NCBI RefSeq assembly: GCF_021341665.1 | Contig: NZ_JAJTTH010000004.1 | Location: 186,001 to 250,000, forward strand | Direction of reading: 5' to 3' | DNA length: 64,000 bases | Source: Pseudomonas sp. Au-Pse12 | Lineage (GTDB): Bacteria > Pseudomonadota > Gammaproteobacteria > Pseudomonadales > Pseudomonadaceae | Shown here: positions 1 to 64,000 of the stretch, piece by piece | Layout: each line of letters begins with the position of its first letter | Position numbering within the stretch: position 1 is the stretch's first letter | The notes under the pieces: model-generated | Database searches by the model: none | Told to the model about the DNA's origin: nothing | The model's input: only the letters and a program-made list of their open reading frames with translations | Position numbers and translations under genes: made by a program

Positions 1-15
1 CCTGCGGAGTCGAAC

Positions 16-645
16 ATGTCCCTGCTTCCGATCAAGTTCTACAACTTTCCCCGGTCCGGCCACGCGCATCGCGTCGAGCTGATGTTGTCGCTGCTGGACC
101 TGCCCACTGAAACCCTGTTTGTCGACTTGGCCAAGGGCGAGCACAAGCAACCCGAGTTCCTGGCCCTCAACCCTTTTGGCCAAGTCCCGGTGATCGATGA
201 CCAGGGCACAGTCCTGGCGGACTCCAATGCGATCCTGGTGTACCTGGCCCAGCGTTACGGTCAGGGCCGCTGGCTGCCCAGCGACCCGGTCGGCGCGGCG
301 CAGGTGCAGCGCTGGCTGTCGGTGGCGGCTGGGCCGATCGCCTTCGGTCCGGCGGCGGCGCGCCTGATCACGGTGTTTGGCGCCACCTTCAATGCCGAGG
401 AAGTCATCGCCCGTGCCCATGCCCTGCTCAAGGTCATGGACCAGGAGCTGGCGGGGCGGCCGTTCCTGGTCGGCCAGCAGGCGACCATCGCCGACGTTGC
501 GGGCTACAGCTACATCGCCCACGCCCCGGAAGGCAACGTGTCGCTGGCGGACTACCCCAACGTAAGGGCCTGGCTGGCGCGGATCGAAGCCTTGCCGGGC
601 TTCGTGCCCATGCCGTCCACGGCGGCGGGGCTGAAAAGCGCCTGA
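16..645 (+). CDS. Glutathione S-transferase family protein
   Basis: This is a 209-residue cytosolic glutathione transferase-like protein. The N-terminal thioredoxin-like domain covers about residues 5-80 and contains the N-P-F-G-Q-V-P-V segment with the cis-proline that binds the glutathione gamma-glutamyl backbone, followed by the DSNAI segment typical of GSTs. The helical C-terminal domain carries the usual T-I-A-D-V-A-G-Y motif near residue 157. Length matches the family. The ATG at 16 follows a GGAG sequence. It lies 23 bp upstream of a flavin/iron-sulfur oxidoreductase on the same strand and is probably co-transcribed with it, which suggests a role in handling electrophiles or oxidised compounds. 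The substrate cannot be told from the sequence. Confidence 0.93.
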
Positions 646-668
646 GGCCAGGTTGCGAGGGAGCCATC

Positions 669-2708
669 ATGAGCAGCCGTTCCCCTTGGCACGCCGGCGA
701 GCGGCAGCTACAGGCCCTGGCTGGGGTCGCCGAACGCATGGAAGCCTTCGGCGGCAAGGTCATCCGCCAGGCCATGCCCGACCAGCACCGGCAGTTCTAC
801 GCCCAGTTGCCGTTCATGCTGGTGGGCGCGGTGGATGCCGAGGGCAACCCTTGGGCGAGCCTTCTCGAAGGGCCTCCGGGCTTTGCCGAGGCGCCCCTGG
901 CGACCCTGCTGCGGGTCGACAGCCTGCCGGCCGCCGATGACCCGGTGCAGTTGCAGCAAGGTGCGGCGCTGGGTCTATTGGGCATCGAACTGCACACCCG
1001 GCGGCGCAACCGCCTGAATGGGCGGATCAGCAGCCTCGACCGCGACGGTTTCAGCTTGAGCGTCGACCAGTCCTTCGGCAATTGCCCGCAATACATCCAG
1101 CAGCGCGAGCTGCAACGGCTGCCCTTGAGCGACCCGGCCAGCCGGCCGGCCGAGCACCGCGAGAGCCTGGACCTCGCGGCGCAGGCCCTGATCGGCGCCG
1201 CCGATACCTTCTTCGTTGCCAGCTACGTCGACCTGCAAGGGCAGCGCTCGGTGGACGTTTCCCACCGTGGCGGCCAGGCCGGGTTCGTCCGGGTCGAGGG
1301 CAACTGCCTGACCATCCCGGATTTCGCCGGCAACCTGCATTTCAATACCCTCGGCAACCTGCTGCTCAACCCCCGGGCGGGCTTGCTGTTCATCGACTTT
1401 CACAGCGGTGAATTGCTGCAGCTCAGTGGCCGCACCGAGGTCATCCTCGACGGGCCGCTGGTCAGTGCCTTCCAGGGCGCCGAGCGGCTCTGGCGCTTTA
1501 CCGTGGAGCGGCTGGTACGGCGCCCGGCGGCCTCGTCCCTGCGTTGGCAATTGCAGGGCTTTTCCCCCAACAGCCTGCTGACCGGCAACTGGCCGCAAGC
1601 CGAGGCTCGCCTGCGTGCCGCGGCCCTGGGCCAGCAGTGGCGGCCGTTGCGGGTGACCCGGATCGTGGACGAAAGCCTGGGCATCCGTTCCTTCTACCTG
1701 GAGCCGGCGGATGCCGCGGGTGTCCCGGGTTTTGTGGCCGGCCAGCATCTGCCGGTGCAGGTCATGCTCGACGGCCAGCCGCTGATTCGCACTTACAGCC
1801 TGTCCAGCGCGCCATCCGATGATTTCCTGCGCATCAGCGTCAAGCGCGAAGGCCGGGTTTCCAGCCACCTGCACCAGCAACTCAAGGTCGGCGACTTGCT
1901 GCAGGCCCGCGCCCCGCAAGGGCGTTTTACTGCCGACCCGCAGTCGCCCCGGCCCCTGGTGCTGCTGGCGGCCGGGGTTGGCATCACACCGTTGCTGTCG
2001 ATGCTGCGGGAGGTGCTGTACCAGGGCCGGCGTACCCGTCGTACCCGGCCCACCTGGCTGTTTCAGGGTTCGCGCAACCTCGCCGAGCAACCCTTTGCTG
2101 GCGAGTTGCAAACCTTGCGTGAACAGGCCGGGGATTGCTGGCGGCTGGTGCGCCTGCTCAGCCAGCCGGAAGCCGGGGCGCGCCCGGGAGTGGCCTTCGA
2201 TCATGGCGGACGCATCGATGTGCAGTTGCTGCTGGCGCAGCCGGAGTTGGATGTCGACAGTGCCGACTTCGTGCTCTGTGGCCCCGGGGGCTTTACCCAG
2301 GGCCTGTATGACAGCCTGCGCGACCTGGACATCGCTGACCGGCAGATTCATGCCGAAACCTTCGGCCCCTCGACCCTGCGCCGCCGGCCGGACCCCGAGG
2401 CTGTGCCATTGAGCCAGCCGCCTGCCGCCACCCAGGCGGTGACGGTACGCTTGCAGCAGGCCGGCCGGGAGCTGTCCTGGGAACCCGCCAGCGGCAGCCT
2501 GCTGCAACTGGCGGAAAGCGCCGGCCTGCATCCGCCGTTCAGCTGCCGCGGCGGTTCCTGCGGCACCTGCCAGACTCGGCTGATCAGTGGTCAGGTGAAT
2601 TATCCACAGGTGCCGGCGCAACTGCCCGAGCCGGGTCAGGTGCTGATTTGCTGCGCCGTGCCCGCTGCTGTGGATAACCTTGCGCCAGCGCTGGTGCTGG
2701 ACCTGTAG
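669..2708 (+). CDS. Three-part flavin / [2Fe-2S] oxidoreductase (PNPOx-like, FNR-like, ferredoxin)
   Basis: This 679-residue protein looks like a fusion. Residues about 40-320 resemble a pyridoxamine-phosphate-oxidase-like split barrel. Residues about 325-560 form a ferredoxin-NADP reductase module, with R-T-Y-S-L-S for FAD binding and a G-V-G-I-T-P-L-L-S nucleotide loop. The last 90 residues are a plant-type ferredoxin with the C-R-G-G-S-C-G-T-C pattern near residues 626-634 and a fourth Cys in L-I-C-C-A near 661. Such proteins move electrons from NAD(P)H through FAD to [2Fe-2S]. The native acceptor is unknown. The ATG at 669 has a strong GAGGGAG ribosome site. It sits in a probable operon with the upstream GST. 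Confidence 0.92.
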   Translation: MSSRSPWHAGERQLQALAGVAERMEAFGGKVIRQAMPDQHRQFYAQLPFMLVGAVDAEGNPWASLLEGPPGFAEAPLATLLRVDSLPAADDPVQLQQGAALGLLGIELHTRRRNRLNGRISSLDRDGFSLSVDQSFGNCPQYIQQRELQRLPLSDPASRPAEHRESLDLAAQALIGAADTFFVASYVDLQGQRSVDVSHRGGQAGFVRVEGNCLTIPDFAGNLHFNTLGNLLLNPRAGLLFIDFHSGELLQLSGRTEVILDGPLVSAFQGAERLWRFTVERLVRRPAASSLRWQLQGFSPNSLLTGNWPQAEARLRAAALGQQWRPLRVTRIVDESLGIRSFYLEPADAAGVPGFVAGQHLPVQVMLDGQPLIRTYSLSSAPSDDFLRISVKREGRVSSHLHQQLKVGDLLQARAPQGRFTADPQSPRPLVLLAAGVGITPLLSMLREVLYQGRRTRRTRPTWLFQGSRNLAEQPFAGELQTLREQAGDCWRLVRLLSQPEAGARPGVAFDHGGRIDVQLLLAQPELDVDSADFVLCGPGGFTQGLYDSLRDLDIADRQIHAETFGPSTLRRRPDPEAVPLSQPPAATQAVTVRLQQAGRELSWEPASGSLLQLAESAGLHPPFSCRGGSCGTCQTRLISGQVNYPQVPAQLPEPGQVLICCAVPAAVDNLAPALVLDL

Positions 2709-2911
2709 CACAGGGAAAAAAGTCTGTCCGGCGATTGCTGCCAACCGCGCCGCTGCGTAGGCTGGCGGCTGCTTTGTCGCTGTTGCTGCGGGCTGTCGAC
2801 TGCGGTTCCTTTCCCAGCCTCGCGGGCTCGACGGCGGCTACGGGCAATCTCGATCAGGTGAATGGCGCCCGCTGTTCCAGGGCTTTCAGCGTTAAAGGGA
2901 ATCAACGATTC

Positions 2912-4114
2912 ATGCTCCCCCGGGTCTTGCTCCGTCTCTGTGTCTTGTTCCTGTGCGGGCTGTTGCTCAACGCCTGCCGCGATGAAGACGCGCCCCCGCT
3001 CGACCAGCAACTCTATATCTGGCAACGCCAGTGGACCCCGGCCCACGCCGACGCCCTGGCAGGCTCGCGGGCGGATTTTTCCACCATCCGGGTGCTGGCC
3101 CTGCAGGCTTTTCCACAGGCTGGCTGGAAGCGTGCGCGAATCGATGCCGAGCTGCTCAAGCAGGATGGCCGCCCGCTGATCGCCGTGGTGCGCCTGGATG
3201 GCCAGTTACCGTCCTTGAACCAGGACGACATTCTCCAGCAGGTGCAGCACCTGCTGGCCGACTGGCAAGGGCAGGGCCTGACCCTGGCGGGCATCGAGAT
3301 TGACCACGACGCCGGCAGCGCCCGGTTGCCCGCCTATGCCGCGCTCCTGCAGCGGTTGCGCGGGGCACTGCCGCAGCACCTGGCCCTGAGCATTACCGCG
3401 CTGCCCGCCTGGCTCGACAGCCGCGAGCTGCCCGGGTTGCTGGCCCAGGTCGACAGCAGCGTGCTCCAGGTCCATGCCGTCAGCGATCCCCGGCGCGGGC
3501 TGTTCGATCCGCGCCAGGCCGAACAGTGGGCCAGGCGCTGGGCGAACATCAGCGACAAACCGTTTTACCTGGCGCTGCCGGCCTATGGCGTGGCCTTGCT
3601 GCCCGGCACCGCGGGAGCCCCGGTGGTGGAAAGCGAGGCACCCATCGCCCTTGGCGGCCAGCGCCGGGAGTTGATGGCCGATCCGGAGCAACTGCACCAG
3701 TTGGCCATGACCTTGCGCCATGACCCGCCAGCCCATCTGGCCGGGCTGATCTGGTTTCGCCTGCCACTCAAGGGCGATGTCCGGGCCTGGAGCCTGGACA
3801 CCCTGCGCGCGGTGGCGCGGGGCGATGTTCTGGACAGCCGGTTGGGCATCAGCCTGCAGGAGCAGGACGGTCTTTTCGATATTCGCTTGAGCAACCCGGG
3901 CAACCTCGATCGGCCCCTGCCTGAACAACTGACCCTGGCCGTTGCCCAATGCGACGGATTCGACGGGCTGGGCGGTTATGCCGCCGAGCTGCGTGACGGC
4001 CAGCTGTCATTGACCCGCCAGCAAGCCGGCCGGCTGGCAGCGGGTGGCACCCGGGCCGTGGGCTGGGCCCGCTGTACAAAAATTGACCAAGGAGCTGCAC
4101 ATGTTCGTCCCTAG
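2912..4114 (+). CDS. DUF3142 domain-containing lipoprotein
   Basis: A 400-residue protein of unknown function that I assign to DUF3142. The start at 2912 gives a classical lipoprotein signal: a short basic N-terminus, a hydrophobic stretch and the lipobox L-L-N-A-C with the acylated Cys at about residue 22, so upstream in-frame starts are rejected. The body resembles a TIM-barrel-like sugar-hydrolase fold (I-E-I-D-H-D-A segment near residue 130, then a series of A-L-P strands), but no activity is known to me. The stop at 4114 overlaps the next gene's start at 4101, so the two are translationally coupled and likely function together at the cell envelope. Confidence 0.85.
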   Translation: MLPRVLLRLCVLFLCGLLLNACRDEDAPPLDQQLYIWQRQWTPAHADALAGSRADFSTIRVLALQAFPQAGWKRARIDAELLKQDGRPLIAVVRLDGQLPSLNQDDILQQVQHLLADWQGQGLTLAGIEIDHDAGSARLPAYAALLQRLRGALPQHLALSITALPAWLDSRELPGLLAQVDSSVLQVHAVSDPRRGLFDPRQAEQWARRWANISDKPFYLALPAYGVALLPGTAGAPVVESEAPIALGGQRRELMADPEQLHQLAMTLRHDPPAHLAGLIWFRLPLKGDVRAWSLDTLRAVARGDVLDSRLGISLQEQDGLFDIRLSNPGNLDRPLPEQLTLAVAQCDGFDGLGGYAAELRDGQLSLTRQQAGRLAAGGTRAVGWARCTKIDQGAAHVRP

Positions 4115-6236
4115 ATCCCGCTACCTGCTGTGCCTGAGCCTGTGCCTGCCCTTGGCCCCGGCCCTGGCGTGCGGCCCGACCTTTCCCATGCGCCTGCTGG
4201 GGGATCGCCCGCAGACCCTGGCGCAGTTGCCCGAAGGCAGTTTCCTGTTCGAGGTCAGCCGCCTGGGCAAGCCCATCGTCGGGCTCAAGCCCGTCGTCCA
4301 GGATGGCTTCAGCCGCGATTACAACCTGCCTGAAAGCTACGAGGTGCAGGCGCGTAACTGGGCCGAACAGCAAGGGTTGGACGACGCCCAGAAAACCCTG
4401 GTCAGGCAGTTGCGCACGCTCAATGACGCGCGCCTGGCGGAGCAGCAAGGGGCCAGCCTGCCGCCGGAGATCAACCTCTACACCGCGGGCGCGGTGGCCT
4501 TCAGCGCCGGGGATCACGAGCGGGCGGCGGAGTATTTCCGCAAGGTGCTGGCGCTGCCCGCCGAGCAGCGGGCGCTGCGCAGTACCTGGGCCGCCTATTC
4601 CCTGGGCCGGGCTCTGCAAGCCATCAGTGAAGAAGCCAATGAGCTGGATGATCAGGGGCGCAGCGACACGTTGCTGGCGGCGCGCCAGGCCTTCGCCCAG
4701 ACCCGCCAATTGAATATTGACGGCTTCAGCGACCCCCTGGAACTGGGCATCGCCAGCCTGGGGGAAGAGGCGCGCATTCTGAAGAACCAGAACCACTGGA
4801 GCGAGGCCATCGACCTGTATGCCAGCCAGAACCTGATGGGCTCGGACGTCGGCTACAGCTCGCTGAAGCAAGTGGTGGGCGAGTTGGGCGGCCTGTCGGA
4901 TGCGCAGTTGCGCGAGCAGCTCAAGCAGCCTTCGGTGGCGCGCTTGCTCACCGCTTCGCTGGTCTCGCACCTGGGCTGGTCCTTCGGCGAACGGCCGGAA
5001 TCCGAGGTGAAGCTGATCAAGCTGCTGAGCCAGGGCACCGCCGGCACTTTCGACAACGCCGACCGGCTGGCGGCGCTGAATTACCAGAACGGCGATTTCG
5101 TCACCACCCAGCAGTTGCTCGAACATGCCGGCGACGGTGGCCTGGCCTGGTGGCTGCGGGCCAAGATGGCCGTGCGCAATGGCGACAAGGTGGCGGCTGC
5201 CGCGGCCTACGCCAAGGCCGCCGCGGCGTTCCCCCGGGAAGAGAGCTGGGGCTTTCGCGGTGACTATGACGGCAACTACGAAGACCTCAAGCCGGGCTGC
5301 CGGGTAGAAGGCGAAAGCGCCGTGCTGGCCCTGGATCGTGGCGACTACGTGCAGGCGTTCGAACTGCTCTACCGCAGTGGCGACATCTACTGGCACGACG
5401 CAGCGACCGTGGCGGAGCGGGTGCTGACCCTGGATGAACTCAAGCACTTCGTCGACACCCAGGTACCGGCGCCAGCGCCGACTCCCAAGCAGCCCGATGC
5501 CTACTACGAAAGCCTGCCGATTGCCGCCCAGGTGCGCGAGTTGCTGGGGCGCCGGCTGCTGCGTGAAGGCCGCTACGAAGAAGGCTGGGGCTACTTTGAT
5601 AGCCCGGAGCGCCAGGCCATCGCCAAGGCTTACGGCGAGTACCGGCGCAGCGCCGAGTCGGCCTGGCTGCCCACACGCCGGGCCGAGGCCTATTACCAGG
5701 CCGGCAAGCTGGCACGGGCTTCGGGAATGGAGATCCTCGGCTACGAAATGGGCCCGGATTACCACAGCCTGTGGGGCAGCTACAGCCTGGAGATCCCGCC
5801 GGTGCAGGCCGGGCCCTTTGTCAGTGCCGATGAAGTGCAGCGCCAGCAAGCCACCACCGCCGAGCCCGATGTGCGCTACCACTACCGCTACGTGGCTGGG
5901 GAGCTGGGCAATCGGGCGGCGGATTTCCTGCCCCACACCAGCCAGGCCTATGCCGCGGTGCTGTGCAAGGCGGCGCGCTGGACCCGCGGCAGCGACGCCG
6001 AGATCGAGTACTACCAGCGCTACGTGAAGAACGGGCCCTTTGTGGAATGGGCCGGCAACTTCGGCATGAACTGCGAGGAACCGGATTTCGGCAGCGCCAA
6101 CAAGCGCTACCTGACCCAATGGCTGTCGGCCTCCCGCACGGCGGTGAGCGAGCACAAGCTTGCCGCTGGCGGCGCTGCTGGCGTGCTGTTGCTGGGTGCC
6201 GCCTACCTGATCCGGCGCCGCCGCCAACGCGCCTGA
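4101..6236 (+). CDS. Secreted, C-terminally membrane-anchored protein of unknown function
   Basis: A 711-residue protein that I do not recognise by name. The start at 4101 follows an AAGGAG-type ribosome site and gives a signal peptide ending near A-L-A-C; Cys22 could even be a lipobox, though the L-A-P-A-L-A-C context is only fair. The middle is helix-rich with repeated hydrophobic/Ala patterns like tetratricopeptide repeats (about residues 150-360). The C-terminus has a glycine/alanine-rich hydrophobic helix followed by R-R-R-R-Q-R-A, a stop-transfer or sorting-like tail. It is coupled to the DUF3142 lipoprotein upstream, and the pair is probably one envelope system. Confidence 0.8.
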   Translation: MFVPRSRYLLCLSLCLPLAPALACGPTFPMRLLGDRPQTLAQLPEGSFLFEVSRLGKPIVGLKPVVQDGFSRDYNLPESYEVQARNWAEQQGLDDAQKTLVRQLRTLNDARLAEQQGASLPPEINLYTAGAVAFSAGDHERAAEYFRKVLALPAEQRALRSTWAAYSLGRALQAISEEANELDDQGRSDTLLAARQAFAQTRQLNIDGFSDPLELGIASLGEEARILKNQNHWSEAIDLYASQNLMGSDVGYSSLKQVVGELGGLSDAQLREQLKQPSVARLLTASLVSHLGWSFGERPESEVKLIKLLSQGTAGTFDNADRLAALNYQNGDFVTTQQLLEHAGDGGLAWWLRAKMAVRNGDKVAAAAAYAKAAAAFPREESWGFRGDYDGNYEDLKPGCRVEGESAVLALDRGDYVQAFELLYRSGDIYWHDAATVAERVLTLDELKHFVDTQVPAPAPTPKQPDAYYESLPIAAQVRELLGRRLLREGRYEEGWGYFDSPERQAIAKAYGEYRRSAESAWLPTRRAEAYYQAGKLARASGMEILGYEMGPDYHSLWGSYSLEIPPVQAGPFVSADEVQRQQATTAEPDVRYHYRYVAGELGNRAADFLPHTSQAYAAVLCKAARWTRGSDAEIEYYQRYVKNGPFVEWAGNFGMNCEEPDFGSANKRYLTQWLSASRTAVSEHKLAAGGAAGVLLLGAAYLIRRRRQRA

Positions 6237-6300
6237 TCAAGGTCAGGCGCCTGGGGCTCGCTAGCTGAGCACAGGGACGTTGGCTGCGACGGCCTCGTTC

Positions 6301-6390
6301 GCCACAGCGGGAGAGCTCGCCATAGCGGGAGAGCCTGCTGTGGCGAGGGAGCTTGCTGTGGTGAGGGAGTTTGCTGTGGCGAGGGAGCTT
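6301..6390. repeat. Five 18-bp tandem repeats ending in a REP-like sequence
   Basis: Units start at 6301, 6319, 6337, 6355 and 6373, each exactly 18 bp. The last three follow GCTGTGGCGAGGGAGCTT with one to three changes. The first two are of the form GCCACAGCGGGAGAGCTC and differ mainly in the left end. The array runs directly into GCTCCCGCC (6391-6399), so together it looks like an expansion of the common fluorescent-pseudomonad REP sequence seen again at 7789. The rest of the 6237-6496 gap holds C-rich low-complexity sequence (CCCAGCCCATCC) and no gene. Confidence 0.85.
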
Positions 6391-6496
6391 GCTCCCGCCG
6401 GCCGCGCAGCGGCCGTAGCAGGTTCACCGCGCATCCCAGCCCAGCCCATCCCCCAAGCCCATCCCAAGCCCACCCATCACAGAGATTTCCCAGTCC

Positions 6497-7123
6497 TCAT
6501 GCCTGCTGGACAAAGGTCAGGCGCAGGGCGAAGCCGATCAGCAGGCTGCCGAACAGCCATTGCTGCAAGCGTTGCGCCGACGGGCTGCGCTGCATCCAGC
6601 GGCCCAGCCCGGCCCCGGCCAGGGCGTAGCAGCAGTCGAACAGGCCACCCACCGCCACCAGTAGCACCCCCAGGGTGACGAACTGCGGGACCACGGCCCC
6701 GGCCTGGGGATCGACGAACTGCGGCAGCAGCACCGAGCAGAACAGCAGCGCCTTGGGGTTCAGCAGGTTGGTCAGCAAGCCGCGCTGGATCGCCTGGCGC
6801 CAGCGCAGGGGCGTGGCCGCGGCGCTGCTGTCGAGATTGGGCAGCAGGTTGGCCCGCAGGCACTGGATGCCGATCCACAGCAGGTAGGCGGCGCCCGCCA
6901 GGCGCACCACATCGAAGGTCCAGGGCGCGGCCTTGAACAGCGCCGCCAGGCCCAGGGCGGCCAGGGCCACGTGGCAGCCACGGGAGATGGCCAGCCCCAG
7001 GGCGGTGGCCAGTGCCTGAGCCTTGCCCTGGCGGGCGCCGGTCTGCAGCAGCAGGATCATGTCGGGGCCGGGCAGCAGGTAGACCACCGCCAGAGCCAGG
7101 AAATACATCCACAATTGCGCCAC
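6497..7123 (-). CDS. LysE/RhtB family amino-acid exporter
   Basis: A 208-residue inner-membrane protein with six predicted hydrophobic segments. The N-terminal segment carries the L-L-P-G-P-D-M family signature at about residues 17-23, placing it in the LysE/RhtB exporters of amino acids and homoserine-like compounds. I chose the GTG at 7123 (M-A-Q-L-W-M), which follows a G-rich GAAGGGGG sequence and puts the signature where the family has it; a longer in-frame reading to 7339 would add a non-membrane stretch and overlap the divergent regulator. The neighbouring Lrp-type gene is divergent and is the probable regulator, as commonly seen for LysE exporters. The substrate is not determined. Confidence 0.93.
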   Translation of the reverse strand: MAQLWMYFLALAVVYLLPGPDMILLLQTGARQGKAQALATALGLAISRGCHVALAALGLAALFKAAPWTFDVVRLAGAAYLLWIGIQCLRANLLPNLDSSAAATPLRWRQAIQRGLLTNLLNPKALLFCSVLLPQFVDPQAGAVVPQFVTLGVLLVAVGGLFDCCYALAGAGLGRWMQRSPSAQRLQQWLFGSLLIGFALRLTFVQQA

Positions 7124-7258
7124 TTTGCACCCCCTTCGTTGTCGAGTCGGTGCGCCCAGTTTAGGGCCGCAGGGGCCGGCAGGTGCTTGCGTAATCAGCC
7201 AGCAGAGCGGCGAAAATTGGCATAACCTTCCAGCTTTCAATGGAATGACCAGCCGGAT

Positions 7259-7741
7259 ATGCCAAACATGAAACTCGATGCCTACGACCGCAAGATTCTC
7301 GCCGCCCTGCAGCGCGATGGCCGCCTGAGCAATGTGCAACTGGCCGAGGAGATCGGCCTGTCGCCGTCACCCTGCCTGCGTCGGGTGCGCATGCTGGAGG
7401 AGGCCGGGGTGATTCGCGGTTATCAGGCGACCCTGGACCGCGACGAAGTGGGGCTGGGGCTGACGGTGTTTGTCGGGGTCAAGGTGGAGCGACACAACGA
7501 CGCCGAGGCCGAAGCCTTCCGCCAGGCGGTGTTGCAGTTGCCGGAGGTGATTTCGGCGTTCCTGGTGTCCGGCGAGTCGGACTTCCTGCTGCAGGTGGTG
7601 GTCCCGGACCTGCGCGGTTACGACCGGTTTCTCACCGGCCACTTGCTGAAGATCCCCGGGGTCAGCGACATCCGCAGCAACTTCGCGATTCACACGGTGA
7701 AAACCCCAGGGCCCTTGCCATTGGGGCACTTGCCCGGCTGA
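7259..7741 (+). CDS. Lrp/AsnC family transcriptional regulator
   Basis: A 160-residue regulator. Residues about 5-55 form the winged helix-turn-helix (L-D-A-Y-D-R-K-I-L start; L-S-P-S-P-C-L-R-R-V recognition helix), and residues about 65-150 form the RAM ligand-binding domain with the G-E-S-D-F-L-L-Q-V-V core. It is divergent from the LysE exporter with 135 bp between starts, the usual layout in which the regulator senses an amino acid and controls its exporter. ATG at 7259 and ATG at 7268 are both possible; neither has a strong ribosome site. Confidence 0.93.
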   Translation: MPNMKLDAYDRKILAALQRDGRLSNVQLAEEIGLSPSPCLRRVRMLEEAGVIRGYQATLDRDEVGLGLTVFVGVKVERHNDAEAEAFRQAVLQLPEVISAFLVSGESDFLLQVVVPDLRGYDRFLTGHLLKIPGVSDIRSNFAIHTVKTPGPLPLGHLPG

Positions 7742-7788
7742 TGATCCTGGCCAGCCGGGTCAGCGCCTCACCGGCATGTTCTAGCTAC

Positions 7789-7922
7789 TGTGGCGAGGGA
7801 GCTTGCTCCCGCTCGGTCGCGCAGCGGCCGCAGAATCTGGCTACGCGGGGTGTCAGGTACTTTGCGTTGGCCGGGTCTGGGGCTGCGTTGCAGCCCAGCG
7901 CGAGCAAGCTCGCTCGCCACAG
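7789..7922. repeat. REP pair in inverted orientation (REPIN-like)
   Basis: The left arm begins at 7789 with TGTGGCGAGGGAGCTTGCTC and continues through a GGTCGCGCAGCGGCC hairpin. The right arm at 7898-7922 carries the inverted form (GCGAGCAAGCTCGCTCGCCA). This is the REP family common in the P. fluorescens group. It lies between the convergent ends of the Lrp gene and the cdsA-like gene, where it may also help end transcription. Confidence 0.75.
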
Positions 7923-7925
7923 GGT

Positions 7926-8858
7926 TCAGGTCCACCAGTAGCGCACCAGGTGGAAGAAGATCGGCGCGGCGAAGCACACAGAATCCAGGCGATCGAGCAT
8001 GCCGCCGTGACCTTCGATCATGTGCCCCCAGTCCTTGACCCCACGGTCGCGCTTGATCGCCGACATGACGATGCCGCCGGCAAAGCCCAGCAGGTTGATC
8101 AGCAGGGCGATGAGGAACGACTGCCAGACATTGAACGGGGTGATCCAGAACAGCGCGCCGCCGATCAGCGAGGCCAGCAGGATGCCGCCGACAAAGCCTT
8201 CCACGGTCTTGGACGGTGAGAGGTTGGGGGCGATCTTGCGCTTGCCGAAGAGTTTTCCACAGACGTACTGCAACACGTCCGACAGTTGCACCACGATCAC
8301 CAGGTAGGCGATCAGCAACAGGTTGCGGCCTTCGTAGCCGGCGATGTCCAGGGTCAGCAGGGCCGGCACGAAGGACACGCAGAACACTGCGATCATCAGG
8401 CCCCACTGGACCTTGGAGGCGCGTTCCAGGAAGTGCGTGCTGTCACCGCCCAGGGACGCCAGGATCGGCAGCAGCAGGAACACGTAGACCGGGATGAAGA
8501 TCGAGAACAGCCCGTACCAGTCGGAGTAGATCAGCAGGTACTGCAGGGGCAGGGCCAGGTAGAAGGCGGCCACCAGGGCCGGGTAGTCGCTGCGCCGGGT
8601 CGGGGTCAGGGTGAGGAATTCGCGCAGGGCATAGAACGACACCGCATAGAACAGCAGGATCACCGCCGCGGTGCCGAGCCAGAAGGCGATGCCGATCACC
8701 AGCACCATCACCCACCAGGCGTTGATCCGCGCGTTGAGGTTGTCGATCACCGGGTTGGGCGCGCCACGGGTGCGCCACTGGAGGATGAAACCGATCAGCG
8801 AGGCCAGCACCAGAATGGCGCCGATGCCGCCGAACAACATCAGGGTCTGCTTATCCAT
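7926..8858 (-). CDS. CdsA-like phosphatidate cytidylyltransferase (YnbB-like)
   Basis: A 310-residue multi-pass inner-membrane enzyme predicted to make CDP-diacylglycerol from phosphatidate and CTP. The CTP_transf_1 signature is near the C-terminus: S-P-S-K-T-V-E-G-F-x-G-G at about residues 205-216, and D-R-G-V-K-D-W-G near 275 followed by the H-G-G-M-L-D-R-L-D-S family ending. It is the last gene of a minus-strand lipid operon and lies one base after the acyltransferase. The operon also encodes a CDP-alcohol phosphatidyltransferase, so this is likely a dedicated paralogue and not the essential housekeeping cdsA. The context matches E. coli YnbB. Confidence 0.93.
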   Translation of the reverse strand: MDKQTLMLFGGIGAILVLASLIGFILQWRTRGAPNPVIDNLNARINAWWVMVLVIGIAFWLGTAAVILLFYAVSFYALREFLTLTPTRRSDYPALVAAFYLALPLQYLLIYSDWYGLFSIFIPVYVFLLLPILASLGGDSTHFLERASKVQWGLMIAVFCVSFVPALLTLDIAGYEGRNLLLIAYLVIVVQLSDVLQYVCGKLFGKRKIAPNLSPSKTVEGFVGGILLASLIGGALFWITPFNVWQSFLIALLINLLGFAGGIVMSAIKRDRGVKDWGHMIEGHGGMLDRLDSVCFAAPIFFHLVRYWWT

Positions 8859-8859
8859 C

Positions 8860-9489
8860 TCAGGCGTGCTCCGGGGCCAGGGCCAGCAGCGCGGCGCGGC
8901 TGCGTTCGAGGAAGTGTTCCTTGCTTTCGTCGGCTTCCAGGGTCAGCGGCGCGCCGAAACTGGTGGTGCACAGCAGGGGCAGGGGCAGGAAGCGGCCCTT
9001 GGGCATGACCCGGTTGAGGTTGGCGATCCACACCGGAATCACTTCCACCTGTGGATAACGCTTGGCCAGGTGGTAGATCCCGCTCTTGAAGGGCAGCAGG
9101 CCATCGTCGGGGTTGCGCGTGCCTTCCGGGAAGATGATCAGCGAGTCGCCGTTCTCCAGGGCGTCGAGCATCGGTTGCAGCGGATTGTTATCCACAGCCT
9201 CCTTGCGCTCGCGGTCGATCAGCACGCCGTTGAACACCCGGTTGATGATGTAGCGGCGCAAGCTGCTTTTCTGCCAGTAGTCGGCGCCGGCCACCGGCCG
9301 GGTCAGTTTGCGCAGGGCCGGCGGCAGCGAGGCCCAGAGCAGCACGAAGTCGCCGTGGCTGCTGTGGTTGGCGAAGTAGATCCGTTGCACCGCGCGCGGC
9401 GCCGAACCCAGCCACAGGCTGCGGGCGCCGGTGATGCTACGGGCGGCGGAGGTGATGAGACTGGCGACCAGGGGTTCGAACATGGGCAT
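8860..9489 (-). CDS. PlsC-like 1-acyl-glycerol-3-phosphate acyltransferase
   Basis: A 209-residue acyltransferase of the PlsC/AGPAT family. The catalytic H-x4-D motif is in N-H-S-S-H-G-D at about residues 42-48, and the acceptor-binding F-P-E-G-T-R-N motif is near 120. The expected reaction is acylation of lysophosphatidate to phosphatidate on the inner membrane, directly feeding the CdsA-like enzyme encoded next. The gene is spaced one base from that downstream gene and three from the upstream membrane protein, so all are one transcript. Confidence 0.93.
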   Translation of the reverse strand: MPMFEPLVASLITSAARSITGARSLWLGSAPRAVQRIYFANHSSHGDFVLLWASLPPALRKLTRPVAGADYWQKSSLRRYIINRVFNGVLIDRERKEAVDNNPLQPMLDALENGDSLIIFPEGTRNPDDGLLPFKSGIYHLAKRYPQVEVIPVWIANLNRVMPKGRFLPLPLLCTTSFGAPLTLEADESKEHFLERSRAALLALAPEHA

Positions 9490-9492
9490 TCC

Positions 9493-9948
9493 TTATCCGG
9501 CAAAGGTCAGCCACGGGCTGACCAGGATCACGCTCACTATCACCAGCACTTGCGCCGCCAGCAGCAATGCCTGACGGCGCAGCAGGCCAAGGGCCCCACG
9601 GCTGCGTTGGTCCCAGGGCCGGCCGGCGCCTTGCGCCGGTTGCAGACCGAGGGCGTTCAGGGCCTGGTCCATGGCCTGGGTGCTGTGTTCCAGGGACGCC
9701 GGAGCGTCGGCCACGCGCTGGAACAGGTCGGCGTCGAAGGTCACCCGCAGCGCCAGGTATTTTTCCACCAGCCCCAGCAGCACCAGGGCCAGGCTGAGGA
9801 ACAAGCCCCCCAGAGTGACGCTGGCCAGCAGGTACTGGCCCAGGCCATACAACGCACCGAGCAGGGTCAGGCCTGTGGATAACTGATCCAGGGCACGGCC
9901 CCGGCGCAGCAGGCTGGCCACGCTGTAGAGCTGCATTTCAGTGGACAT
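9493..9948 (-). CDS. Small inner-membrane protein of the lipid operon, unknown function
   Basis: A 151-residue protein with two hydrophobic stretches at about residues 24-62 (long enough for two helices) and one near the C-terminus (A-Q-V-L-V-I-V-S-V-I-L). No motif is recognised. It overlaps the upstream phosphatase gene by 11 bp and precedes the acyltransferase by 3 bp, so it is clearly part of the operon. A scaffold or accessory role to the membrane enzymes is only a guess. Confidence 0.8.
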   Translation of the reverse strand: MSTEMQLYSVASLLRRGRALDQLSTGLTLLGALYGLGQYLLASVTLGGLFLSLALVLLGLVEKYLALRVTFDADLFQRVADAPASLEHSTQAMDQALNALGLQPAQGAGRPWDQRSRGALGLLRRQALLLAAQVLVIVSVILVSPWLTFAG

Positions 9949-11284
9949 GGGCCAGGCTCCCGGCGCCGCTCAGTGTTTCCAGCGCCTGACGGTGGGCCGG
10001 GTGCAGGACGATCTGCGGGCGTGCCCGCTGGATCTGCACGATAGCCGCATCCATGGTCGCCGCCCGGCCGCTGTGCAGCAGCCAGGCGGCAATCGCCGTG
10101 GCGCTGCGCGAGTAACCGAGGGCGCAGCACACCAGCAGCGGGCCTTGCTGGCGCAAGCGTTCAATGGCTTGCGCCGCCGCCAGGCACTGCTCGGGGCTGG
10201 GGGCACACAGGTCCAGGACCGGCAGGCTCTGGTAAGCCTGTAGCCCGCGGCTGTCCAGGGGCAACTCGGCGCACAGGTCGAGCACCGCGCCGAATGGGCT
10301 GTGCTTGAGCTGTGCCGCGCTCGGCAGGCGGCCGAGCCAGACGTTATCCACAATCTGCACCGGCTGTGGATGGTTTTTTGTCCACAGCCGCGAATTGATC
10401 CAGGCCGCCGCCAGGTAAGGGGCCAGCAACCAGCGTGCGGCCGGGCTCAGGCTGCCGTCCTGGCGCTTCTGGAAACCCGCGGCACCGAGCAGGGCGTAGT
10501 TCAAGGCCACCAGCAACAACGCCACGGCGGGCCAGATCAGCCACAGTGCGGTGCCGCCAGCGCAGGCTGCCCCGGCGAACAGCAGCGCGCCCAGGCCATA
10601 GCGCCAGGCCAGTTGGCGCCGTTTCGGTTCACGGCTCAAGCGCGCGCTGAACAGCGGGCTGGGGCGGTCCAGCGGCCACAGCCAGACGCACAGCCAGCCG
10701 GCCAGGGCGCCGGTCGGCACATCGACAAAGTGGTGTTGATAAGTGGTCAGCACCGACACCCCGATCAAGCCGAACCAGCCATGCACCAGCCAGCGCCAGA
10801 AGCCCTGGGTATGCCGGGCGTAGCAGACCCAGAGCACCACCAGCAGGGCAATGTGCAGTGACGGCGCCTGGTTGAAGGGCTTGTCGAAGCCGGCCAGCAC
10901 TTCGAACAGCCAGCCGAACACCCCGTCCAGTTCCGGCCGGGGGAAGGTGAAGCGCAGCGGCCAGAGCAGGAAGCAACTGACCGCGATCAGCTGGGCGGTC
11001 AGCAGGCGCAGGGCGTGGCGCTTGAGCTCGTCACGGCTGCGCGGCAGCAGCAGGGAGAAGCCGTAGAGCAGGTCGATGGACCAGTAGGGGACGATGGTCC
11101 AGGCCCAGAACGGCATGTGCCGCTCCCAGTCGAAGACCAGGCTGCCGACGTCGTCGCGCTGGGCGGTGACCCAGGTGGCGAAGCCGTAGGTGCTGAAGAA
11201 CAGCGGCGCCAGCAACAGCAGCCAGAGCACCGCCGGTTTCAGCAGGCCCGGCTCCCGCGCCGGCAAGGCGCCTGTGCTCATCAT
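9938..11284 (-). CDS. PAP2-like / dual-specificity phosphatase fusion (YnbD-like)
   Basis: A 448-residue membrane protein. The N-terminal two thirds has several membrane segments with PAP2-like features (P-S-L-H-I-A near residue 145 and a later Y-Q-H-H-F-V-D-V-P-T segment), the pattern of lipid-phosphate phosphatases. The C-terminal 130 residues contain C-C-A-L-G-Y-S-R-S-A, a C-x5-R phosphatase loop of dual-specificity or tyrosine-type phosphatases. The start at 11284 overlaps the stop of the upstream hydrolase/methyltransferase in an ATGA arrangement. It is probably responsible for removing phosphate from a lipid intermediate, for example a phosphatidylglycerol-phosphate-like product. The fusion matches E. 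coli YnbD. Confidence 0.88.
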   Translation of the reverse strand: MMSTGALPAREPGLLKPAVLWLLLLAPLFFSTYGFATWVTAQRDDVGSLVFDWERHMPFWAWTIVPYWSIDLLYGFSLLLPRSRDELKRHALRLLTAQLIAVSCFLLWPLRFTFPRPELDGVFGWLFEVLAGFDKPFNQAPSLHIALLVVLWVCYARHTQGFWRWLVHGWFGLIGVSVLTTYQHHFVDVPTGALAGWLCVWLWPLDRPSPLFSARLSREPKRRQLAWRYGLGALLFAGAACAGGTALWLIWPAVALLLVALNYALLGAAGFQKRQDGSLSPAARWLLAPYLAAAWINSRLWTKNHPQPVQIVDNVWLGRLPSAAQLKHSPFGAVLDLCAELPLDSRGLQAYQSLPVLDLCAPSPEQCLAAAQAIERLRQQGPLLVCCALGYSRSATAIAAWLLHSGRAATMDAAIVQIQRARPQIVLHPAHRQALETLSGAGSLAHVH

Positions 11285-13038
11285 TGCACCCGTTGCGCCA
11301 GGGACACGCTGAAGATCCCCCATTCATCCACGCGCATGGTGACCTTGCGAAAGCCCGCGGCTTCCACCAATTGGTCCATTTCCGCCTGGGTGCGGCGGCG
11401 CATGACCCAGGCCTGGCCTTCGCGGTGGCTGGTCAGGGCACGGGCGATCAGCTCCAGCTGCGGGTGCCACGGCTGGCCGGTGTACACCAGGTAGCCACCG
11501 GGTTCCACGGCGCTGGCCAGGCCGGCCAGGGAGCCGCCGACCATCTGGTTGTCGGCGAACAACTCGTACAACCCGGACACCACCGCCAGGGTCGGCTTGG
11601 GATCGAGGGCGGCAAGGTCCTCGCGGTCGAAGGCGTTGCCTTTGACGAAGCGCGCGATGTCCCCCAGGCCCTTCTCCTGGATCAGGGCACTGCCGTCGCG
11701 CACGTTGATGTCGCTGTAGTCGCGCAGCAGGATCGATTCCGGCAGCGGGCTGACCCCTTGCAGCGCTTCGAGGATGTAGCGGCCGTGGCCGGCGGCGATG
11801 TCGACGATGCGCACGTCGCTTTGCTGTTCACGGAGTTTTTCCATGGCCAGGCGCAGCAGTTCTTCCACGTGCAGCTTGCGCTGGCGGATGCCGCGCCAGC
11901 CGATGGAATTCAGGTAGTTCTGGTCGATCATCCGGCCCAGGGCGGAATGCCCGGTGGGCGTGTTGCGGTAGACGTAGTCCAGGGTGCTGCCGGAGTCGAA
12001 GCCGGTGTCGAAGCCCAGCTTGACCCCCGCCGACAGCTGGCTGCCCAGGCGCATGCTGGCGCGGGTGGCGCGCCAGTACAGGTCACGCGGCGAGTTGTGC
12101 GGCAGCGGCGCGGCCAGGGCTTCGGATTCGGCGCAGGTGACGCCCAGGCGGTCGGCGTCCAGCAGGGCAGGGCGGTTCAGCGGGCGCGCGAAGTTCTGCA
12201 GGATGAAGCGGCGGATGCTGGCCACGGCCGGGGCGCGGTTCTTTTCCCCCAGGGTGTCGTGGAAGAAGCCAGGGAGGATGTGCTTTTCCTTGTGCAGGCT
12301 GCCCAGGCGCTCGAAGAACTGCTCCTGGGGCTTGCGGTGCACCACGAAGTCCGAGCCGGAGATCAGCACTTGGGTTGGCACCTGGATCGCCTGGGCGTCG
12401 GCCACCACCCGGTCTGCCGCTTCATACAGGCCCAGCAGCACGTTGACCGAGATCGCCTTGGTGATCAGCGGGTCGGCGTCGTAGCTGCGCACGCGTTCCG
12501 GGTCGTGGCTCAAGAAGCGCGCCTTGACGTAGCTGTTGACGAAGAAGTTGCCGCGAAAACGCCGCATCAGCGCCAGGCCGGGGCGCGCGAAGGGCACGTA
12601 CAGCTTGACCTTGAACGCCGGCGAGGCCAGCACCAGGGAGCGGATGCGCGGCGCGTAGTCATGCACCCAGGTGGACGCGATCACCGCGCCGACGCTCTGC
12701 GCCACCACGGCGATGTTTTCCTCGGCAATCCCGTGGGCGCTGCCCAGGTGGTCACAGAAGGTCTGCACGTCGCGCACGCTGGTGGCGAAGCTCGGGCTGT
12801 CGCCGCGGTCACCCGGGGATTGGCCGTGGCCGCGGGCGTCCCAGGCGAAGAAGTCGACCTGCGGCAGGTTCAGCTCGTCCACCAGGTGGGCAATGCGCCC
12901 GGAGTGTTCGTGCCCGCGGTGGAACAGCATCACCGCTTGACGCGGTTCGCCGGGGGCCACTTCGGTGGCTGGCCAGTGGCGGTAAAACAGTTCGACGCCG
13001 TCATGGGTCCGGAACGTCTGGTGTTGAGCGTCGCGCAT
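11281..13038 (-). CDS. Bifunctional alpha/beta hydrolase / class I SAM methyltransferase (YnbC-like)
   Basis: A 585-residue fusion. Residues about 5-290 form an alpha/beta hydrolase of the monoacylglycerol-lipase type: W-D-A-R-G-H-G near 70, nucleophile region V-A-Q-S-V-G-A near 112, and catalytic His in G-F-F-H-D-T-L near 260. Residues about 340-585 form a methyltransferase with V-D-I-A-A-G-H-G-R-Y for SAM binding. The second ATG at 13038 is preferred because AAGGA lies seven bases before it, while the ATG at 13044 overlaps that site. The gene lies between the CDP-alcohol transferase and the phosphatase in an operon with the same domain set as E. coli ynbABCD. Its lipid substrate is unknown. 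Confidence 0.9.
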   Translation of the reverse strand: MRDAQHQTFRTHDGVELFYRHWPATEVAPGEPRQAVMLFHRGHEHSGRIAHLVDELNLPQVDFFAWDARGHGQSPGDRGDSPSFATSVRDVQTFCDHLGSAHGIAEENIAVVAQSVGAVIASTWVHDYAPRIRSLVLASPAFKVKLYVPFARPGLALMRRFRGNFFVNSYVKARFLSHDPERVRSYDADPLITKAISVNVLLGLYEAADRVVADAQAIQVPTQVLISGSDFVVHRKPQEQFFERLGSLHKEKHILPGFFHDTLGEKNRAPAVASIRRFILQNFARPLNRPALLDADRLGVTCAESEALAAPLPHNSPRDLYWRATRASMRLGSQLSAGVKLGFDTGFDSGSTLDYVYRNTPTGHSALGRMIDQNYLNSIGWRGIRQRKLHVEELLRLAMEKLREQQSDVRIVDIAAGHGRYILEALQGVSPLPESILLRDYSDINVRDGSALIQEKGLGDIARFVKGNAFDREDLAALDPKPTLAVVSGLYELFADNQMVGGSLAGLASAVEPGGYLVYTGQPWHPQLELIARALTSHREGQAWVMRRRTQAEMDQLVEAAGFRKVTMRVDEWGIFSVSLAQRVQ

Positions 13039-13048
13039 TGCCATTTCC

Positions 13049-13672
13049 TTATGCAGAGGGAGCGTTGTGCTGAACTTCTTTGAGGCCCTGGCGGACCCGA
13101 TTGATCAGGGTGTAGACCAGCAGCGCGGCGACCAGTGCCAGCACTGCGTTGATCCACAGGGCGCCAAGCCAGCCCAGGGCGATGCCGGTGGCCAACACGC
13201 CGAGGATGAAGGCGCGGTCGCTCTTGCCCATGGGGCCGTCGTAGCGCCGTGACGCACCGACCATCGGCCCGAGTACCCCGGCGTATTCGCTGAACAGCGC
13301 CAACAGGGTCACGGCCAGCACCAGCAGCAGGCTGACGCCCGGGAGCAGGGCGAAAGGCAGGATCAGTGCGCTGTCGGCGACCACGTCGCAGAGTTCGTTG
13401 AGGTAGGCGCCCAGGCGCGACTGCTGGCCGAATTCCCGGGCCAGCATGCCGTCGATGGCATTGAGCGCCATGCGCAGGATCATCCACAGCGGAATCAGGG
13501 CGAACAGCCAGGTGTGGCTGGCGAACAAGGCGATGACGGTGCCGACCAGGAGTGAGACGACGGCGGCCAGTACGGTGATCTGGTTAGCCGTGGTGCCGTT
13601 GTCGTACAGGCGCTGCACCAACGGCCGCAGCAAGTTCTGAAAGCGCGGTTTGAGCTGGTAAATCGAGAGCAT
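13049..13672 (-). CDS. CDP-alcohol phosphatidyltransferase (YnbA-like)
   Basis: A 207-residue membrane enzyme, first gene of the lipid operon. The CDP-alcohol phosphatidyltransferase signature (D-G-x2-A-R-x8-G-x3-D-x3-D in canonical members) is visible as D-G-M-L-A-R-E-F-G then G-A-Y-L-N-E-L-C-D-V-V-A-D at about residues 75-105. It would exchange CMP on CDP-diacylglycerol for an alcohol, giving a phosphatidyl-alcohol. The alcohol is not known; glycerol-3-phosphate or an inositol-like polyol are both possible. ATG at 13672 is chosen because the protein then starts at M-L-S-I-Y-Q-L-K-P; AAGGA lies 11 bases upstream. Confidence 0.92.
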   Translation of the reverse strand: MLSIYQLKPRFQNLLRPLVQRLYDNGTTANQITVLAAVVSLLVGTVIALFASHTWLFALIPLWMILRMALNAIDGMLAREFGQQSRLGAYLNELCDVVADSALILPFALLPGVSLLLVLAVTLLALFSEYAGVLGPMVGASRRYDGPMGKSDRAFILGVLATGIALGWLGALWINAVLALVAALLVYTLINRVRQGLKEVQHNAPSA

Positions 13673-13916
13673 GATGGGACGGTTCCTTGTCGCACGCGGT
13701 GAGCAGGGCTGGATTATTGCCACAAATGCCAGGGGGCTGACATCAGAAGTTTCTTCATGACCAAACAGCTGTCTCTGTGTTTACGACGCACGTCACAGAT
13801 GAAAAGGCATGGCATGCGACAAAAATTTCACCCGATGGGTTATACAGTAACGAATTGTTTCGATTTTCTTCGGCCCGGAGTTTATCCACAGGGCCGGACC
13901 AGAGCGGCGGGGTGGT

Positions 13917-15869
13917 ATGCAAGTCGATCTTGAGGCGCAGGGTGGCGAAGTGGCCGCCTTGCCACGGTTTCAGCAGGCGGCGTCGCATGCCGCGCGTTTG
14001 CAGCGTTGGGGCGCCGTGTTGCTCGGTTTGGCGGTGCTGGGCCTGGTGGCGGCGGTGTTTGTCGACCTGTTCGCCGCGCTGACGATCTGGCCGGCGGTGC
14101 TGGTGAACCTGTCCTGTGCCTTGCTGGTGGCGGTGGCCGGGCTGCAATCGGCCTGCTGGGTCAGCCGCTGGCGGGAAGAGGTGATCAATCCGCCAGCGAT
14201 GGCCGTGCCCGAGGCCGGGGCTGGCCCCGAGCCGCCCCAGGGCCGGCTGGCGGCCACGCTGGCCCTGCGCTGGCAGCGCTTGTTGCAGCAGATCGGCGCG
14301 CCGACCCTGTGGCTCGCCGGCTGGTCGCTGCTGATCCTGTACAGCGTGGTGCAGGTGTTCAACCTGTCGTTGCCCGCCAGCGCCCTGGGCCTGAGTGCCA
14401 GCGTGGCGGCGGTGCTGGTGCTGCTGTTGGCGTTTGCCCTGCTGGTGCTGGAACGCCAACTGGCCCAGGAGCCTCCCGGGGAGTGGCCGGAAGCCGGCGC
14501 CCTGGCGCAGCTGTTGCGGGTGGCCATTGTGTGCCTGCTGGTCGCGGCGCTGTGCTTGCTGTTCAGCAGCGACGGGGCCTTGTGGCCGGTGCGGCTGGCG
14601 GTGTTGATGGGGTTGCTGCCGGCGCTGGTGGCTGGCGAGTTGCTGTTGCGGGCGCTGCTGTCGTTGTTCAGCCCGCAGCGCGAGCAGCTGGAACCACGCC
14701 TGCTGGCCCACAGTTTTGTCGCCGATATGCTGCGTTGGCCGCCCCAGCCGTTGCTCAGCTTGCAGCATGAATTGCACAACCGGTTCGGCATCGACCTGCG
14801 GCAGATCTGGGCCTTTGCCTACATGCGTCGGGCGTTCTTGCCGGTGTTGCTGGTGGTGCTGGCGGTGGGGTGGCTGTTGACCGGTGTTCATGAACTTTCG
14901 ATGCAGAGTCGCGGTATTTACGAGCGTTTTGGCAAGCCGGTGGAAGTCTTTGGCCCGGGCCTGCATGTGGGCCTGCCCTGGCCCCTGGGGCGGGTGCTGA
15001 CGGTGGAAAATGGCGTGGTCCATGAGTTGGCCACCAGCGTGGGCGAGAACCCACAGCCGCTCCAGTTGGCACCGGCTGAAGGGCCAGCGCCCGCGATTGC
15101 CAACCGTTTGTGGGACGCCAGCCACGTGAATGACAAATCCCAGGTGATCGCCAGCGGCGACGCCCAGCAGCAGAGCTTTCAGATCGTCAACATGGATGTG
15201 CGCTTCGTCTACCGCATCGGCCTGGGTGACGCTGCAGCATTGGCCGCCACGTACAACAGCAGCGACGTACCGACGCTGATCCGCAGCACCGCGAGCCGGG
15301 TGCTGGTGCACGACTTCGCTGCACGCACCCTCGACGGCCTGCTGGGGCAGGACCGAACCGGGCTGGCCGATGATATCGGCAGGGCGGTGCAGGGTGACCT
15401 GGACCGGCTCGACAGCGGGGTGGAGATTCTCGCCACCGTGGTCGAAGCCATCCATCCACCTGCCGGTGCGGCCAATGCCTACCACGGTGTGCAGGCTGCG
15501 CAGATTGGCGCCCAGGCGCTGATTTCCCGGGAACGCGGGGCGGCGGCCGAGCAGACCAACCAGGCGCAATTGCAAGCCAGCATCGCCAGCGACCAGGCCC
15601 GGGCCGATGCGCGTGAAGTGCAGGCTGCGGCCCAGGCCGCCGACCTGCGGTTTGCCGCCGAGCAGCAGGCCTACGCCAGCGCGGGGCAGGCCTTCGTTCT
15701 GGAGCACTACCTGAGCCAACTGAGCCTGGGCCTGAGCCAGGCCAAATTGCTGATTCTTGATCATCGTCTGGGCGGCGACAGCGCGCCGACCCTCGACCTG
15801 CGTACGTTCACCTTACCGGCCGACCCTTCGGCGCCGCGTAAAGCCGCTCAGCCAGGAGCCGTCCATTGA
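13917..15869 (+). CDS. SPFH/Band 7 protein with an N-terminal multi-pass region (HflK-like)
   Basis: A 650-residue membrane protein. The first about 300 residues have five or six hydrophobic helices not found in standard HflK. A further helix at about 305-320 precedes the SPFH/Band 7 domain, which starts at Q-S-R-G-I-Y-E-R-F-G-K-P-V and runs to about residue 530, with a coiled-coil, Ala/Gln-rich tail after it. SPFH proteins form large ring or cage assemblies at the inner membrane; HflK/HflC do this around FtsH. It is the first of three SPFH genes that overlap one another and then a P1B-ATPase. It ends in an overlap with the next gene. The functional link to FtsH is not shown here. Confidence 0.88.
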   Translation: MQVDLEAQGGEVAALPRFQQAASHAARLQRWGAVLLGLAVLGLVAAVFVDLFAALTIWPAVLVNLSCALLVAVAGLQSACWVSRWREEVINPPAMAVPEAGAGPEPPQGRLAATLALRWQRLLQQIGAPTLWLAGWSLLILYSVVQVFNLSLPASALGLSASVAAVLVLLLAFALLVLERQLAQEPPGEWPEAGALAQLLRVAIVCLLVAALCLLFSSDGALWPVRLAVLMGLLPALVAGELLLRALLSLFSPQREQLEPRLLAHSFVADMLRWPPQPLLSLQHELHNRFGIDLRQIWAFAYMRRAFLPVLLVVLAVGWLLTGVHELSMQSRGIYERFGKPVEVFGPGLHVGLPWPLGRVLTVENGVVHELATSVGENPQPLQLAPAEGPAPAIANRLWDASHVNDKSQVIASGDAQQQSFQIVNMDVRFVYRIGLGDAAALAATYNSSDVPTLIRSTASRVLVHDFAARTLDGLLGQDRTGLADDIGRAVQGDLDRLDSGVEILATVVEAIHPPAGAANAYHGVQAAQIGAQALISRERGAAAEQTNQAQLQASIASDQARADAREVQAAAQAADLRFAAEQQAYASAGQAFVLEHYLSQLSLGLSQAKLLILDHRLGGDSAPTLDLRTFTLPADPSAPRKAAQPGAVH

Positions 15870-16906
15870 GCCAGTCTTCCCATTCCCACGATCACGCCGG
15901 CCACGACCACGGGCATGGCCATCACCACTCTCACGGGCATCACCACCATCATCACGGCGCACCCGCCGAGGCCGGGCCTTTTCCCTGGCGGCGCATGGGC
16001 TGGGCGGTGCTGCTGGTGCTGTTCGCCGTCGCCGCGGCGAGCCTGGTGCAAGTGCGCTCCGGCGAGGCCACGGTGATCACCCGCTTCGGCAACCCGGCGC
16101 GGGTGTTGCTGGAACCGGGGCTGAACTGGCGCTGGCCGGCGCCTTTCGAGGCGGCGATCCCGGTGGACCTGCGCCTGCGCACCACGTCCAGTGGCCTGCA
16201 GGATGTGGGCACCCGCGACGGTCTGCGCATTATTGTCCAGGCGTATGTGGCCTGGCGGGTCCAGGGTGATCCGGAGCATGTGCAGCGTTTCATGCGCGCG
16301 GTGCAGAACCAGCCGGACGAAGCGGCGCGGCAGATCCGCACCTTTGTCGGCTCGGCCCTGGAAACCACTGCCAGCAGTTTCGACCTGGCCAACCTGGTGA
16401 ACACCGATGCCAGCCAGGTGCGGATCGCCGACTTCGAAGCACAATTGCGCAAGCAGATCGAACAGCAACTGCTTTCCACCTATGGGGTGAGCGTGGTGCA
16501 AGTGGGGGTCGAGCGCCTGACCCTGCCTTCGGTAACCCTGACCGCCACCGTGGATCGCATGCGCGCCGAGCGTGAAACCATCGCCACCGAACGCACCGCC
16601 ATCGGCAAGCGCGAGGCGGCGCAGATCCGTTCTGCCGCGGAGCGCGATGCGCGGATCGTGCAGGCCGATGCCACGGTGAAAGCGGCCGATATCGAGGCGC
16701 AATCCCGGGTCGAAGCGGCGCAGATTTATGGCCGCGCCTACGCCAGTTCGCCGCAGCTGTATAACCTGCTGCGCTCCCTGGACACCCTGGGCACGGTGGT
16801 GACCCCGGGCACCAAACTGATCCTGCGTACCGATGCGGCGCCGTTCCGGGTATTGGTGGATGGCCCGCAGAACCTGCCAGGCAAAGTTTCCGGATCGCAA
16901 CCATGA
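15866..16906 (+). CDS. SPFH/Band 7 protein with histidine-rich N-terminus (HflC-like)
   Basis: A 346-residue protein. It begins at a TTG (15866), placed inside the stop of the upstream gene and seven bases after AGGAG, so translation is coupled. Residues about 6-30 are extremely His-rich (for example H-G-H-H-H-S-H-G-H-H-H-H-H-H-G), a likely metal-binding tract facing the cytoplasm. A single membrane helix follows at about 40-62, then the SPFH domain opening with V-R-S-G-E-A-T-V-I-T-R-F-G. Upstream ATG codons in frame are absent. The His tract plus the downstream P1B-ATPase suggests metal binding, which is inference. Confidence 0.9.
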   Translation: MSQSSHSHDHAGHDHGHGHHHSHGHHHHHHGAPAEAGPFPWRRMGWAVLLVLFAVAAASLVQVRSGEATVITRFGNPARVLLEPGLNWRWPAPFEAAIPVDLRLRTTSSGLQDVGTRDGLRIIVQAYVAWRVQGDPEHVQRFMRAVQNQPDEAARQIRTFVGSALETTASSFDLANLVNTDASQVRIADFEAQLRKQIEQQLLSTYGVSVVQVGVERLTLPSVTLTATVDRMRAERETIATERTAIGKREAAQIRSAAERDARIVQADATVKAADIEAQSRVEAAQIYGRAYASSPQLYNLLRSLDTLGTVVTPGTKLILRTDAAPFRVLVDGPQNLPGKVSGSQP

Positions 16907-17961
16907 ATAAGGTTCCACGTGGAACAAACGAGTTGCGCAGCCCGTGGATCCAGGCCGGACGCCTGGCCTTTATCGCGTTGTACGGGGTGACGGTGCTGGC
17001 GGCGCTGGCCTGGGCGTTTTCCAATGTGCGGCAGATCGACCCGCAAAACCGGGCCATGGTCTTGCACTTTGGCCAATTGCAACGGGTGCAGGACGCCGGC
17101 TTGCTGCTGGCCTGGCCTCGGCCTTTTGAACAGGTGGTGCTGTTGCCCGCTGCCGACCGGGTGCTGGAGCGGCGAGTGGAAGGGCTGCTGCGTTCCGAAG
17201 TTGCCCTGGAAGGGGACAGGGTCGCCACCCTCGCCACGCCCTTGAATGACACCCTGGCCGGCTCCGGTTACCTGCTCACGGGGGATGCGGGTGTGGTGCA
17301 GTTGGATGTGCGGGTGTTCTACAAGGTCAGCGAGCCCTACGCCTATGTCCTCCAGAGCGAGCATGTGCTGCCGGCGCTGGACCGGTTGGTGACCCGCAGC
17401 GCCGTGGCCCTGACCGCGGCTCGCGACCTGGACACCATCCTGGTGGCGCGTCCGGAATTGATCGGCAGCGACCATCAGGCCGCCGAGCGCCGTGAACGGC
17501 TGCGCGGCGATTTGCTGCAAAGCATCAATCAGCGCCTGGCGGAACTGACCGCCAGCGGCCAGGGCCTGGGGGTCGAAGTCACGCGGGTGGATGTGCAGTC
17601 GAGCCTGCCCGGTCCGGCGGTCAGTGCTTTCAACGCGGTGCTCACCGCCAGCCAGCAAGCCGACAAGGCCGTGGCCAATGCCCGCACCGACGCGGAAAAA
17701 CTGACCCAGAGCGCCAACCAGCAGGCCGACCGCAGCCTGCAAGTGGCCCATGCCCAGGCCAGTGAACGCCTGGCGCTGGCCCAGGCCCAGACGGCCACGG
17801 TGCTGAGCCTGGCCCAGGCCCAGCGCAACGGCACCGACCCGGAGATGCTGTTGCGCATCTATCGCGAGCGTTTGCCAAAGATCCTCGGCCAGGCTGGCTC
17901 GGTGACCACGGTCAACCCTAAAGACGATTCACGCCTGATCATTCAGGGAGCCGAACAATGA
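16903..17961 (+). CDS. SPFH/Band 7 protein, third of the cluster (HflK-like)
   Basis: A 352-residue single-pass membrane protein. The transmembrane helix is at about residues 22-44, the Band 7 domain follows with N-R-A-M-V-L-H-F-G-Q-L near 55, and the C-terminal third is a coiled-coil-rich Q/A segment. Its start overlaps the end of the previous gene as ATGA. Codons 3-8 lie inside a parS sequence (16911-16926). Its own stop overlaps the ATPase start, so all four genes are one translationally coupled unit. In family terms it likely assembles with its two SPFH neighbours. Confidence 0.9.
   Translation: MNKVPRGTNELRSPWIQAGRLAFIALYGVTVLAALAWAFSNVRQIDPQNRAMVLHFGQLQRVQDAGLLLAWPRPFEQVVLLPAADRVLERRVEGLLRSEVALEGDRVATLATPLNDTLAGSGYLLTGDAGVVQLDVRVFYKVSEPYAYVLQSEHVLPALDRLVTRSAVALTAARDLDTILVARPELIGSDHQAAERRERLRGDLLQSINQRLAELTASGQGLGVEVTRVDVQSSLPGPAVSAFNAVLTASQQADKAVANARTDAEKLTQSANQQADRSLQVAHAQASERLALAQAQTATVLSLAQAQRNGTDPEMLLRIYRERLPKILGQAGSVTTVNPKDDSRLIIQGAEQ
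16911..16926 (-). promoter_or_regulatory. Candidate parS (ParB binding site)
   Basis: The minus strand reads TGTTCCACGTGGAACC, which matches the Pseudomonas chromosomal parS as I remember it in all 16 positions. It contains a perfect 14-bp palindrome, GTTCCACGTGGAAC. The site lies in the first codons of the third SPFH gene (K-V-P-R-G-T). A second one lies in folE2 at 32499. Confidence 0.88.
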
Positions 17962-19862
17962 CTGCGACTACCCACGGGGCGGCCCCCGCCAGCATGCTGA
18001 GCTCGGCCGAACAACGCAGCGCCGCGCGCCAGCTGACCCTGGCCATGCTCGCCTTGGGGCTCTTGGCCCTGGGCCTGATCTGGCGCTGGCTGGCCCCGGA
18101 ACAGGTCGGCGTCAGCCAGTTGCTGCTGGGTGTCGCTTCGCTGCTGGTGGCGGTGCCGGTGATGCGCTCGGCCTGGTTCAGCCTGCGCTACCCCAGCCTG
18201 CACGGCATTACCGACCAACTGATCGCCCTGGCCATGCTCGGTGCCTGGGCCACGGGCGACCTGCTGACCGCTGCGTTGCTGCCGATCATCATGATCTTTG
18301 GCCATGTGCTGGAAGAGCGCAGCGTGATCGGCTCCCAGGAAGCCATCGATGCCCTGGGCCGCCTGACGCGCAGCCTGGCGCGGCGGGTCGAGGCCGATGG
18401 CAGCGTGCGGGAGGTGGATAACGCCAGCCTCAAGGCTGGTGACCTGGTGGAGGTGCGCGCCGGCGACCGGGTGCCCGCCGACGGCGTGGTGATGTCCGGC
18501 CAGGCGAGCCTGGATACCGCGCCGATCACCGGTGAGTCGGTGCCATTGGAGGCCGCGCCCGGCATGCAGGTCTTCGGCGGCGCGATCAACCTCGATGGGC
18601 TGCTGCGCTTGCAGGTCACCCGTACCGGCGAAGAGTCGACCCTGGGCAAGGTGATTGCCCTGATGCAAGGCGCCGAGCGGGCCAAGCCGCCCATCACCCG
18701 TTTGCTGGAGCGTTACGCCGGCAGTTATCTGGTGCTGGTGCTGCTGTTGGCGGCGGTGACCTGGTTCATCACCAACGATGCCCAGGCCATGCTCGCGGTG
18801 CTGGTGGCGGCTTGTCCCTGTGCCCTGGTGCTGTCGGCGCCGGCCACCGCCATTGCCGGGATTGCCGTGGCGGCGCGCCACGGCATCCTGATCCGCAGCT
18901 CGGCGTTTCTCGAAGAGCTGGCGGACCTGACCTCGCTGGTGGTGGACAAGACCGGCACCCTGACCTTTGGCACCTTGCGCCTGCAAGCCATCGACAGTCC
19001 TCAGGAAGACCAGCGCGGCATGCTCAACCTGGCCGCCAGCCTTGGTTCGGCCAGCAGCCACCCGGTCAGCCGGGCCCTGGCGGGGCTGGTGCCCCAGGAA
19101 GAGCAATGGCTGCTGAGCGAGATCCATGAACGCCAGGGCCTGGGTGTGGTGGCCCGGACCGGGGAGGGCGAGGCCGCCCTGGGGCGCCCGGAGCTGTTCA
19201 GCCAGCTGGGCATCAGCACCCACCCGGTGCCGGCGCATGACGGGCCGATTGCCGGGCTGGCGCTCAATGGCGAGTTTCTCGGCTGGCTGTTGCTGGCCGA
19301 CAGCGTCAAGCCCGAGGCGCGGCAAGCGCTGGGCGAGTTGCGCGAGCTGGGCCTGGGGCGTCAGTTGCTGCTCACCGGTGACCGCCAGAGCGTGGCCGAC
19401 AGCCTGGCGCTGGAGGTCGGGATTGCCGATGTCGAGGCCCAGGCCTTGCCGGAAGACAAGCTCCAGCGGGTGCTGGGGGAGATCGACAAGGGCTTCCGGC
19501 CAATGGTGGTCGGCGATGGCATCAACGACTCCCTGGCCCTCAAGGCCGGGGTGGTGGGGGTGGCCATGGGGGCCGGGGGCGCGGACATCGCCCTGGCCTC
19601 GGCGGATGTGGTGCTGATTGGCAGCGACCTGCGGCGCCTGGGCACCTGCGTGCGCCTGAGCCGTGAATGCCGGCGGACCCTGCAGGTCAACGTGATCATC
19701 GGCCTGGGCTGGACCCTGGCCATCGTCGCCTTTGCCGCGTTTGGCTGGCTGGGGGCGGCGGGGGCAATGATCGCCGCGGTGCTGCACAACCTGAGCACCT
19801 TGCTGGTGCTGGGCAACGCTGGTCGCCTGCTGCGTTTCCAGGAGCCGCTGCTCAAGCTGTAG
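17958..19862 (+). CDS. Heavy-metal P1B-type ATPase without N-terminal metal-binding domain
   Basis: A 634-residue cation pump of the inner membrane. It has the phosphorylation motif D-K-T-G-T-L-T (Asp330), T-G-E-S in the actuator domain, S-H-P of the nucleotide-binding domain, G-D-G-I-N-D near the hinge, and C-P-C in membrane helix 6 (Cys286 and Cys288), which places it in P1B. The last helix carries H-N-L-S-T (His610) and not the M-x2-S-S of copper pumps or the D-x-G of zinc/cadmium pumps, so the ion cannot be assigned. There is no CxxC domain at the N-terminus. It overlaps the third SPFH gene by ATGA and precedes a bufferin operon. Confidence 0.93.
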   Translation: MTATTHGAAPASMLSSAEQRSAARQLTLAMLALGLLALGLIWRWLAPEQVGVSQLLLGVASLLVAVPVMRSAWFSLRYPSLHGITDQLIALAMLGAWATGDLLTAALLPIIMIFGHVLEERSVIGSQEAIDALGRLTRSLARRVEADGSVREVDNASLKAGDLVEVRAGDRVPADGVVMSGQASLDTAPITGESVPLEAAPGMQVFGGAINLDGLLRLQVTRTGEESTLGKVIALMQGAERAKPPITRLLERYAGSYLVLVLLLAAVTWFITNDAQAMLAVLVAACPCALVLSAPATAIAGIAVAARHGILIRSSAFLEELADLTSLVVDKTGTLTFGTLRLQAIDSPQEDQRGMLNLAASLGSASSHPVSRALAGLVPQEEQWLLSEIHERQGLGVVARTGEGEAALGRPELFSQLGISTHPVPAHDGPIAGLALNGEFLGWLLLADSVKPEARQALGELRELGLGRQLLLTGDRQSVADSLALEVGIADVEAQALPEDKLQRVLGEIDKGFRPMVVGDGINDSLALKAGVVGVAMGAGGADIALASADVVLIGSDLRRLGTCVRLSRECRRTLQVNVIIGLGWTLAIVAFAAFGWLGAAGAMIAAVLHNLSTLLVLGNAGRLLRFQEPLLKL

Positions 19863-19882
19863 CAGCCGGCTTGCCGGCGAAA
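19863..19882. repeat. REP-like fragment after the P1B-ATPase gene
   Basis: The sequence right after the stop codon, GCAGCCGGCTTGCCGGCGAA, matches the core of the second Pseudomonas REP family seen at 61620. It lies between the ATPase and the bufferin operon and may separate their transcripts. Confidence 0.6.
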
Positions 19883-19912
19883 CGCCGCTGTGCAGTTTTT
19901 TTTCATCCCGGC

Positions 19913-19941
19913 TGTAACGCCGGGTGGCCTCCCCTCTCTAG
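19913..19941 (+). promoter_or_regulatory. Candidate ECF-type promoter for the bufferin operon
   Basis: TGTAAC (19913-19918) is followed after 17 bases by CTCTAG (19936-19941), about 60 bp before the DUF2282 start. Bufferin operons in other bacteria are often under ECF sigma factors that use a GTAAC-like -35 element. No sigma factor gene is present in the window, so this is tentative. Confidence 0.35.
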
Positions 19942-20001
19942 TGCCATGACGGGCTTGCACAAGCGGCCCGTCACCCCCCTGCGACTATTGAGGAATAAAA
20001 C

Positions 20002-20253
20002 ATGAACATGAAGAAAACCGCTGCCGGCGCTGCCCTGGCCTTCGCTGCCGCCACCCTGTTTGCCGGTGTTGCCACTCAAGCGTCGGCCGCCGATGCCCAG
20101 GTTCATTGTTACGGCGTCAATGGCTGCAAAGGTCAGAACGACTGCAAGACCAAGGACCACGCCTGCAAAGGCATGGGCGCTTGCAAGGGCCAGGGCTTCA
20201 AGGTCATGACCCAGTCGGCGTGCGAAAAAGCCGGCGGCAAAGTCGGCGAGTAA
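20002..20253 (+). CDS. bufA1: DUF2282 bufferin-type RiPP precursor peptide
   Basis: An 83-residue small protein with a signal peptide ending near A-T-Q-A-S-A (residue about 29), then a Cys-rich core with six cysteines: H-C-Y-G, G-C-K-G, D-C-K-T, A-C-K-G, A-C-K-G and A-C-E-K. This C-K-G pattern is the DUF2282 signature. Members are exported, copper-linked RiPP precursors now called bufferins, whose cysteines are modified by an MNIO enzyme. GAGGA lies seven bases before the ATG. It is followed by the MNIO (DUF692) gene and a DUF2063 gene, the minimal modification set. A DoxX gene, often present in such operons, is absent. Confidence 0.9.
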   Translation: MNMKKTAAGAALAFAAATLFAGVATQASAADAQVHCYGVNGCKGQNDCKTKDHACKGMGACKGQGFKVMTQSACEKAGGKVGE

Positions 20254-20318
20254 GCGGCGAATCCGTGCTGCCGCAGTGGGGCTGACGACCACTGCGGCCA
20301 CCTTGCGAGGAGTTCGCG

Positions 20319-21164
20319 ATGCCTGACCTTTCTTCCTGCCTGGGCTATGGCCTGGGTTTGCGCAGTGCCTACTATCAGCAGATTCTCGATCAAGCGCCGG
20401 ACGTCGACTGGTTCGAGGTGGTGTCCGAGAACTTCATGGTCGAGGGCGGCAAGGCCCTCTATTACCTGGACGCCATCGCCGAGCGTTACCCCATCGTGAT
20501 GCACGGGGTGTCACTGTCCATTGGCGGTCCCCATGCCCTGGACCTGGATTACCTCAAGCAACTCAAGCAGCTGGCCCGACGGGTGAGCCCGGCATGGATC
20601 TCCGATCACCTGTGCTGGAGCCGGGGCAACGCTCATCAACTGCACGATCTGCTGCCGTTGCCCTACACCGAGGAAAGCCTGCATTACGTCGCGGGCCGGG
20701 TGCGCCAGGTGCAGGAAATACTGGAGCGGCCGCTGGTGCTGGAGAATGTCTCCAGTTATGTGCGGACGGCGGCGGATGACTTCAGCGAGTGGGCATTTCT
20801 GGCGGCACTGAGCCAGCTCAGTGGCTGCGAGCTGCTGCTGGATGTGAACAACGTTTACGTCAGTTCACGCAATCACGGTTTCGACCCCTGGCACTTCATC
20901 CAGGCGCTGCCGGCCCGCCGCGTGCGGCAACTGCACCTGGCCGGGCACCAGGACTACGGTGACTACGTGATCGACACCCATGATCACCCGGTGTGCGATC
21001 CGGTCTGGGCGCTGTATCAACGCACGCTTGAACACCTGGGGCCGGTGGCGACCCTGCTTGAGCGTGACGATCATTTTCCGCCGCTGGACGAACTGCTGGG
21101 CGAATTGCACAAGGCCCGCGAGCTGGGACAACGAGCCCTGGCCGGGAGGCAGCAATGCGCCTGA
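20319..21164 (+). CDS. bufB: DUF692 multinuclear non-haem iron oxidative enzyme (MNIO, BufB-like)
   Basis: A 281-residue TIM-barrel enzyme of the MNIO family. It begins G-Y-G-L-G-L-R and contains the expected metal ligands in order: M-H-G-V-S-L, S-D-H-L-C, L-E-N-V-S-S-Y, L-D-V-N-N, L-H-L-A-G-H and the T-H-D-H-P segment. MNIO enzymes modify cysteines of partner peptides, for example to thiooxazoles or oxazolone/thioamides. Strong GAGGAG ribosome site. Next to DUF2282 and DUF2063, it should modify the peptide encoded 65 bp upstream. Confidence 0.93.
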   Translation: MPDLSSCLGYGLGLRSAYYQQILDQAPDVDWFEVVSENFMVEGGKALYYLDAIAERYPIVMHGVSLSIGGPHALDLDYLKQLKQLARRVSPAWISDHLCWSRGNAHQLHDLLPLPYTEESLHYVAGRVRQVQEILERPLVLENVSSYVRTAADDFSEWAFLAALSQLSGCELLLDVNNVYVSSRNHGFDPWHFIQALPARRVRQLHLAGHQDYGDYVIDTHDHPVCDPVWALYQRTLEHLGPVATLLERDDHFPPLDELLGELHKARELGQRALAGRQQCA

Positions 21165-21943
21165 ACGACTGGCAACGGGCGTTTGAAGCCTATCTGCTGG
21201 GCGAACAGCCCCAGGCTTGCGCCACCTTGGAAGACAGCCTGATCGGTGGCCCGACCCTGGATGTCGAGACCGGTCTGGCGATCTATCACCACGCTTATCA
21301 GGCTCGACTGCTGGAGGTCATGGGCGGTGATTTCCCGGTGATCGGGCACTGGCTGGGTGATGCGGAATTCGCTGCGCTGGCCGCTGCCTATATCCGCCAG
21401 TGCCCGTCGCGGCACTTCAGCCTGCGCTGGCTCGGGCAGGGGTTCGCCGGGTTTATCCAGGGCCATCTGGTGCCGGAGCAGGGCGTGCCCCTGGCGGAAC
21501 TGGCGCGCCTGGAATGGGCCTTCACCCTGGCCTTCGATGCGCCCGAGGCCGAGGTGCTGACCGTGGCGGCCATGGCCGGGCTGGACGCCGAGCAATGGCC
21601 GGTGCTGCAACTGTGCCTGGCGCCTTGCGTGCAGTGGCTCGATTGTCGCTACAACAGCGTGGCGCTGTGGCGCGCGGTGAAGGAGCAGGCGGATTTTCCC
21701 CAGAGTGCTTTACTCGATCAGGAGCAGGTGTGCCTGGTCTGGCGAGCGGACCGGGTCTGCCGCTACCGCAGCCTGTCGGCCGAGGAGGCCTGGGCCTTGA
21801 AAGGCATGACGCAGGAGCAGTGGAACTTTGCGGAACTCTGTGCCGAACTGGCCGTCACTTATGCCGAGGGGGCCCCGCTGCAGGCGGTTACCTGGCTGAA
21901 ACAGTGGGTCGAAGACGGCCTGGTGCTGCTCGGCACATCATAG
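21155..21943 (+). CDS. bufC: DUF2063 protein, MNIO partner (BufC-like)
   Basis: A 262-residue protein. The N-terminal part (W-Q-R-A-F-E-A-Y-L; Y-H-H-A-Y-Q-A-R-L) is the DUF2063 domain, often annotated as putative DNA-binding, but in RiPP systems it acts as the recognition partner of the DUF692 enzyme. Its start overlaps the stop of bufB by 10 bp, so the two are made together. The C-terminal part probably provides the peptide-binding domain. No downstream DoxX gene follows; the next gene is an independent cfa-like methyltransferase. Confidence 0.9.
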   Translation: MRLNDWQRAFEAYLLGEQPQACATLEDSLIGGPTLDVETGLAIYHHAYQARLLEVMGGDFPVIGHWLGDAEFAALAAAYIRQCPSRHFSLRWLGQGFAGFIQGHLVPEQGVPLAELARLEWAFTLAFDAPEAEVLTVAAMAGLDAEQWPVLQLCLAPCVQWLDCRYNSVALWRAVKEQADFPQSALLDQEQVCLVWRADRVCRYRSLSAEEAWALKGMTQEQWNFAELCAELAVTYAEGAPLQAVTWLKQWVEDGLVLLGTS

Positions 21944-21995
21944 AAAACCGCTATCAAATCGATAGCCTGCTATTTTCCAAGATGGTCTACCCTCA

Positions 21996-22011
21996 TTTCA
22001 GACGTCTGAAA
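21996..22011. promoter_or_regulatory. Perfect 16-bp palindrome upstream of the cfa-like gene
   Basis: TTTCAGACGTCTGAAA is a perfect palindrome just before the ribosome site AAGGGGG and the ATG at 22027. A smaller inverted repeat, GCTATC-5-GATAGC, sits at 21950-21966. Both may be operators; the binding protein is unknown. Confidence 0.5.
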
Positions 22012-22026
22012 CAAGGGGGATTTTCC

Positions 22027-23214
22027 ATGCTCGCGCAACTTCCACCGGCCTTACAGAATCTGCAATTGCCCCTGCGCCTGCGGCTCTGGAACGGCCATGA
22101 ATTCAATCTTGGGCCGGAGCCCAATGTCACCATCGTGGTCAAGGACCCGCAGTTGGTGGCGCAGTTCACCCATCCCAGCCTGGATGCGCTGGGGGGCGCT
22201 TTCGTCGAGGGCAAGCTGGAGCTCGAAGGCTCCATCAGCGAAGTCATACGGGTCTGCGACGAGCTGAGCCAGGCGCTGCTCGACGAAGACGATGACAATC
22301 AGCCTGTGCGCTCGCAGCATGACAAGGCCACCGACGCCGCCGCCATTTCCTATCATTACGACCTTTCCAACGCCTTCTACCAGCTGTGGCTCGACAGCGA
22401 CATGGCCTATTCCTGTGCCTATTTCGAGACCGGCAGCGAATCCCTGGAACAGGCCCAGCAAGCCAAATTTCGTCACCTGTGCCGCAAGCTGCGCCTGCAA
22501 CCGGGGGATTACCTGCTGGATGTCGGCTGTGGCTGGGGCGGGCTGGCCCGCTACGCCGCCCGCGAGTTCGGCGCCAAGGTGTTCGGCATTACCTTGAGCA
22601 AGGAACAACTGGCCCTGGCCCGCGAGCGAGTGAAGGCCGAAGGCCTGGACGACCTGGTGGAGCTGCAACTGCTGGACTATCGCGACCTGCCTCAGGATGG
22701 CCGTTTCGACAAGGTGGTCAGCGTCGGCATGTTCGAGCACGTGGGCCACGCCAACTTGCCGGAGTACTGCCAGACCCTGTTCAACGCCGTGCGTGAGGGT
22801 GGCCTGGTGATGAACCACGGGATCACCGCCAAGCACACCGACGGTCGCCCGGTGGGGCGCGGCGCCGGGGACTTCATCGAGCGCTATGTGTTCCCCAATG
22901 GCGAGCTGCCGCACCTGTCGATGATCTCGGCGCAGATCAGCGAGGCGGGGCTGGAGATCGTCGATGTCGAGAGCCTGCGCATGCATTACGCGCGCACCCT
23001 GGATCACTGGAGCGAACGCCTGGAGGACAACCTGGAAGCCGCTGCCAGGCAGGTTCCCGAGCAGGCGCTACGGATCTGGCGGTTGTACCTGGCGGGCTGC
23101 GCCTACGCATTCGCCAAGGGCTGGATCAACCTGCACCAGATCCTCGCGGTCAAACCCCATGCCGACGGCAGCCATGAGTTGCCCTGGACCCGGGACGACC
23201 TCTACTACCCCTGA
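22027..23214 (+). CDS. Cyclopropane-fatty-acyl-phospholipid synthase family protein
   Basis: A 395-residue SAM-dependent enzyme of the Cfa family, which adds a methylene to the double bond of unsaturated phospholipid acyl chains. The N-terminal lipid-binding part is followed by the SAM site V-G-C-G-W-G-G-L-A near residue 165 and the family segment V-G-M-F-E-H-V-G near 235. E. coli Cfa is 382 residues, so length fits. ATG at 22027 follows AAGGGGG. I leave the symbol blank because Pseudomonas species carry more than one such gene and this copy may not be the main cfa. Confidence 0.9.
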   Translation: MLAQLPPALQNLQLPLRLRLWNGHEFNLGPEPNVTIVVKDPQLVAQFTHPSLDALGGAFVEGKLELEGSISEVIRVCDELSQALLDEDDDNQPVRSQHDKATDAAAISYHYDLSNAFYQLWLDSDMAYSCAYFETGSESLEQAQQAKFRHLCRKLRLQPGDYLLDVGCGWGGLARYAAREFGAKVFGITLSKEQLALARERVKAEGLDDLVELQLLDYRDLPQDGRFDKVVSVGMFEHVGHANLPEYCQTLFNAVREGGLVMNHGITAKHTDGRPVGRGAGDFIERYVFPNGELPHLSMISAQISEAGLEIVDVESLRMHYARTLDHWSERLEDNLEAAARQVPEQALRIWRLYLAGCAYAFAKGWINLHQILAVKPHADGSHELPWTRDDLYYP

Positions 23215-23215
23215 C

Positions 23216-24655
23216 TTACAGGATCGGTGAAATCAGCCGCGCGACCCGCATGCCCAGTTGTTGCAGGCGGTGGGTCTGGCGGCTTTCTTCCTTGGCGATT
23301 TCCCGGGCCTTGGCGAAGTCGGCTTCCAGCATGCGCTCCACTTCGGTCGCGAAGTCGTCGTCCACGGTCAGCAGCATCACTTCGAAATTCAGGCGGAACG
23401 AACGGTTGTCCAGGTTGGCGCTGCCGATGGCGCTGATCTCGTTGTCGATCAGCACCACCTTCTGGTGCAGGAACCCCGGTTGATAGCGGAACACCCGCAC
23501 CCCGGCGCGCACCGCCTCGAAGGCGAACAGGCTGGAAGCGGCATAGACGATGCGGTGGTCCGGGCGCGACGGCAGCAGGATGCGCACGTCCACTTCCCGC
23601 AGCACCGCCAGGCGCAGGGCGGCGAATACCGCTTCATCGGGAATGAAGTACGGGCTGGTGATCCACACCCGTTCGGTGGCCGAGTGGATGGCTTCGACAA
23701 AGAACAGGGAACAGGTTTCGTGGGCATCGGCCGGGCCGCTGGCGAGCAACTGGCAGAGCACGCCGGCGTCCGGGTAGGTGTCCGGGAGGATCAGCGGCGG
23801 CAGCTCGCGGGCGGCCCAGAACCAGTCTTCGGCAAAGGATTCCTGCAGGCAGGCCACCACCGGGCCGCTGACTTGCACATGGGTATCGCGCCAGGGCGCC
23901 AGGGGCGCTTTCTTGCCCAGGTATTCGTCGCCGACGTTATGCCCGCCGACAAACCCCAGCATGCCGTCCACCACCACGATCTTGCGGTGATTGCGAAAGT
24001 TCACCTGGAAGCGGTTGAGCCAGCCGCTGCGGGTGGCGAAGGCGTGCACCTGGACCCCGGCGTCGCGCAGGGTCTGCACATAGCTGGCGGGCAGGGAATG
24101 GCTGCCGATGCGGTCGTAGAGCAAGTGGATCGATACGCCCTCGGCGGCCTTTTCCAGCAGCAGGCGTTGCAGGCGCCGGCCCAGTTCATCGTCGTGAATG
24201 ATGAAGAACTGGATCAGCACCGCTTTGTGCGAGCGGCGGATGGCGTTGAAGATCGCCTCGAAGGTGGCGTCGCCGTTGACCAGCAGGCGCACCTGATTGT
24301 TGGCCAGGCAGGGCATGCGCCCGAGCTTGGGCATGGCCCGCAGCGAGGCGTAGGCCTGCGAGGCGCGCGCGGTAAGGGCTTCCTCGACCCAGGGGCGCCA
24401 GTTCAGCTCATTGATCGCCTTGTGCATTTCCACGTTGGCCTGGCGCCGGGCCTTGATGTAGGCATCGAAGGTGCTGCGGCCGAACACCAGGTAAGGGATC
24501 AGGGTCAGGTAGGGTATGAACATCAGCGACAGGGCCCAGGCAATGGCGCCTTGGGCGGTCCTGACGGTGAGCACCGCGTGGATCGCGGCGATCAACCCGA
24601 GAAAATGCAGCAGCGCGATGAGGTAGCCGAAGATGTGCGGGCCAAAATAATCCAT
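23216..24655 (-). CDS. clsA: Cardiolipin synthase (phospholipase D family)
   Basis: A 479-residue inner-membrane enzyme that condenses two phosphatidylglycerols to cardiolipin. Two N-terminal membrane helices (about residues 10-30 and 40-60) precede two HKD active sites: H-R-K-I-V-V-V-D near residue 225 and H-Q-K-V-V-L-I-D near 405. Length is that of ClsA. I chose ATG at 24655 because it gives the expected M-D-Y-F-G-P-H-I-F start and follows AAGG; an upstream ATG would add nine residues. It is convergent with the cfa-like gene, ending 1 bp away. Confidence 0.92.
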
Positions 24656-24786
24656 GGGGCAGCCTTGCTCCTGAAGATTCAATGCCTAACAGACCATGTT
24701 CCACGGTGAATGTCGCTATTTTATTCTGTATGCAACACCGTGCCCTGGCTGAAGTCTAACGGCCACTATTGTCTAGGAGTCATTCG

Positions 24787-25311
24787 ATGAAACTTCGTTT
24801 ACTGGGTTGGGCCTTGGCGGCGGGGTTGGCGCTTCCGGTGGTGGCGCAGGCGCAGATGCTGCAACCGGGCTTGTGGGAGCTGACCAGCAGCAACATGAAG
24901 GTCGATGACCAGAACCTGCCGGACCTGTCGCTGATTCTCGGCCAGTTGCAGCAGCAGATGACCCCGCAACAGCGCGCGATGCTGGAGAAACAGGGGGTGA
25001 CCATGGGGGGCAAGGGCATTCGTGTGTGCCTGACGCCGGCCCAGGTAAAGTCGGACACCATCCCGCTGCAGGACCCGCAATCGGGTTGCCAGCAGCAGGT
25101 GACCGAGCGCAACGGCAATCAATGGAAATTCCGCTTCAGTTGCCCCAAGGCCCAGGGCAATGGGGTGGCCAAGTTCATCAGCGATCGTGAGTTCACCACC
25201 AATGTGATCGGCACCTTCAACGCCACCGGCCTGCAGCAGAAGGGCAGCATGGACACCCGCGCCGTGTGGCTGGGCCAGGATTGCGGCACGGTCAAACCGC
25301 GGGCTTCCTGA
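24787..25311 (+). CDS. DUF3617 domain-containing periplasmic protein
   Basis: A 174-residue secreted protein of unknown function. The signal peptide ends near V-V-A-Q-A (residue 20). The mature part starts L-Q-P-G-L-W-E-L-T, the typical opening of DUF3617, and has cysteines at C-L-T, G-C-Q-Q, S-C-P and D-C-G that could form disulfides. ATG at 24787 has AGGAG eight bases upstream. It is a single-gene unit ending in a hairpin region convergent with thrS2. Confidence 0.88.
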   Translation: MKLRLLGWALAAGLALPVVAQAQMLQPGLWELTSSNMKVDDQNLPDLSLILGQLQQQMTPQQRAMLEKQGVTMGGKGIRVCLTPAQVKSDTIPLQDPQSGCQQQVTERNGNQWKFRFSCPKAQGNGVAKFISDREFTTNVIGTFNATGLQQKGSMDTRAVWLGQDCGTVKPRAS

Positions 25312-25327
25312 GCGCTCGTCCCGCGCC

Positions 25328-25350
25328 ACGCTGCCCGCTCCGGGCAGCGT
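25328..25350. terminator. Hairpin between the DUF3617 gene and thrS2
   Basis: ACGCTGCCCG and CGGGCAGCGT form a perfect 10-bp stem with a 3-base CTC loop, placed between two convergent stop codons. There is no T-run on either side, so it is a terminator-like hairpin and not a standard intrinsic terminator. Confidence 0.5.
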
Positions 25351-27240
25351 CTACTTCATGCGGGCCAGGGCCTGTTCCAGGCTCAGGCGGCCCAGGTCTT
25401 CGCCATTCCTGCTGCGCAGGCTGATGTAGCCTCCGGCCTTTTCCTGGTCGCCGATCACCAGCAGATAGGGCACTTTCTGCAGGCTGTGCTCGCGGATCTT
25501 GTAGCCGATCTTTTCGTTGCGCAGGTCGGCGCTGGCCCGCAGCCCGTGTTGGCGCAAGCGCTCGCTGATGTCCCGGGCGTAGTCGGCCTGGGCTTCGCTG
25601 ATGTTCAGCACCACCGCCTGTTGTGGCGCCAGCCACAGGGGCAGGGCGCCACCGTGGTGTTCCAGGAGAATGCCGATAAAGCGTTCCAGCGAACCGAACA
25701 GCGCCCGGTGCAGCATCACTGGCGGGCGGCGCTCGCCACTGTCGCTGATGTAGCTGATGGCGAAGCGCTCGGGCAGGTTGAGGTCCACTTGCAGGGTGCC
25801 GCACTGCCAGTCGCGGCCGATGGCGTCGCGTAGCACGAACTCCAGCTTGGGGCCGTAGAAGGCGCCTTCCCCGGGGTTGGTCCGGTAGTCCACCTGCATG
25901 CTTTGCAAGGCGCCGACCAGGGCGTTTTCCAGCTGGTCCCAGACCTCGTCGCTGCCGATGCGGTTGGCCGGGCGGGTGGAGAGCTTCACCGACACGTCGT
26001 CGAAACCGAACTCCTTATAGATGTCGAACACCAGGGCGATGGTGCTGGCGCATTCGCTTTGCATCTGCTCGGGGGTGCAGAAGATGTGGGCGTCGTCCTG
26101 GGTGAAGTGGCGCACCCGCAGCAGGCCGTGCAAAGCGCCTGACGGCTCGTAGCGGTGGACCTTGCCGAACTCGGCGATGCGCAGCGGCAGGTCGCGGTAG
26201 CTCTTTATCCCGTGGCTGAAGATCGCCACCGCGCCGGGGCAGTTCATCGGCTTGAGGGCGAAGGTGCGCTGGTCCTCGGTGCTGGTGGTGAACATGTGGT
26301 CGCGGTAGTTCTGCCAGTGCCCGGAGGTTTCCCACAGGCTGCGGTCCATCACGTCCGGGGTGTTCACTTCCTGGTAGCCGGCCTGCTCCTGACGCTGGCG
26401 CATGTAGCCGATCAATTGCTGGAACAGGGTCCAGCCCCTGGCGTGCCAGAACACCGAACCCGGTGCGCAGTCGTCGAAGTGGAACAGGTCCAGTTGCTGG
26501 CCGAGCTTGCGGTGATCGCGCTTGGCGGCTTGTTCCTGGCGGATCAGGTAGGCGTCCAGCTCCTGGCGGCTGGCCCAGCAGGTGCCGTAGATCCGTTGCA
26601 GCGGTGCCTTGCTGGCGTCGCCGCGCCAGTAGGCGCCCGCCACCCGGGTCAGCTTGAAGGCGCGCAACTGGCCGGTGGAGCGCAGGTGCGGCCCGCGGCA
26701 CAGGTCCTCGAAATCCCCCTGGCGGTACAGCGACAGCACGGCCTGCGGTGGCAGGTCGCGGATCAACTCGACCTTGAAGTGCTCGCCCTGGGCGACGAAG
26801 TGTTGCTCGGCCTGCTCCCGGGACAATTCGCGGCGGCGCACCGAGTGGTTGGTGGCGGCGAGGCTGTGCATGCGTGCCTCGATCAGTTCCAGGTCTTCGG
26901 GCGTGAAGGGGCGCTCGCAGGCGAAGTCGTAGAAGAAGCCGTCCTCGATTACCGGGCCGATGGCCACCTGGGCCGAGGGATACAACTGCTTGACCGCCAT
27001 TGCCAGCAGGTGCGCGCAGGAGTGGCGCAGCACCTCCAGGCCCTCGGGCTCGCGGGCGGTGATGATGCTCAGCCGGGCATCGCTTTGCAGCAGGTAGTCA
27101 CAGTCCACCAGCCGGCCATCCACGCGCCCGGCCACGGCGGCCTTGGCCAGGCCGCTGCCGATGCTGGCGGCCACCTCGAAAACGGACAACGGCTGGTCGT
27201 ACTCACGGCACGCGCCATCAGGCAGGGTGATGCGGATCAT
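25351..27240 (-). CDS. thrS2: Second threonyl-tRNA synthetase (ThrRS2), zinc-regulon copy
   Basis: A 629-residue class II synthetase that would charge tRNA-Thr. It has the TGS domain (residues 1-60), the H-S-x2-H editing-domain zinc-like motif (H-S-C-A-H-L near 75), motif 1 to 3 core elements, and the catalytic zinc ligands Cys (M-N-C-P-G), His (D-D-A-H-I-F) and His (M-L-H-R-A). The zinc site is therefore kept. It is the last gene of the minus-strand zinc operon, 26 bp after pyrQ, and is not in the usual thrS-infC-rpmI context, which identifies it as the paralogue. Expression under zinc shortage is inferred from the operon's Zur box. Confidence 0.93.
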   Translation of the reverse strand: MIRITLPDGACREYDQPLSVFEVAASIGSGLAKAAVAGRVDGRLVDCDYLLQSDARLSIITAREPEGLEVLRHSCAHLLAMAVKQLYPSAQVAIGPVIEDGFFYDFACERPFTPEDLELIEARMHSLAATNHSVRRRELSREQAEQHFVAQGEHFKVELIRDLPPQAVLSLYRQGDFEDLCRGPHLRSTGQLRAFKLTRVAGAYWRGDASKAPLQRIYGTCWASRQELDAYLIRQEQAAKRDHRKLGQQLDLFHFDDCAPGSVFWHARGWTLFQQLIGYMRQRQEQAGYQEVNTPDVMDRSLWETSGHWQNYRDHMFTTSTEDQRTFALKPMNCPGAVAIFSHGIKSYRDLPLRIAEFGKVHRYEPSGALHGLLRVRHFTQDDAHIFCTPEQMQSECASTIALVFDIYKEFGFDDVSVKLSTRPANRIGSDEVWDQLENALVGALQSMQVDYRTNPGEGAFYGPKLEFVLRDAIGRDWQCGTLQVDLNLPERFAISYISDSGERRPPVMLHRALFGSLERFIGILLEHHGGALPLWLAPQQAVVLNISEAQADYARDISERLRQHGLRASADLRNEKIGYKIREHSLQKVPYLLVIGDQEKAGGYISLRSRNGEDLGRLSLEQALARMK

Positions 27241-27266
27241 CTTCAGTGGTCCTTGGTGTCAGGCGG

Positions 27267-28601
27267 TTAACGGGTGAAGCGCAGGGGCAGGCCCTGACAG
27301 TGGTCGTACAGGCGGCCCTGATGCCAGGCGAGCTGGCCGGAGACCAGGGTGGTGCTGACGCTGTGGCGAAAGCGCCGGCCGGTGAACGGTGTCCAGCCGC
27401 ATTGGGCAAGGATCGGCTGGCTGTCCACGGCCAGGCCCCCGGGTTCGGCGCGGATCAGCACCAGGTCGGCCCAGTAGCCCTCGCGCAGGTAGCCGCGGTC
27501 GGGGATGGCGAACAGATCGGCGACCCGGTGGCTGGTCTTGGCCACCAGGGTGGTCAGGGGCAGCAGCCGGTCGGCCACCAGTTCCAGCAGCGCCGGCAAG
27601 GCGTGTTGCACCAGCGGCAGGCCGGAAGGCGCGCGGCTGTAAGGCAGTTGTTTCTGCTCCCAGGTGTGGGGGGCGTGGTCGGTGCCGATGACATCCAGGC
27701 GCTGGCTGTTGAGGGCCTGGCGCAGGGCATCGCGATCGGCCTGGGTCTTGATCGCCGGGTTGCATTTGATCAGGTGGCCCAGGCGCGGGTAGTCGCGGTC
27801 ATCGAACAGCAGGTGGTGCACGCAGACTTCGGCGGTGATGTGCTTGTCCGCCAGGGGCCGGTCCTCGAACAGCGCCAGCTCCCGAGCGCTGGTCAGGTGC
27901 AGGACGTGCAGGCGGGTGCCGTGTTTTCTGGCCAGTGCCACCGCCAGGGACGAGGAGCGGTAGCAGGCCTCGGCATCGCGGATGTGCGGGTGGGCGGCGG
28001 CGGGGATCTGCTCGCCGTACAGCTGCAGCCAGCGCTGTTGCCGGCCCTGGATGCTCGGGGTGTGTTCGCAGTGGGCCAGGAGCAGGGTCGGCACCTGACG
28101 AAACAGCCGGTCCAGCACCTCGGGGTCGTCCACCAGCATGTTGCCGGTGGAGGCGCCCATGAACACCTTGACCCCGGCGACCTGGGTCGGGTCCAGGGCG
28201 GCGACGGTGTCGAGGTTGTCGTTGCTGACGCCGAAGTGGAAGCCGTAGTTGGCCACCGACGTGGTCGCCGCGCGGCGCTTCTTGTCCGCCAGGGCAGCCA
28301 GGGTCAGGGTTGCCGGCGAGGTGTTGGGCATGTCCATGAAGCTGGTGATGCCACCGGCCACCGCCGCCCGCGACTCACTATGCAGGCTGCCTTTTTCCGG
28401 CGCGCCGGGGTCACGAAAGTGCACCTGATCGTCGATCATCCCCGGCAGCAGCCATTGGCCCTGGGCGTCGATTTCGACCTCGGCGCTGAGGTGGTCGAGG
28501 CTGCCGATGGTGTCGATGCGCCCGTGGCTGACCAGCAGGTCGGCGTCGAACTCGCGCCCTTCATTCACCAGGCGGGCGTTGCGGATGAGGATTCGGCTCA
28601 T
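27267..28601 (-). CDS. pyrQ: Dihydroorotase paralogue (PyrQ/PyrC2)
   Basis: A 444-residue amidohydrolase-family dihydroorotase. The first metal-ligand motif reads I-D-D-Q-V-H-F-R-D-P-G at about residue 60, so the first His of the usual H-x-H is Gln; the later ligands (a His in L-L-A-H-C-E, H-L-T-S, and G-T-D-H-A-P-H) are present. It would convert carbamoyl-aspartate to dihydroorotate in pyrimidine synthesis. In P. aeruginosa a zinc-regulon paralogue at this place is known as PyrQ. Start at 28601 (M-S-R-I-L-I-R-N) lies 2 bp after the gamma-carbonic anhydrase stop. A longer in-frame reading upstream overlaps that gene and is rejected. Confidence 0.92.
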   Translation of the reverse strand: MSRILIRNARLVNEGREFDADLLVSHGRIDTIGSLDHLSAEVEIDAQGQWLLPGMIDDQVHFRDPGAPEKGSLHSESRAAVAGGITSFMDMPNTSPATLTLAALADKKRRAATTSVANYGFHFGVSNDNLDTVAALDPTQVAGVKVFMGASTGNMLVDDPEVLDRLFRQVPTLLLAHCEHTPSIQGRQQRWLQLYGEQIPAAAHPHIRDAEACYRSSSLAVALARKHGTRLHVLHLTSARELALFEDRPLADKHITAEVCVHHLLFDDRDYPRLGHLIKCNPAIKTQADRDALRQALNSQRLDVIGTDHAPHTWEQKQLPYSRAPSGLPLVQHALPALLELVADRLLPLTTLVAKTSHRVADLFAIPDRGYLREGYWADLVLIRAEPGGLAVDSQPILAQCGWTPFTGRRFRHSVSTTLVSGQLAWHQGRLYDHCQGLPLRFTR

Positions 28602-28603
28602 GC

Positions 28604-29164
28604 TCAAAACTCGTTCTGCAGGGCCTTGTAGCCACGCACCAGATCGACGTTGGTGCGCGCCACGTCTTCGGAAAACTCCGAAGCGCTGACACTCACGGGA
28701 GGGAACTGGGCGAGGTCGGTCTTGGGCCCGATGCGGGTGGTGGAGGGCACGTAGAAACCCGCCGGCAGGTCGCGGCCGTCCACCACCGAGTTGTGCCGGA
28801 CCACGCTGCCGTCGCCGACCTCGCAGTTGAACAGCACGCTGTTGAAGCCGATGAACACCCGGTCGCCGACCACGCACGGGCCATGGACGATGGAGCGGTG
28901 GGCAATGGAGGTGTGCTGGCCGATGGTCACCGCCGCGCCGGATTTGGAGTGGATCACCACGCCGTCCTGGATGTTCGAGTTGGCGCCGATGGTGATGGCT
29001 TGCATCTGGCCGCTGGCGTCCACTTCATCGGCGCGGATCACCGCGTAGGGGCCGACGAACACGTTGTCGCCGATCACCACCTTGCCGCAGATGATGGCGG
29101 TCTTGTCCACGTAGGCCGATTCGGCGATCACTGGCAGGTCGCCGGAGGGGTTTTTACGAATCAT
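28604..29164 (-). CDS. Gamma-carbonic-anhydrase-like protein
   Basis: A 186-residue left-handed beta-helix (hexapeptide repeat) protein of the gamma-carbonic anhydrase family. The three metal-binding histidines are visible in V-I-H-S-K-S-G near residue 71 and A-H-R-S-I-V-H-G-P near 88-93. It would hydrate carbon dioxide, though many members have unknown activity. It overlaps hisI2 by 11 bp and belongs to the zinc operon. In zinc shortage this family can use iron or cobalt, so it may stand in for zinc-dependent anhydrases. Confidence 0.92.
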   Translation of the reverse strand: MIRKNPSGDLPVIAESAYVDKTAIICGKVVIGDNVFVGPYAVIRADEVDASGQMQAITIGANSNIQDGVVIHSKSGAAVTIGQHTSIAHRSIVHGPCVVGDRVFIGFNSVLFNCEVGDGSVVRHNSVVDGRDLPAGFYVPSTTRIGPKTDLAQFPPVSVSASEFSEDVARTNVDLVRGYKALQNEF

Positions 29165-29597
29165 GGCGCGAGTCCTTCAAGGGGGAACTGATGACTTCCA
29201 CCGCGCCATCGCGAATGGCGTTGTAGAAACAGTTGGGGCGACCGGTGTGGCAGGCAGGTCCTTGCTGATCCACGAGCAGCAGCACGGCATCGCCGTCGCA
29301 GTCCAGGCGTGCTTCGATCAGGCGTTGCCGGTGCCCGGAGCTTTCACCCTTGCGCCACAGGCACTGGCGCGAACGCGACCAGTAGCAGGCCTGGCCGCTG
29401 GCCAGGGTCTCGGCCAGGGCCCGGCGGTTCATCCAGGCCAGCATCAGCACTTCGCCACTGTCGTGCTGCTGGGCGATGGCGGCGATCAGGCCGTCGCTGT
29501 TCCAGGGCAGGGCGTCGAGCACGGCGGCCAGCGGCCAGCGGCTGCCCTGGGGCGCGCCTTCCAGCGTCAGCAACGACAGCGGCGGGGGCTGGTTCAT
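29154..29597 (-). CDS. hisI2: Phosphoribosyl-AMP cyclohydrolase paralogue (HisI2)
   Basis: A 147-residue HisI-type enzyme, which opens the ring of phosphoribosyl-AMP in histidine synthesis and needs zinc and magnesium. Recognised by M-L-A-W-M-N, the Y-W-S-R-S-R segment, D-C-D-G-D-A (metal site) and A-C-H-T-G-R-P-N-C-F (zinc Cys). The stand-alone form without HisE and the place in a zinc operon mark it as a paralogue of the housekeeping hisI. ATGA overlap with the ABC binding-protein gene upstream and overlap with the anhydrase gene downstream. Confidence 0.92.
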   Translation of the reverse strand: MNQPPPLSLLTLEGAPQGSRWPLAAVLDALPWNSDGLIAAIAQQHDSGEVLMLAWMNRRALAETLASGQACYWSRSRQCLWRKGESSGHRQRLIEARLDCDGDAVLLLVDQQGPACHTGRPNCFYNAIRDGAVEVISSPLKDSRHDS

Positions 29598-30478
29598 GGT
29601 CGGCTCAGGGCGTCGTACAGGGTGTTGAGGTTGGCTTCGAACAGGCCGGTGAACGTGCTGGCCGGGCCGCTGGCCGAGAGTGCGTCGGAGTACAGGGTGC
29701 CGCCGATATGGGCGCCGCTTTCGTCGGCGATCTGCTTGAGCAGGCGGGCGTCCTTGATGTTTTCCATGAACACCGCCTTGACCTTGGCGGTGCGGATCTG
29801 GGTGATCAGCGCGGCGACTTCGGCGGCCGAAGGTTCACGCTCGGTGGACAGGCCCTGGGGCGCCATGAAGTCGATGCCGTAGGCCTGGCCCAGGTAACCG
29901 AAGGCGTCGTGGGAGGTGACGATCTTGCGGTTGCCCGGGGGCAGTGAGCCGAGCTTGGCCTTGGCCTCGGCCAGCAGGCGATAGACCTGTTGCAGGTAGG
30001 CCTGGCTGTTGCGCCGGTAGTCGGCCTGGTGGGCCGGGTCGGCGGCGATCAGCGCCTGGGTGATGTTGTTCACATAGAGTTCGCTGTTGGCCAGGTTGTG
30101 CCAGGCGTGCGGGTCGGGAACGCTTGCACCGTCTTCCTCAAGGGTGCGCGGAATGACGCCGCGGCTGGCGATGACCTGTTGCGCCGGGGTGGCGGTGCTG
30201 GCGATCAGGCGGTCCAGCCAGGGTTCGAAGCCCAGGCCGTTCTTGATGATCAGCCGGGCCTTGAGCAAGGCCTTGGCGTCATCCGGGGTGGGTTCGTAGG
30301 TGTGGGCGTCCTCATCGGCGCCCACCAGGTTGGTGATCTGCACATGTTCGCCGCCGATCTGGCGGGTCATGTCGGCGAGGATGCTGAAACTGCTGACCAC
30401 AGCCAGCTTGTCCGCCGCGTGGGCGGTGGACAGCGACAACGGCAACAGCAGGCTGAACAGCACGAGTAGAGCGCGCAT
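29594..30478 (-). CDS. Zinc-type ABC transporter periplasmic binding protein (ZnuA/AztC-like)
   Basis: A 294-residue cluster A-I metal-binding protein. The signal peptide is M-R-A-L-L-V-L-F-S to A-H-A-A. Candidate zinc ligands are His in D-A-H-T-Y-E-P-T, His in D-P-H-A-W-H-N, His in S-H-D-A-F-G-Y and Asp in Y-S-D-A-L-S. The long His-rich loop of ZnuA is missing, and the H-H-H-D set is what AztC-type proteins have. ATG at 30478 is preferred over one at 30493, since GAGGTG lies eight bases upstream. It works with the permease and ATPase encoded just upstream. No aztD or zur gene accompanies it. Confidence 0.9.
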   Translation of the reverse strand: MRALLVLFSLLLPLSLSTAHAADKLAVVSSFSILADMTRQIGGEHVQITNLVGADEDAHTYEPTPDDAKALLKARLIIKNGLGFEPWLDRLIASTATPAQQVIASRGVIPRTLEEDGASVPDPHAWHNLANSELYVNNITQALIAADPAHQADYRRNSQAYLQQVYRLLAEAKAKLGSLPPGNRKIVTSHDAFGYLGQAYGIDFMAPQGLSTEREPSAAEVAALITQIRTAKVKAVFMENIKDARLLKQIADESGAHIGGTLYSDALSASGPASTFTGLFEANLNTLYDALSRP

Positions 30479-30489
30479 CGGTAGACACC

Positions 30490-31356
30490 TCATGGGGATG
30501 TGAGCAAAGGCGGGCGGCGCAGCAAGCCGTGCACCGGACCGAACACCACGGACAGCAGATACAGCCCGCCCGCCACCAGCACGATGGCCGGCCCGCTGGG
30601 CAACGAGTAATGGAACGACAGCAGCAAACCGAGCCACACCGAAAGACAGCCCAGCACGGCGGCGATAGCGATCAGGGTCGGCAGACGGCGGCTCCAGAAA
30701 CGCGCGGCGGCGGCCGGCAGCATCATCAGCCCCACCACCATCAGCGCGCCGATGGCCTGGAAACCGATCACCAGGTTGAGCACCACCAGGGTCAGGAACA
30801 GGCCGTGGGCCAGGGGGCCGAGGCGGCTGACGCTGTGCAGGAACAGCGGGTCGAGGGTGTCCAGCAGCAGGGCTTTGTAGATCAGCGCCATGGCCAGCAG
30901 GCTGAAGGCCGAGACCAACAGCATGCCGTTCAGGGTCGGGCCATCCACCGCCAGGGCCGAGCCGAACAGCAGGTGCAACAGGTCCAGGCGCTGGCCCGCG
31001 AGCCCGAGGATCAGTACCCCGCTGGCCAGGGAAATGGGGTAGAGCGCGGCGATGCTGGCGTCTTCCCGCAGGCCGGTACGGCGGGTGACCCAGGCGGCCA
31101 GGCCGGCCATGCCCAGCCCGGCGCCGAGGCCGCCGAGGGTCAACGCGGGCAGGCTGAGACCGGCCAACCAGAAACCCAGGGCGGCGCCGGGGAGAATGCC
31201 GTGGGCCACGGCGTCGCCGATCAGGCTCATGCGCCGCAGGATCAGGAACACCCCCAGAGGCGCAGTGCTGCAGGCCAGCAGCAGGCCTCCGAGCAGGGCC
31301 CGGCGCATGAACATGAATTCGCTGAACGGTTGCCAGACATGCGCGGCGAGCTGCAT
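30490..31356 (-). CDS. Metal ABC transporter permease (ZnuB/AztB-like)
   Basis: A 288-residue ABC-3 family membrane protein with about eight hydrophobic helices and the family segment S-L-I-G-D-A-V-A-H-G-I-L-P-G near residue 50. It forms the channel for zinc or a similar divalent metal. ATG at 31356 shares its sequence with the stop of the ATPase gene (TGATG), so it is translationally coupled. An upstream GTG at 31374 is less likely. Part of the zinc operon, followed by the binding protein gene. Confidence 0.92.
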   Translation of the reverse strand: MQLAAHVWQPFSEFMFMRRALLGGLLLACSTAPLGVFLILRRMSLIGDAVAHGILPGAALGFWLAGLSLPALTLGGLGAGLGMAGLAAWVTRRTGLREDASIAALYPISLASGVLILGLAGQRLDLLHLLFGSALAVDGPTLNGMLLVSAFSLLAMALIYKALLLDTLDPLFLHSVSRLGPLAHGLFLTLVVLNLVIGFQAIGALMVVGLMMLPAAAARFWSRRLPTLIAIAAVLGCLSVWLGLLLSFHYSLPSGPAIVLVAGGLYLLSVVFGPVHGLLRRPPLLTSP

Positions 31357-32021
31357 CAAGCCACCCGCGCGCACGGTGGTTGGGCGATCAGCTCTTGGCT
31401 GGGGCCGAATACGCAGCCGCTGCTTTTTACCAGCAGGGTCCGGGGGATGTGTTGGCGCACGGCGGCCAGGTCATGGCAGACCACCACCAGGGTTCGGCCC
31501 TGGGCGTGCCAGTTGTACAGGTGGCGCCAGAGCAGGGCCTGGCCTGTTTCGTCGAGGGCGGCGTGGGGCTCGTCCAACAGCAGTATCGGTGCTTCGGTCA
31601 GGCTCAAGCGGGCGAGCAGGGCGCGTTGCAATTCGCCGCCGGAAAGGGCCATCAACGGGCGTTTTTCCAGGCCGCTCAGGCACCAGTCTTCGAGTACCGT
31701 GCGCAGCTTTTCTCCCCGGGCCCTGGCCGGTTCACGTTTGCCCCAGAATCCACCGGCCACCAGTTCTTCCAGGCTGATGGGGAACTGCCGGTCCAGGTGT
31801 TGCTGCTGTGGCAGGAACGACAGACCGCCGCGCGGCGTACCCAGGTGGACCTTGCCCGAGAGTGGCTTCTGCAACCCGGCGAGGACTTTCAGCAAGCTGC
31901 TCTTGCCCGACCCGTTGGCGCCGATGATCGCGCTCAGGCTGGCCTTGGGCAGGTGCAGATCCAGCGCCGGGGTCAGCGGTTGCCCCGGGGCGCCCCAGCG
32001 CAGGTTTTCGCAGCGGATCAT
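31356..32021 (-). CDS. Metal ABC transporter ATPase (ZnuC/AztA-like)
   Basis: A 221-residue ABC ATPase. Walker A is G-A-N-G-S-G-K-S-S at about residues 35-43, the signature is L-S-G-G-E-L-Q near 127, and Walker B is I-L-L-L-D-E-P near 147. It powers the importer with the permease and binding protein encoded downstream. Its start overlaps the folE2 stop as TGATG and its stop overlaps the permease start. It lacks the C-terminal His-rich extension seen in some ZnuC proteins. Confidence 0.93.
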   Translation of the reverse strand: MIRCENLRWGAPGQPLTPALDLHLPKASLSAIIGANGSGKSSLLKVLAGLQKPLSGKVHLGTPRGGLSFLPQQQHLDRQFPISLEELVAGGFWGKREPARARGEKLRTVLEDWCLSGLEKRPLMALSGGELQRALLARLSLTEAPILLLDEPHAALDETGQALLWRHLYNWHAQGRTLVVVCHDLAAVRQHIPRTLLVKSSGCVFGPSQELIAQPPCARVA

Positions 32022-32914
32022 CAGGCCTCCCAGTTCCAGCGGCTTTCGGCCACGGCGTCATGGGCGTGCAGGCTTTCGGCGTGCACCACCCGCAGTTGGA
32101 AGGCGTTGATTCCGGGTGAGCGGCGCAGGGCCAGGTTCAAGCGGCGGGCGGCGTCTTCACAGAACATCAGGTTCTGCCCGTTGGCCAGGGCGAAGGCTTG
32201 CTCGTCAGCGCGCTTGACCGCGGTTTGCACAGCGGTGCCCAGGGCGCTTTCTGCATCGTTGATCAAGGCAATCAGCGGCAGTTCGTCGATGAAATCATCC
32301 AGGCGCAAATGCAATGCTGCGTTGCTGCGCTGGCTGTGGGGCGTGGCAACGATGCCTTGGGACGAACCGAGCCAAGCCAGGACGTCGGTGTGTTGCAGTG
32401 GCCGATCGGCAAAATCATCAATGAATTGCTGCTGGATCAGTTGCCGCGCCAATGCCGCCGAGCAGGGGCAGGTTGAGGAATAAGGCACATCGATTTTTAG
32501 TTCCACGTGGAACATTGCGTTTTTCAGCCGCGCTTCAATGCTCAGCGGGTAGCTTTTCCAGCCGGCCAAAGGGCTGACCAATGCTGGGCGTTTCAGCAGC
32601 AGATCCAGCTGAATGCTCAGGTAGGCGCTATGCGCCAGACCTTCATGGCTATCAAGGAAACGCTGCAAAACCTGGCGCAGCAGCGCAGGGGTGAGGCTTT
32701 CCTGTTCGAGCATTTCCAGGGCCAGGTACAGGCGCGACATATGAATGCCTCGCGCCTCGCCATCGTCGAGGCTGACACCGGCATCGGCCTTGGCGGCGGT
32801 TCGCTGGCCGTCGATCACTACAGGTAAGGCAATGCCGCACATGCCCACCCATTCCAGGGGCAAGGCTTGGCGTGAGGCCTGCGCGGCGATATCCGGCAGA
32901 GTCAGCGCGTTCAT
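32021..32914 (-). CDS. folE2: GTP cyclohydrolase FolE2 (type IB)
   Basis: A 297-residue enzyme that makes dihydroneopterin triphosphate from GTP for folate, replacing zinc-dependent FolE when zinc is scarce because it works with other metals. Recognised by S-L-D-D-G-E-A-R-G-I-H-M-S-R-L-Y near residue 55 and by the C-P-C-S active-site segment near 150. It is the first gene of the leftward zinc operon; its start is 31 bp from a perfect Zur-box palindrome. A parS sequence lies in its coding region at 32499. Confidence 0.95.
   Translation of the reverse strand: MNALTLPDIAAQASRQALPLEWVGMCGIALPVVIDGQRTAAKADAGVSLDDGEARGIHMSRLYLALEMLEQESLTPALLRQVLQRFLDSHEGLAHSAYLSIQLDLLLKRPALVSPLAGWKSYPLSIEARLKNAMFHVELKIDVPYSSTCPCSAALARQLIQQQFIDDFADRPLQHTDVLAWLGSSQGIVATPHSQRSNAALHLRLDDFIDELPLIALINDAESALGTAVQTAVKRADEQAFALANGQNLMFCEDAARRLNLALRRSPGINAFQLRVVHAESLHAHDAVAESRWNWEA
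32499..32514 (-). promoter_or_regulatory. Second candidate parS (ParB binding site)
   Basis: The minus strand reads TGTTCCACGTGGAACT, which keeps the perfect 14-bp palindrome GTTCCACGTGGAAC and differs from the site at 16911 only at the last base. It lies within folE2 (codons for F-H-V-E-L near residue 135). Confidence 0.82.
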
Positions 32915-32945
32915 GAACAGGTCCGTCGTGGGAAATAATTCGACA

Positions 32946-32960
32946 TGTTATATTATAACA
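32946..32960. promoter_or_regulatory. Zur-box candidate between folE2 and the amidase gene
   Basis: TGTTATATTATAACA is a perfect 15-bp palindrome with a single central base. It matches the Zur box form (TGTTATA-N-TATAACA) and overlaps TATA-like -10 elements in both directions. It lies 31 bp from folE2 and 82 bp from the amidase start, so zinc-bound Zur would repress both. Confidence 0.88.
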
Positions 32961-33042
32961 ATACGTCCGATGGAAAGTTTTTCCTCGACGGTCGTTCATC
33001 CTGCCTTGTGAGTACGGACGCTCCTTTTCTGCGGTATTTGCC

Positions 33043-34266
33043 ATGCACAGACGTCAATTGCTCAACCTGCTGTTGGCCGGTACGGCCCTGATGTTTCCCT
33101 GGAGTGTTTCCGCCGCGCAGATCCGCCATGCGCGTGTGTGGAAAGACACCGAAAAGCTGCGGCTGGTGCTCGATCTGAGCGGCCCGGTGCAGTACAAGAC
33201 CTTCACCCTGAGCGCGCCGGAGCGCGTGATCATCGATCTCAATGGCGCGCGCCTGAGCGGCGATTTCAGCCAGTTGGCCCTGGGCAATACGGTGATCCGT
33301 GCGATCCGTTCCGGGCGTTTCGGCCAGGGCGATACACGGATCGTCCTCGACCTGCGCGAGCCGGTGCAGCTCAACAGCTTTCTCCTGCCGCCCCAGGATG
33401 GCCAGGGGCATCGGCTGGTGCTGGACCTGGCCGGCGCCGCCAAGGCGCCATTGCCGATCGCCGCGGCAGCTGCACCCCTGGCCAGGCCCGAGGCGGCAAC
33501 GGGCAAGCCCCATCCCAAGCGCGACATCATCGTGGTGGTGGACCCCGGCCATGGCGGCAAGGACCCCGGCGCGGTCGGGGCCAAGGGCGAGCGGGAGAAG
33601 GATGTGGTGCTGTCCATCGCCCGCTTGCTGGCCAAGCGGCTCAAGCGGGAAAAGGGCTTCGACGTGAAGCTGGTGCGCAACGACGACTTCTTCGTGCCGC
33701 TGCGCAAGCGCGTGGAGATCGCCCGCAAGCACCAGGCCGACATGTTCATCTCGGTGCATGCCGATGCGGCGCCGCGTCTCACCGCGTCCGGTGCTTCGGT
33801 GTACGCCTTGTCCGAAGGCGGCGCGACGTCGGCCACCGCGCGTTTGATGGCCCAGCGGGAAAACGGCGCCGACCTATTGGGGGCGACCACGCTGCTCAAC
33901 CTCAAGGACAAGGATCCGATGCTGGCGGGGGTGATCGTGGACATGTCGATGAACGCCACCATCGCCGCCAGCCTGCAACTGGGCAGCACCGTGCTGGACA
34001 GCCTGTCGGGGATCACCACCCTGCACCAGAAGCGCGTGGAACAGGCGGGTTTCGCGGTGCTCAAGTCACCGGACGTGCCGTCGATCCTGGTGGAAACCGG
34101 CTTCATCTCCAACAGCCGCGACAGCCAGCGGCTGGTCACCGCGCGCCACCAGCAGGCGATTGCCGATGGCCTGTTCAACGGTCTGCAGCGTTATTTCCAG
34201 AAGAACCCGCCGGTAAACAGCTACATGGCCTGGCTCCTGGAAACAAAGAACAACCGCCCCGCGTAA
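33043..34266 (+). CDS. N-acetylmuramoyl-L-alanine amidase with AMIN domain
   Basis: A 407-residue periplasmic amidase that cleaves the bond between N-acetylmuramate and the stem peptide. The signal starts M-H-R-R-Q-L-L-N, compatible with Tat export, and ends near S-A-A-Q. The AMIN domain (about residues 25-135) binds cell wall at the septum. The amidase_3 domain starts D-P-G-H-G-G-K-D-P-G at about 167, with a Glu in V-E-I, S-V-H-A-D near 235 and E-T-G-F-I-S-N near 348. It is divergent from folE2 around the Zur box. The family is zinc-dependent, so this is likely a high-affinity or backup copy for zinc shortage. Confidence 0.93.
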   Translation: MHRRQLLNLLLAGTALMFPWSVSAAQIRHARVWKDTEKLRLVLDLSGPVQYKTFTLSAPERVIIDLNGARLSGDFSQLALGNTVIRAIRSGRFGQGDTRIVLDLREPVQLNSFLLPPQDGQGHRLVLDLAGAAKAPLPIAAAAAPLARPEAATGKPHPKRDIIVVVDPGHGGKDPGAVGAKGEREKDVVLSIARLLAKRLKREKGFDVKLVRNDDFFVPLRKRVEIARKHQADMFISVHADAAPRLTASGASVYALSEGGATSATARLMAQRENGADLLGATTLLNLKDKDPMLAGVIVDMSMNATIAASLQLGSTVLDSLSGITTLHQKRVEQAGFAVLKSPDVPSILVETGFISNSRDSQRLVTARHQQAIADGLFNGLQRYFQKNPPVNSYMAWLLETKNNRPA

Positions 34267-34273
34267 AAGCCGG

Positions 34274-34651
34274 CTAGCAGCCGCCGATGCGGCTGCAGGT
34301 GAACTGGCCGCGGCTGCCGCCGGAGCTGGAGAAGCGATTGCGCGTGGTCCAGCCCACGCGCTGGCTGTAGCCCACCCAGGCCTCGCCATCGGAGGCCAGG
34401 CCGGTGAAGAAGGTCAGTTGCCCATAGCGGCTGTTGGTCTGCGCCCAATAGCGCTTGCCGACCACCTCGAAGCCGCGCAGATAGGTGGTGCTGCCGGCGG
34501 TCGCCACACTGTAGGCATTGCCCAGTGGGTCGACGCAGGCCAGCAGGGTGGCGCTGCGGGTGCAGGTGGCCAAGGTGCCGGGCATGGCGGCAGTGGCGTG
34601 GCCGGCCAGCAGCATCAGGCTCGAAAGCAGGGTGGGCAGGACAAGGCGCAT
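34274..34651 (-). CDS. Small secreted cysteine-containing protein, zinc-regulon neighbour
   Basis: A 125-residue protein I cannot name. It has a signal peptide ending near G-H-A-T-A-A, then an aromatic- and Ser/Gly-rich mature part with cysteines at T-C-T-R-S, L-A-C-V-D and F-T-C-S-R-I-G-G-C, which could form disulfides. The gene is convergent with the amidase (7 bp apart) and its start is 77 bp from the second Zur box. Its place in the zinc block and the P. aeruginosa order (a hypothetical between the amidase and dksA2) support a real, perhaps Zur-controlled gene. Confidence 0.7.
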   Translation of the reverse strand: MRLVLPTLLSSLMLLAGHATAAMPGTLATCTRSATLLACVDPLGNAYSVATAGSTTYLRGFEVVGKRYWAQTNSRYGQLTFFTGLASDGEAWVGYSQRVGWTTRNRFSSSGGSRGQFTCSRIGGC

Positions 34652-34728
34652 GGCGATTCTCGTGGCGACAGGGGCGCAGCATCGCGCCCTTCGTCGTGGG
34701 CGGCAAGAGAGGATTGGCTAATTTGTAT

Positions 34729-34743
34729 TGTTATAATATAACA
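34729..34743. promoter_or_regulatory. Second Zur-box candidate upstream of dksA2
   Basis: TGTTATAATATAACA is a perfect 15-bp palindrome, the same as the site at 32946 except for the central base. It contains TATAAT, a perfect -10, so binding would block transcription. It is 28 bp before dksA2 and 77 bp from the divergent small secreted protein. Confidence 0.9.
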
Positions 34744-34771
34744 TCAAATAAAGCCTGACCCGTGACTCGCC

Positions 34772-35176
34772 ATGACTGAACAAGACCTCCTCGCCCAGCC
34801 CGAGGCGCACTACATGAATGAAGCCCAGCAGGGCTTCTTTCGCGAGCTGCTGCTGGCCCAGCGCAGTGATCTGCAGGAGCGCATTGCCGGTGAGTTCGAC
34901 CAGCTGCGCGAACAGGAGCCCCACAGCGACCCCGCTGACATCGGCAGCGCCGAAGAACAGCGCCAGTGGCAACTGCGCCTGCTGGAGCGGGAAAAGAAGC
35001 TTCTGGACAAGATCGACGAGGCACTGGAACGCCTGGCCCGTGGCGAATACGGCTGGTGCCGCGACACCGGCGAGCCGATTGGCCTCAAGCGCCTGCTGCT
35101 GCGGCCCACCGCCACCCTGTGTATCGAAGCCAAAGAACGCCAAGAGCTGCGCGAACGCCATCAACGGGCGCTTTGA
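34772..35176 (+). CDS. dksA2: DksA2, zinc-finger-less DksA paralogue
   Basis: A 134-residue RNA polymerase secondary-channel protein that helps ppGpp control rRNA and stress promoters. A long coiled-coil (about residues 20-95) ends in the family segment [16 protein letters not shown]. The globular part keeps only two of four zinc cysteines: G-W-C-R-D-T-G and T-L-C-I-E-A, where DksA has C-x2-C pairs. This is the known form that works without zinc. It lies next to a Zur box. The start is the conserved M-T-E-Q form at 34772. Confidence 0.95.
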
Positions 35177-35205
35177 CCCAGCCGCGACCTGATGAGGAAC
35201 CCACC

Positions 35206-36413
<1,208 letters not shown>

Positions 36414-36414
<1 letters not shown>

Positions 36415-37121
36415 TGCTGACCCTGAGTTCCCCGGTGACCCCGTTGGTCAATGCGCTGCCGGCCAAGTGGCTGTTGCGGCCCAGCGTGGTGCCCCTGGTT
36501 TCTCGTCGCCAGGCGATCGGCGCAACCCCGGCGGTACTGGCCGAGGTGTTGGAGGATGACGTCAACCTCGGCCTCTGGCAGCGGCGGTTGCCGGCCCATA
36601 TCGCCGATTTCGGCGAGTTGCTGCTGTCCCTGAACCAGCCGTTGGCCGAGTCGCTGTCGCTGGAGCTGCCGGATGAAGATGCCCTGCCGAACCTGCAGGG
36701 ACTGGCGTCGGGCTTCAGTGACTTGCACGGCTATGACGGCTTTATCGCCGACGTTTCCTGGCTGGTCAGCGCCTTTGCCTGCCTGTTGGGCGCAAAGCGC
36801 GTGGGCTTGCGCTTGCGGGTCCTGGACAAGGCCATGTGCCCGCGCTTTCACGTCGACCATGTGCCCGTGCGCCTGATCACCACTTACGCCGGGATTGGCA
36901 GCCAGTGGTTGCGCGAGGGGGCGATGGACCGTCGGCAACTGGGACAGGCCAGCGCTGAACCCCGAGACCCGGCGCTGATCCAGCAGATCGGCAGCGGTGA
37001 GGTGGCGCTGTTCAAGGGCGAGAAGTGGCACGGCAACGAAGGTTTCGGCCTGATCCACCGTTCGCCGCAACCGGCGCCGGGGGAGCGCCGGCTGATCCTT
37101 ACCCTTGATTGGCTGGGTTGA
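36414..37121 (+). CDS. DUF1826 domain-containing protein
   Basis: A 235-residue protein of unknown function, assigned to DUF1826 by its place and the C-P-R-F-H-V-D-H-V-P segment (about residues 142-151) followed by Y-A-G-I-G-S-Q-W and H-R-S-P. A Cys/His/Asp-rich segment such as this could bind metal or a 2-oxoglutarate-like cofactor, but that is not proven. It is translationally coupled to the COG0523 GTPase upstream (shared TGATG), so it may be the GTPase's partner or client in the zinc response. Confidence 0.85.
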
Positions 37122-37233
37122 CCCAGGCGGCGCGCTCAGGAACGGCGTCTCCTGCGACGTCGGAGCGCGCGGGTTTTCGCCCTGCTCGGGAAGGGCGTAG
37201 CATCCCTTCACAGGCTTTCCGGACCCCCTTCCC

Positions 37234-38202
37234 ATGTTGCAGAACATTCCCACCCACGTGATTGCCGGCCCCCTGGGCGCCGGCAAGACCAGCCTGATCC
37301 GCCATCTGTTGAGCCAGCGCCCGGCCGATGAACGCTGGGCGGTGCTGATCAATGAGTTCGGCCAGATTGGCCTGGACGCGGCCTTGCTGACTCAGGATGA
37401 AGATGGCATCGCCCTCGGCGAAGTGGCCGGTGGCTGCCTGTGCTGTGTCAACGGCGCGCCGTTTCAGGTTGGCCTTGGCCGCCTGCTGCGCAAGGCCAGG
37501 CCGGACCGGCTGTTTATCGAACCCTCGGGCCTCGGCCACCCGGCGCAGCTGCTCAAGCAACTGAGTGCCGCGCCCTGGCAAGGCGTGCTGGCGGTGCAGC
37601 CCTGTGTGCTGGTGCTCGATGCCCAGGCACTGGCGGCGGGCAAACCGTTGCCCCAGGCGCAGCAGGATGCGCTGGCCAGCGCCGGTCTGCTGGTGTTGAA
37701 CAAGGATGAACTGCTCAGCGACAGCGATCGGCTGCGGGTATTGGAACAACTGCCGGATGTTCCCTTGTTCTGGACCCGCCACGCCGCGTTGCCCCTGGCC
37801 GAGTTGCCGGGGCTGGAGGCCAGCGCCAGTGCCGGCGCGGCGCTGGAGCAGCTGGATATTCCTCGGGGGGTGGCGCAACTGCCGGCGCTGTGGAGCGACC
37901 CTGCGCTGCCGATCTGCCTCAGCCAGGCCCAGGAGGATGGCTGGAGCATTGGCTGGCGCTGGCATCCGAGCCAGCAGTTCGACCTGGCCCGCATCGAGCA
38001 CTGGTTGCAGAACCTCGACTGGCGCCGGGCCAAGCTGGTGATCCACAGCGACCAGGGCTGGCGTTCGGGCAACGGGCTGGACAATTCACCGCTGAACTGG
38101 CTGCCCAGCGAATGGCGCCGGGATTCGCGCCTGGAGTTGATCTTCAGCACGCCTCAGGACATGGCCGCGCTGCAAGCCAGCCTCGACGCCTGCCGCCTGT
38201 AG
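37234..38202 (+). CDS. Second COG0523 (CobW-family) GTPase
   Basis: A 322-residue G3E-family GTPase, clearly different from the one at 35206. It has Walker A G-P-L-G-A-G-K-T-S near residue 12, metal motif G-G-C-L-C-C near 70, and the guanine site N-K-D-E near 157. It follows DUF1826 by 112 bp and is probably in the same zinc-linked block, but no Zur box lies directly before it. Cobalamin context is absent, so a zinc chaperone role is more likely than CobW. Confidence 0.9.
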   Translation: MLQNIPTHVIAGPLGAGKTSLIRHLLSQRPADERWAVLINEFGQIGLDAALLTQDEDGIALGEVAGGCLCCVNGAPFQVGLGRLLRKARPDRLFIEPSGLGHPAQLLKQLSAAPWQGVLAVQPCVLVLDAQALAAGKPLPQAQQDALASAGLLVLNKDELLSDSDRLRVLEQLPDVPLFWTRHAALPLAELPGLEASASAGAALEQLDIPRGVAQLPALWSDPALPICLSQAQEDGWSIGWRWHPSQQFDLARIEHWLQNLDWRRAKLVIHSDQGWRSGNGLDNSPLNWLPSEWRRDSRLELIFSTPQDMAALQASLDACRL

Positions 38203-38223
38203 GCGCCAGCTTGCCGGCGAATC

Positions 38224-38616
38224 TCACGGCTTGAACTTGCGATGCTCTTCACGCCACTGGCTCAGCTCGATCACCTCGGCGCTGGGCAGCGGCTCCTTGG
38301 CCTCGAACGGGTAGGGCGCCAGTTCGATATGGGCGCTGTGGGCACCAAACTGGGTGATGGTGCCAGCATGGCGAGTTTCGCCAGTCACGGTGAACTCGAA
38401 GTTGTAGACCCGCGCCAGGCGCCGCCGGCCATTGGCATCCTTGACCAGACCGATACGCTTGAGCGCGACGTTGCCGTCCAGCAGCTCGATGTCGAGCCGC
38501 GCGCAATGCTGCTTGACCCGCTCCAGCGCGCGCTCGCGCAGGCCGTGGTTGTGCCACAGCCAGGCCGCTGCGGTGGCCAGCAGCATCAGCACAAAGATGT
38601 TTCCAAGGGTCAGCAT
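38224..38616 (-). CDS. DUF3301 domain-containing membrane protein
   Basis: A 130-residue protein with one N-terminal membrane helix (M-L-T-L-G-N-I-F-V-L-M-L-L) and a small soluble domain rich in R, H and E. It is the DUF3301 family, function unknown. I place the start at ATG 38616 with GGAG nine bases upstream. The in-frame TTG at 38631 overlaps that site and is rejected. It is convergent with the second COG0523 gene, with REP-like sequence (GCCAGCTTGCCGGCGA) in the 21-bp gap. Confidence 0.85.
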   Translation of the reverse strand: MLTLGNIFVLMLLATAAAWLWHNHGLRERALERVKQHCARLDIELLDGNVALKRIGLVKDANGRRRLARVYNFEFTVTGETRHAGTITQFGAHSAHIELAPYPFEAKEPLPSAEVIELSQWREEHRKFKP

Positions 38617-38733
38617 GAAGGTTTGCTCCAACGAGGTGGCGTCAGCTTAACTGCGACTCCGGTCTGTCGTACAGGCTGCGTTTAGTCGCATACTGCGCGG
38701 CTTGAATTCCACCGGTTTTATGGAAAATCCTGC

Positions 38734-39606
38734 ATGAAACGTACGCCTCACCTGCTCGCGATCCAGTCCCATGTGGTTTTCGGCCACGCCGGCAACAGCG
38801 CCGCGGTATTCCCCATGCAGCGGGTCGGGGTGAAGGTCTGGCCACTGAACACGGTGCAGTTTTCCAACCACACTCAGTATGGCCAGTGGACCGGAGAAGT
38901 GCTGGCGCCGCAGCAGATTCCCGAGTTGGTGGAAGGCATTGCCAGCATCGGCGAGCTGGGCAACTGCGACGCGATCCTGTCCGGCTACCTGGGCAGTGCG
39001 GCCCAGGGCCGGGCGATTCTCAGCGGCGTGGCGCGGATCAAGGCGGCCAACCCCAAGGCCCTGTACTTGTGCGATCCGGTGATGGGCCACCCGGAAAAGG
39101 GCTGCAGCGTACCGGCCGAAGTCAGTGATTTCCTGCTCGACGAAGCGCTGGTCATGGCGGATTTTCTCTGTCCCAACCAGCTGGAGCTGGACAGCTTCTG
39201 CGGGCGCAAGCCGCAATCACTGTTCGACTGCCTGGGCATGGCCCGCTCCCTGCTGGAGAAGGGCCCCAAGGCGGTGCTGGTCAAGCACCTGGATTACCCG
39301 GGTAAGCTGGCGGAAGGTTTCGAGATGCTGCTGGTGACCGCGGAAGGCAGCTGGCACCTGCGCCGCCCGCTGCTGGCATTCCCGCGACAGCCGGTGGGCG
39401 TGGGCGACCTGACTTCGGGTCTGTTCCTGGCCCGGGTGTTGTTGGGTGACAGCCTGGTGGCGGCGTTCGAATTCACCGCCGCGGCGGTGCATGAAGTGCT
39501 GCTGGAAACCCAGGCCTGCGCCAGCTACGAGCTGGAGCTGGTGCGGGCCCAGGATCGTATCGCCCATCCACGGGTGCGCTTCGAGGCCACGCCGCTCGGC
39601 TTCTGA
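38734..39606 (+). CDS. pdxY: Pyridoxal kinase PdxY
   Basis: A 290-residue kinase of the ribokinase-like family that phosphorylates pyridoxal in vitamin B6 salvage. It starts [22 protein letters not shown], the family opening, and carries the C-D-P-V-M-G segment near residue 112 and the anion hole G-V-G-D-L-T-S-G near 224. Length matches PdxY. Confidence 0.96.
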
Positions 39607-39614
39607 GGCTGGGC

Positions 39615-41027
39615 TCAGGCCTGCTCGGAAAACTGCACGGTCGGCGCCGGCTGGCGAAAGCCCCGGGTGTGCGCTGCCAGGTACAGCAGGCCCAGGGCGA
39701 ACCACGCCAGGCCGATGCCCAGGGTCAGCGCCGAGAGGCTGGTCCACAGCCAGACGATCAGGGCGAAACCGACCAACGGCAACAGGCCGTATTGCCACAG
39801 CCGCGCTGTGCTGCGCGGCTGGCCCTGGCCCAGGTGGCTCTTGATCACCGCCAGGTTGACCACCGAGAACGCCACCAGCGCGCCGAAACTGATCATCGAC
39901 GCCAGGGTGGTGAGGTCGATGACCACCGCCAGCAACGACACCAGCGACACCAGGACAATGGCGACCACCGGGGTCTTGTAGCGTTCGGACAGGGTGCCGA
40001 ATACCCGCCGTGGCAGGATGCCGTCGCGGCCCATGCTGAACAGGATGCGCGACACCGAGGCCTGGGACGCCAGGGCCGAACCGGCGGCGCCGGCAACATA
40101 AGTGGCGGTGAAGAACATCTCCAGGAAGCGTCCGCCGGCGTGCAGCATCACTTCGCTGGCCGCCGAGTCGGCGTCCTTGAAGCTGCTGCCGGGGAACGCC
40201 AGCTGGCTGGTCATGGCCAGCAGGATGAACAACAGGCCGGCGCCCAGGGTGGTGATGACGATTGCCCGCGGGATGTCCCGGCGCGGGTCGCGGGTTTCCT
40301 CGGCCAGGGTCGATACCGCGTCAAAGCCGAGGAACGACAGGCACAGCACCGCCGCCCCGGCCATCAGCGGCAACAGCCCGCCCTGGCTGCCATCGCCGAC
40401 CCAGGGCGCGCTCAGGTCCAGGTTTTCGGCGCCCGCCAGCTGGCGGATCACCAGGCCCACGAACACCACCACGAAGACCATCTGCGCGCAGACGATCAGG
40501 TTGCTCATGCTCGACACCGAGCCGATGCCGCGAATGTTCAGCAGCGTCACCAGACCAATGGTCGCCACCACGAAGACCCAGGCCGGCACGGCAGGGAAGG
40601 CCAGGTTGAGGAACAGGCCGATCACCAGGTAGTTGATCATCGGCAGAAACAGATAATCCAGCAGCAGTGACCAGCCGGCGAGAAAGCCGATGCCCGGGCC
40701 GAAGCTGAGGCTGGCGTAGGAATAGGCCGAGCCGGCAATCGGGTATTTTTTAACCATGAAGCTGTAGGAAAGGGCGGTGAAGATCATCGCCAGCAGGGTG
40801 ATCACATAGGCTGCGGCGGTACGCCCGCCGGTGATCTGGGTGACCACGCCGTAGGTGGTGAAGACGGTCAGCGGGACCATGTACACCAGGCCGAAGAACA
40901 CCAGGGCCGGCAGGCCGAGGATGCGTCGCAACGAGGTGCCCTGGGCACTGTGGGTGAAGCCGCCATCGAGGCTGGCGTTAGTGGCGGACGCAGGGGGGCT
41001 GCTGGAGAGAGCATTGGCGCTGGGCAT
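39615..41027 (-). CDS. APC family amino-acid permease
   Basis: A 470-residue inner-membrane transporter with 12 hydrophobic helices. The first contains L-P-A-L-V-F-F-G-L-V-Y-M-V-P, and the conserved region has F-L-G-F-D-A-V-S-T-L-A-E-E near residue 220, as in APC permeases of the YeeF/PuuP kind. The substrate is not determined. ATG at 41027 is chosen because it gives a short soluble N-terminus; a longer ORF to 41195 lacks support. It is convergent with pdxY. Confidence 0.92.
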   Translation of the reverse strand: MPSANALSSSPPASATNASLDGGFTHSAQGTSLRRILGLPALVFFGLVYMVPLTVFTTYGVVTQITGGRTAAAYVITLLAMIFTALSYSFMVKKYPIAGSAYSYASLSFGPGIGFLAGWSLLLDYLFLPMINYLVIGLFLNLAFPAVPAWVFVVATIGLVTLLNIRGIGSVSSMSNLIVCAQMVFVVVFVGLVIRQLAGAENLDLSAPWVGDGSQGGLLPLMAGAAVLCLSFLGFDAVSTLAEETRDPRRDIPRAIVITTLGAGLLFILLAMTSQLAFPGSSFKDADSAASEVMLHAGGRFLEMFFTATYVAGAAGSALASQASVSRILFSMGRDGILPRRVFGTLSERYKTPVVAIVLVSLVSLLAVVIDLTTLASMISFGALVAFSVVNLAVIKSHLGQGQPRSTARLWQYGLLPLVGFALIVWLWTSLSALTLGIGLAWFALGLLYLAAHTRGFRQPAPTVQFSEQA

Positions 41028-41219
41028 TTTTATTGTTCTCACGCGTTCGTGGGCTCGAAGGCTCCCTGGACAGGGAGTGCGTTTGTGCCTTGCCCTTCGA
41101 TTCTGGCAGCGGCGCCCGGAGGGCATAACTCTCGATGTGGTCAAAAAGGGATGGATCTGGCCATTCGGGATGACCGCAGAAGCCTGCTGGAACATGCGGG
41201 AGGGGAAGCAGCGGGGCTA

Positions 41220-41705
41220 TCAAGGACCGTCGGCCTTGATTTCCCGGTAGCGCTGTTCCAGTTCCTGGCGGATCTGCCGGCGCTGCCGGGCCTGGATGAA
41301 GCGCCGCTTGCCGTCGGCGGTCTCGGGCTGCAACGGCGGCACCTGGGCCGGTTTGCGCTGGTCGTCCACCGCCACCATGGTGAAGAAGCAGCTGTTGGTG
41401 TGGCGCACCGAACGCTCGCGGATGTTCTCGGTGACCACCTTGATGCCCACCTCCATGGAGGTGTTGCCGGTGTAGTTGACCGAGGCCAGGAAGGTCACCA
41501 GTTCGCCGACATGCACCGGCTCGCGGAAGATCACCTGGTCCACCGACAAGGTCACCACGTAGCGGCCGGCGTAACGGCTGGCGCAGGCATAGGCGACTTC
41601 GTCGAGGTACTTGAGCAGGGTGCCGCCGTGGACATTGCCAGAGAAATTGGCCATGTCAGGGGTCATCAATACCGTCATCGACAGCTGGGCGTTTCCGGGT
41701 TCCAT
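41220..41705 (-). CDS. Acyl-CoA thioesterase (hotdog fold, YciA/BFIT-like)
   Basis: A 161-residue hotdog-fold thioesterase. It contains N-V-H-G-G-T-L-L-K-Y-L-D-E near residue 25, the acyl-CoA thioesterase signature with catalytic Asp, and V-T-L-S-V-D-Q-V-I-F-R-E-P later. It would hydrolyse acyl-CoA in the cytoplasm. C-terminal Q-R-R-Q-I-R-Q-E-L extension is helical. The upstream 287-bp region to 41992 holds no further gene or clear repeat. Confidence 0.92.
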   Translation of the reverse strand: MEPGNAQLSMTVLMTPDMANFSGNVHGGTLLKYLDEVAYACASRYAGRYVVTLSVDQVIFREPVHVGELVTFLASVNYTGNTSMEVGIKVVTENIRERSVRHTNSCFFTMVAVDDQRKPAQVPPLQPETADGKRRFIQARQRRQIRQELEQRYREIKADGP

Positions 41706-41992
41706 AGCACACTCACGGTTCTAGGCAGGGGTTGCTGAAGCACCTCTGCGGGTGCTGGTTTCAAGGGTTTTCAAACCATCGATAACGGGACGCCGGCCCG
41801 CGTCGTGCCGTCACGCTCCGGTGGATCTGTTTCCATATATTGCACCGCCTTTCTGCCGGAAGTCGCGGTGTTAACCTGCAAAACACCCGTTCCAGGGCTT
41901 TTTCCGCTAGTCATCAGGACAAATCTTTCGGCTGATCAGAATATTCTTTTTAGGCGATCACACCCGCCCAGCATTCAAGGAGAGCCCCGGCC

Positions 41993-43756
41993 ATGCATGC
42001 CATCAGCTTCATTCAGGACCTGGCCGTGATCATGCTGGTCGCCGGTGTGGTGACCATTCTCTTTCACCGGCTCAAGCAACCGGTGGTGCTGGGCTACATC
42101 GTCGCCGGCTTCATCATTGGCCCGCACACTCCGCCCTTCGGGCTGATCCACGATGAACAGACGATCAAGACCCTGGCCGAGCTCGGGGTGATCTTCCTGA
42201 TGTTTTGCCTGGGGCTGGAATTCAGCCTGCGGAAACTGTTCAAGGTCGGGGCTACGGCGTTCATCGCGGCGTTCCTGGAAATCGTCCTGATGATCTGGAT
42301 CGGCTACGAGATCGGCCGCTGGTTCGACTGGAGCACCATGGATTCGCTGTTCCTCGGGGCGATCCTGGCCATTTCCTCCACCACCATCATCGTCAAGGCG
42401 CTGAACGACCTGAAGATGAAGAATGAGCGCTTTGCCCAGCTGATCTTCGGCGTGCTGATCGTCGAGGACATCCTCGGCATTGGCATCATCGCCTTGCTGT
42501 CGAGCATCGCCGTCAGCGGCACGGTGAGTTCCGGCGAGGTGTTTTCCACGGTCGGCAAGCTCTCGCTGTTCATGATCGTGGCCCTGGTGGTCGGCATCCT
42601 GCTGGTGCCGCGCCTGCTGGCCTACGTGGCCAAGTTCGACAGCAACGAGATGCTGCTGATCACCGTGCTGGGGCTGTGTTTCGGCTTCTGCCTGCTGGTG
42701 GTCAAGCTGGAGTACAGCATGGTCCTGGGGGCCTTCTTGATCGGTGCGATCATGGCCGAATCCCGCCAGTTGCTGAAGATCGAGCAACTGATCGAGCCGG
42801 TTCGCGATCTGTTCAGCGCGATCTTCTTCGTCGCCATCGGCCTGATGATCGACCCGCAGATCCTCCTGCAATACGCCTGGCCGATTGCCGTGATCACGGT
42901 GGCGGTGGTGCTGGGCAAGATGCTGTCCTGCGGCATGGGCGCCTTTATCGCAGGCAATGACGGACGTACCTCCCTGCGAGTGGGGATGGGCCTGTCACAG
43001 ATTGGCGAGTTTTCCTTCATCATTGCCGCCTTGGGCATGACCTTGCAGGTCACCAGCGATTTCCTCTACCCGGTGGCGGTCGCGGTTTCCGCGATCACCA
43101 CCTTGCTCACGCCCTACCTGATCCGTGCCGCGGACCCGTTGTCGCTGAAGCTGGCGGGGGTTGTGCCCCAGCGCCTGAGCCGGGTGCTGGGGATGTATGG
43201 CGAGTGGCTGCGCAGCATCCAGCCTCAGGGCGAGGGCGCGCTGCTGGCGTCGATGATCCGCAAGATCCTGCTGCAAGTGGGGGTGAACCTGGCGCTGGTG
43301 GTGGCGATCTTCTTTTCCGGCGGTTATTTCGCCAAGCGCATTGGCGCCTATCTGCAAGATTGGGTCAGCGAACCCAGCTGGCAGAAGGCGCTGATCTGGG
43401 GCGGGGCGCTGCTGTTGTCGCTGCCATTCCTGATTGCCGCCTATCGCAAGCTCAAGGCGCTGTCGATGTTGCTGGCGGAGATGGGGGTCAAGGCGGAAAT
43501 GGCCGGGCGTCATACCCAGCGGGTGCGTCGGGTGATCGCCGAGGTGATCCCGATCCTCTCGTTGCTGGTGATCTTCCTGCTGCTGGCGGCCTTGTCGTCG
43601 AGCATCCTGCCGACCCTGGAGCTGCTGGTGCTGATCGCCGTAGTGGCGGCGGCGGTGGCGGCCGTGTTGTGGCGCTGGTTCATTCGTGTGCACACGCGGA
43701 TGCAGGTGGCACTGATCGAGACCTTCGACCACAGCAAGGACAACGGTGGACATTGA
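41993..43756 (+). CDS. CPA2 family cation:proton antiporter (KefB-like, without RCK domain)
   Basis: A 587-residue membrane protein. The N-terminal 380 residues are a Na+/H+ exchanger domain with about 12 helices (G-Y-I-V-A-G-F-I-I-G-P near 35, F-C-L-G-L-E-F-S near 73). After it come three or four additional helices and a basic linker, but no NAD-binding TrkA/RCK domain as in KefB/KefC. It likely exchanges K+ or Na+ for protons. A helix-pairing hairpin follows the stop. Confidence 0.9.
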   Translation: MHAISFIQDLAVIMLVAGVVTILFHRLKQPVVLGYIVAGFIIGPHTPPFGLIHDEQTIKTLAELGVIFLMFCLGLEFSLRKLFKVGATAFIAAFLEIVLMIWIGYEIGRWFDWSTMDSLFLGAILAISSTTIIVKALNDLKMKNERFAQLIFGVLIVEDILGIGIIALLSSIAVSGTVSSGEVFSTVGKLSLFMIVALVVGILLVPRLLAYVAKFDSNEMLLITVLGLCFGFCLLVVKLEYSMVLGAFLIGAIMAESRQLLKIEQLIEPVRDLFSAIFFVAIGLMIDPQILLQYAWPIAVITVAVVLGKMLSCGMGAFIAGNDGRTSLRVGMGLSQIGEFSFIIAALGMTLQVTSDFLYPVAVAVSAITTLLTPYLIRAADPLSLKLAGVVPQRLSRVLGMYGEWLRSIQPQGEGALLASMIRKILLQVGVNLALVVAIFFSGGYFAKRIGAYLQDWVSEPSWQKALIWGGALLLSLPFLIAAYRKLKALSMLLAEMGVKAEMAGRHTQRVRRVIAEVIPILSLLVIFLLLAALSSSILPTLELLVLIAVVAAAVAAVLWRWFIRVHTRMQVALIETFDHSKDNGGH

Positions 43757-43762
43757 CCTTGC

Positions 43763-43789
43763 GGCTCGCCGGCAGGGTGCCGGCGAGCC
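43763..43789. terminator. Perfect 12-bp hairpin after the antiporter gene
   Basis: GGCTCGCCGGCA and TGCCGGCGAGCC form a perfect 12-bp stem around a GGG loop, seven bases after the stop codon and in front of a convergent gene. There is no T-run, so it may act as a REP-type hairpin or as a weak terminator. Confidence 0.6.
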
Positions 43790-43810
43790 TGTTCAAAACC
43801 TGGGGTGGGC

Positions 43811-44218
43811 TCAGCTTTCCAGCCAGACGTCCCGCGCCCAGTGCCACACCGATTCCCAGGATTCCTCGGTGATCAGCTCTTCTTCGCCGGACCACAGCAC
43901 CACGGTGCCGTCTTCCTCGACGCAGTAGTAGTCGTCGCCGTCCTGGCAGATCGGAATCAGCTCGCGCGGCACGCCCATGTCCCAGGCGGTCGCGGCCACT
44001 TCCGGCAGGTAGGTGTGGGATTGCGGGTCGGTAACGGTTACAGGTTCCAGGCTGCCGTACACCACATCGCTGACCGTCAACAGGAACTCCTTGAAGACGA
44101 ACGGAATATTGATGAACAGTTGTTCCTCAATTTCCACCAGCTGATCTTCGTCCGGCAGTTCCAGGGGGACGGGTACCGGTTCGTTGGCTTCTCGGAGTTG
44201 TTCGATGACTTCTTCCAC
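43811..44218 (-). CDS. SMI1/KNR4 family protein
   Basis: A 135-residue acidic protein of the SMI1/KNR4 (SUKH) superfamily. Typical features are L-E-L-P-x-D-x-Q-L then I-P-x-x-F-K-E-F-L near residue 40, and the W-D-M-G-V-P-R-E-L-I-P-I-C-Q-D-G-D-D-Y segment. Some members are immunity proteins to contact toxins; here no toxin gene is adjacent, so this is likely an orphan or housekeeping member. It is preceded by the Tim44 gene's terminator and convergent with the antiporter gene. Confidence 0.85.
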   Translation of the reverse strand: MEEVIEQLREANEPVPVPLELPDEDQLVEIEEQLFINIPFVFKEFLLTVSDVVYGSLEPVTVTDPQSHTYLPEVAATAWDMGVPRELIPICQDGDDYYCVEEDGTVVLWSGEEELITEESWESVWHWARDVWLES

Positions 44219-44299
44219 GGCCTGGGTCCTCTTAGCTCTATGGCGCGGTTATTTGACGGCGGTTTATACAGTAGCTCGCTATAAGTGCAATCGTGAAAT

Positions 44300-44329
44300 G
44301 CAAAACCCCGACCTGAGTCGGGGTTTTGC
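44300..44329 (-). terminator. Intrinsic terminator of the Tim44-domain gene
   Basis: GCAAAACCCCGAC and GTCGGGGTTTTGC form a perfect 13-bp stem around a CTGA loop, with T-rich/A-rich arms giving a T-run on either strand. It lies between the stop of the Tim44 gene (44355) and the start of the SMI1 gene (44218), so it terminates leftward transcription. Confidence 0.85.
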
Positions 44330-44354
44330 CTTACAGCTGTGACAGCAGAATGAA

Positions 44355-45230
44355 TCAGCCGTTCTGGCGGATACCTGCGACCAGCCATGGCTGGTTGTCG
44401 CCCTGGGCGCGCTCCATGTTCCAGCTTTCGCTGAACACTTCGCCCTGGTCGAAGCGCGAGGTCTTCGACACACCGCTGAAGGTCAGGGTGGCGATGGTCT
44501 TGTCGGCACGGTCATCCACGCCTTCCAGCTGTACTTGCAGGTTATCGATGTAGGTCGACTGGAAGCCGTCGCCCAGATCGGCACGTTCCTGCTTGAGGAA
44601 CTGCAGCATCTGCGGGGTCACGAACTCGGCGATCTTGTCCATTTCGTTGGCGTCCCAGTGTTGCTGCAGGGACTGGAAGTGGCTGCGCGCGGCTTCAATG
44701 AAGCGCTCTTCGTTGAACCAGGCCGGCGCGTTGATCACCGGACGCGCGGCAGGGGCTGCCGAGCCACCGAAGATCGAGCCACCGGCAGGCTGCTGAGGTT
44801 CGAAAGCCTCACGCTGCATGGGCGCATGGCCAGCTGGAGCGAACTGCTCCTGCTGCTTGCGACGACGCGCGGCGATGAAGCGGAAGATCACGAAGGCGAT
44901 GACCGCCATGATCAGGATGTCGAAGATCTGCATGCCCTGGAAGCCGCCGCCCATGAACATGGAGGCCAGCAGGCCACCGGCCGCGATGCCGGCCAGAGGG
45001 CCGAGCCAGCGCGAAGCACCACCGGCCTTGGCTGCGGCACCCGCGGCACCGGCTGCGCCAGCGGTGGCTGCAGCGGCAGGCGCGCCCGGAGTGGCCGGGG
45101 CCGCCTGGCGAGTTTGGTGGGTCGGGGCAGCGCCGGCGCTTTTGCCGCCACCGAAGCGCTTGGCGTTGGCGTCGAGGCTCATCGTCAGGCCGATGCACAG
45201 CGCCATGGCGATGCTAAGAAAACGTTTCAT
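44355..45230 (-). CDS. Tim44 domain-containing membrane protein
   Basis: A 291-residue protein. It has a signal peptide (M-K-R-F-L-S-I-A to A-N-A), a Gly/Ala-rich linker (residues about 25-75), one or two short membrane helices near 75-110, and a C-terminal Tim44-like domain (about 145-290) with R-F-I-E-A-A-R-S-H-F-Q and the W-N-M-E-R ending. Bacterial Tim44-domain proteins are of uncertain function at the membrane. The start at ATG 45230 gives the signal; an ATG at 45245 would add five residues. Confidence 0.88.
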   Translation of the reverse strand: MKRFLSIAMALCIGLTMSLDANAKRFGGGKSAGAAPTHQTRQAAPATPGAPAAAATAGAAGAAGAAAKAGGASRWLGPLAGIAAGGLLASMFMGGGFQGMQIFDILIMAVIAFVIFRFIAARRRKQQEQFAPAGHAPMQREAFEPQQPAGGSIFGGSAAPAARPVINAPAWFNEERFIEAARSHFQSLQQHWDANEMDKIAEFVTPQMLQFLKQERADLGDGFQSTYIDNLQVQLEGVDDRADKTIATLTFSGVSKTSRFDQGEVFSESWNMERAQGDNQPWLVAGIRQNG

Positions 45231-45409
45231 AAAGGGGGTTCCCATTTGTGGATGGCACGCGCGCCATATTGCACAGGTGAAGTGTCAGTGGCGAGCGGCA
45301 TAATGTTTCGGGCTTTTGCCTGACAGGCTCGGTTCAGCTTCGTCAGGAGGCATGCTCGCCGATAGGTTTTTGTCCGCAAGGACGTGGCTTTGGTTCCGCC
45401 CGAAAGCCG

Positions 45410-45850
45410 TCAGCGGCGCAGGGCTAGCAGCACCACGCCGGCGCTGATCAAACCGATTCCGCCCCACTGTCGCAGGTCGAGCTTCTCCCCCAGCAGGCAC
45501 ACGCCGATGATCGCGACGAACACCACGCTAAGCTTGTCCACCGGTGCCACCAGGGAGGCCGGGCCCAGTTTCAGGGCGCGGAAATAGCACAGCCAGGAGG
45601 CCCCGGTGGCCAGCCCCGAGAGCAGCAGGAACAGATAGCTCTTGGCGGAAATCGATCCCAGGGACTGATATTGGCCCGTTGCGTACAAAATCAAGGCCAG
45701 GCTGACCAGGACCACCACGGTGCGCAGCAGGGTGGCGAAGTCGGAATTGACATTTTCTATCCCGACTTTGGCGAAGATCGCCGTCAACGCCGCGAAAGTT
45801 GCCGACAACAGCGCCCAGAATGTCCACGAGGAAAAAAAGCCTGAACCCAT
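45410..45850 (-). CDS. EamA-family small membrane protein (half-size DMT)
   Basis: A 146-residue protein with four to five helices and one EamA domain (W-A-L-L-S-A-T-F-A-A-L-T-A-I-F near residue 10; P-V-D-K-L-S-V-V-F-V-A near 100). Full-length DMT transporters have two such domains, so this half-size form probably dimerises. Substrate unknown. It lies between the Tim44 gene and uvrD. Confidence 0.9.
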   Translation of the reverse strand: MGSGFFSSWTFWALLSATFAALTAIFAKVGIENVNSDFATLLRTVVVLVSLALILYATGQYQSLGSISAKSYLFLLLSGLATGASWLCYFRALKLGPASLVAPVDKLSVVFVAIIGVCLLGEKLDLRQWGGIGLISAGVVLLALRR

Positions 45851-45889
45851 GTTCGCGCTGCCTTTTCTGCACTGACCTACGGTCGGGGG

Positions 45890-48073
45890 TTAGATGGCTT
45901 CCAGCTTGGCGTAGCCGAGCATCAGCCATTTGCTGCCTTCGCTGAAGTTGACCTGGACCCGGGCCTGGGCACCGGCGCCTTCGAAATTGAGGATCACCCC
46001 GTCTCCGAACACCGAGTGCCGCACCGTCTGGCCCAGGCTCAGGCCAGTGTCCGGAATCTCGCTGCCGCCAAACAGGCTGCTGGTGCTCTGCGACTGGCCA
46101 CCGCCGAAAGGCCGGCTGACGCTGTTGGACAAACGCACTTCCTGAATCAGACCCTTGGGCACCTCGCGTACGAAGCGCGACACCTTGTTGTAGGTTTCGC
46201 TGCCGTACAGGCGACGGGTTTCCGCGTAGGTCATCACCAGGTTCTGCATCGCCCGGGTAATGCCGACATAGGCCAGGCGCCGTTCTTCCTCAAGGCGGCC
46301 GGGCTCTTCCAGGCTCATCTTGTGCGGGAACAGGCCTTCTTCCATGCCCACCAGGAACACATAGGGGAACTCCAGGCCCTTGGCGCTGTGCAGGGTCATC
46401 AGTTGCACGCTGTCTTCATGTTCGTCGGCCTGGGTATCTCCGGCCTCCAGGGAAGCGTGGCCGAGGAAGGCCGCCAGCGGCGTCAGGTCCTCGTCTTCTT
46501 CGCTGTTTTCGAAGTTGCGCGCGGCGCTCACCAGTTCCTCAAGGTTTTCCACCCGGGCCTGGCCTTTCTCGCCTTTTTCCGCTTCGTGGTAGGCGATCAG
46601 CCCGGACTGCTCGATCACCGTCTGGGTCATCAGGTGCAGGGGCATTTCCAGGGTCTTGGCGGCGAGGTTCTCGATCAGTTCGATAAAGGCCCCGAGGGCG
46701 CCTGCGGCGCGACCGGTCAGGCCTTTATTGGCCACCAGCTGGCGCATGGCTTCCCACATTGATACGTCGCTGTGGCGCGCATGTTCGCGGATGGCTTCGA
46801 CGGTTTTCTCGCCGATGCCGCGCGCCGGAACGTTGATCACCCGCTCCAGGGCCGCGTCGTTGCCACGGCCTTCCAGCAAGCGCAGGTACGCCATGGCGTT
46901 CTTGATCTCGGCCCGCTCGAAGAAGCGTTGGCCGCCATAGATGCGGTACGGAATGCGCTCGCGCAGCAGGGCCTCTTCCAGCACCCGGGACTGGGCGTTG
47001 GAGCGGTAGAGAATGGCGATGTCGCTGCGGGCCATGCCAGTCTTCAGCGCGCTCTCGATGGTTTCCACCACATAGCGGGCTTCATCGTGCTCGTTGAAGG
47101 CGGCGTACAGGTTGATGGCTTCGCCATCGCCGCCGTCGGTCCACAGCTCCTTGCCCAGGCGCCCGGTATTGTTGGCGATCAGGGCGTTGGCGGCCTTGAG
47201 GATGCCGGCGGTGGAGCGGTAGTTCTGCTCCAGGCGGATCACTTCGGTGTCCGGGAAGTCGGCGGAATACTGGTGGATGTTCTCGATTTTCGCCCCGCGC
47301 CAGCCGTAGATCGACTGGTCGTCGTCGCCCACCACCATCAGGCTGTCGCCGCCCTGGGCCAGCAGCCGCAACCAGGCGTACTGCACGGCGTTGGTGTCCT
47401 GGAACTCGTCCACCAGCACATGGCGGAAGCGCTTCTGGTAATGCGCCAGTAAGCCCGGATGGTCGCGCCACAGGTCCAGGGCGCGCAGCAGCAGCTCGGA
47501 GAAATCGATGACTCCGGCGCGCAGGCAGGCGGCCTCGTAAGCCTCATAGATGCTGCGCATGGTGGCCAGGAACAGGTCGCCACTGGCCTGGATGTGTTGC
47601 GGGCGCAGGCCTTCGTCCTTCTGCCCGTTGATGAACCACTGGGCCTGGCGGGCTGGCCAGCGTTGCTCGTCCAGGCCCAGCTCGCGGATCACCCGCTTGA
47701 CCAGGCGTTGCTGGTCGTCGCTGTCGAGGATCTGGAAGGTCTGGCTCAGGCCGGCTTCCTGCCAGTGGGCCCGCAGCAGGCGGTGAGCCAGGCCGTGGAA
47801 GGTGCCCACCCACATGCCCGCCGGGTTGATGCCCAGCAATTGCTCGATGCGGTGGCGCATTTCGGCCGCCGCCTTGTTGGTGAAGGTCACCGACAGGATC
47901 GAGTGGGGCGAGGCGTTCTCGACCTGGATCAACCAGGCGATACGGTGCACCAGCACACGGGTTTTGCCGGAGCCAGCACCGGCCAGGACCAACTGACGAC
48001 CCACGGAGGCGGCTACGGCCTGGCGTTGGGCATCGTTGAGGGAGTTCAACAGGAGGGAGAGATCATCGCGCAT
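45890..48073 (-). CDS. uvrD: DNA helicase II UvrD
   Basis: A 727-residue superfamily 1 3'-5' helicase in nucleotide excision and mismatch repair. Walker A is A-G-A-G-S-G-K-T-R near residue 32, motif II is V-D-E-F-Q-D-T near 222, motif III region G-D-D-D-Q-S-I-Y-G-W-R, and motif V/VI T-L-H-S-A-K-G-L-E-F and Y-V-G-I-T-R-A. It is in the same context as in P. aeruginosa, next to the GGDEF/EAL gene. Confidence 0.97.
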   Translation of the reverse strand: MRDDLSLLLNSLNDAQRQAVAASVGRQLVLAGAGSGKTRVLVHRIAWLIQVENASPHSILSVTFTNKAAAEMRHRIEQLLGINPAGMWVGTFHGLAHRLLRAHWQEAGLSQTFQILDSDDQQRLVKRVIRELGLDEQRWPARQAQWFINGQKDEGLRPQHIQASGDLFLATMRSIYEAYEAACLRAGVIDFSELLLRALDLWRDHPGLLAHYQKRFRHVLVDEFQDTNAVQYAWLRLLAQGGDSLMVVGDDDQSIYGWRGAKIENIHQYSADFPDTEVIRLEQNYRSTAGILKAANALIANNTGRLGKELWTDGGDGEAINLYAAFNEHDEARYVVETIESALKTGMARSDIAILYRSNAQSRVLEEALLRERIPYRIYGGQRFFERAEIKNAMAYLRLLEGRGNDAALERVINVPARGIGEKTVEAIREHARHSDVSMWEAMRQLVANKGLTGRAAGALGAFIELIENLAAKTLEMPLHLMTQTVIEQSGLIAYHEAEKGEKGQARVENLEELVSAARNFENSEEDEDLTPLAAFLGHASLEAGDTQADEHEDSVQLMTLHSAKGLEFPYVFLVGMEEGLFPHKMSLEEPGRLEEERRLAYVGITRAMQNLVMTYAETRRLYGSETYNKVSRFVREVPKGLIQEVRLSNSVSRPFGGGQSQSTSSLFGGSEIPDTGLSLGQTVRHSVFGDGVILNFEGAGAQARVQVNFSEGSKWLMLGYAKLEAI

Positions 48074-48320
48074 CGGGGCATTCTAGGGGGCCGCGCCACC
48101 CCGGGCAAACCCGGCTTTGCATTAGCCGATAAAACAGCTGCTGGTGACGACCGGTTGGTCAAAGGCCGCAGCCATTGGTGCTTCTCGTCCGGAGACTTTC
48201 AGGGCCTGGGCCGGGCCATCCGGTTTTATTGATTTTATGACCTGGAGCAGTTTGGCTCGCGGCTTTGCTTGTGTATGCTCCGGCGACGTTTCGGGCTCAA
48301 CCATTATAAGAACACTGCCT

Positions 48321-51185
48321 ATGACACTTAATCCCGACCTGTCCGGGCCCTTTGTGGAGCCCCGGGTCATCCGCCAGCACTACGCCGTGGAGATGGCAGT
48401 GGAGCGCACGCGCTTGCTGTATCAGGGCTCGTTGCTGCCGACCTTGTTCATGTTGCTCAACGGCCTGGTGTGTACCTGGCTGCTCTGGAGCCCGGCGCGC
48501 TATTTGCTGCTCAGCGTGTGGATGGTCTGGCTGCTGGCCCTGGTGGCCTTGCGGGTGATCCAGGTCGCGGCCTTTGATTCGGCAATTCCCAGCCGTCAGG
48601 CGCAGCCGGTGTGGCAGCGGATGTTTCTCCTGGGCTCGGCGGTCAGTGGCCTGACCCTGGCCTGCGCCGGCATCGCCCTGGTGCCCACCGACAGTTTCCT
48701 GCAGCAGGCCTGGGTCTTCGGCCTGATCGGCGCGGCCATTCTGTCGGCCAGCGTGGCCTATGCGGTGAGCCTGCAGGCCTTTCTTTCCTTTACCTTGCCG
48801 TGCCTGTTGCCGGCCATCGCCTATCTGTTCTGGGGCGGCGACGATCAGCAGCGCGGCTGGGGCTGGCTCGGGCTGATCCTGCTGGTGTCGCTCAGCGTGG
48901 TGGCCTGGCAGGTCAACCGCCTGCTCCAGCGCGGCTTGCTGCGGCGTTTTCAGAACCAGGCCCTGATCGAGCACCTGCAGGATGCCCAGGGCCGCAGCGA
49001 GCAGCTCAATCGTGAGCTGGCGCGGGAGGTCGAGCAGCGCCGGCGCGCCGAGGAGCTACTGCGTGAAGCCCAGGCCGGGCTGGAGCAGCGGGTGGCCCAG
49101 CGCAGCCTGGAACTGGATGCGGCCAACCAGGCCCTGAGCAAGAGCGAGGCGCGCCTGGCCCTGGCCTTGAACGCCAGCGAACTGGGGCTGTGGGACTGGA
49201 ACCTGCAGACCGACGAGGTCCATCACACCCAGATCAGGGAGCTGTTCGGCCTGGAGCCGGAAGAGGTCACGGCCATGCTCAGCCACCTCAAGCCGCGCCT
49301 GCACCCCGAGGACCTGCCCCTGCTCAAGCGTGCCCTGGTGGAGCACCTCAAGGGCCGCAGCGACGATTATCAGGTGGAATACCGGGTGCGCCATGGCGCT
49401 GGCCACTGGGTGTGGATCGAGGACCGCGGCCGGGCGGTGGAGCGCGCCGCCGACGGCCGGGTGCTGCGCATGGTCGGCACCCGGCGCGATATCAGTGCCG
49501 ACAAGGAGCTGGAGGTTCAGCGCAACCTGGCGGCCACGGTGTTCGAGGCGGCCAGCGAAGGCATCGTCATTCTCGACCCCGATTACGCCCTGATCGCCGC
49601 CAACCAGGCCTTCAGCCAGGTCACCGGCTACCAGATCGAAGACATGCTCGGGCGCAACGTGGTGGAGCTGTCTTGCAGCCGCGACGCCCGTCGCCACTAT
49701 CCGATGATTCATCAGGCCCTGGAGCAGCACGGCAGCTGGCAAGGCGAGCTGGTGGAAACGCGCAAGAACGGCGAGCTCTATCCGCAGTGGTTGCAATTGA
49801 ATGTAGTGCGCGATCGGCGGGGGAAAATCCGCCATATCGTGGGCTTCTTCGCCGATCTTTCCGCTCGGCGCGAGTCCGAGGAGCGCATGCGCTACCTCAC
49901 CCATTACGACGAACTCACCGGGCTGGCCAACCGCTCGCTGTTTCGCGAACGCCTGCGCGAGGCCCATCAGCGCGTGCGCCAGGGGGGCCGTAGCCTGGCG
50001 CTGCTGCACATCAACCTGGATCGCTTCAAGCTGCTCAATGACAGCCTCGGCCATGAAGTGGCCGATCAGTTGCTGCAGAAAATGGCCCGGCGGTTGGTCA
50101 GTGCCTTGCCGGAAGCCGACACCATCGCCCGGCTGTCCGGGGATGAATTCGCCGTACTGTTCGACGCCTATGGCAGCCTGTCGAGCCTGACCCGGGTCGC
50201 CACCCGGCTGCTGAGCAAGCTGCGCCTGCCGATTACTGTCGAAGGCCATGAACTGGTGGTCAGCGCCTCCATGGGCATCAGCATGCTGCCGGACAGTGCT
50301 CGGGAGATTGCCGCCCTGGTCAGCCAGGCAAACATGGCCATGGCCCACGCCAAGCACCTGGGCGGCAACAATTTCCAGTTCTATACCGAGAGCCTGCAAG
50401 CCAGCACCCTGGAGCGTCTGCAACTGGAGAACCAGCTACGCAAGGCCATCGAAGAGGACCAGTTGACGGTTTTCTACCAACCCAAGCTGTGCCTGGCCAG
50501 CGGCCGCCTGAATGCCGCCGAGGCGCTGGTGCGCTGGGATCATCCGGTCATGGGGCGGGTGCCACCGGGGGACTTCATCGGTCTTGCGGAAGAAACCGGG
50601 CTGATCGGCCCCATCGGCGAGTTCGTGTTGCGCCAGGCTTGCCGGCAAGCCTGTGAATGGCAGCGCCAGGGCCTGGAGCCGATCCGCGTGTCGGTCAACC
50701 TGTCGGTGTATCAGCTGCGCCAGGGCAAGCTGGTGAGCCTGGTGCGCCAGGTGCTGGAGGAAACCGGCCTGGAACCGCACTTTCTCGAACTGGAGCTGAC
50801 CGAAAGCCAGCTGCTCGACAGTGTCGAGCACATCATCGCGACCTTCCAGCAGCTGCGCGACCTGGGGGTCAAGCTGGCCATCGACGACTTCGGCACCGGC
50901 TATTCGTCCCTGAGCTACCTCAAGCGGATTCCGGTGGACTACGTGAAGATCGACCAGGCCTTCATTCGCGGCCTGGCCGAGGGCGGTGAGGATGCGGCGA
51001 TTACCCGGGCGATCATCGCCATGGCTCACGGGCTGTCGTTGAAAGTGGTGGCCGAAGGGGTGGAAGACCCGGCGCAGCTGGCGTTCCTCAGGGCGGAACA
51101 GTGCGACGAAGTGCAGGGCTACCTGATCAGCCGCCCGGTGGCTGCCGAAGGCCTCGCACGGCTGTTGCAGGTCCAGGGCCGGTAG
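48321..51185 (+). CDS. Membrane PAS-PAS-GGDEF-EAL cyclic-di-GMP protein
   Basis: A 954-residue protein. The N-terminus has five to six helices (residues about 30-205), then a coiled coil (220-275), two PAS domains (about 280-400 and 410-525), a GGDEF domain (about 540-690) and an EAL domain (about 700-945). GGDEF reads S-G-D-E-F, so the diguanylate cyclase site has Ser in the first position and may still be active. The EAL site is E-A-L-V-R-W and later D-D-F-G-T-G-Y-S-S, D-Y-V-K-I-D, indicating phosphodiesterase ability. ATG at 48321 is chosen; an ORF upstream is longer but without signals. It is divergent from uvrD. Confidence 0.93.
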   Translation: MTLNPDLSGPFVEPRVIRQHYAVEMAVERTRLLYQGSLLPTLFMLLNGLVCTWLLWSPARYLLLSVWMVWLLALVALRVIQVAAFDSAIPSRQAQPVWQRMFLLGSAVSGLTLACAGIALVPTDSFLQQAWVFGLIGAAILSASVAYAVSLQAFLSFTLPCLLPAIAYLFWGGDDQQRGWGWLGLILLVSLSVVAWQVNRLLQRGLLRRFQNQALIEHLQDAQGRSEQLNRELAREVEQRRRAEELLREAQAGLEQRVAQRSLELDAANQALSKSEARLALALNASELGLWDWNLQTDEVHHTQIRELFGLEPEEVTAMLSHLKPRLHPEDLPLLKRALVEHLKGRSDDYQVEYRVRHGAGHWVWIEDRGRAVERAADGRVLRMVGTRRDISADKELEVQRNLAATVFEAASEGIVILDPDYALIAANQAFSQVTGYQIEDMLGRNVVELSCSRDARRHYPMIHQALEQHGSWQGELVETRKNGELYPQWLQLNVVRDRRGKIRHIVGFFADLSARRESEERMRYLTHYDELTGLANRSLFRERLREAHQRVRQGGRSLALLHINLDRFKLLNDSLGHEVADQLLQKMARRLVSALPEADTIARLSGDEFAVLFDAYGSLSSLTRVATRLLSKLRLPITVEGHELVVSASMGISMLPDSAREIAALVSQANMAMAHAKHLGGNNFQFYTESLQASTLERLQLENQLRKAIEEDQLTVFYQPKLCLASGRLNAAEALVRWDHPVMGRVPPGDFIGLAEETGLIGPIGEFVLRQACRQACEWQRQGLEPIRVSVNLSVYQLRQGKLVSLVRQVLEETGLEPHFLELELTESQLLDSVEHIIATFQQLRDLGVKLAIDDFGTGYSSLSYLKRIPVDYVKIDQAFIRGLAEGGEDAAITRAIIAMAHGLSLKVVAEGVEDPAQLAFLRAEQCDEVQGYLISRPVAAEGLARLLQVQGR

Positions 51186-51290
51186 CCGCCGGTGATACCT
51201 GCCGTAACGGCTACATAAGTCGTACCCAGCTGAAAATGGGGGGCGAGCAGGCAACTTCGTGATGCATTGGGCAGGCAAAAAGACGATTCC

Positions 51291-51305
51291 TGTAGTATAA
51301 CTACA
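51291..51305. promoter_or_regulatory. HexR-like operator upstream of the RpiR regulator gene
   Basis: TGTAGTATAACTACA matches the HexR-type box TGTARTWWWAYTACA as a 15-bp palindrome around a central base. It lies 48 bp before the MurR/RpiR gene. The most likely binder is that RpiR-type protein (autoregulation) or HexR itself. Confidence 0.72.
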
Positions 51306-51352
51306 AGCTTGCTACATCCCCGGCGTCAGCCAATAACAATGAGTCCAGCCCT

Positions 51353-52219
51353 TTGAACCTGTTGCAGCACATCGCCCAGTCACGTCATTTGTTACGCAAA
51401 TCGGAACTCAAGGTCGCCGATCACGTGCTCCTTGATCCTGCGGCCGTGATGCACAGTTCCATGGCGGACCTGGCCCACAGCGTGGGCATCAGCGAACCGA
51501 CCATCGTGCGTTTCTGCCGGGCCATCGGTTGCTCCGGTTTCCAGGACCTCAAGCTCAAGCTGGCGCAGAGCCTCGCGGCCGGGGCCAGCTTCGGCCAGTT
51601 CGCGATTCATGAAGACGACTCCGTCGCCGACTACAGCCTGAAGATCTTCGACACCACCCTGCATACCCTGATGGAGGTTCGCGAGAAGCTCGATCCGGTG
51701 GCCTTGCAGCAGGCGGTGACCGCCATGTCCCAAGCCCAGCGCGTCGAGTTCTATGGCTTTGGCGCTTCGGGCGCGGTGGCGGCGGACGCTCAGCACAAAT
51801 TCTTTCGCCTGCTGCTGACCGCGGCGGCCTATTCCGACCCGCACATGCAGGCGATGTCGGCGGTGACCCTGAAGCCTTCCGACGTGGCGATCTGCATCTC
51901 TCAGTCCGGGCGTTCCAAGGACCTGCTGATCACCGCCAACCTGGTGCGCGAAAGCGGCGCCTCGCTGATCACCCTGTGCCCGAGCCAGACGCCGTTGGCC
52001 GAGCTGTCCACGGTCAACCTGGCCATCGACGTCCACGAAGACACCGAGATCTACACCCCGCTGACCTCGCGTATCGCTCACCTGGTGGTGATCGACGTGC
52101 TGGCAATGGGCGTGGCCATGGCTCGCGGCCCGAGCCTGGTGAACCACCTCAAGAGCGTCAAGCGCAGCTTGCGCAGCCTGCGCCTGTCGCCCAAGTCGGT
52201 CAAAGCCCTGGACGACTGA
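51353..52219 (+). CDS. MurR/RpiR family transcriptional regulator (HexR paralogue)
   Basis: A 288-residue regulator. The N-terminal HTH_6 domain (1-75) has S-V-G-I-S-E-P-T-I-V-R-F-C-R and the C-terminal SIS sugar-phosphate-binding domain (about 110-265) has F-Y-G-F-G-A-S-G and I-S-Q-S-G-R-S-K-D. It begins at TTG 51353 since no in-frame ATG gives the conserved M-N-L-L-Q-H-I start. It is close to HexR in sequence style but is not in the zwf context; it stands next to pyruvate carboxylase and a LysR regulator, so control of central carbon metabolism is likely. Confidence 0.92.
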   Translation: MNLLQHIAQSRHLLRKSELKVADHVLLDPAAVMHSSMADLAHSVGISEPTIVRFCRAIGCSGFQDLKLKLAQSLAAGASFGQFAIHEDDSVADYSLKIFDTTLHTLMEVREKLDPVALQQAVTAMSQAQRVEFYGFGASGAVAADAQHKFFRLLLTAAAYSDPHMQAMSAVTLKPSDVAICISQSGRSKDLLITANLVRESGASLITLCPSQTPLAELSTVNLAIDVHEDTEIYTPLTSRIAHLVVIDVLAMGVAMARGPSLVNHLKSVKRSLRSLRLSPKSVKALDD

Positions 52220-52261
52220 AGTATCTCTGGCCGGTGATGAGGCCCCTGGGTTGTGCATCGC

Positions 52262-52290
52262 TCGCTGGCAAGCCAGCTCCTGCATAGGCA
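52262..52290. repeat. REP-like fragment between the RpiR gene and the small KTRRQ gene
   Basis: CTCGCTGGCAAGCCAGCTCC followed by TGCATAGGC is the core of the GCCGGC/AGCTCCTA REP family, in degenerate form. No other feature occupies the 52220-52389 gap. Confidence 0.55.
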
Positions 52291-52389
52291 GGCGCTGTGA
52301 ATGTTCATCGTCCTGTAACCGACCCGCCGCCAAACCGTAACCGCCGACGTCCATCGTGAAGCTTCCGTACTCGCATTGGGAGACTCGAA

Positions 52390-52602
52390 ATGGCCCGGCC
52401 TTACGAAGAGAGCAACAGCGCAGTCAAGACCCGTCGTCAGCAGGAAGACCAGCGCCGCATGGAATTTCGTCGTGCGATCGAACACCGCTTCGAGCTGCGT
52501 CAGTTGCAACAGGAAATCAACGACTACCCCGAGCTGGATGCCGTCAATTACTGGCAGGCAGCCCCCGCGGCTTCCCGTCGAAGCGTTCAACCAGCCCGCT
52601 GA
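52390..52602 (+). CDS. Small basic-acidic protein, PA3496-like family (tentative)
   Basis: A 70-residue protein rich in Arg and Glu, with V-K-T-R-R-Q-Q-E-D-Q-R-R-M-E-F-R-R-A-I-E in the middle and no signal. I recall a Pseudomonas-conserved family of this kind, but I am not sure of the name or of any function. It overlaps the end of the convergent LysR gene by 59 bp, which is an unusual 3' overlap of two real genes. The ATG at 52390 is preceded by GGGAG. Confidence 0.7.
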   Translation: MARPYEESNSAVKTRRQQEDQRRMEFRRAIEHRFELRQLQQEINDYPELDAVNYWQAAPAASRRSVQPAR

Positions 52603-53506
52603 TCTGTACCCGTTCGCTGCGGATGAACCCCAGGAACGCATGCGCTACCGGTGACAGGCGTTTGGCTCTGGCCTGTACCAGGCACCAGCTGCGCAGCAAT
52701 GGCAGCTCTTCGACCGGCAACTCGACCAGCCCGCCGGTCGCCAACTCAAGGTTCAGGGCGTGGCGCGTCAGCAAGGCCACGCCCAGGCCTGCCCGCACGC
52801 ACTCACGCTGGGCCTCGGCCGACGACACTTCGAGGATCTGGGTGAAGTGCACGCGCTTCTCCTTGAAGTACTCCTCGCAGGCCAGCCGCGTGCCCGAGCC
52901 CTGCTCGCGCAGCACCAGGGTGTAAGGCTCCAGGTCCTGCAGGCGCAGCGGGCCCAGGTGGCTCAAGGGGTGTTCCGGCGGGGCCACGGCGACGATCGGG
53001 TTGTTGAGGAAGGGCAGGAATTCCAGCTCCATGTCCTGGGGCACCATGGACATGATCACCAGGTCGTCACGGTTGTCCGAGAGCCGGCGGATCACCTGGG
53101 CGCGGTTGACCACGGTCAGTTGCAGGTGCACTTCCGGGTGCTGGCGCTTGAAGGCGGCGAACAGGTGCGGCACGAAGTACTTGGCGCTGGACTCGATCGC
53201 CAGCTTGAGCTGGCCCTGCAGCGAGCCCTGCATGTCCGAGAGCTGCATGTCGAGGTTTTCCAGGCGCCCGAAAATGTCCCGGCTGGCCCGTTGCAGGGCT
53301 TCGGCGGCTTCAGTCATGTAGAGCTTCTTGCCGACGTAATCGAACAGCGGCTGGCCGATCAGCTCCTCCAGCTGACGGATCTGCAGGCTGACCGCCGGCT
53401 GGGTGAGATTCATCTCATCGGCGGCGCGGCTGTAGGAGCGTAGATCGCAGACTTCATTGAAAATCTGCAACTGACGCAATGTCAGTCTCATCAAGGACTT
53501 ACGCAT
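52544..53506 (-). CDS. pycR: LysR-type regulator of pyruvate carboxylase (PycR-like)
   Basis: A 320-residue LysR-family regulator. The N-terminal HTH (R-Q-L-Q-I-F-N-E-V near 10; A-A-D-E-M-N-L-T-Q-P-A-V-S-L-Q-I-R-Q-L-E-E near 28-48) is followed by the substrate-binding domain. It is divergent from pycA with 190 bp between starts, matching P. aeruginosa PycR next to its pyruvate carboxylase. Start at 53506 (M-R-K-S-L-M-R-L) is used; an internal ATG at 53491 is also possible. An inverted repeat for binding is at 53544. Confidence 0.9.
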   Translation of the reverse strand: MRKSLMRLTLRQLQIFNEVCDLRSYSRAADEMNLTQPAVSLQIRQLEELIGQPLFDYVGKKLYMTEAAEALQRASRDIFGRLENLDMQLSDMQGSLQGQLKLAIESSAKYFVPHLFAAFKRQHPEVHLQLTVVNRAQVIRRLSDNRDDLVIMSMVPQDMELEFLPFLNNPIVAVAPPEHPLSHLGPLRLQDLEPYTLVLREQGSGTRLACEEYFKEKRVHFTQILEVSSAEAQRECVRAGLGVALLTRHALNLELATGGLVELPVEELPLLRSWCLVQARAKRLSPVAHAFLGFIRSERVQISGLVERFDGKPRGLPASN

Positions 53507-53543
53507 TTCTAGAGTGCTCGCGCCTGGGGCTGGTGGCATGACT

Positions 53544-53559
53544 ATAAGTCTTTACTTAT
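53544..53559. promoter_or_regulatory. Inverted repeat in the pycR-pycA intergenic region
   Basis: ATAAGT-CTTT-ACTTAT is a perfect 6-bp inverted repeat, followed at 53569-53578 by the palindrome AATAATTATT. LysR regulators often bind such dyads near their own start, so this is a likely PycR operator. Confidence 0.5.
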
Positions 53560-53696
53560 GCCCAACCCAATAATTATTGATTTTTGTTAATCCCTCTTCG
53601 GAGCTAGTGTGACGCGGCGACTGACTTGAAACATTTGGTCACGCGCCGACTCGGTCTAGCGGGTCGTTTGTTTCAACGGCTCAAGGGAACCTCCAA

Positions 53697-55112
<1,416 letters not shown>

Positions 55113-55116
55113 ATAA

Positions 55117-55198
55117 GCAGCTGCAAGCTTTTAGCGGCAAGCGGCAAGTAACAGCCAATCGGCTTTTACTGGTGGCTTGTGGCTTGGAGCTTGCCGCC
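55117..55198. repeat. GCAAGC/GCTTGC-type repeat between pycA and pycB
   Basis: The gap holds GCAGCTGCAAGCTTTTAGCG, CGGCAAGCGGCAAG and the inverted form GGCTTGTGGCTTGGAGCTTG. This is the dispersed short repeat type common in fluorescent pseudomonads; the region could fold into an imperfect stem. Confidence 0.5.
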
Positions 55199-55212
55199 AT
55201 GAGGAGATACCA

Positions 55213-57021
55213 ATGACTAAAAAGATCTTCGTTACCGACACCATCCTGCGTGACGCCCACCAGTCGCTGCTGGCGACCCGCATGCGCACCGAAGACATGC
55301 TGCCGATCTGCGACAAGCTCGACAAAGTCGGCTACTGGTCGCTGGAAGTCTGGGGCGGCGCCACTTTCGACGCCTGCGTGCGCTTCCTCAAGGAAGACCC
55401 CTGGGAGCGCCTGCGCAAACTGCGCGCGGCGCTGCCCAACACCCGCCTGCAAATGCTCCTGCGCGGGCAGAACCTGCTGGGCTATCGCCACTACAGCGAC
55501 GACGTGGTCAAGGCCTTCGTGGCCAAGGCCGCGGTCAACGGCATCGACGTGTTCCGCATCTTCGACGCCATGAACGACGTGCGTAACCTGCGGGTCGCCA
55601 TCGAGGCGGTGAAGGCCGCCGGCAAGCACGCCCAGGGCACCATCGCCTACACCACCAGCCCGGTGCACACCATCGAGGCCTTCGTGGCCCAGGCCAAGCA
55701 GATGGAAGCCATGGGTTGCGACTCGATCGCGATCAAGGACATGGCCGGCCTGCTGACCCCTTACGCCACCGGCGAGCTGGTCAAGGCGCTGAAGGCCGAG
55801 CTGTCGCTGCCGGTGTTCATCCACTCCCACGACACCGCCGGCCTGGCCGCGATGTGCCAGCTCAAGGCCATCGAGAACGGCGCCGACCATATCGACACCG
55901 CCATCTCCAGTTTCGCCTGGGGCACCAGCCACCCGGGCACCGAGTCCATGGTCGCGGCCCTCAAAGGCAGTGAATTCGACACCGGCCTGGACCTGGAGCT
56001 GCTGCAGGAAATCGGCCTGTACTTCTACGCCGTGCGCAAGAAGTACCACCAGTTCGAAAGCGAGTTCACCGCGGTCGATACCCGGGTGCAGGTCAACCAG
56101 GTGCCGGGCGGGATGATTTCCAACCTGGCCAACCAGTTGAAAGAGCAGGGCGCGCTGAACCGCATGGGCGAAGTGCTGGCGGAGATCCCGCGGGTGCGTC
56201 ACGACCTGGGCTACCCGCCGCTGGTGACCCCGACCTCGCAGATCGTTGGCACCCAGGCGTTCTTCAACGTCCTGGCCGGCGAGCGCTACAAGACCATCAC
56301 CAACGAAGTGAAGCTCTACCTGCAGGGCGGCTACGGCAAGGCCCCGGGCCAGGTGGACGAAAACCTGCGGCGCCAGGCCATTGGCAGCGAAGACGTGATC
56401 GACGTGCGTCCGGCCGACCTGCTGAAGCCGGAAATGACCAAGCTGCGCGGCGACATCGGCGCCCTGGCGCACTCCGAAGAAGACGTGCTGACCTACGCCA
56501 TGTTCCCGGACATCGGGCGCAAGTTCCTCGAAGAGCGTGAGGCCGGCACCCTGGTTCCGGAAGCGTTGCTGCCGATCCCTGAAGCCGGCGGCGTCAGCAA
56601 GCCGGGCGGTGAAGGCGTGCCTACCGAGTTCGTCATCGACGTCCACGGCGAAACCTACCGCGTCGACATCACCGGTGTCGGGGTCAAGGCCGAAGGCAAG
56701 CGCCACTTCTACCTGTCCATCGACGGCATGCCGGAAGAAGTGGTGTTCGAGCCGCTCAACGAGTTCGTCGGCGGCGGTGGCAGCAAGCGCAAGCAGGCCA
56801 GCGCGCCGGGCCATGTCAGCACCACCATGCCGGGCAACATCGTCGATGTGCTGGTCAAGCAAGGCGACACGGTCAAGGCCGGCCAGGCAGTGCTGATCAC
56901 CGAAGCCATGAAGATGGAAACCGAAGTCCAGGCGGCGATCGCCGGCAAGGTCGTGGCGATTCATGTGGCCAAGGGCGACCGGGTCAACCCGGGCGAAATC
57001 CTGATCGAAATCGAGGGCTGA
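55213..57021 (+). CDS. pycB: Pyruvate carboxylase subunit B (carboxyltransferase and biotin carrier; OadA-like)
   Basis: A 602-residue protein. The N-terminal carboxyltransferase TIM barrel (about 1-290) has T-D-T-I-L-R-D-A-H-Q-S and the metal segment H-S-H-D-T-A-G near 210. The middle PYC_OADA domain follows, and the last 75 residues form a biotin carrier with E-A-M-K-M-E-T near 570 (Lys biotinylated). Together with pycA it makes oxaloacetate from pyruvate. ATG at 55213 has GAGGAG. The stop is followed by a good intrinsic terminator. Confidence 0.95.
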   Translation: MTKKIFVTDTILRDAHQSLLATRMRTEDMLPICDKLDKVGYWSLEVWGGATFDACVRFLKEDPWERLRKLRAALPNTRLQMLLRGQNLLGYRHYSDDVVKAFVAKAAVNGIDVFRIFDAMNDVRNLRVAIEAVKAAGKHAQGTIAYTTSPVHTIEAFVAQAKQMEAMGCDSIAIKDMAGLLTPYATGELVKALKAELSLPVFIHSHDTAGLAAMCQLKAIENGADHIDTAISSFAWGTSHPGTESMVAALKGSEFDTGLDLELLQEIGLYFYAVRKKYHQFESEFTAVDTRVQVNQVPGGMISNLANQLKEQGALNRMGEVLAEIPRVRHDLGYPPLVTPTSQIVGTQAFFNVLAGERYKTITNEVKLYLQGGYGKAPGQVDENLRRQAIGSEDVIDVRPADLLKPEMTKLRGDIGALAHSEEDVLTYAMFPDIGRKFLEEREAGTLVPEALLPIPEAGGVSKPGGEGVPTEFVIDVHGETYRVDITGVGVKAEGKRHFYLSIDGMPEEVVFEPLNEFVGGGGSKRKQASAPGHVSTTMPGNIVDVLVKQGDTVKAGQAVLITEAMKMETEVQAAIAGKVVAIHVAKGDRVNPGEILIEIEG

Positions 57022-57053
57022 GTTCAGGCCCTCATCTGCAACGGTTTACCTCG

Positions 57054-57079
57054 GGGGAGCTACGGCTCCCCTTTTTTTT
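57054..57079 (+). terminator. Intrinsic terminator of the pycAB operon
   Basis: GGGGAGC and GCTCCCC form a 7-bp stem around TACG, followed by a run of eight T. It lies 33 bp after the pycB stop, so it is a standard Rho-independent terminator. Confidence 0.93.
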
Positions 57080-57088
57080 GCTTTTATG

Positions 57089-57108
57089 AAGTGTCATTTA
57101 ATGCATTT
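57089..57108. promoter_or_regulatory. Operator copy 1 upstream of the HipA-like gene
   Basis: AAGTGTCATTTAATGCATTT matches the copy at 57130 in 16 of 20 positions (shared pattern AAGTGT-2-TTT-1-ATGCA-1-TT). It lies in an AT-rich stretch. A HipB-type regulator is the obvious candidate binder. Confidence 0.65.
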
Positions 57109-57129
57109 TTGAGATGAGAAAATTTATAT

Positions 57130-57149
57130 AAGTGTACTTTGATGCACTT
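57130..57149. promoter_or_regulatory. Operator copy 2 upstream of the HipA-like gene
   Basis: AAGTGTACTTTGATGCACTT has inverted half-sites (AAGTG and CACTT) and repeats the sequence at 57089 at 41-bp spacing, close to four helical turns. It lies about 93 bp before the HipA-like start. Confidence 0.7.
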
Positions 57150-57241
57150 ATTGGTTCGGTAGCCTGGAAGAAACTGCAATATAATGCGCAGATAATTGAG
57201 TCGGAACGTCTATTGAAACGCATCAAATTGCAGGTAACCCA

Positions 57242-58567
57242 ATGCTCCGGCTGACGTTGCAGCTCTACGGCGCAGGGGCGTGGAGCGATGCCATGACCCT
57301 GAGTTTCGACAACCCCGAAGCGGGCTTTGCCAGCCCTTGCAGCTTTGGTTATGTCCCGCAGTACCTGGTGGACAACCTGGACGCGGTTGCCAGCCCGCTG
57401 AGTCGCTCGGTCAGTGCGCAGATACCCTTGGGCTGGGAGCCCTGGCGAGAAGACCGGGCGCCGGCCTTTCTTTATGACCTGGTCGCCACGCCGGCGGCGC
57501 GCCGCTTTTTGCTCCGGCAGATTGGCCACGAGCGGCCCGATGGCATGGGCAGCGAGTTGTTCCTCCTGGCCCGAAGCACCGCGGCGCCCATTGGCCACCT
57601 GCGGATCAAGGAGTCCCTGGCAGGGCTGCACAGGCGTCCGGCCCTGGGTTTCACCCGGGAACAGGTGGTGACCCTGGATAACCGTTTTCTGGAATACGCC
57701 CACGAGCAGGCGGCGGCCTTTGGTGGCACGGCGAGCCTCGGCGAAGAAGCGCCCAAGCTGTTGCTGACAGAAAACCGCGAGGGCTTGTTGTACCCCGATG
57801 CGCTGCTCGACGACGCTTCGGCAACGCGTCACTGGTGGGTGAAGTTCCCCCGTAACCCGGCTTCGCCGAACGCCTGCGACATGCTCAGAAGCGAGTTCCA
57901 TTACTACCGGGCGCTGCAGCAGCTGGGTATCGAGACGTTACCGGTGCCCGGGCTGGCGCTGGAAGAGGGGCGTCGGCCAAGCCTGTGGATGCAGCGTTTT
58001 GACCGTCGGCGGACACCCGCCGGGGTCGAGCGTCTGGCGGTGGAGTCGATCTATTCCCTGGCAGGGCTGGTGGGCCATGGCCAAGGCATGCGCCATACCG
58101 AGGTCCTGGGGATCCTCGCCGAACTGTGGCGCGCCACTGGCCAGGAGGCGTCGATCCCCGAGCTGGTGGCGGACTACCTGCGGCGCGACCTGCTCAACAG
58201 GATCCTCGGCAACACCGACAATCATGGCCGCGCGCTTTCGGTGCTGCGCACTGAGGCTGGGGTGCGCCTGGCGCCGATCCATGACCTGGCGCCCAAGGTC
58301 ATGGATGACGAGGGGATTGCCCGCACCACCAAATGGCCCGGGCGCATGGAAGTGGCTGGTGACGTCGACTGGCGCCTGGTGTGCGCCAGCCTCAAGCCGC
58401 TGCTCGACCCCGAGGCCGCCCTCACGCGCCTGCGCGCGGATGCCGAACAACTGCGGGCCCTGCCGGACCTGCTGAGTGCCGGCGGCTTGCCCGAGGCCAC
58501 CTTGAATCACCCGCGCATTCACTTGCGCCACCTGGACCGACGCCTGCAGGAGTGGGGATTGCGATGA
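57242..58567 (+). CDS. HipA-family kinase-like toxin (possibly weakened)
   Basis: A 441-residue HipA-like Ser/Thr-kinase-fold protein. An N-terminal segment (1-120) is followed by a kinase region with W-W-V-K-F-P (about 205), R-S-E-F-H-Y-Y (about 220) and the catalytic loop G-N-T-D-N-H-G-R near residue 326, then I-H-D-L-A-P-K near 347 (metal-binding Asp). The Asn that normally follows the loop (D-x4-N pattern, D-N-H-G-R-N in relatives) is Ala here, so activity may be reduced. The gene comes before its HipB-like gene, the reverse of classic hipBA, and the ATGA overlap couples the two. The upstream AT-rich region carries operator copies. Confidence 0.85.
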   Translation: MLRLTLQLYGAGAWSDAMTLSFDNPEAGFASPCSFGYVPQYLVDNLDAVASPLSRSVSAQIPLGWEPWREDRAPAFLYDLVATPAARRFLLRQIGHERPDGMGSELFLLARSTAAPIGHLRIKESLAGLHRRPALGFTREQVVTLDNRFLEYAHEQAAAFGGTASLGEEAPKLLLTENREGLLYPDALLDDASATRHWWVKFPRNPASPNACDMLRSEFHYYRALQQLGIETLPVPGLALEEGRRPSLWMQRFDRRRTPAGVERLAVESIYSLAGLVGHGQGMRHTEVLGILAELWRATGQEASIPELVADYLRRDLLNRILGNTDNHGRALSVLRTEAGVRLAPIHDLAPKVMDDEGIARTTKWPGRMEVAGDVDWRLVCASLKPLLDPEAALTRLRADAEQLRALPDLLSAGGLPEATLNHPRIHLRHLDRRLQEWGLR

Positions 58568-58875
58568 ACATGACGCTGGAAGAACGCGGGGCCCTGATCG
58601 ACGACATCCAGCAGGAAATGGCGGCCGGTCGCCTGCCGATCGGCGAGGCGGTCAAGCGCCTGCGCACTGAAGTCACGGGGCTGCACCAGCACCAGTTCGC
58701 CCGCATGTGTCGGATTTCCCTGCGCACCCTGATCCACATCGAACACGGTGACGGCAACCCGACCCTCAAGTCATTGACGGCGGTGTTCAAGCCGTTCGGC
58801 CTGCAGATGGGGGTGGTGAAAGTGCAGAAGACCAGCCGTGCCCGTTCGCTGCTCGATGAGCCTGAGCGCTCGTAG
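58564..58875 (+). CDS. HipB-like antitoxin, XRE-type regulator
   Basis: A 103-residue protein with a helix-turn-helix at about residues 35-90 (H-Q-F-A-R-M-C-R-I-S-L-R-T-L-I-H-I-E-H). It overlaps the HipA-like stop as ATGA. It likely binds the kinase and represses the operon through the repeated operator upstream. A weak hairpin (GCCCGGG-TGCC-CCCGGGC, 58880-58897) follows the gene. Confidence 0.85.
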   Translation: MNMTLEERGALIDDIQQEMAAGRLPIGEAVKRLRTEVTGLHQHQFARMCRISLRTLIHIEHGDGNPTLKSLTAVFKPFGLQMGVVKVQKTSRARSLLDEPERS

Positions 58876-58879
58876 AGGC

Positions 58880-58897
58880 GCCCGGGTGCCCCCGGGC
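58880..58897. terminator. Hairpin between hipB-like and ABC permease genes
   Basis: GCCCGGG-TGCC-CCCGGGC is a 7-bp stem in the 42-bp gap between two convergent genes. No T-run follows, so termination strength is uncertain. Confidence 0.5.
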
Positions 58898-58917
58898 CTT
58901 CGGCGCTCGCCTGAGCC

Positions 58918-59754
58918 TCAGCCGCGCTTGGCGTAACCCTTGCCGTAATGCCTTTCCATCCGCGCCTGGATCAGTTCCAGGCCGATGGACAGCAACCAGT
59001 AGATCAGCGCCGCGGTGCTCAGCATCTCGATGTAGCGGTAGCTGGAGCGGCCATAGGACTGGGCCAGGAACATCACTTCCCAGACCCCCATCACCGAGAT
59101 CAGCGACGAATCCTTGAGCATCGAGATGAACTGGTTGGTGGCCGGCGGAATGATGGTGCGCATGGCCTGGGGCAGGGTCACCTGCCAGAAGATCACGCTG
59201 TCGCTCATGCCCAGGGCCAGGGCGGCCTGGCGCTGGCCGTGGGGCACGCCGAGGAGGCCGGCACGGAAGATCTCGCTGAGGTAGGCGCCGTAGTTCAGCG
59301 ACAGGGCGATGATCCCGGCGGTGATGGCGCCTGGCACCAGGCCCAGTTGCGGCAGGCCGAGGTAGATCAGCAGGATCTGGATCAGCAGCGGCGTGCCGCG
59401 AAAGAACGAGGCGTAGAAGCTGGCGATGCCGAACGCCACGGCGCTGGACGACAGGCGCGCCAGGGCGGTGACAAAGCCCAGCAGCGATGAGGCGACGATG
59501 GCGCAGGCGCAGAGGAACAGGGTCAGCGCCGCGCCCTGGAGAAAGCCGCTGGGGGACAGGTGCAGGCCCAGCAGGTTTGGCAGCTTGTCGAGGATGATCG
59601 AGAACTTCAGGTCGAAGCTCAGGAAGAAGCTGGCGAACAGCCCCAGCAGCGCCGCCCAGGTCAGGTACAGGCGGCTGCGAAAATCCAGCAGGCGCTTGAG
59701 CAGCGGTTCAGCCACCGGTTGCGGTGGCTGCGGCGGTGGCGTGTAGGCAGTCAT
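58918..59754 (-). CDS. Polar amino-acid ABC transporter permease (HisM/GlnP-like)
   Basis: A 278-residue inner-membrane permease with several helices and the family EAA-like loop A-A-L-A-L-G-M-S near residue 190 and S-F-F-R-G-T-P-L-L-I near 130. It forms the channel for an amino acid, as a homodimer or with an unlinked partner. ATG at 59754 overlaps the stop of the binding-protein gene as ATGA. No ATPase gene is adjacent, so a shared or distant ATPase is needed. Confidence 0.93.
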   Translation of the reverse strand: MTAYTPPPQPPQPVAEPLLKRLLDFRSRLYLTWAALLGLFASFFLSFDLKFSIILDKLPNLLGLHLSPSGFLQGAALTLFLCACAIVASSLLGFVTALARLSSSAVAFGIASFYASFFRGTPLLIQILLIYLGLPQLGLVPGAITAGIIALSLNYGAYLSEIFRAGLLGVPHGQRQAALALGMSDSVIFWQVTLPQAMRTIIPPATNQFISMLKDSSLISVMGVWEVMFLAQSYGRSSYRYIEMLSTAALIYWLLSIGLELIQARMERHYGKGYAKRG

Positions 59755-60572
59755 TGGCTGATGTCGGCGCCGATCCATTTCTGCGATAGCTTGCTCAGGG
59801 TGCCGTCCTGCTTCAGTTGAGCGAAGACTTCACGCACCTTGGCATTCCACTGCGCATCGCCTTTCTCGATGGCCACCGAGTTGGGCTCGGCGTACAGCGG
59901 CTCGCCGGCCAGCTTGAAGCGCGCATCCTGGGTCAGCCGCGGTTGCGCGGTGACCAGGTTGGTGAGGATCGCATCCAGGCGCACGCCCGGGCCCAGGCCA
60001 AGGTCCTGGAAGGCCACGTTGTCGGTGTCGTAGGGGGCGATTTGCACGTTCTCGAAGGGGTATTGCAGCCGGGTGTCTTCAGCGCCTTCGATCACCAGGT
60101 TCTTGTTCAGGTAGCTCTCGTAGCTGGAGGCGGCGGTGAGGCCGACCTTCTTGTCGCTCAGGTCCTTGGCGCCGTGGATCCGCTCATCCTTGGCGTTGAC
60201 CACGATCACCGCCGGCGAGGCGTAGTACTGCACCGGGAAATCGAAGACCTCGGCGCGCGCCTTGCTTGGGGTCATGGAGCAGATGCAGATGTCGTAGCGC
60301 CCGCTCCAGCGCCCGGCGGCGATCACGTCCCAGGACGGGGTTTCCAGGCGCAGCTTGACCCCGAGCTTGTCGGCCACGGCCTTGGCCACGTCGACGTCGA
60401 AGCCGTCCAGCTGGTTCTGCTCATTGAGGAAAGAGAAGGGTGGGTAGCTTTCCATCAGCACCCCGACCAGTTCCTTTTTCTGCTCGATGCGCTCCAGGGT
60501 GGCGCCGGCGAAGGCTTGGGAGGAGGTGGCGAGAAGGGTCAGGCCGAGGGCCAGCAGCGGTTTGAAATTCAT
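59751..60572 (-). CDS. Amino-acid ABC transporter substrate-binding protein
   Basis: A 273-residue periplasmic binding protein of the SBP_bac_3 family. The signal ends near A-F-A-G. The binding site region has Y-P-P-F-S-F (near 43), G-F-D-V-D-V-A (near 57), and the R-Y-D-I-C-I-C-S-M-T segment. It is coupled with the permease gene. The ligand is unknown, but a homocysteine methyltransferase gene is divergent, so a sulfur-containing amino acid such as S-methylmethionine is a reasonable guess. Confidence 0.92.
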   Translation of the reverse strand: MNFKPLLALGLTLLATSSQAFAGATLERIEQKKELVGVLMESYPPFSFLNEQNQLDGFDVDVAKAVADKLGVKLRLETPSWDVIAAGRWSGRYDICICSMTPSKARAEVFDFPVQYYASPAVIVVNAKDERIHGAKDLSDKKVGLTAASSYESYLNKNLVIEGAEDTRLQYPFENVQIAPYDTDNVAFQDLGLGPGVRLDAILTNLVTAQPRLTQDARFKLAGEPLYAEPNSVAIEKGDAQWNAKVREVFAQLKQDGTLSKLSQKWIGADISQ

Positions 60573-60667
60573 CGGAATCCTGACTGAAAAAGAGTTGTTA
60601 TTAACTGAATGGTGCGTATTTAATAGTTATAAGAACGACTCCGGTAGTGAGTTATTTTCATAAGCAT

Positions 60668-61582
60668 ATGAGTAAAAAGCATATGGGCGCAGGTAGCACG
60701 GTAATTCTGGATGGCGGTATGGGTCGTGAGTTGCAGCGCCGTGGTGCGCCGTTCCGGCAGCCCGAGTGGTCAGCCCTGGCGTTGAGCGAGGACCCCCAGG
60801 CGGTGGAGGCGGTGCATGCGTCCTATATCGCCAGCGGTTCCAACGTGATCACCAGCAACAGCTACGCCGTGGTGCCGTTCCACATCGGTGAAGAGCGCTT
60901 TGCCGCTGAAGGCCAGGCCCTGGCGGCCCTGGCCGGTGAGCTGGCGCGCCGCGCGGTGGAGGCTTCCGGCAAGCCGGTGCGGGTGGCGGGTTCGTTGCCG
61001 CCGCTATTTGGCTCCTATCGCCCGGATCTGTTCGATGCGTCCCGGGTCGAGGAAGTGCTGAGCCCGCTGGTTAAAGGGCTGGCGCCTTTCGTCGACCTGT
61101 GGCTCGCAGAAACCCAAAGCTCGATCGCCGAAGCGCGGGCCATTCACGCGGGCCTGCCCAAGGACGGCAAGCCGTTCTGGCTGTCCTTCACCTTGAAGGA
61201 TGAAGACGTCGATGAAGTGCCGCGCCTGCGTTCCGGCGAGCCGGTGACTGACGCGGCGGCGGTGGCGGCGCAACTGGGCGTGCAGACCCTGCTGTTCAAC
61301 TGCAGCCAGCCGGAAGTGATTGGTGCGGCGGTGGATGCGGCCCGTGAGACCTTCGAGCGCCTGGGTGTGCAGATCCATATTGGCGTGTACGCCAACGCCT
61401 TCCCGCCGCAGCCCGAGGATGCCACCGCCAACGATGGCCTGTGCCCGCTGCGCGAAGACCTGGACCCGCCGGGTTACCTGCAATGGGTGGCGGACTGGCA
61501 CCAGCGCGGTGCCAGCCATGTTGGCGGTTGCTGCGGCATCGGCCCGGAGCACATTGCGGTGTTGGCGCAGAAGCTGGGCTGA
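60668..61582 (+). CDS. Homocysteine S-methyltransferase family protein
   Basis: A 304-residue zinc-dependent methyltransferase (MmuM-like) that moves a methyl group from S-methylmethionine or a similar donor to homocysteine. Zinc ligands are the Cys in L-L-F-N-C-S-Q and the pair in V-G-G-C-C-G-I-G near the C-terminus. Start choice is uncertain: ATG 60668, ATG 60683 and GTG 60647 are all in frame and none has a clear ribosome site. It is divergent from the ABC transporter genes by 95 bp. Confidence 0.92.
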   Translation: MSKKHMGAGSTVILDGGMGRELQRRGAPFRQPEWSALALSEDPQAVEAVHASYIASGSNVITSNSYAVVPFHIGEERFAAEGQALAALAGELARRAVEASGKPVRVAGSLPPLFGSYRPDLFDASRVEEVLSPLVKGLAPFVDLWLAETQSSIAEARAIHAGLPKDGKPFWLSFTLKDEDVDEVPRLRSGEPVTDAAAVAAQLGVQTLLFNCSQPEVIGAAVDAARETFERLGVQIHIGVYANAFPPQPEDATANDGLCPLREDLDPPGYLQWVADWHQRGASHVGGCCGIGPEHIAVLAQKLG

Positions 61583-61586
61583 CGTC

Positions 61587-61639
61587 TTTGCTGGCCAGCC
61601 AGCTCCTACACAGGTCCGTAGGAGCCGGCTTGCCGGCGA
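61587..61639. repeat. REP pair (REPIN-like) downstream of the methyltransferase
   Basis: CTGGCCAGCCAGCTCCTACA on the left and TAGGAGCCGGCTTGCCGGCG on the right are inverted copies of the second REP family in this genome. It lies between convergent genes. Confidence 0.75.
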
Positions 61640-61647
61640 ACCTCCCG

Positions 61648-62319
61648 TTACCCGCGACACTCCGCCAGAGACTTGAGCTGCCCCGAACCGCTCTGGTTCT
61701 CATCGCTGAGCCATTGCTCGAAGCCCTTGGCAATCGCCGGCCATTCCCCGTCCAGAATCGAGAACCATGCGGTATCGCGGTTCTGCCCCTTGGCCACCAT
61801 GTGCTGGCGAAACACACCCTCGAAGCTGAAACCCAAACGCTCGGCGGCATAGCGCGAGCGGGCGTTGGCGTTGTTGCACTTCCACTCCAGGCGCCGGTAG
61901 CCCAGGGCGAAGGCTTCCTTGGCCAGCAGGTACACCGCCTCGGTGCTCTTGGGCGAGCGCTGCATCGGCGCGCCGAAGGTGACGTGGCCGATTTCGATGC
62001 GGCCCTGGGCCGGGACGATGGACATCAGGCTGATGAGGCCCTGGGCCCGGCCACTGGCGCGGTCGATCACGGTGAAGAAATACGGATCGCTGGCAAGGGC
62101 GTGGTTACCGAGCCAGGCATCGAACGCCGCGCGCTCGGGGAAGGGGCCGTAAGGCAGGTAGTTCCACAGCACCGGGTCGGCGTCGGGGCCTTGCAGCACC
62201 TGGAACAGCTGATCGCCGTGGCGCGCCGGGTCGAGCCTTTCCAAACGGATGAAGCGCCCTTCAAGCAGGGTGGCCGAAGGGGCGGGGACGCCTTTCCAAT
62301 CGGCGAGAGAAATCGACAT
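61648..62319 (-). CDS. GNAT family N-acetyltransferase (RimJ/RimL-like)
   Basis: A 223-residue acetyltransferase. Family features are L-W-N-Y-L-P-Y-G-P-F near residue 50, I-E-I-G-H-V-T-F near 108, and L-E-W-K-C-N-N-A-N-A-R-S-R near 150. It acetylates amines, perhaps a protein N-terminus or a small molecule. ATG at 62319 has AAGGAG eight bases upstream. It is the last gene of a three-gene minus-strand group (PaiB-like, GNAT, this). Confidence 0.92.
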   Translation of the reverse strand: MSISLADWKGVPAPSATLLEGRFIRLERLDPARHGDQLFQVLQGPDADPVLWNYLPYGPFPERAAFDAWLGNHALASDPYFFTVIDRASGRAQGLISLMSIVPAQGRIEIGHVTFGAPMQRSPKSTEAVYLLAKEAFALGYRRLEWKCNNANARSRYAAERLGFSFEGVFRQHMVAKGQNRDTAWFSILDGEWPAIAKGFEQWLSDENQSGSGQLKSLAECRG

Positions 62320-62338
62320 GCAGTGGCTCCTTGGCAAT

Positions 62339-62785
62339 TCAGAGGGGTTTGCGGAACTGGATGAAGCCCGGGCGCTCGGCAATGCGCTCATACAGCTGGA
62401 TGGCCGTGGCATTGGTTTCGTGGGTCAGCCAATGCACCTTGGCACAACCGTCCTGTTTCGCCTGGGTGTAGACGAACTCGATCAACTGGCGGCCGACACC
62501 GGTGCCGCGCAGGTCCGGGGCGACCAGCAGGTCTTGCAGGTAGCAGGCGTTCTCGATGCTCCAGTTGGAGCGGTGGTAGATGAAGTGCACCAGGCCCACG
62601 GCGCGCTCGCCGTCCCAGGCCAGGGCGGCGTGGGTCGGTTCGCGGGCATCGAGCAAACGCTGCCAGGTGCTTTGGGTCACCGCGTCCGGCAGTTCGGTTT
62701 CGTAGAAGCGCAGGTAGGCCTGCCACAACGGCAGCCAGGCGGCGTGGTCGGCGGCGGTAACGGGGCGGATCTGGATCTGGCTCAT
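62339..62785 (-). CDS. GNAT family N-acetyltransferase
   Basis: A 148-residue acetyltransferase with the acetyl-CoA loop segment L-V-A-P-D-L-R-G-T-G-V-G-R-Q near residue 88 and the W-L-T-H-E-T-N-A region near 120. The substrate is unknown. It is 19 bp from the other GNAT gene and 29 bp after the PaiB-like gene, so all are one transcript. Confidence 0.92.
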   Translation of the reverse strand: MSQIQIRPVTAADHAAWLPLWQAYLRFYETELPDAVTQSTWQRLLDAREPTHAALAWDGERAVGLVHFIYHRSNWSIENACYLQDLLVAPDLRGTGVGRQLIEFVYTQAKQDGCAKVHWLTHETNATAIQLYERIAERPGFIQFRKPL

Positions 62786-62814
62786 GAAAGCTCCTTTATT
62801 GTTCTGGGTGGGCC

Positions 62815-63438
62815 TCAGCCCATCAGTTGAGACAGTTGCTGGTCACGCAGGTCGGTGCTGGCCGCCAGGCCTTCGCGGACCCCGGCGATGTCCTCGGCGC
62901 TGCGGTTCTGGCTGAGCTTGCGCTTGCCTTCCAGGCGCTGGATCGGCAGGGCGAAACCGACAATCGCTTTGAGCATGCCGTCGATGTAGTCGGCCGGGGC
63001 GTCGGCCACCTGCCACGGTTGTTGGCGGCCGGCTTCGTGACGGCCGGTCAGGCCCTCGACCACCTGCAGCAGGCGCTGCGGATCGGTGAAGACCTCGGGC
63101 TGGCCATAGGCGTGCACCGCCACGTAATTCCAGGTGGGCACCACTTTGCCGTGTTCGGCCTTGCTCGGATAGAACGAGGGGCTGACATAGGCATCCTCGC
63201 CCATGAAGATCAGCAGCGCCTCGGCGCCACTGGCCAGCTCGGCGCACTGCGGGTTGGCCTTGGCCAGGTGCCCATACAGGGTGCCATTGGCGCCCTGTGC
63301 GGGATCCAGCAGCAGCGGCACGTGGCTGGCTTGCAGGCCCAGGGCGCCCCAGGTCACCAGGGTCGCCAGACGGCTGTGCTGGATCACGCCCTGCAGGCGG
63401 GTGAGGTCTTCATCAACGAAAGCGCGAGGTAGGTACAT
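62815..63438 (-). CDS. FMN-binding PaiB-like negative regulator
   Basis: A 207-residue protein of the FMN-binding split-barrel, PaiB family. It starts M-Y-L-P-R-A-F and contains F-Y-P-S-K-A-E-H-G-K-V-V-P-T-W-N-Y near residue 105, the family signature. PaiB proteins are described as negative regulators and often adjoin acetyltransferase genes, as here. It is divergent from a MocR-type regulator by 102 bp. AAGGAT lies eight bases before the ATG. Confidence 0.9.
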   Translation of the reverse strand: MYLPRAFVDEDLTRLQGVIQHSRLATLVTWGALGLQASHVPLLLDPAQGANGTLYGHLAKANPQCAELASGAEALLIFMGEDAYVSPSFYPSKAEHGKVVPTWNYVAVHAYGQPEVFTDPQRLLQVVEGLTGRHEAGRQQPWQVADAPADYIDGMLKAIVGFALPIQRLEGKRKLSQNRSAEDIAGVREGLAASTDLRDQQLSQLMG

Positions 63439-63540
63439 GGAAAAAATCCTTGGCGAGTGGCTGCATCCTAGGCAGGCTAATGGTTCGTTGTAAGAGCCAT
63501 CTTTGGTCAATTTTGTGGGTCCAATCCCAGGGGCGCCTCG

Positions 63541-64000
63541 ATGAACAGTGCTTTGCCTCCGCTGTCTTTCAACCCTGCCGGGATCCAGCTGGATCGCCGC
63601 CAGGGCCTTAGCCGCCAGCTGTACCAGGCCTTGCGCCAGCGTGTGCTGGACGGGCGCCTGGCCAGCGGCACGCGCTTGCCGGCCAGCCGCGACCTGGCCG
63701 CCGCCCTGGAGATTTCCCGCAACAGCGTGGTGCGCGCCTACGACCAGCTGTATGCCGAGGGCTTTATCGAAGGGCGGGTCGGCGATGGCACCTATGTGGC
63801 CCAATTGCCGGAAACCCGGTTGCCCATCAAAAAACTATCCACAAAAGTATCCACAGGGTTGTCAACAGGCTTACCCACAGGTTTATCCACAAAATCGGCC
63901 GAAATAACTGGTGATGCATCCAGTAAAGTTATCCACAGCAGCGGCTGGCAACGCCTGCAAAGCCATCATTTGAGTACTCCGCCCAAGGGGCCGCCGAAGG
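63541..64000 (+). CDS. MocR/PdxR-type regulator (GntR HTH plus aminotransferase), partial
   Basis: The visible 153 residues show the start, the GntR winged helix (L-Y-Q-A-L-R-Q-R-V-L-D-G-R-L near residue 28; L-E-I-S-R-N-S-V-V-R-A-Y near 60) and then a linker. The gene runs past the window end into the expected PLP-dependent aminotransferase-like domain, which is not seen. MocR proteins commonly control vitamin B6 or amine genes and bind DNA between divergent genes, here paiB. The linker codons for L-S-T-K-V-S-T-G and so on encode an evenly spaced DnaA-box-like array. Confidence 0.88.
   Translation, partial: MNSALPPLSFNPAGIQLDRRQGLSRQLYQALRQRVLDGRLASGTRLPASRDLAAALEISRNSVVRAYDQLYAEGFIEGRVGDGTYVAQLPETRLPIKKLSTKVSTGLSTGLPTGLSTKSAEITGDASSKVIHSSGWQRLQSHHLSTPPKGPPK
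63835..63937 (+). repeat. DnaA-box-like 9-mer array with exact 12-bp period
   Basis: Nine-mers begin at 63835 (CTATCCACA), 63847 (GTATCCACA), 63859 (TTGTCAACA), 63871 (TTACCCACA), 63883 (TTATCCACA) and 63929 (TTATCCACA). The first five are spaced by exactly 12 bp. Two are perfect DnaA boxes and three of the others differ by one base. They lie in the linker-coding part of the MocR-like gene, so the protein reads as S-T-x repeats. Confidence 0.8.

What the first reader, a model, noticed from the sequence alone, without database searches (positions are those of the whole stretch)
13917..21943. Three SPFH genes with a P1B-ATPase beside a bufferin operon: possible metal-handling system
Three overlapping SPFH genes, one with a His-rich tail, are translationally coupled to a P1B-ATPase and followed after 139 bp by a bufferin-type copper-linked RiPP operon. 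The couplings are visible in the sequence. The bufferin and MNIO families are known for copper stress. That the two operons act together is my inference. An SPFH ring that holds or clusters a metal pump, with an exported metal-binding peptide, would be a new arrangement.
Basis: partly seen in the sequence, partly recalled or inferred. Interest (0 to 1): 0.8.

Follow-up and report, generated by a model that had tools for sequence, protein, structure and literature searches.

The report
Zinc-starvation SPFH and metal-pump operon
Three membrane-ring genes and a metal pump form one conserved, horizontally moving gene block that looks like the Pseudomonas aeruginosa hmtA zinc-starvation locus; the copper-peptide operon next door is probably just a neighbour, and whether rings and pump work together is an open, testable question.

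Summary
Three SPFH genes and a P1B-ATPase overlap by 4 bp at each join, and a BufA2-type bufferin operon follows after 139 bp. The His-rich "tail" is an N-terminal head on the second SPFH protein.

The bufferin link is not supported. The operon follows the ATPase in 37 of 88 loci. In 149 genus genomes the two do not associate (odds ratio 0.90), and the promoters differ.

The four-gene block is strongly supported. Its order holds in 89 of 89 readable loci and on five plasmids of alpha-, beta- and gammaproteobacteria. SPFH1 and the ATPase occur in the same 11 of 398 genomes.

It points to zinc starvation. A Zur-like box precedes it (84 of 88 loci), and a FolE2/Azt-like/ZigA/amidase cluster lies downstream in 5 of 5 genus genomes checked. 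Gene order matches P. aeruginosa PA2439-PA2437 plus hmtA, a locus reported as zinc-responsive.

The pump has CPC and HN motifs, like the "P1B6-like" pump CtpC, which needs the scaffold PacL1. Best reading: an HflK/C-like scaffold dedicated to a zinc pump. Contact between the proteins, transport direction and metal are untested here.

The parts
13839..13851 (.). Zur-like box GTTATACAGTAAC, 66-78 nt upstream of the SPFH1 start
   Evidence: 10 of 12 positions of GTTATANTATAAC; 10 or more in 84 of 88 loci against 0 of 440 shuffles; position
13917..15869 (+). SPFH1, HflK-like, 650 aa: seven predicted TM segments, then an SPFH domain
   Evidence: TM segments by hydropathy; low-confidence model; orthologues
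15866..16906 (+). SPFH2, HflC-like, 346 aa, TTG start, His-rich N-terminus, one TM
15866..15958 (+). His-rich N-terminal segment of SPFH2 (about residues 1-31), predicted cytosolic
   Evidence: His-rich in 89 of 89 loci; Arg-Arg just before the TM
16903..17961 (+). SPFH3, HflK-like by NCBIfam, 352 aa, one TM
17958..19862 (+). P1B-ATPase, 634 aa, no HMA domain detected by Pfam
18813..18821 (+). CPC motif of the ATPase (residues 286-288)
   Evidence: AACPCAL in 89 of 89 loci; invariant in 16 aligned rows
19785..19790 (+). HN motif in the last TM helix (residues 610-611)
   Evidence: 88 of 88 loci that reach the C-terminus: 86 by pattern, L046 and L048 by eye; invariant in 16 aligned rows
19875..19890 (+). 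terminator-like hairpin with T-run between ATPase and bufA (weak: the scan as a whole is not above chance)
19913..19943 (+). NEIGHBOUR: ECF-type promoter-like element of bufA, TGTAACG-N16-CTCTAGTG
   Evidence: 35 of 37 bufA upstream regions; 0 of 88 SPFH1 upstream regions; one place in the window
20002..21943 (+). NEIGHBOUR, not part of the system: bufferin operon BufA2 (20002-20253), BufB (20319-21164), DUF2063 protein (21155-21943)
   Evidence: present in 37 of 88 loci
25351..38202 (.). Linked zinc-starvation cluster: ThrS (25351-27240), HisI, AztB-like, AztA-like, FolE2 (32021-32914), AmiC-type amidase (33043-34266), ZigA (frame 34966-36414), a protein I recall as DUF1826 (36414-37121), CobW-like (37234-38202)
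   Evidence: ThrS, HisI, FolE2 and ZigA pass their cut-offs; AztB 241.5/280, AztA 168.3/220, AmiC 318/700 and CobW 92.5/332 do not; conserved downstream in 5 of 5 genus genomes examined
32947..32959 (.). Consensus box GTTATATTATAAC between the divergent folE2 and amidase genes
34730..34742 (.). Second consensus box GTTATAATATAAC

Best explanation
The block is a zinc-limitation operon of the same kind as P. aeruginosa PA2439-PA2438-PA2437-hmtA. Shown here: four overlapping genes whose order does not break up in the loci seen, a conserved Zur-like box in front, and linkage to a zinc-starvation cluster. Inferred: when zinc is scarce, Zur releases the promoter. SPFH1, SPFH2 and SPFH3 assemble an HflK/C-like ring or cage in the inner membrane with its bulk in the periplasm, and SPFH1 adds a seven-helix membrane base. 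That assembly holds or stabilises the P1B pump. The many copies of the His-rich N-terminus of SPFH2 form a metal-binding collar on the cytosolic side. By analogy with reports on HmtA the pump most likely moves zinc (possibly copper) inward, and the collar accepts and buffers it. The bufferin operon is a separately controlled neighbour.
For: Gene order kept in 89 of 89 loci. Full-length SPFH1 and this ATPase subfamily (E up to 1e-90) occur in the same 11 of 398 phylum genomes. Same four genes on Rhizobium (two), Klebsiella aerogenes, Paraburkholderia and Burkholderia plasmids. Zur-like box at 10 or more of 12 in 84 of 88 loci, 0 of 440 shuffles. Zinc cluster downstream in 5 of 5 genus genomes, two of which (G130, G344) have no bufferin beside the block; on the Paraburkholderia plasmid ZigA, a Fur-family regulator and a zinc ABC transporter lie just upstream. 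P. aeruginosa: PA2434, PA2435 and PA2437-PA2439 up 5.6-14.4-fold in a znuA mutant; Zur shifts the PA2439 promoter; the proteins rise on zinc depletion, significantly for some. His-rich head in 89 of 89. ATPase CPC plus HN, the pair described for CtpC, which needs the scaffold PacL1.
Against: No P. aeruginosa sequence was available, so orthology rests on gene order. The 89 loci were picked by SPFH1, so they cannot show SPFH1-free copies. The box is off-consensus and was seen by eye before it was tested. None was found upstream of the annotated start on four plasmids (L155-L158). A Pseudomonas review says Zur was not found at hmtA, against the shift reported; hmtA mRNA stayed low and unchanged after zinc addition. 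The same review says import needs confirmation. PaFlo deletions gave no pronounced phenotype, in assays that list no metal limitation. In mycobacteria CtpC platforms form without flotillin. The zinc cluster was not downstream in the 2 non-genus Pseudomonadaceae fetched. The SPFH1 model is poor (mean pLDDT 57.4). Nothing here shows contact between SPFH proteins and pump.
Confidence: 0.6

Rival explanations
1. The SPFH triplet is a zinc-starvation set of FtsH modulators that replaces or reshapes HflK/C on the zinc protease FtsH. The ATPase is merely co-regulated.
For: HflC and HflK are the nearest solved structures of SPFH2 and SPFH1; P. aeruginosa papers annotate PA2437-PA2439 as HflC/HflK-family proteins or FtsH modulators.
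Against: All three fall below the NCBIfam hflK/hflC equivalog cut-offs (56.6 of 159.4, 100.4 of 134.4, 91.0 of 159.4). The genome has two other HflK/C-like pairs. SPFH1 and the ATPase go together in 11 of 11 genomes, which plain FtsH modulators would not need. No FtsH-contact test was possible.
Confidence: 0.2
2. It is a metal efflux platform of the PacL-CtpC type, protecting against zinc or cadmium excess; the SPFH proteins are the scaffold.
For: CPC plus HN motifs and a membrane scaffold with a metal-binding segment are the features described for CtpC-PacL1; P1B pumps usually export.
Against: The Zur-like box and the FolE2/ZigA neighbourhood predict expression in shortage, not excess. The genome has a separate CadA-like pump beside what looks like a MerR-type regulator (labels by eye). 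HmtA overexpression was reported to raise cell zinc and copper.
Confidence: 0.15
3. One reading: one copper/metal system made of an SPFH-held pump plus exported bufferin.
For: Adjacency is kept in 37 of 88 loci and in 29 of the 31 genus-sample genomes that have both.
Against: 51 of 88 loci lack it, with 11 changes at the fewest on a quick ATPase tree, 5 of them forced by well-supported branches; odds ratio 0.90; different upstream elements; not seen outside the genus in 5 genomes and 5 plasmids.
Confidence: 0.04

Closest known systems
P. aeruginosa hmtA locus PA2439-PA2434 (SPFH genes PA14_33070, PA14_33080, PA14_33110 = PaFlo5, PaFlo6, PaFlo7)
   Same: Three HflK/HflC-family SPFH genes with a P1B-ATPase in one cluster; Zur site predicted and a Zur shift reported at the first gene; zinc-starvation response.
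   Different: PA2436 lies between the SPFH genes and hmtA; in the window the genes overlap. Locus L044 has such an extra ORF. P. aeruginosa sequence was not compared. The passages I read do not propose that the SPFH proteins act on HmtA.
PacL1-CtpC metal efflux platform of Mycobacterium tuberculosis
   Same: A P1B pump with CPC and HN motifs and a dedicated membrane scaffold bearing a metal-binding segment.
   Different: Scaffold is SPFH, not DUF1490 (PacL); the predicted signal is zinc shortage, not excess; CtpC has an N-terminal metal-binding domain, this pump has none that Pfam detects.
HflK-HflC modulators of FtsH
   Same: SPFH proteins; nearest solved structures of SPFH1 and SPFH2.
   Different: Below hflK/hflC equivalog cut-offs; SPFH1 has seven predicted TM segments; tied to a metal pump.
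Flotillin FloA with the heme importer subunit IsdF in Staphylococcus aureus
   Same: An SPFH protein needed for a nutrient-metal uptake system (passages).
   Different: General flotillin with an ABC-type permease in a Gram-positive; no dedicated SPFH-pump operon is described in the passages.

Membership tests
hmtA locus (PA2439-PA2434 type) | three HflK/C-family SPFH genes upstream of one P1B-ATPase | tested here: met
   compared with the gene table
hmtA locus (PA2439-PA2434 type) | Zur site at the promoter of the first SPFH gene | tested here: met
   Zur-like box in 84 of 88 loci; by sequence only, no binding test
hmtA locus (PA2439-PA2434 type) | ORF between SPFH3 and ATPase (PA2436) | tested here: not met
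   4 bp overlap in the window; a 150-aa ORF is there in L044
hmtA locus (PA2439-PA2434 type) | sequence identity of the ATPase to PA2435 | not tested
   no named P. aeruginosa sequence was reachable; the one genome-contig scan kept 80 of 368 candidates, none P. aeruginosa
hmtA locus (PA2439-PA2434 type) | induction by zinc depletion; zinc/copper import | not testable with these tools
   needs experiment
P1B6-like ATPase (CtpC type) | CPC in TM4 | tested here: met
   89 of 89
P1B6-like ATPase (CtpC type) | HN in TM6 | tested here: met
   88 of 88 that reach the C-terminus; 16 of 16 aligned rows
P1B6-like ATPase (CtpC type) | groups with CtpC or P1B6 pumps on a tree | tested here: inconclusive
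   own clade 100/100; joins a Roseburia CPC+HN pump weakly (74/85), long branches; CtpC itself not in the set
PacL-CtpC platform | DUF1490/DUF6110 partner | tested here: not met
   only Band_7 found in the three partner proteins
HflK / HflC (FtsH modulator) | NCBIfam equivalog cut-off | tested here: not met
   56.6/159.4, 100.4/134.4, 91.0/159.4 bits
Bufferin operon (neighbour) | BufA2 precursor and MNIO BufB | tested here: met
   93.9/60 and 375.5/310 bits
   no Pfam hit for the 83-aa protein

The most novel reading that the evidence does not exclude
A stand-alone, horizontally transferred SPFH-pump module: an HflK/C-type cage with a polytopic subunit and a ring of His-rich cytosolic tails encloses a P1B6-like ATPase and turns it into a zinc-scavenging platform. 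It would be a P-type ATPase with its own SPFH enclosure and the shortage-side counterpart of the PacL-CtpC efflux platform. A second HflK/C-like pair beside NRAMP and TerC genes in the same genome hints at a wider class of SPFH rings dedicated to metal transporters.
Probability: 0.4. Interest if true: 0.8.

Novelty: new member of a known kind. Interest (0 to 1): 0.55.

Why it matters
The parts are in print separately: HmtA as an odd P1B importer, PA2437-PA2439 as zinc-responsive HflK/C-family genes, PaFlo5-7 as SPFH proteins of unknown role. Their linkage across alpha-, beta- and gammaproteobacteria makes one idea directly testable: that these SPFH proteins exist to serve a metal pump. It would give three orphan SPFH proteins a function, could explain why HmtA is reported to behave unlike other P1B pumps, and would extend metal-transport platforms from mycobacterial PacL proteins to SPFH rings.

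Tried and rejected
Copper-detox reading with bufferin: rejected on distribution, upstream elements and tree.
DUF2282 precursor: not met; it is BufA2.
Structure of SPFH1: mean pLDDT 57.4, pTM 0.39, too weak for a fold search, so none was run; only helix positions were used, beside hydropathy.
Promoter scan: no sigma-70-like site found (0.4 expected); terminator-like sites at the number expected by chance (6 against 5.3, sd 2.4).
Zur-like box upstream of the annotated start on plasmids L155-L158: best scores 7-8 of 12. The inverted-repeat scan had no shuffle control, and 7-of-8 arms turned up in several of the nine regions, so it is only suggestive. Two Rhizobium-group loci (L046, L162) share a perfect palindrome of another sequence.
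ATPase tree: useful for the module clade only; its place among P1B pumps is unsure because of long branches.
Lewinson et al. 2009 (HmtA import) is not held and is known to me only through the papers.
Dropped rows and caps: the genome-contig scan kept the best 80 of 368 relatives. L052 (3.3 kb contig, SPFH1 only) is out of all synteny counts. L103 (contig ends inside the ATPase) is out of the tree. One locus without 150 nt upstream is out of the box count (88 of 89 used). Of the 10 plasmid hits at 58% identity or more 5 were opened.
The consensus used for the box was fixed partly from recall; in the shuffle controls of other genes a score of 10 came up once among 445 (SPFH2) and once among 185 (bufB).
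Full report
What is there. Pfam finds a Band_7 (SPFH) domain in the first three and a P-type ATPase in the fourth. SPFH1 is HflK-like and SPFH2 HflC-like by NCBIfam and by solved structures; SPFH3 is HflK-like by NCBIfam. All three miss the hflK/hflC equivalog cut-offs. SPFH1 carries seven predicted membrane segments before its SPFH domain; the AlphaFold model is too poor to say more. SPFH2 begins with a His-rich stretch, then Arg-Arg and one membrane helix, so the His-rich part should be cytosolic (inference from the positive-inside rule). The genome has six other SPFH matches, among them two further HflK/C-like pairs, and four other P1B pumps over the family cut-off.

The block is one unit. 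Of these 90, 89 are long enough to read, and all 89 have SPFH1-SPFH2-SPFH3-ATPase in order. Three have one gene interrupted or cut by a contig end. These loci were chosen by SPFH1, so an independent test matters: in 398 genomes drawn across the phylum, full-length SPFH1 (46% identity or more) and this ATPase subfamily (E up to 1e-90) were found in the same 11 genomes and in none of the other 387. On plasmids the ten nearest relatives of the ATPase are 58-77% identical; the next is at 36%. Five of the ten were opened (Rhizobium tumorigenes, R. lusitanum, Klebsiella aerogenes, Paraburkholderia sprentiae, Burkholderia ubonensis), and all five have the same four genes. The four annotated ones have different flanks, with transposase genes near the block in the Klebsiella and B. 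ubonensis records. The His-rich head of SPFH2 is in 89 of 89 loci although its sequence drifts. Three outgroup ATPases (L044, L045, L046) carry His-rich N-termini of their own; the window's does not.

The bufferin operon is separate. It follows the ATPase in 37 of 88 loci. Of the other 51, 46 show the next gene of the neighbourhood (a CFA-type methyltransferase) behind the ATPase, and the 5 outside the genus have other genes. On a quick ATPase tree the label needs 11 changes at the fewest, 5 forced by well-supported branches; it is clustered (0 of 500 shuffles as low), so adjacency is inherited within clades. In 149 genus genomes 88 have the ATPase and 54 have BufA2 over cut-off; 31 have both (29 adjacent), 57 only the ATPase, 23 only BufA2, 38 neither (odds ratio 0.90, p 0.86; relatedness not corrected). 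The bufA upstream region carries TGTAACG-N16-CTCTAGTG in 35 of 37 loci, an ECF-sigma-like pattern (label recalled), and 0 of 88 SPFH1 upstream regions do.

Zinc shortage. A palindrome, GTTATACAGTAAC, lies at 13839-13851. Scored against GTTATANTATAAC, 84 of 88 upstream regions reach 10 or more of 12. None of 440 shuffles of them does, nor do the real regions upstream of SPFH2, SPFH3, ATPase, bufA or bufB in the same loci; shuffles of those reached 10 twice in all. The consensus was partly recalled and the window site was noticed before the count. This genome supports it: perfect copies stand at 32947 and 34730, the first between folE2 and an amidase gene. In the whole genome the relaxed pattern has 7 places, the reversed control 1. 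The window holds a zinc-starvation cluster at 25.3-38.2 kb: ThrS, HisI, FolE2 and ZigA pass NCBIfam cut-offs; AztB-, AztA-, AmiC- and CobW-like proteins fall below theirs. That such genes mark zinc starvation is in part from the P. aeruginosa papers (folE2, amiA) and in part recalled. Homologues of AztA, AztB, FolE2, the amidase, ZigA and neighbours lie downstream of the block in 5 of 5 genus genomes fetched (L171-L175), two of which have no bufferin beside the block (L039/L171, L040/L172); the two non-genus Pseudomonadaceae fetched (L176, L177) show none. Fifteen of the 80 named loci, which end about 10 kb beyond SPFH1, show part of the cluster. On the Paraburkholderia plasmid ZigA, a Fur-family regulator and a zinc ABC transporter sit just upstream of the block.

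Known relatives. Passages and Table 2 of PMC4542158 list PA2439 (HflK family), PA2438 and PA2437 (HflC family), PA2435 (HmtA) and PA2434 as up 5.6-14.4-fold in a znuA mutant, with a weak Zur site. PMC8531726 (passages) reports Zur shifting the PA2439 promoter with zinc, but hmtA mRNA low and unchanged after zinc addition. PMC11761036 (passages) finds these proteins raised on zinc depletion, significantly for PA2438 and, by its text, PA2439. PMC9431628 (passages) finds PA2437-PA2439 slightly up with N-acetylcysteine among Zur-regulon genes. PMC10393844 (passages) says the importer claim for HmtA needs confirmation and that Zur was found at all uptake promoters except hmtA, which conflicts. PMC13086221 (abstract, outline, passages) treats PA14_33070, PA14_33080 and PA14_33110 as PaFlo5-7 in one operon, probably moved by horizontal transfer, found in 2 of 10 other Pseudomonas reference genomes, with no pronounced phenotype; the word HmtA does not occur in it. 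My sample finds the ATPase in 88 of 149 genus genomes. I infer that these are the counterparts of the window's genes; I could not compare sequences. L044, from the same family, has SPFH x3, a 150-aa ORF, then the ATPase, the order of PA2439-PA2435.

How it may work. The ATPase has CPC in 89 of 89 loci and HN in the last helix in all 88 that reach it. PMC9374683 (abstract, passages, Discussion) uses the same pair to call CtpC P1B6-like; CtpC needs PacL1, a membrane scaffold with a metal-binding motif, and its foci form without flotillin. I therefore read the SPFH triplet as the scaffold of this pump, with SPFH2's His-rich heads as its cytosolic metal site. Regulation argues for uptake in shortage; P1B chemistry in general argues for export. 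That conflict is open. Searches 5 (no paper), 10, 24, 25, 44, 56, 63 and 98 of an open-licence library listed no title or abstract start that proposes an SPFH-P1B complex, and the passages I read do not; subscription papers were not searched.

Verdict. Real, conserved and probably a zinc-shortage SPFH-pump unit; a member of the hmtA kind of locus rather than a new copper system. The mechanistic idea is good and untested.

Noticed in passing
L152:6366-10864 (own genome contig C49, about 21.4-25.9 kb): A second HflK/C-like SPFH pair is followed by NRAMP and TerC genes. The same order is in one other genome (L211, G403; 39-70% identity); the close HflK form is in 2 of 57 genomes, own included.
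   Followed up: partly
window 25351-38202: A zinc-starvation cluster (FolE2, AztA/AztB-like, ZigA, amidase, HisI, ThrS) with two consensus Zur-like boxes, linked to the SPFH-pump block in the 5 genus genomes examined.
   Followed up: yes
window 19913-19943: ECF-sigma-like promoter element of the bufferin operon, in 35 of 37 loci; the cognate sigma factor was not sought.
   Followed up: partly
window 15866 and loci L039-L128: SPFH2 is predicted to start with TTG, overlapping the end of SPFH1 in the window, in 87 of 89 loci: a conserved weak start, possibly setting subunit stoichiometry.
   Followed up: no
L107 upstream of SPFH1: Lowest score of the 88 for the Zur-like box (6 of 12), on a longer ATPase branch.
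   Followed up: no
L163, L164, L165, L169: Four other places in the genome match the relaxed box; their genes were only glanced at.
   Followed up: no
L044:10642-11094: A 150-aa ORF without Pfam hit, by eye with a signal peptide, sits between SPFH3 and the ATPase, like PA2436.
   Followed up: no
L156: The block is carried on a plasmid typed as conjugative in Klebsiella aerogenes from mulberry, with a Tn3 transposase downstream.
   Followed up: no
L048 (SPFH2), L058 (SPFH3): One SPFH gene is interrupted in each of these two loci; sequencing error or real loss was not examined.
   Followed up: no
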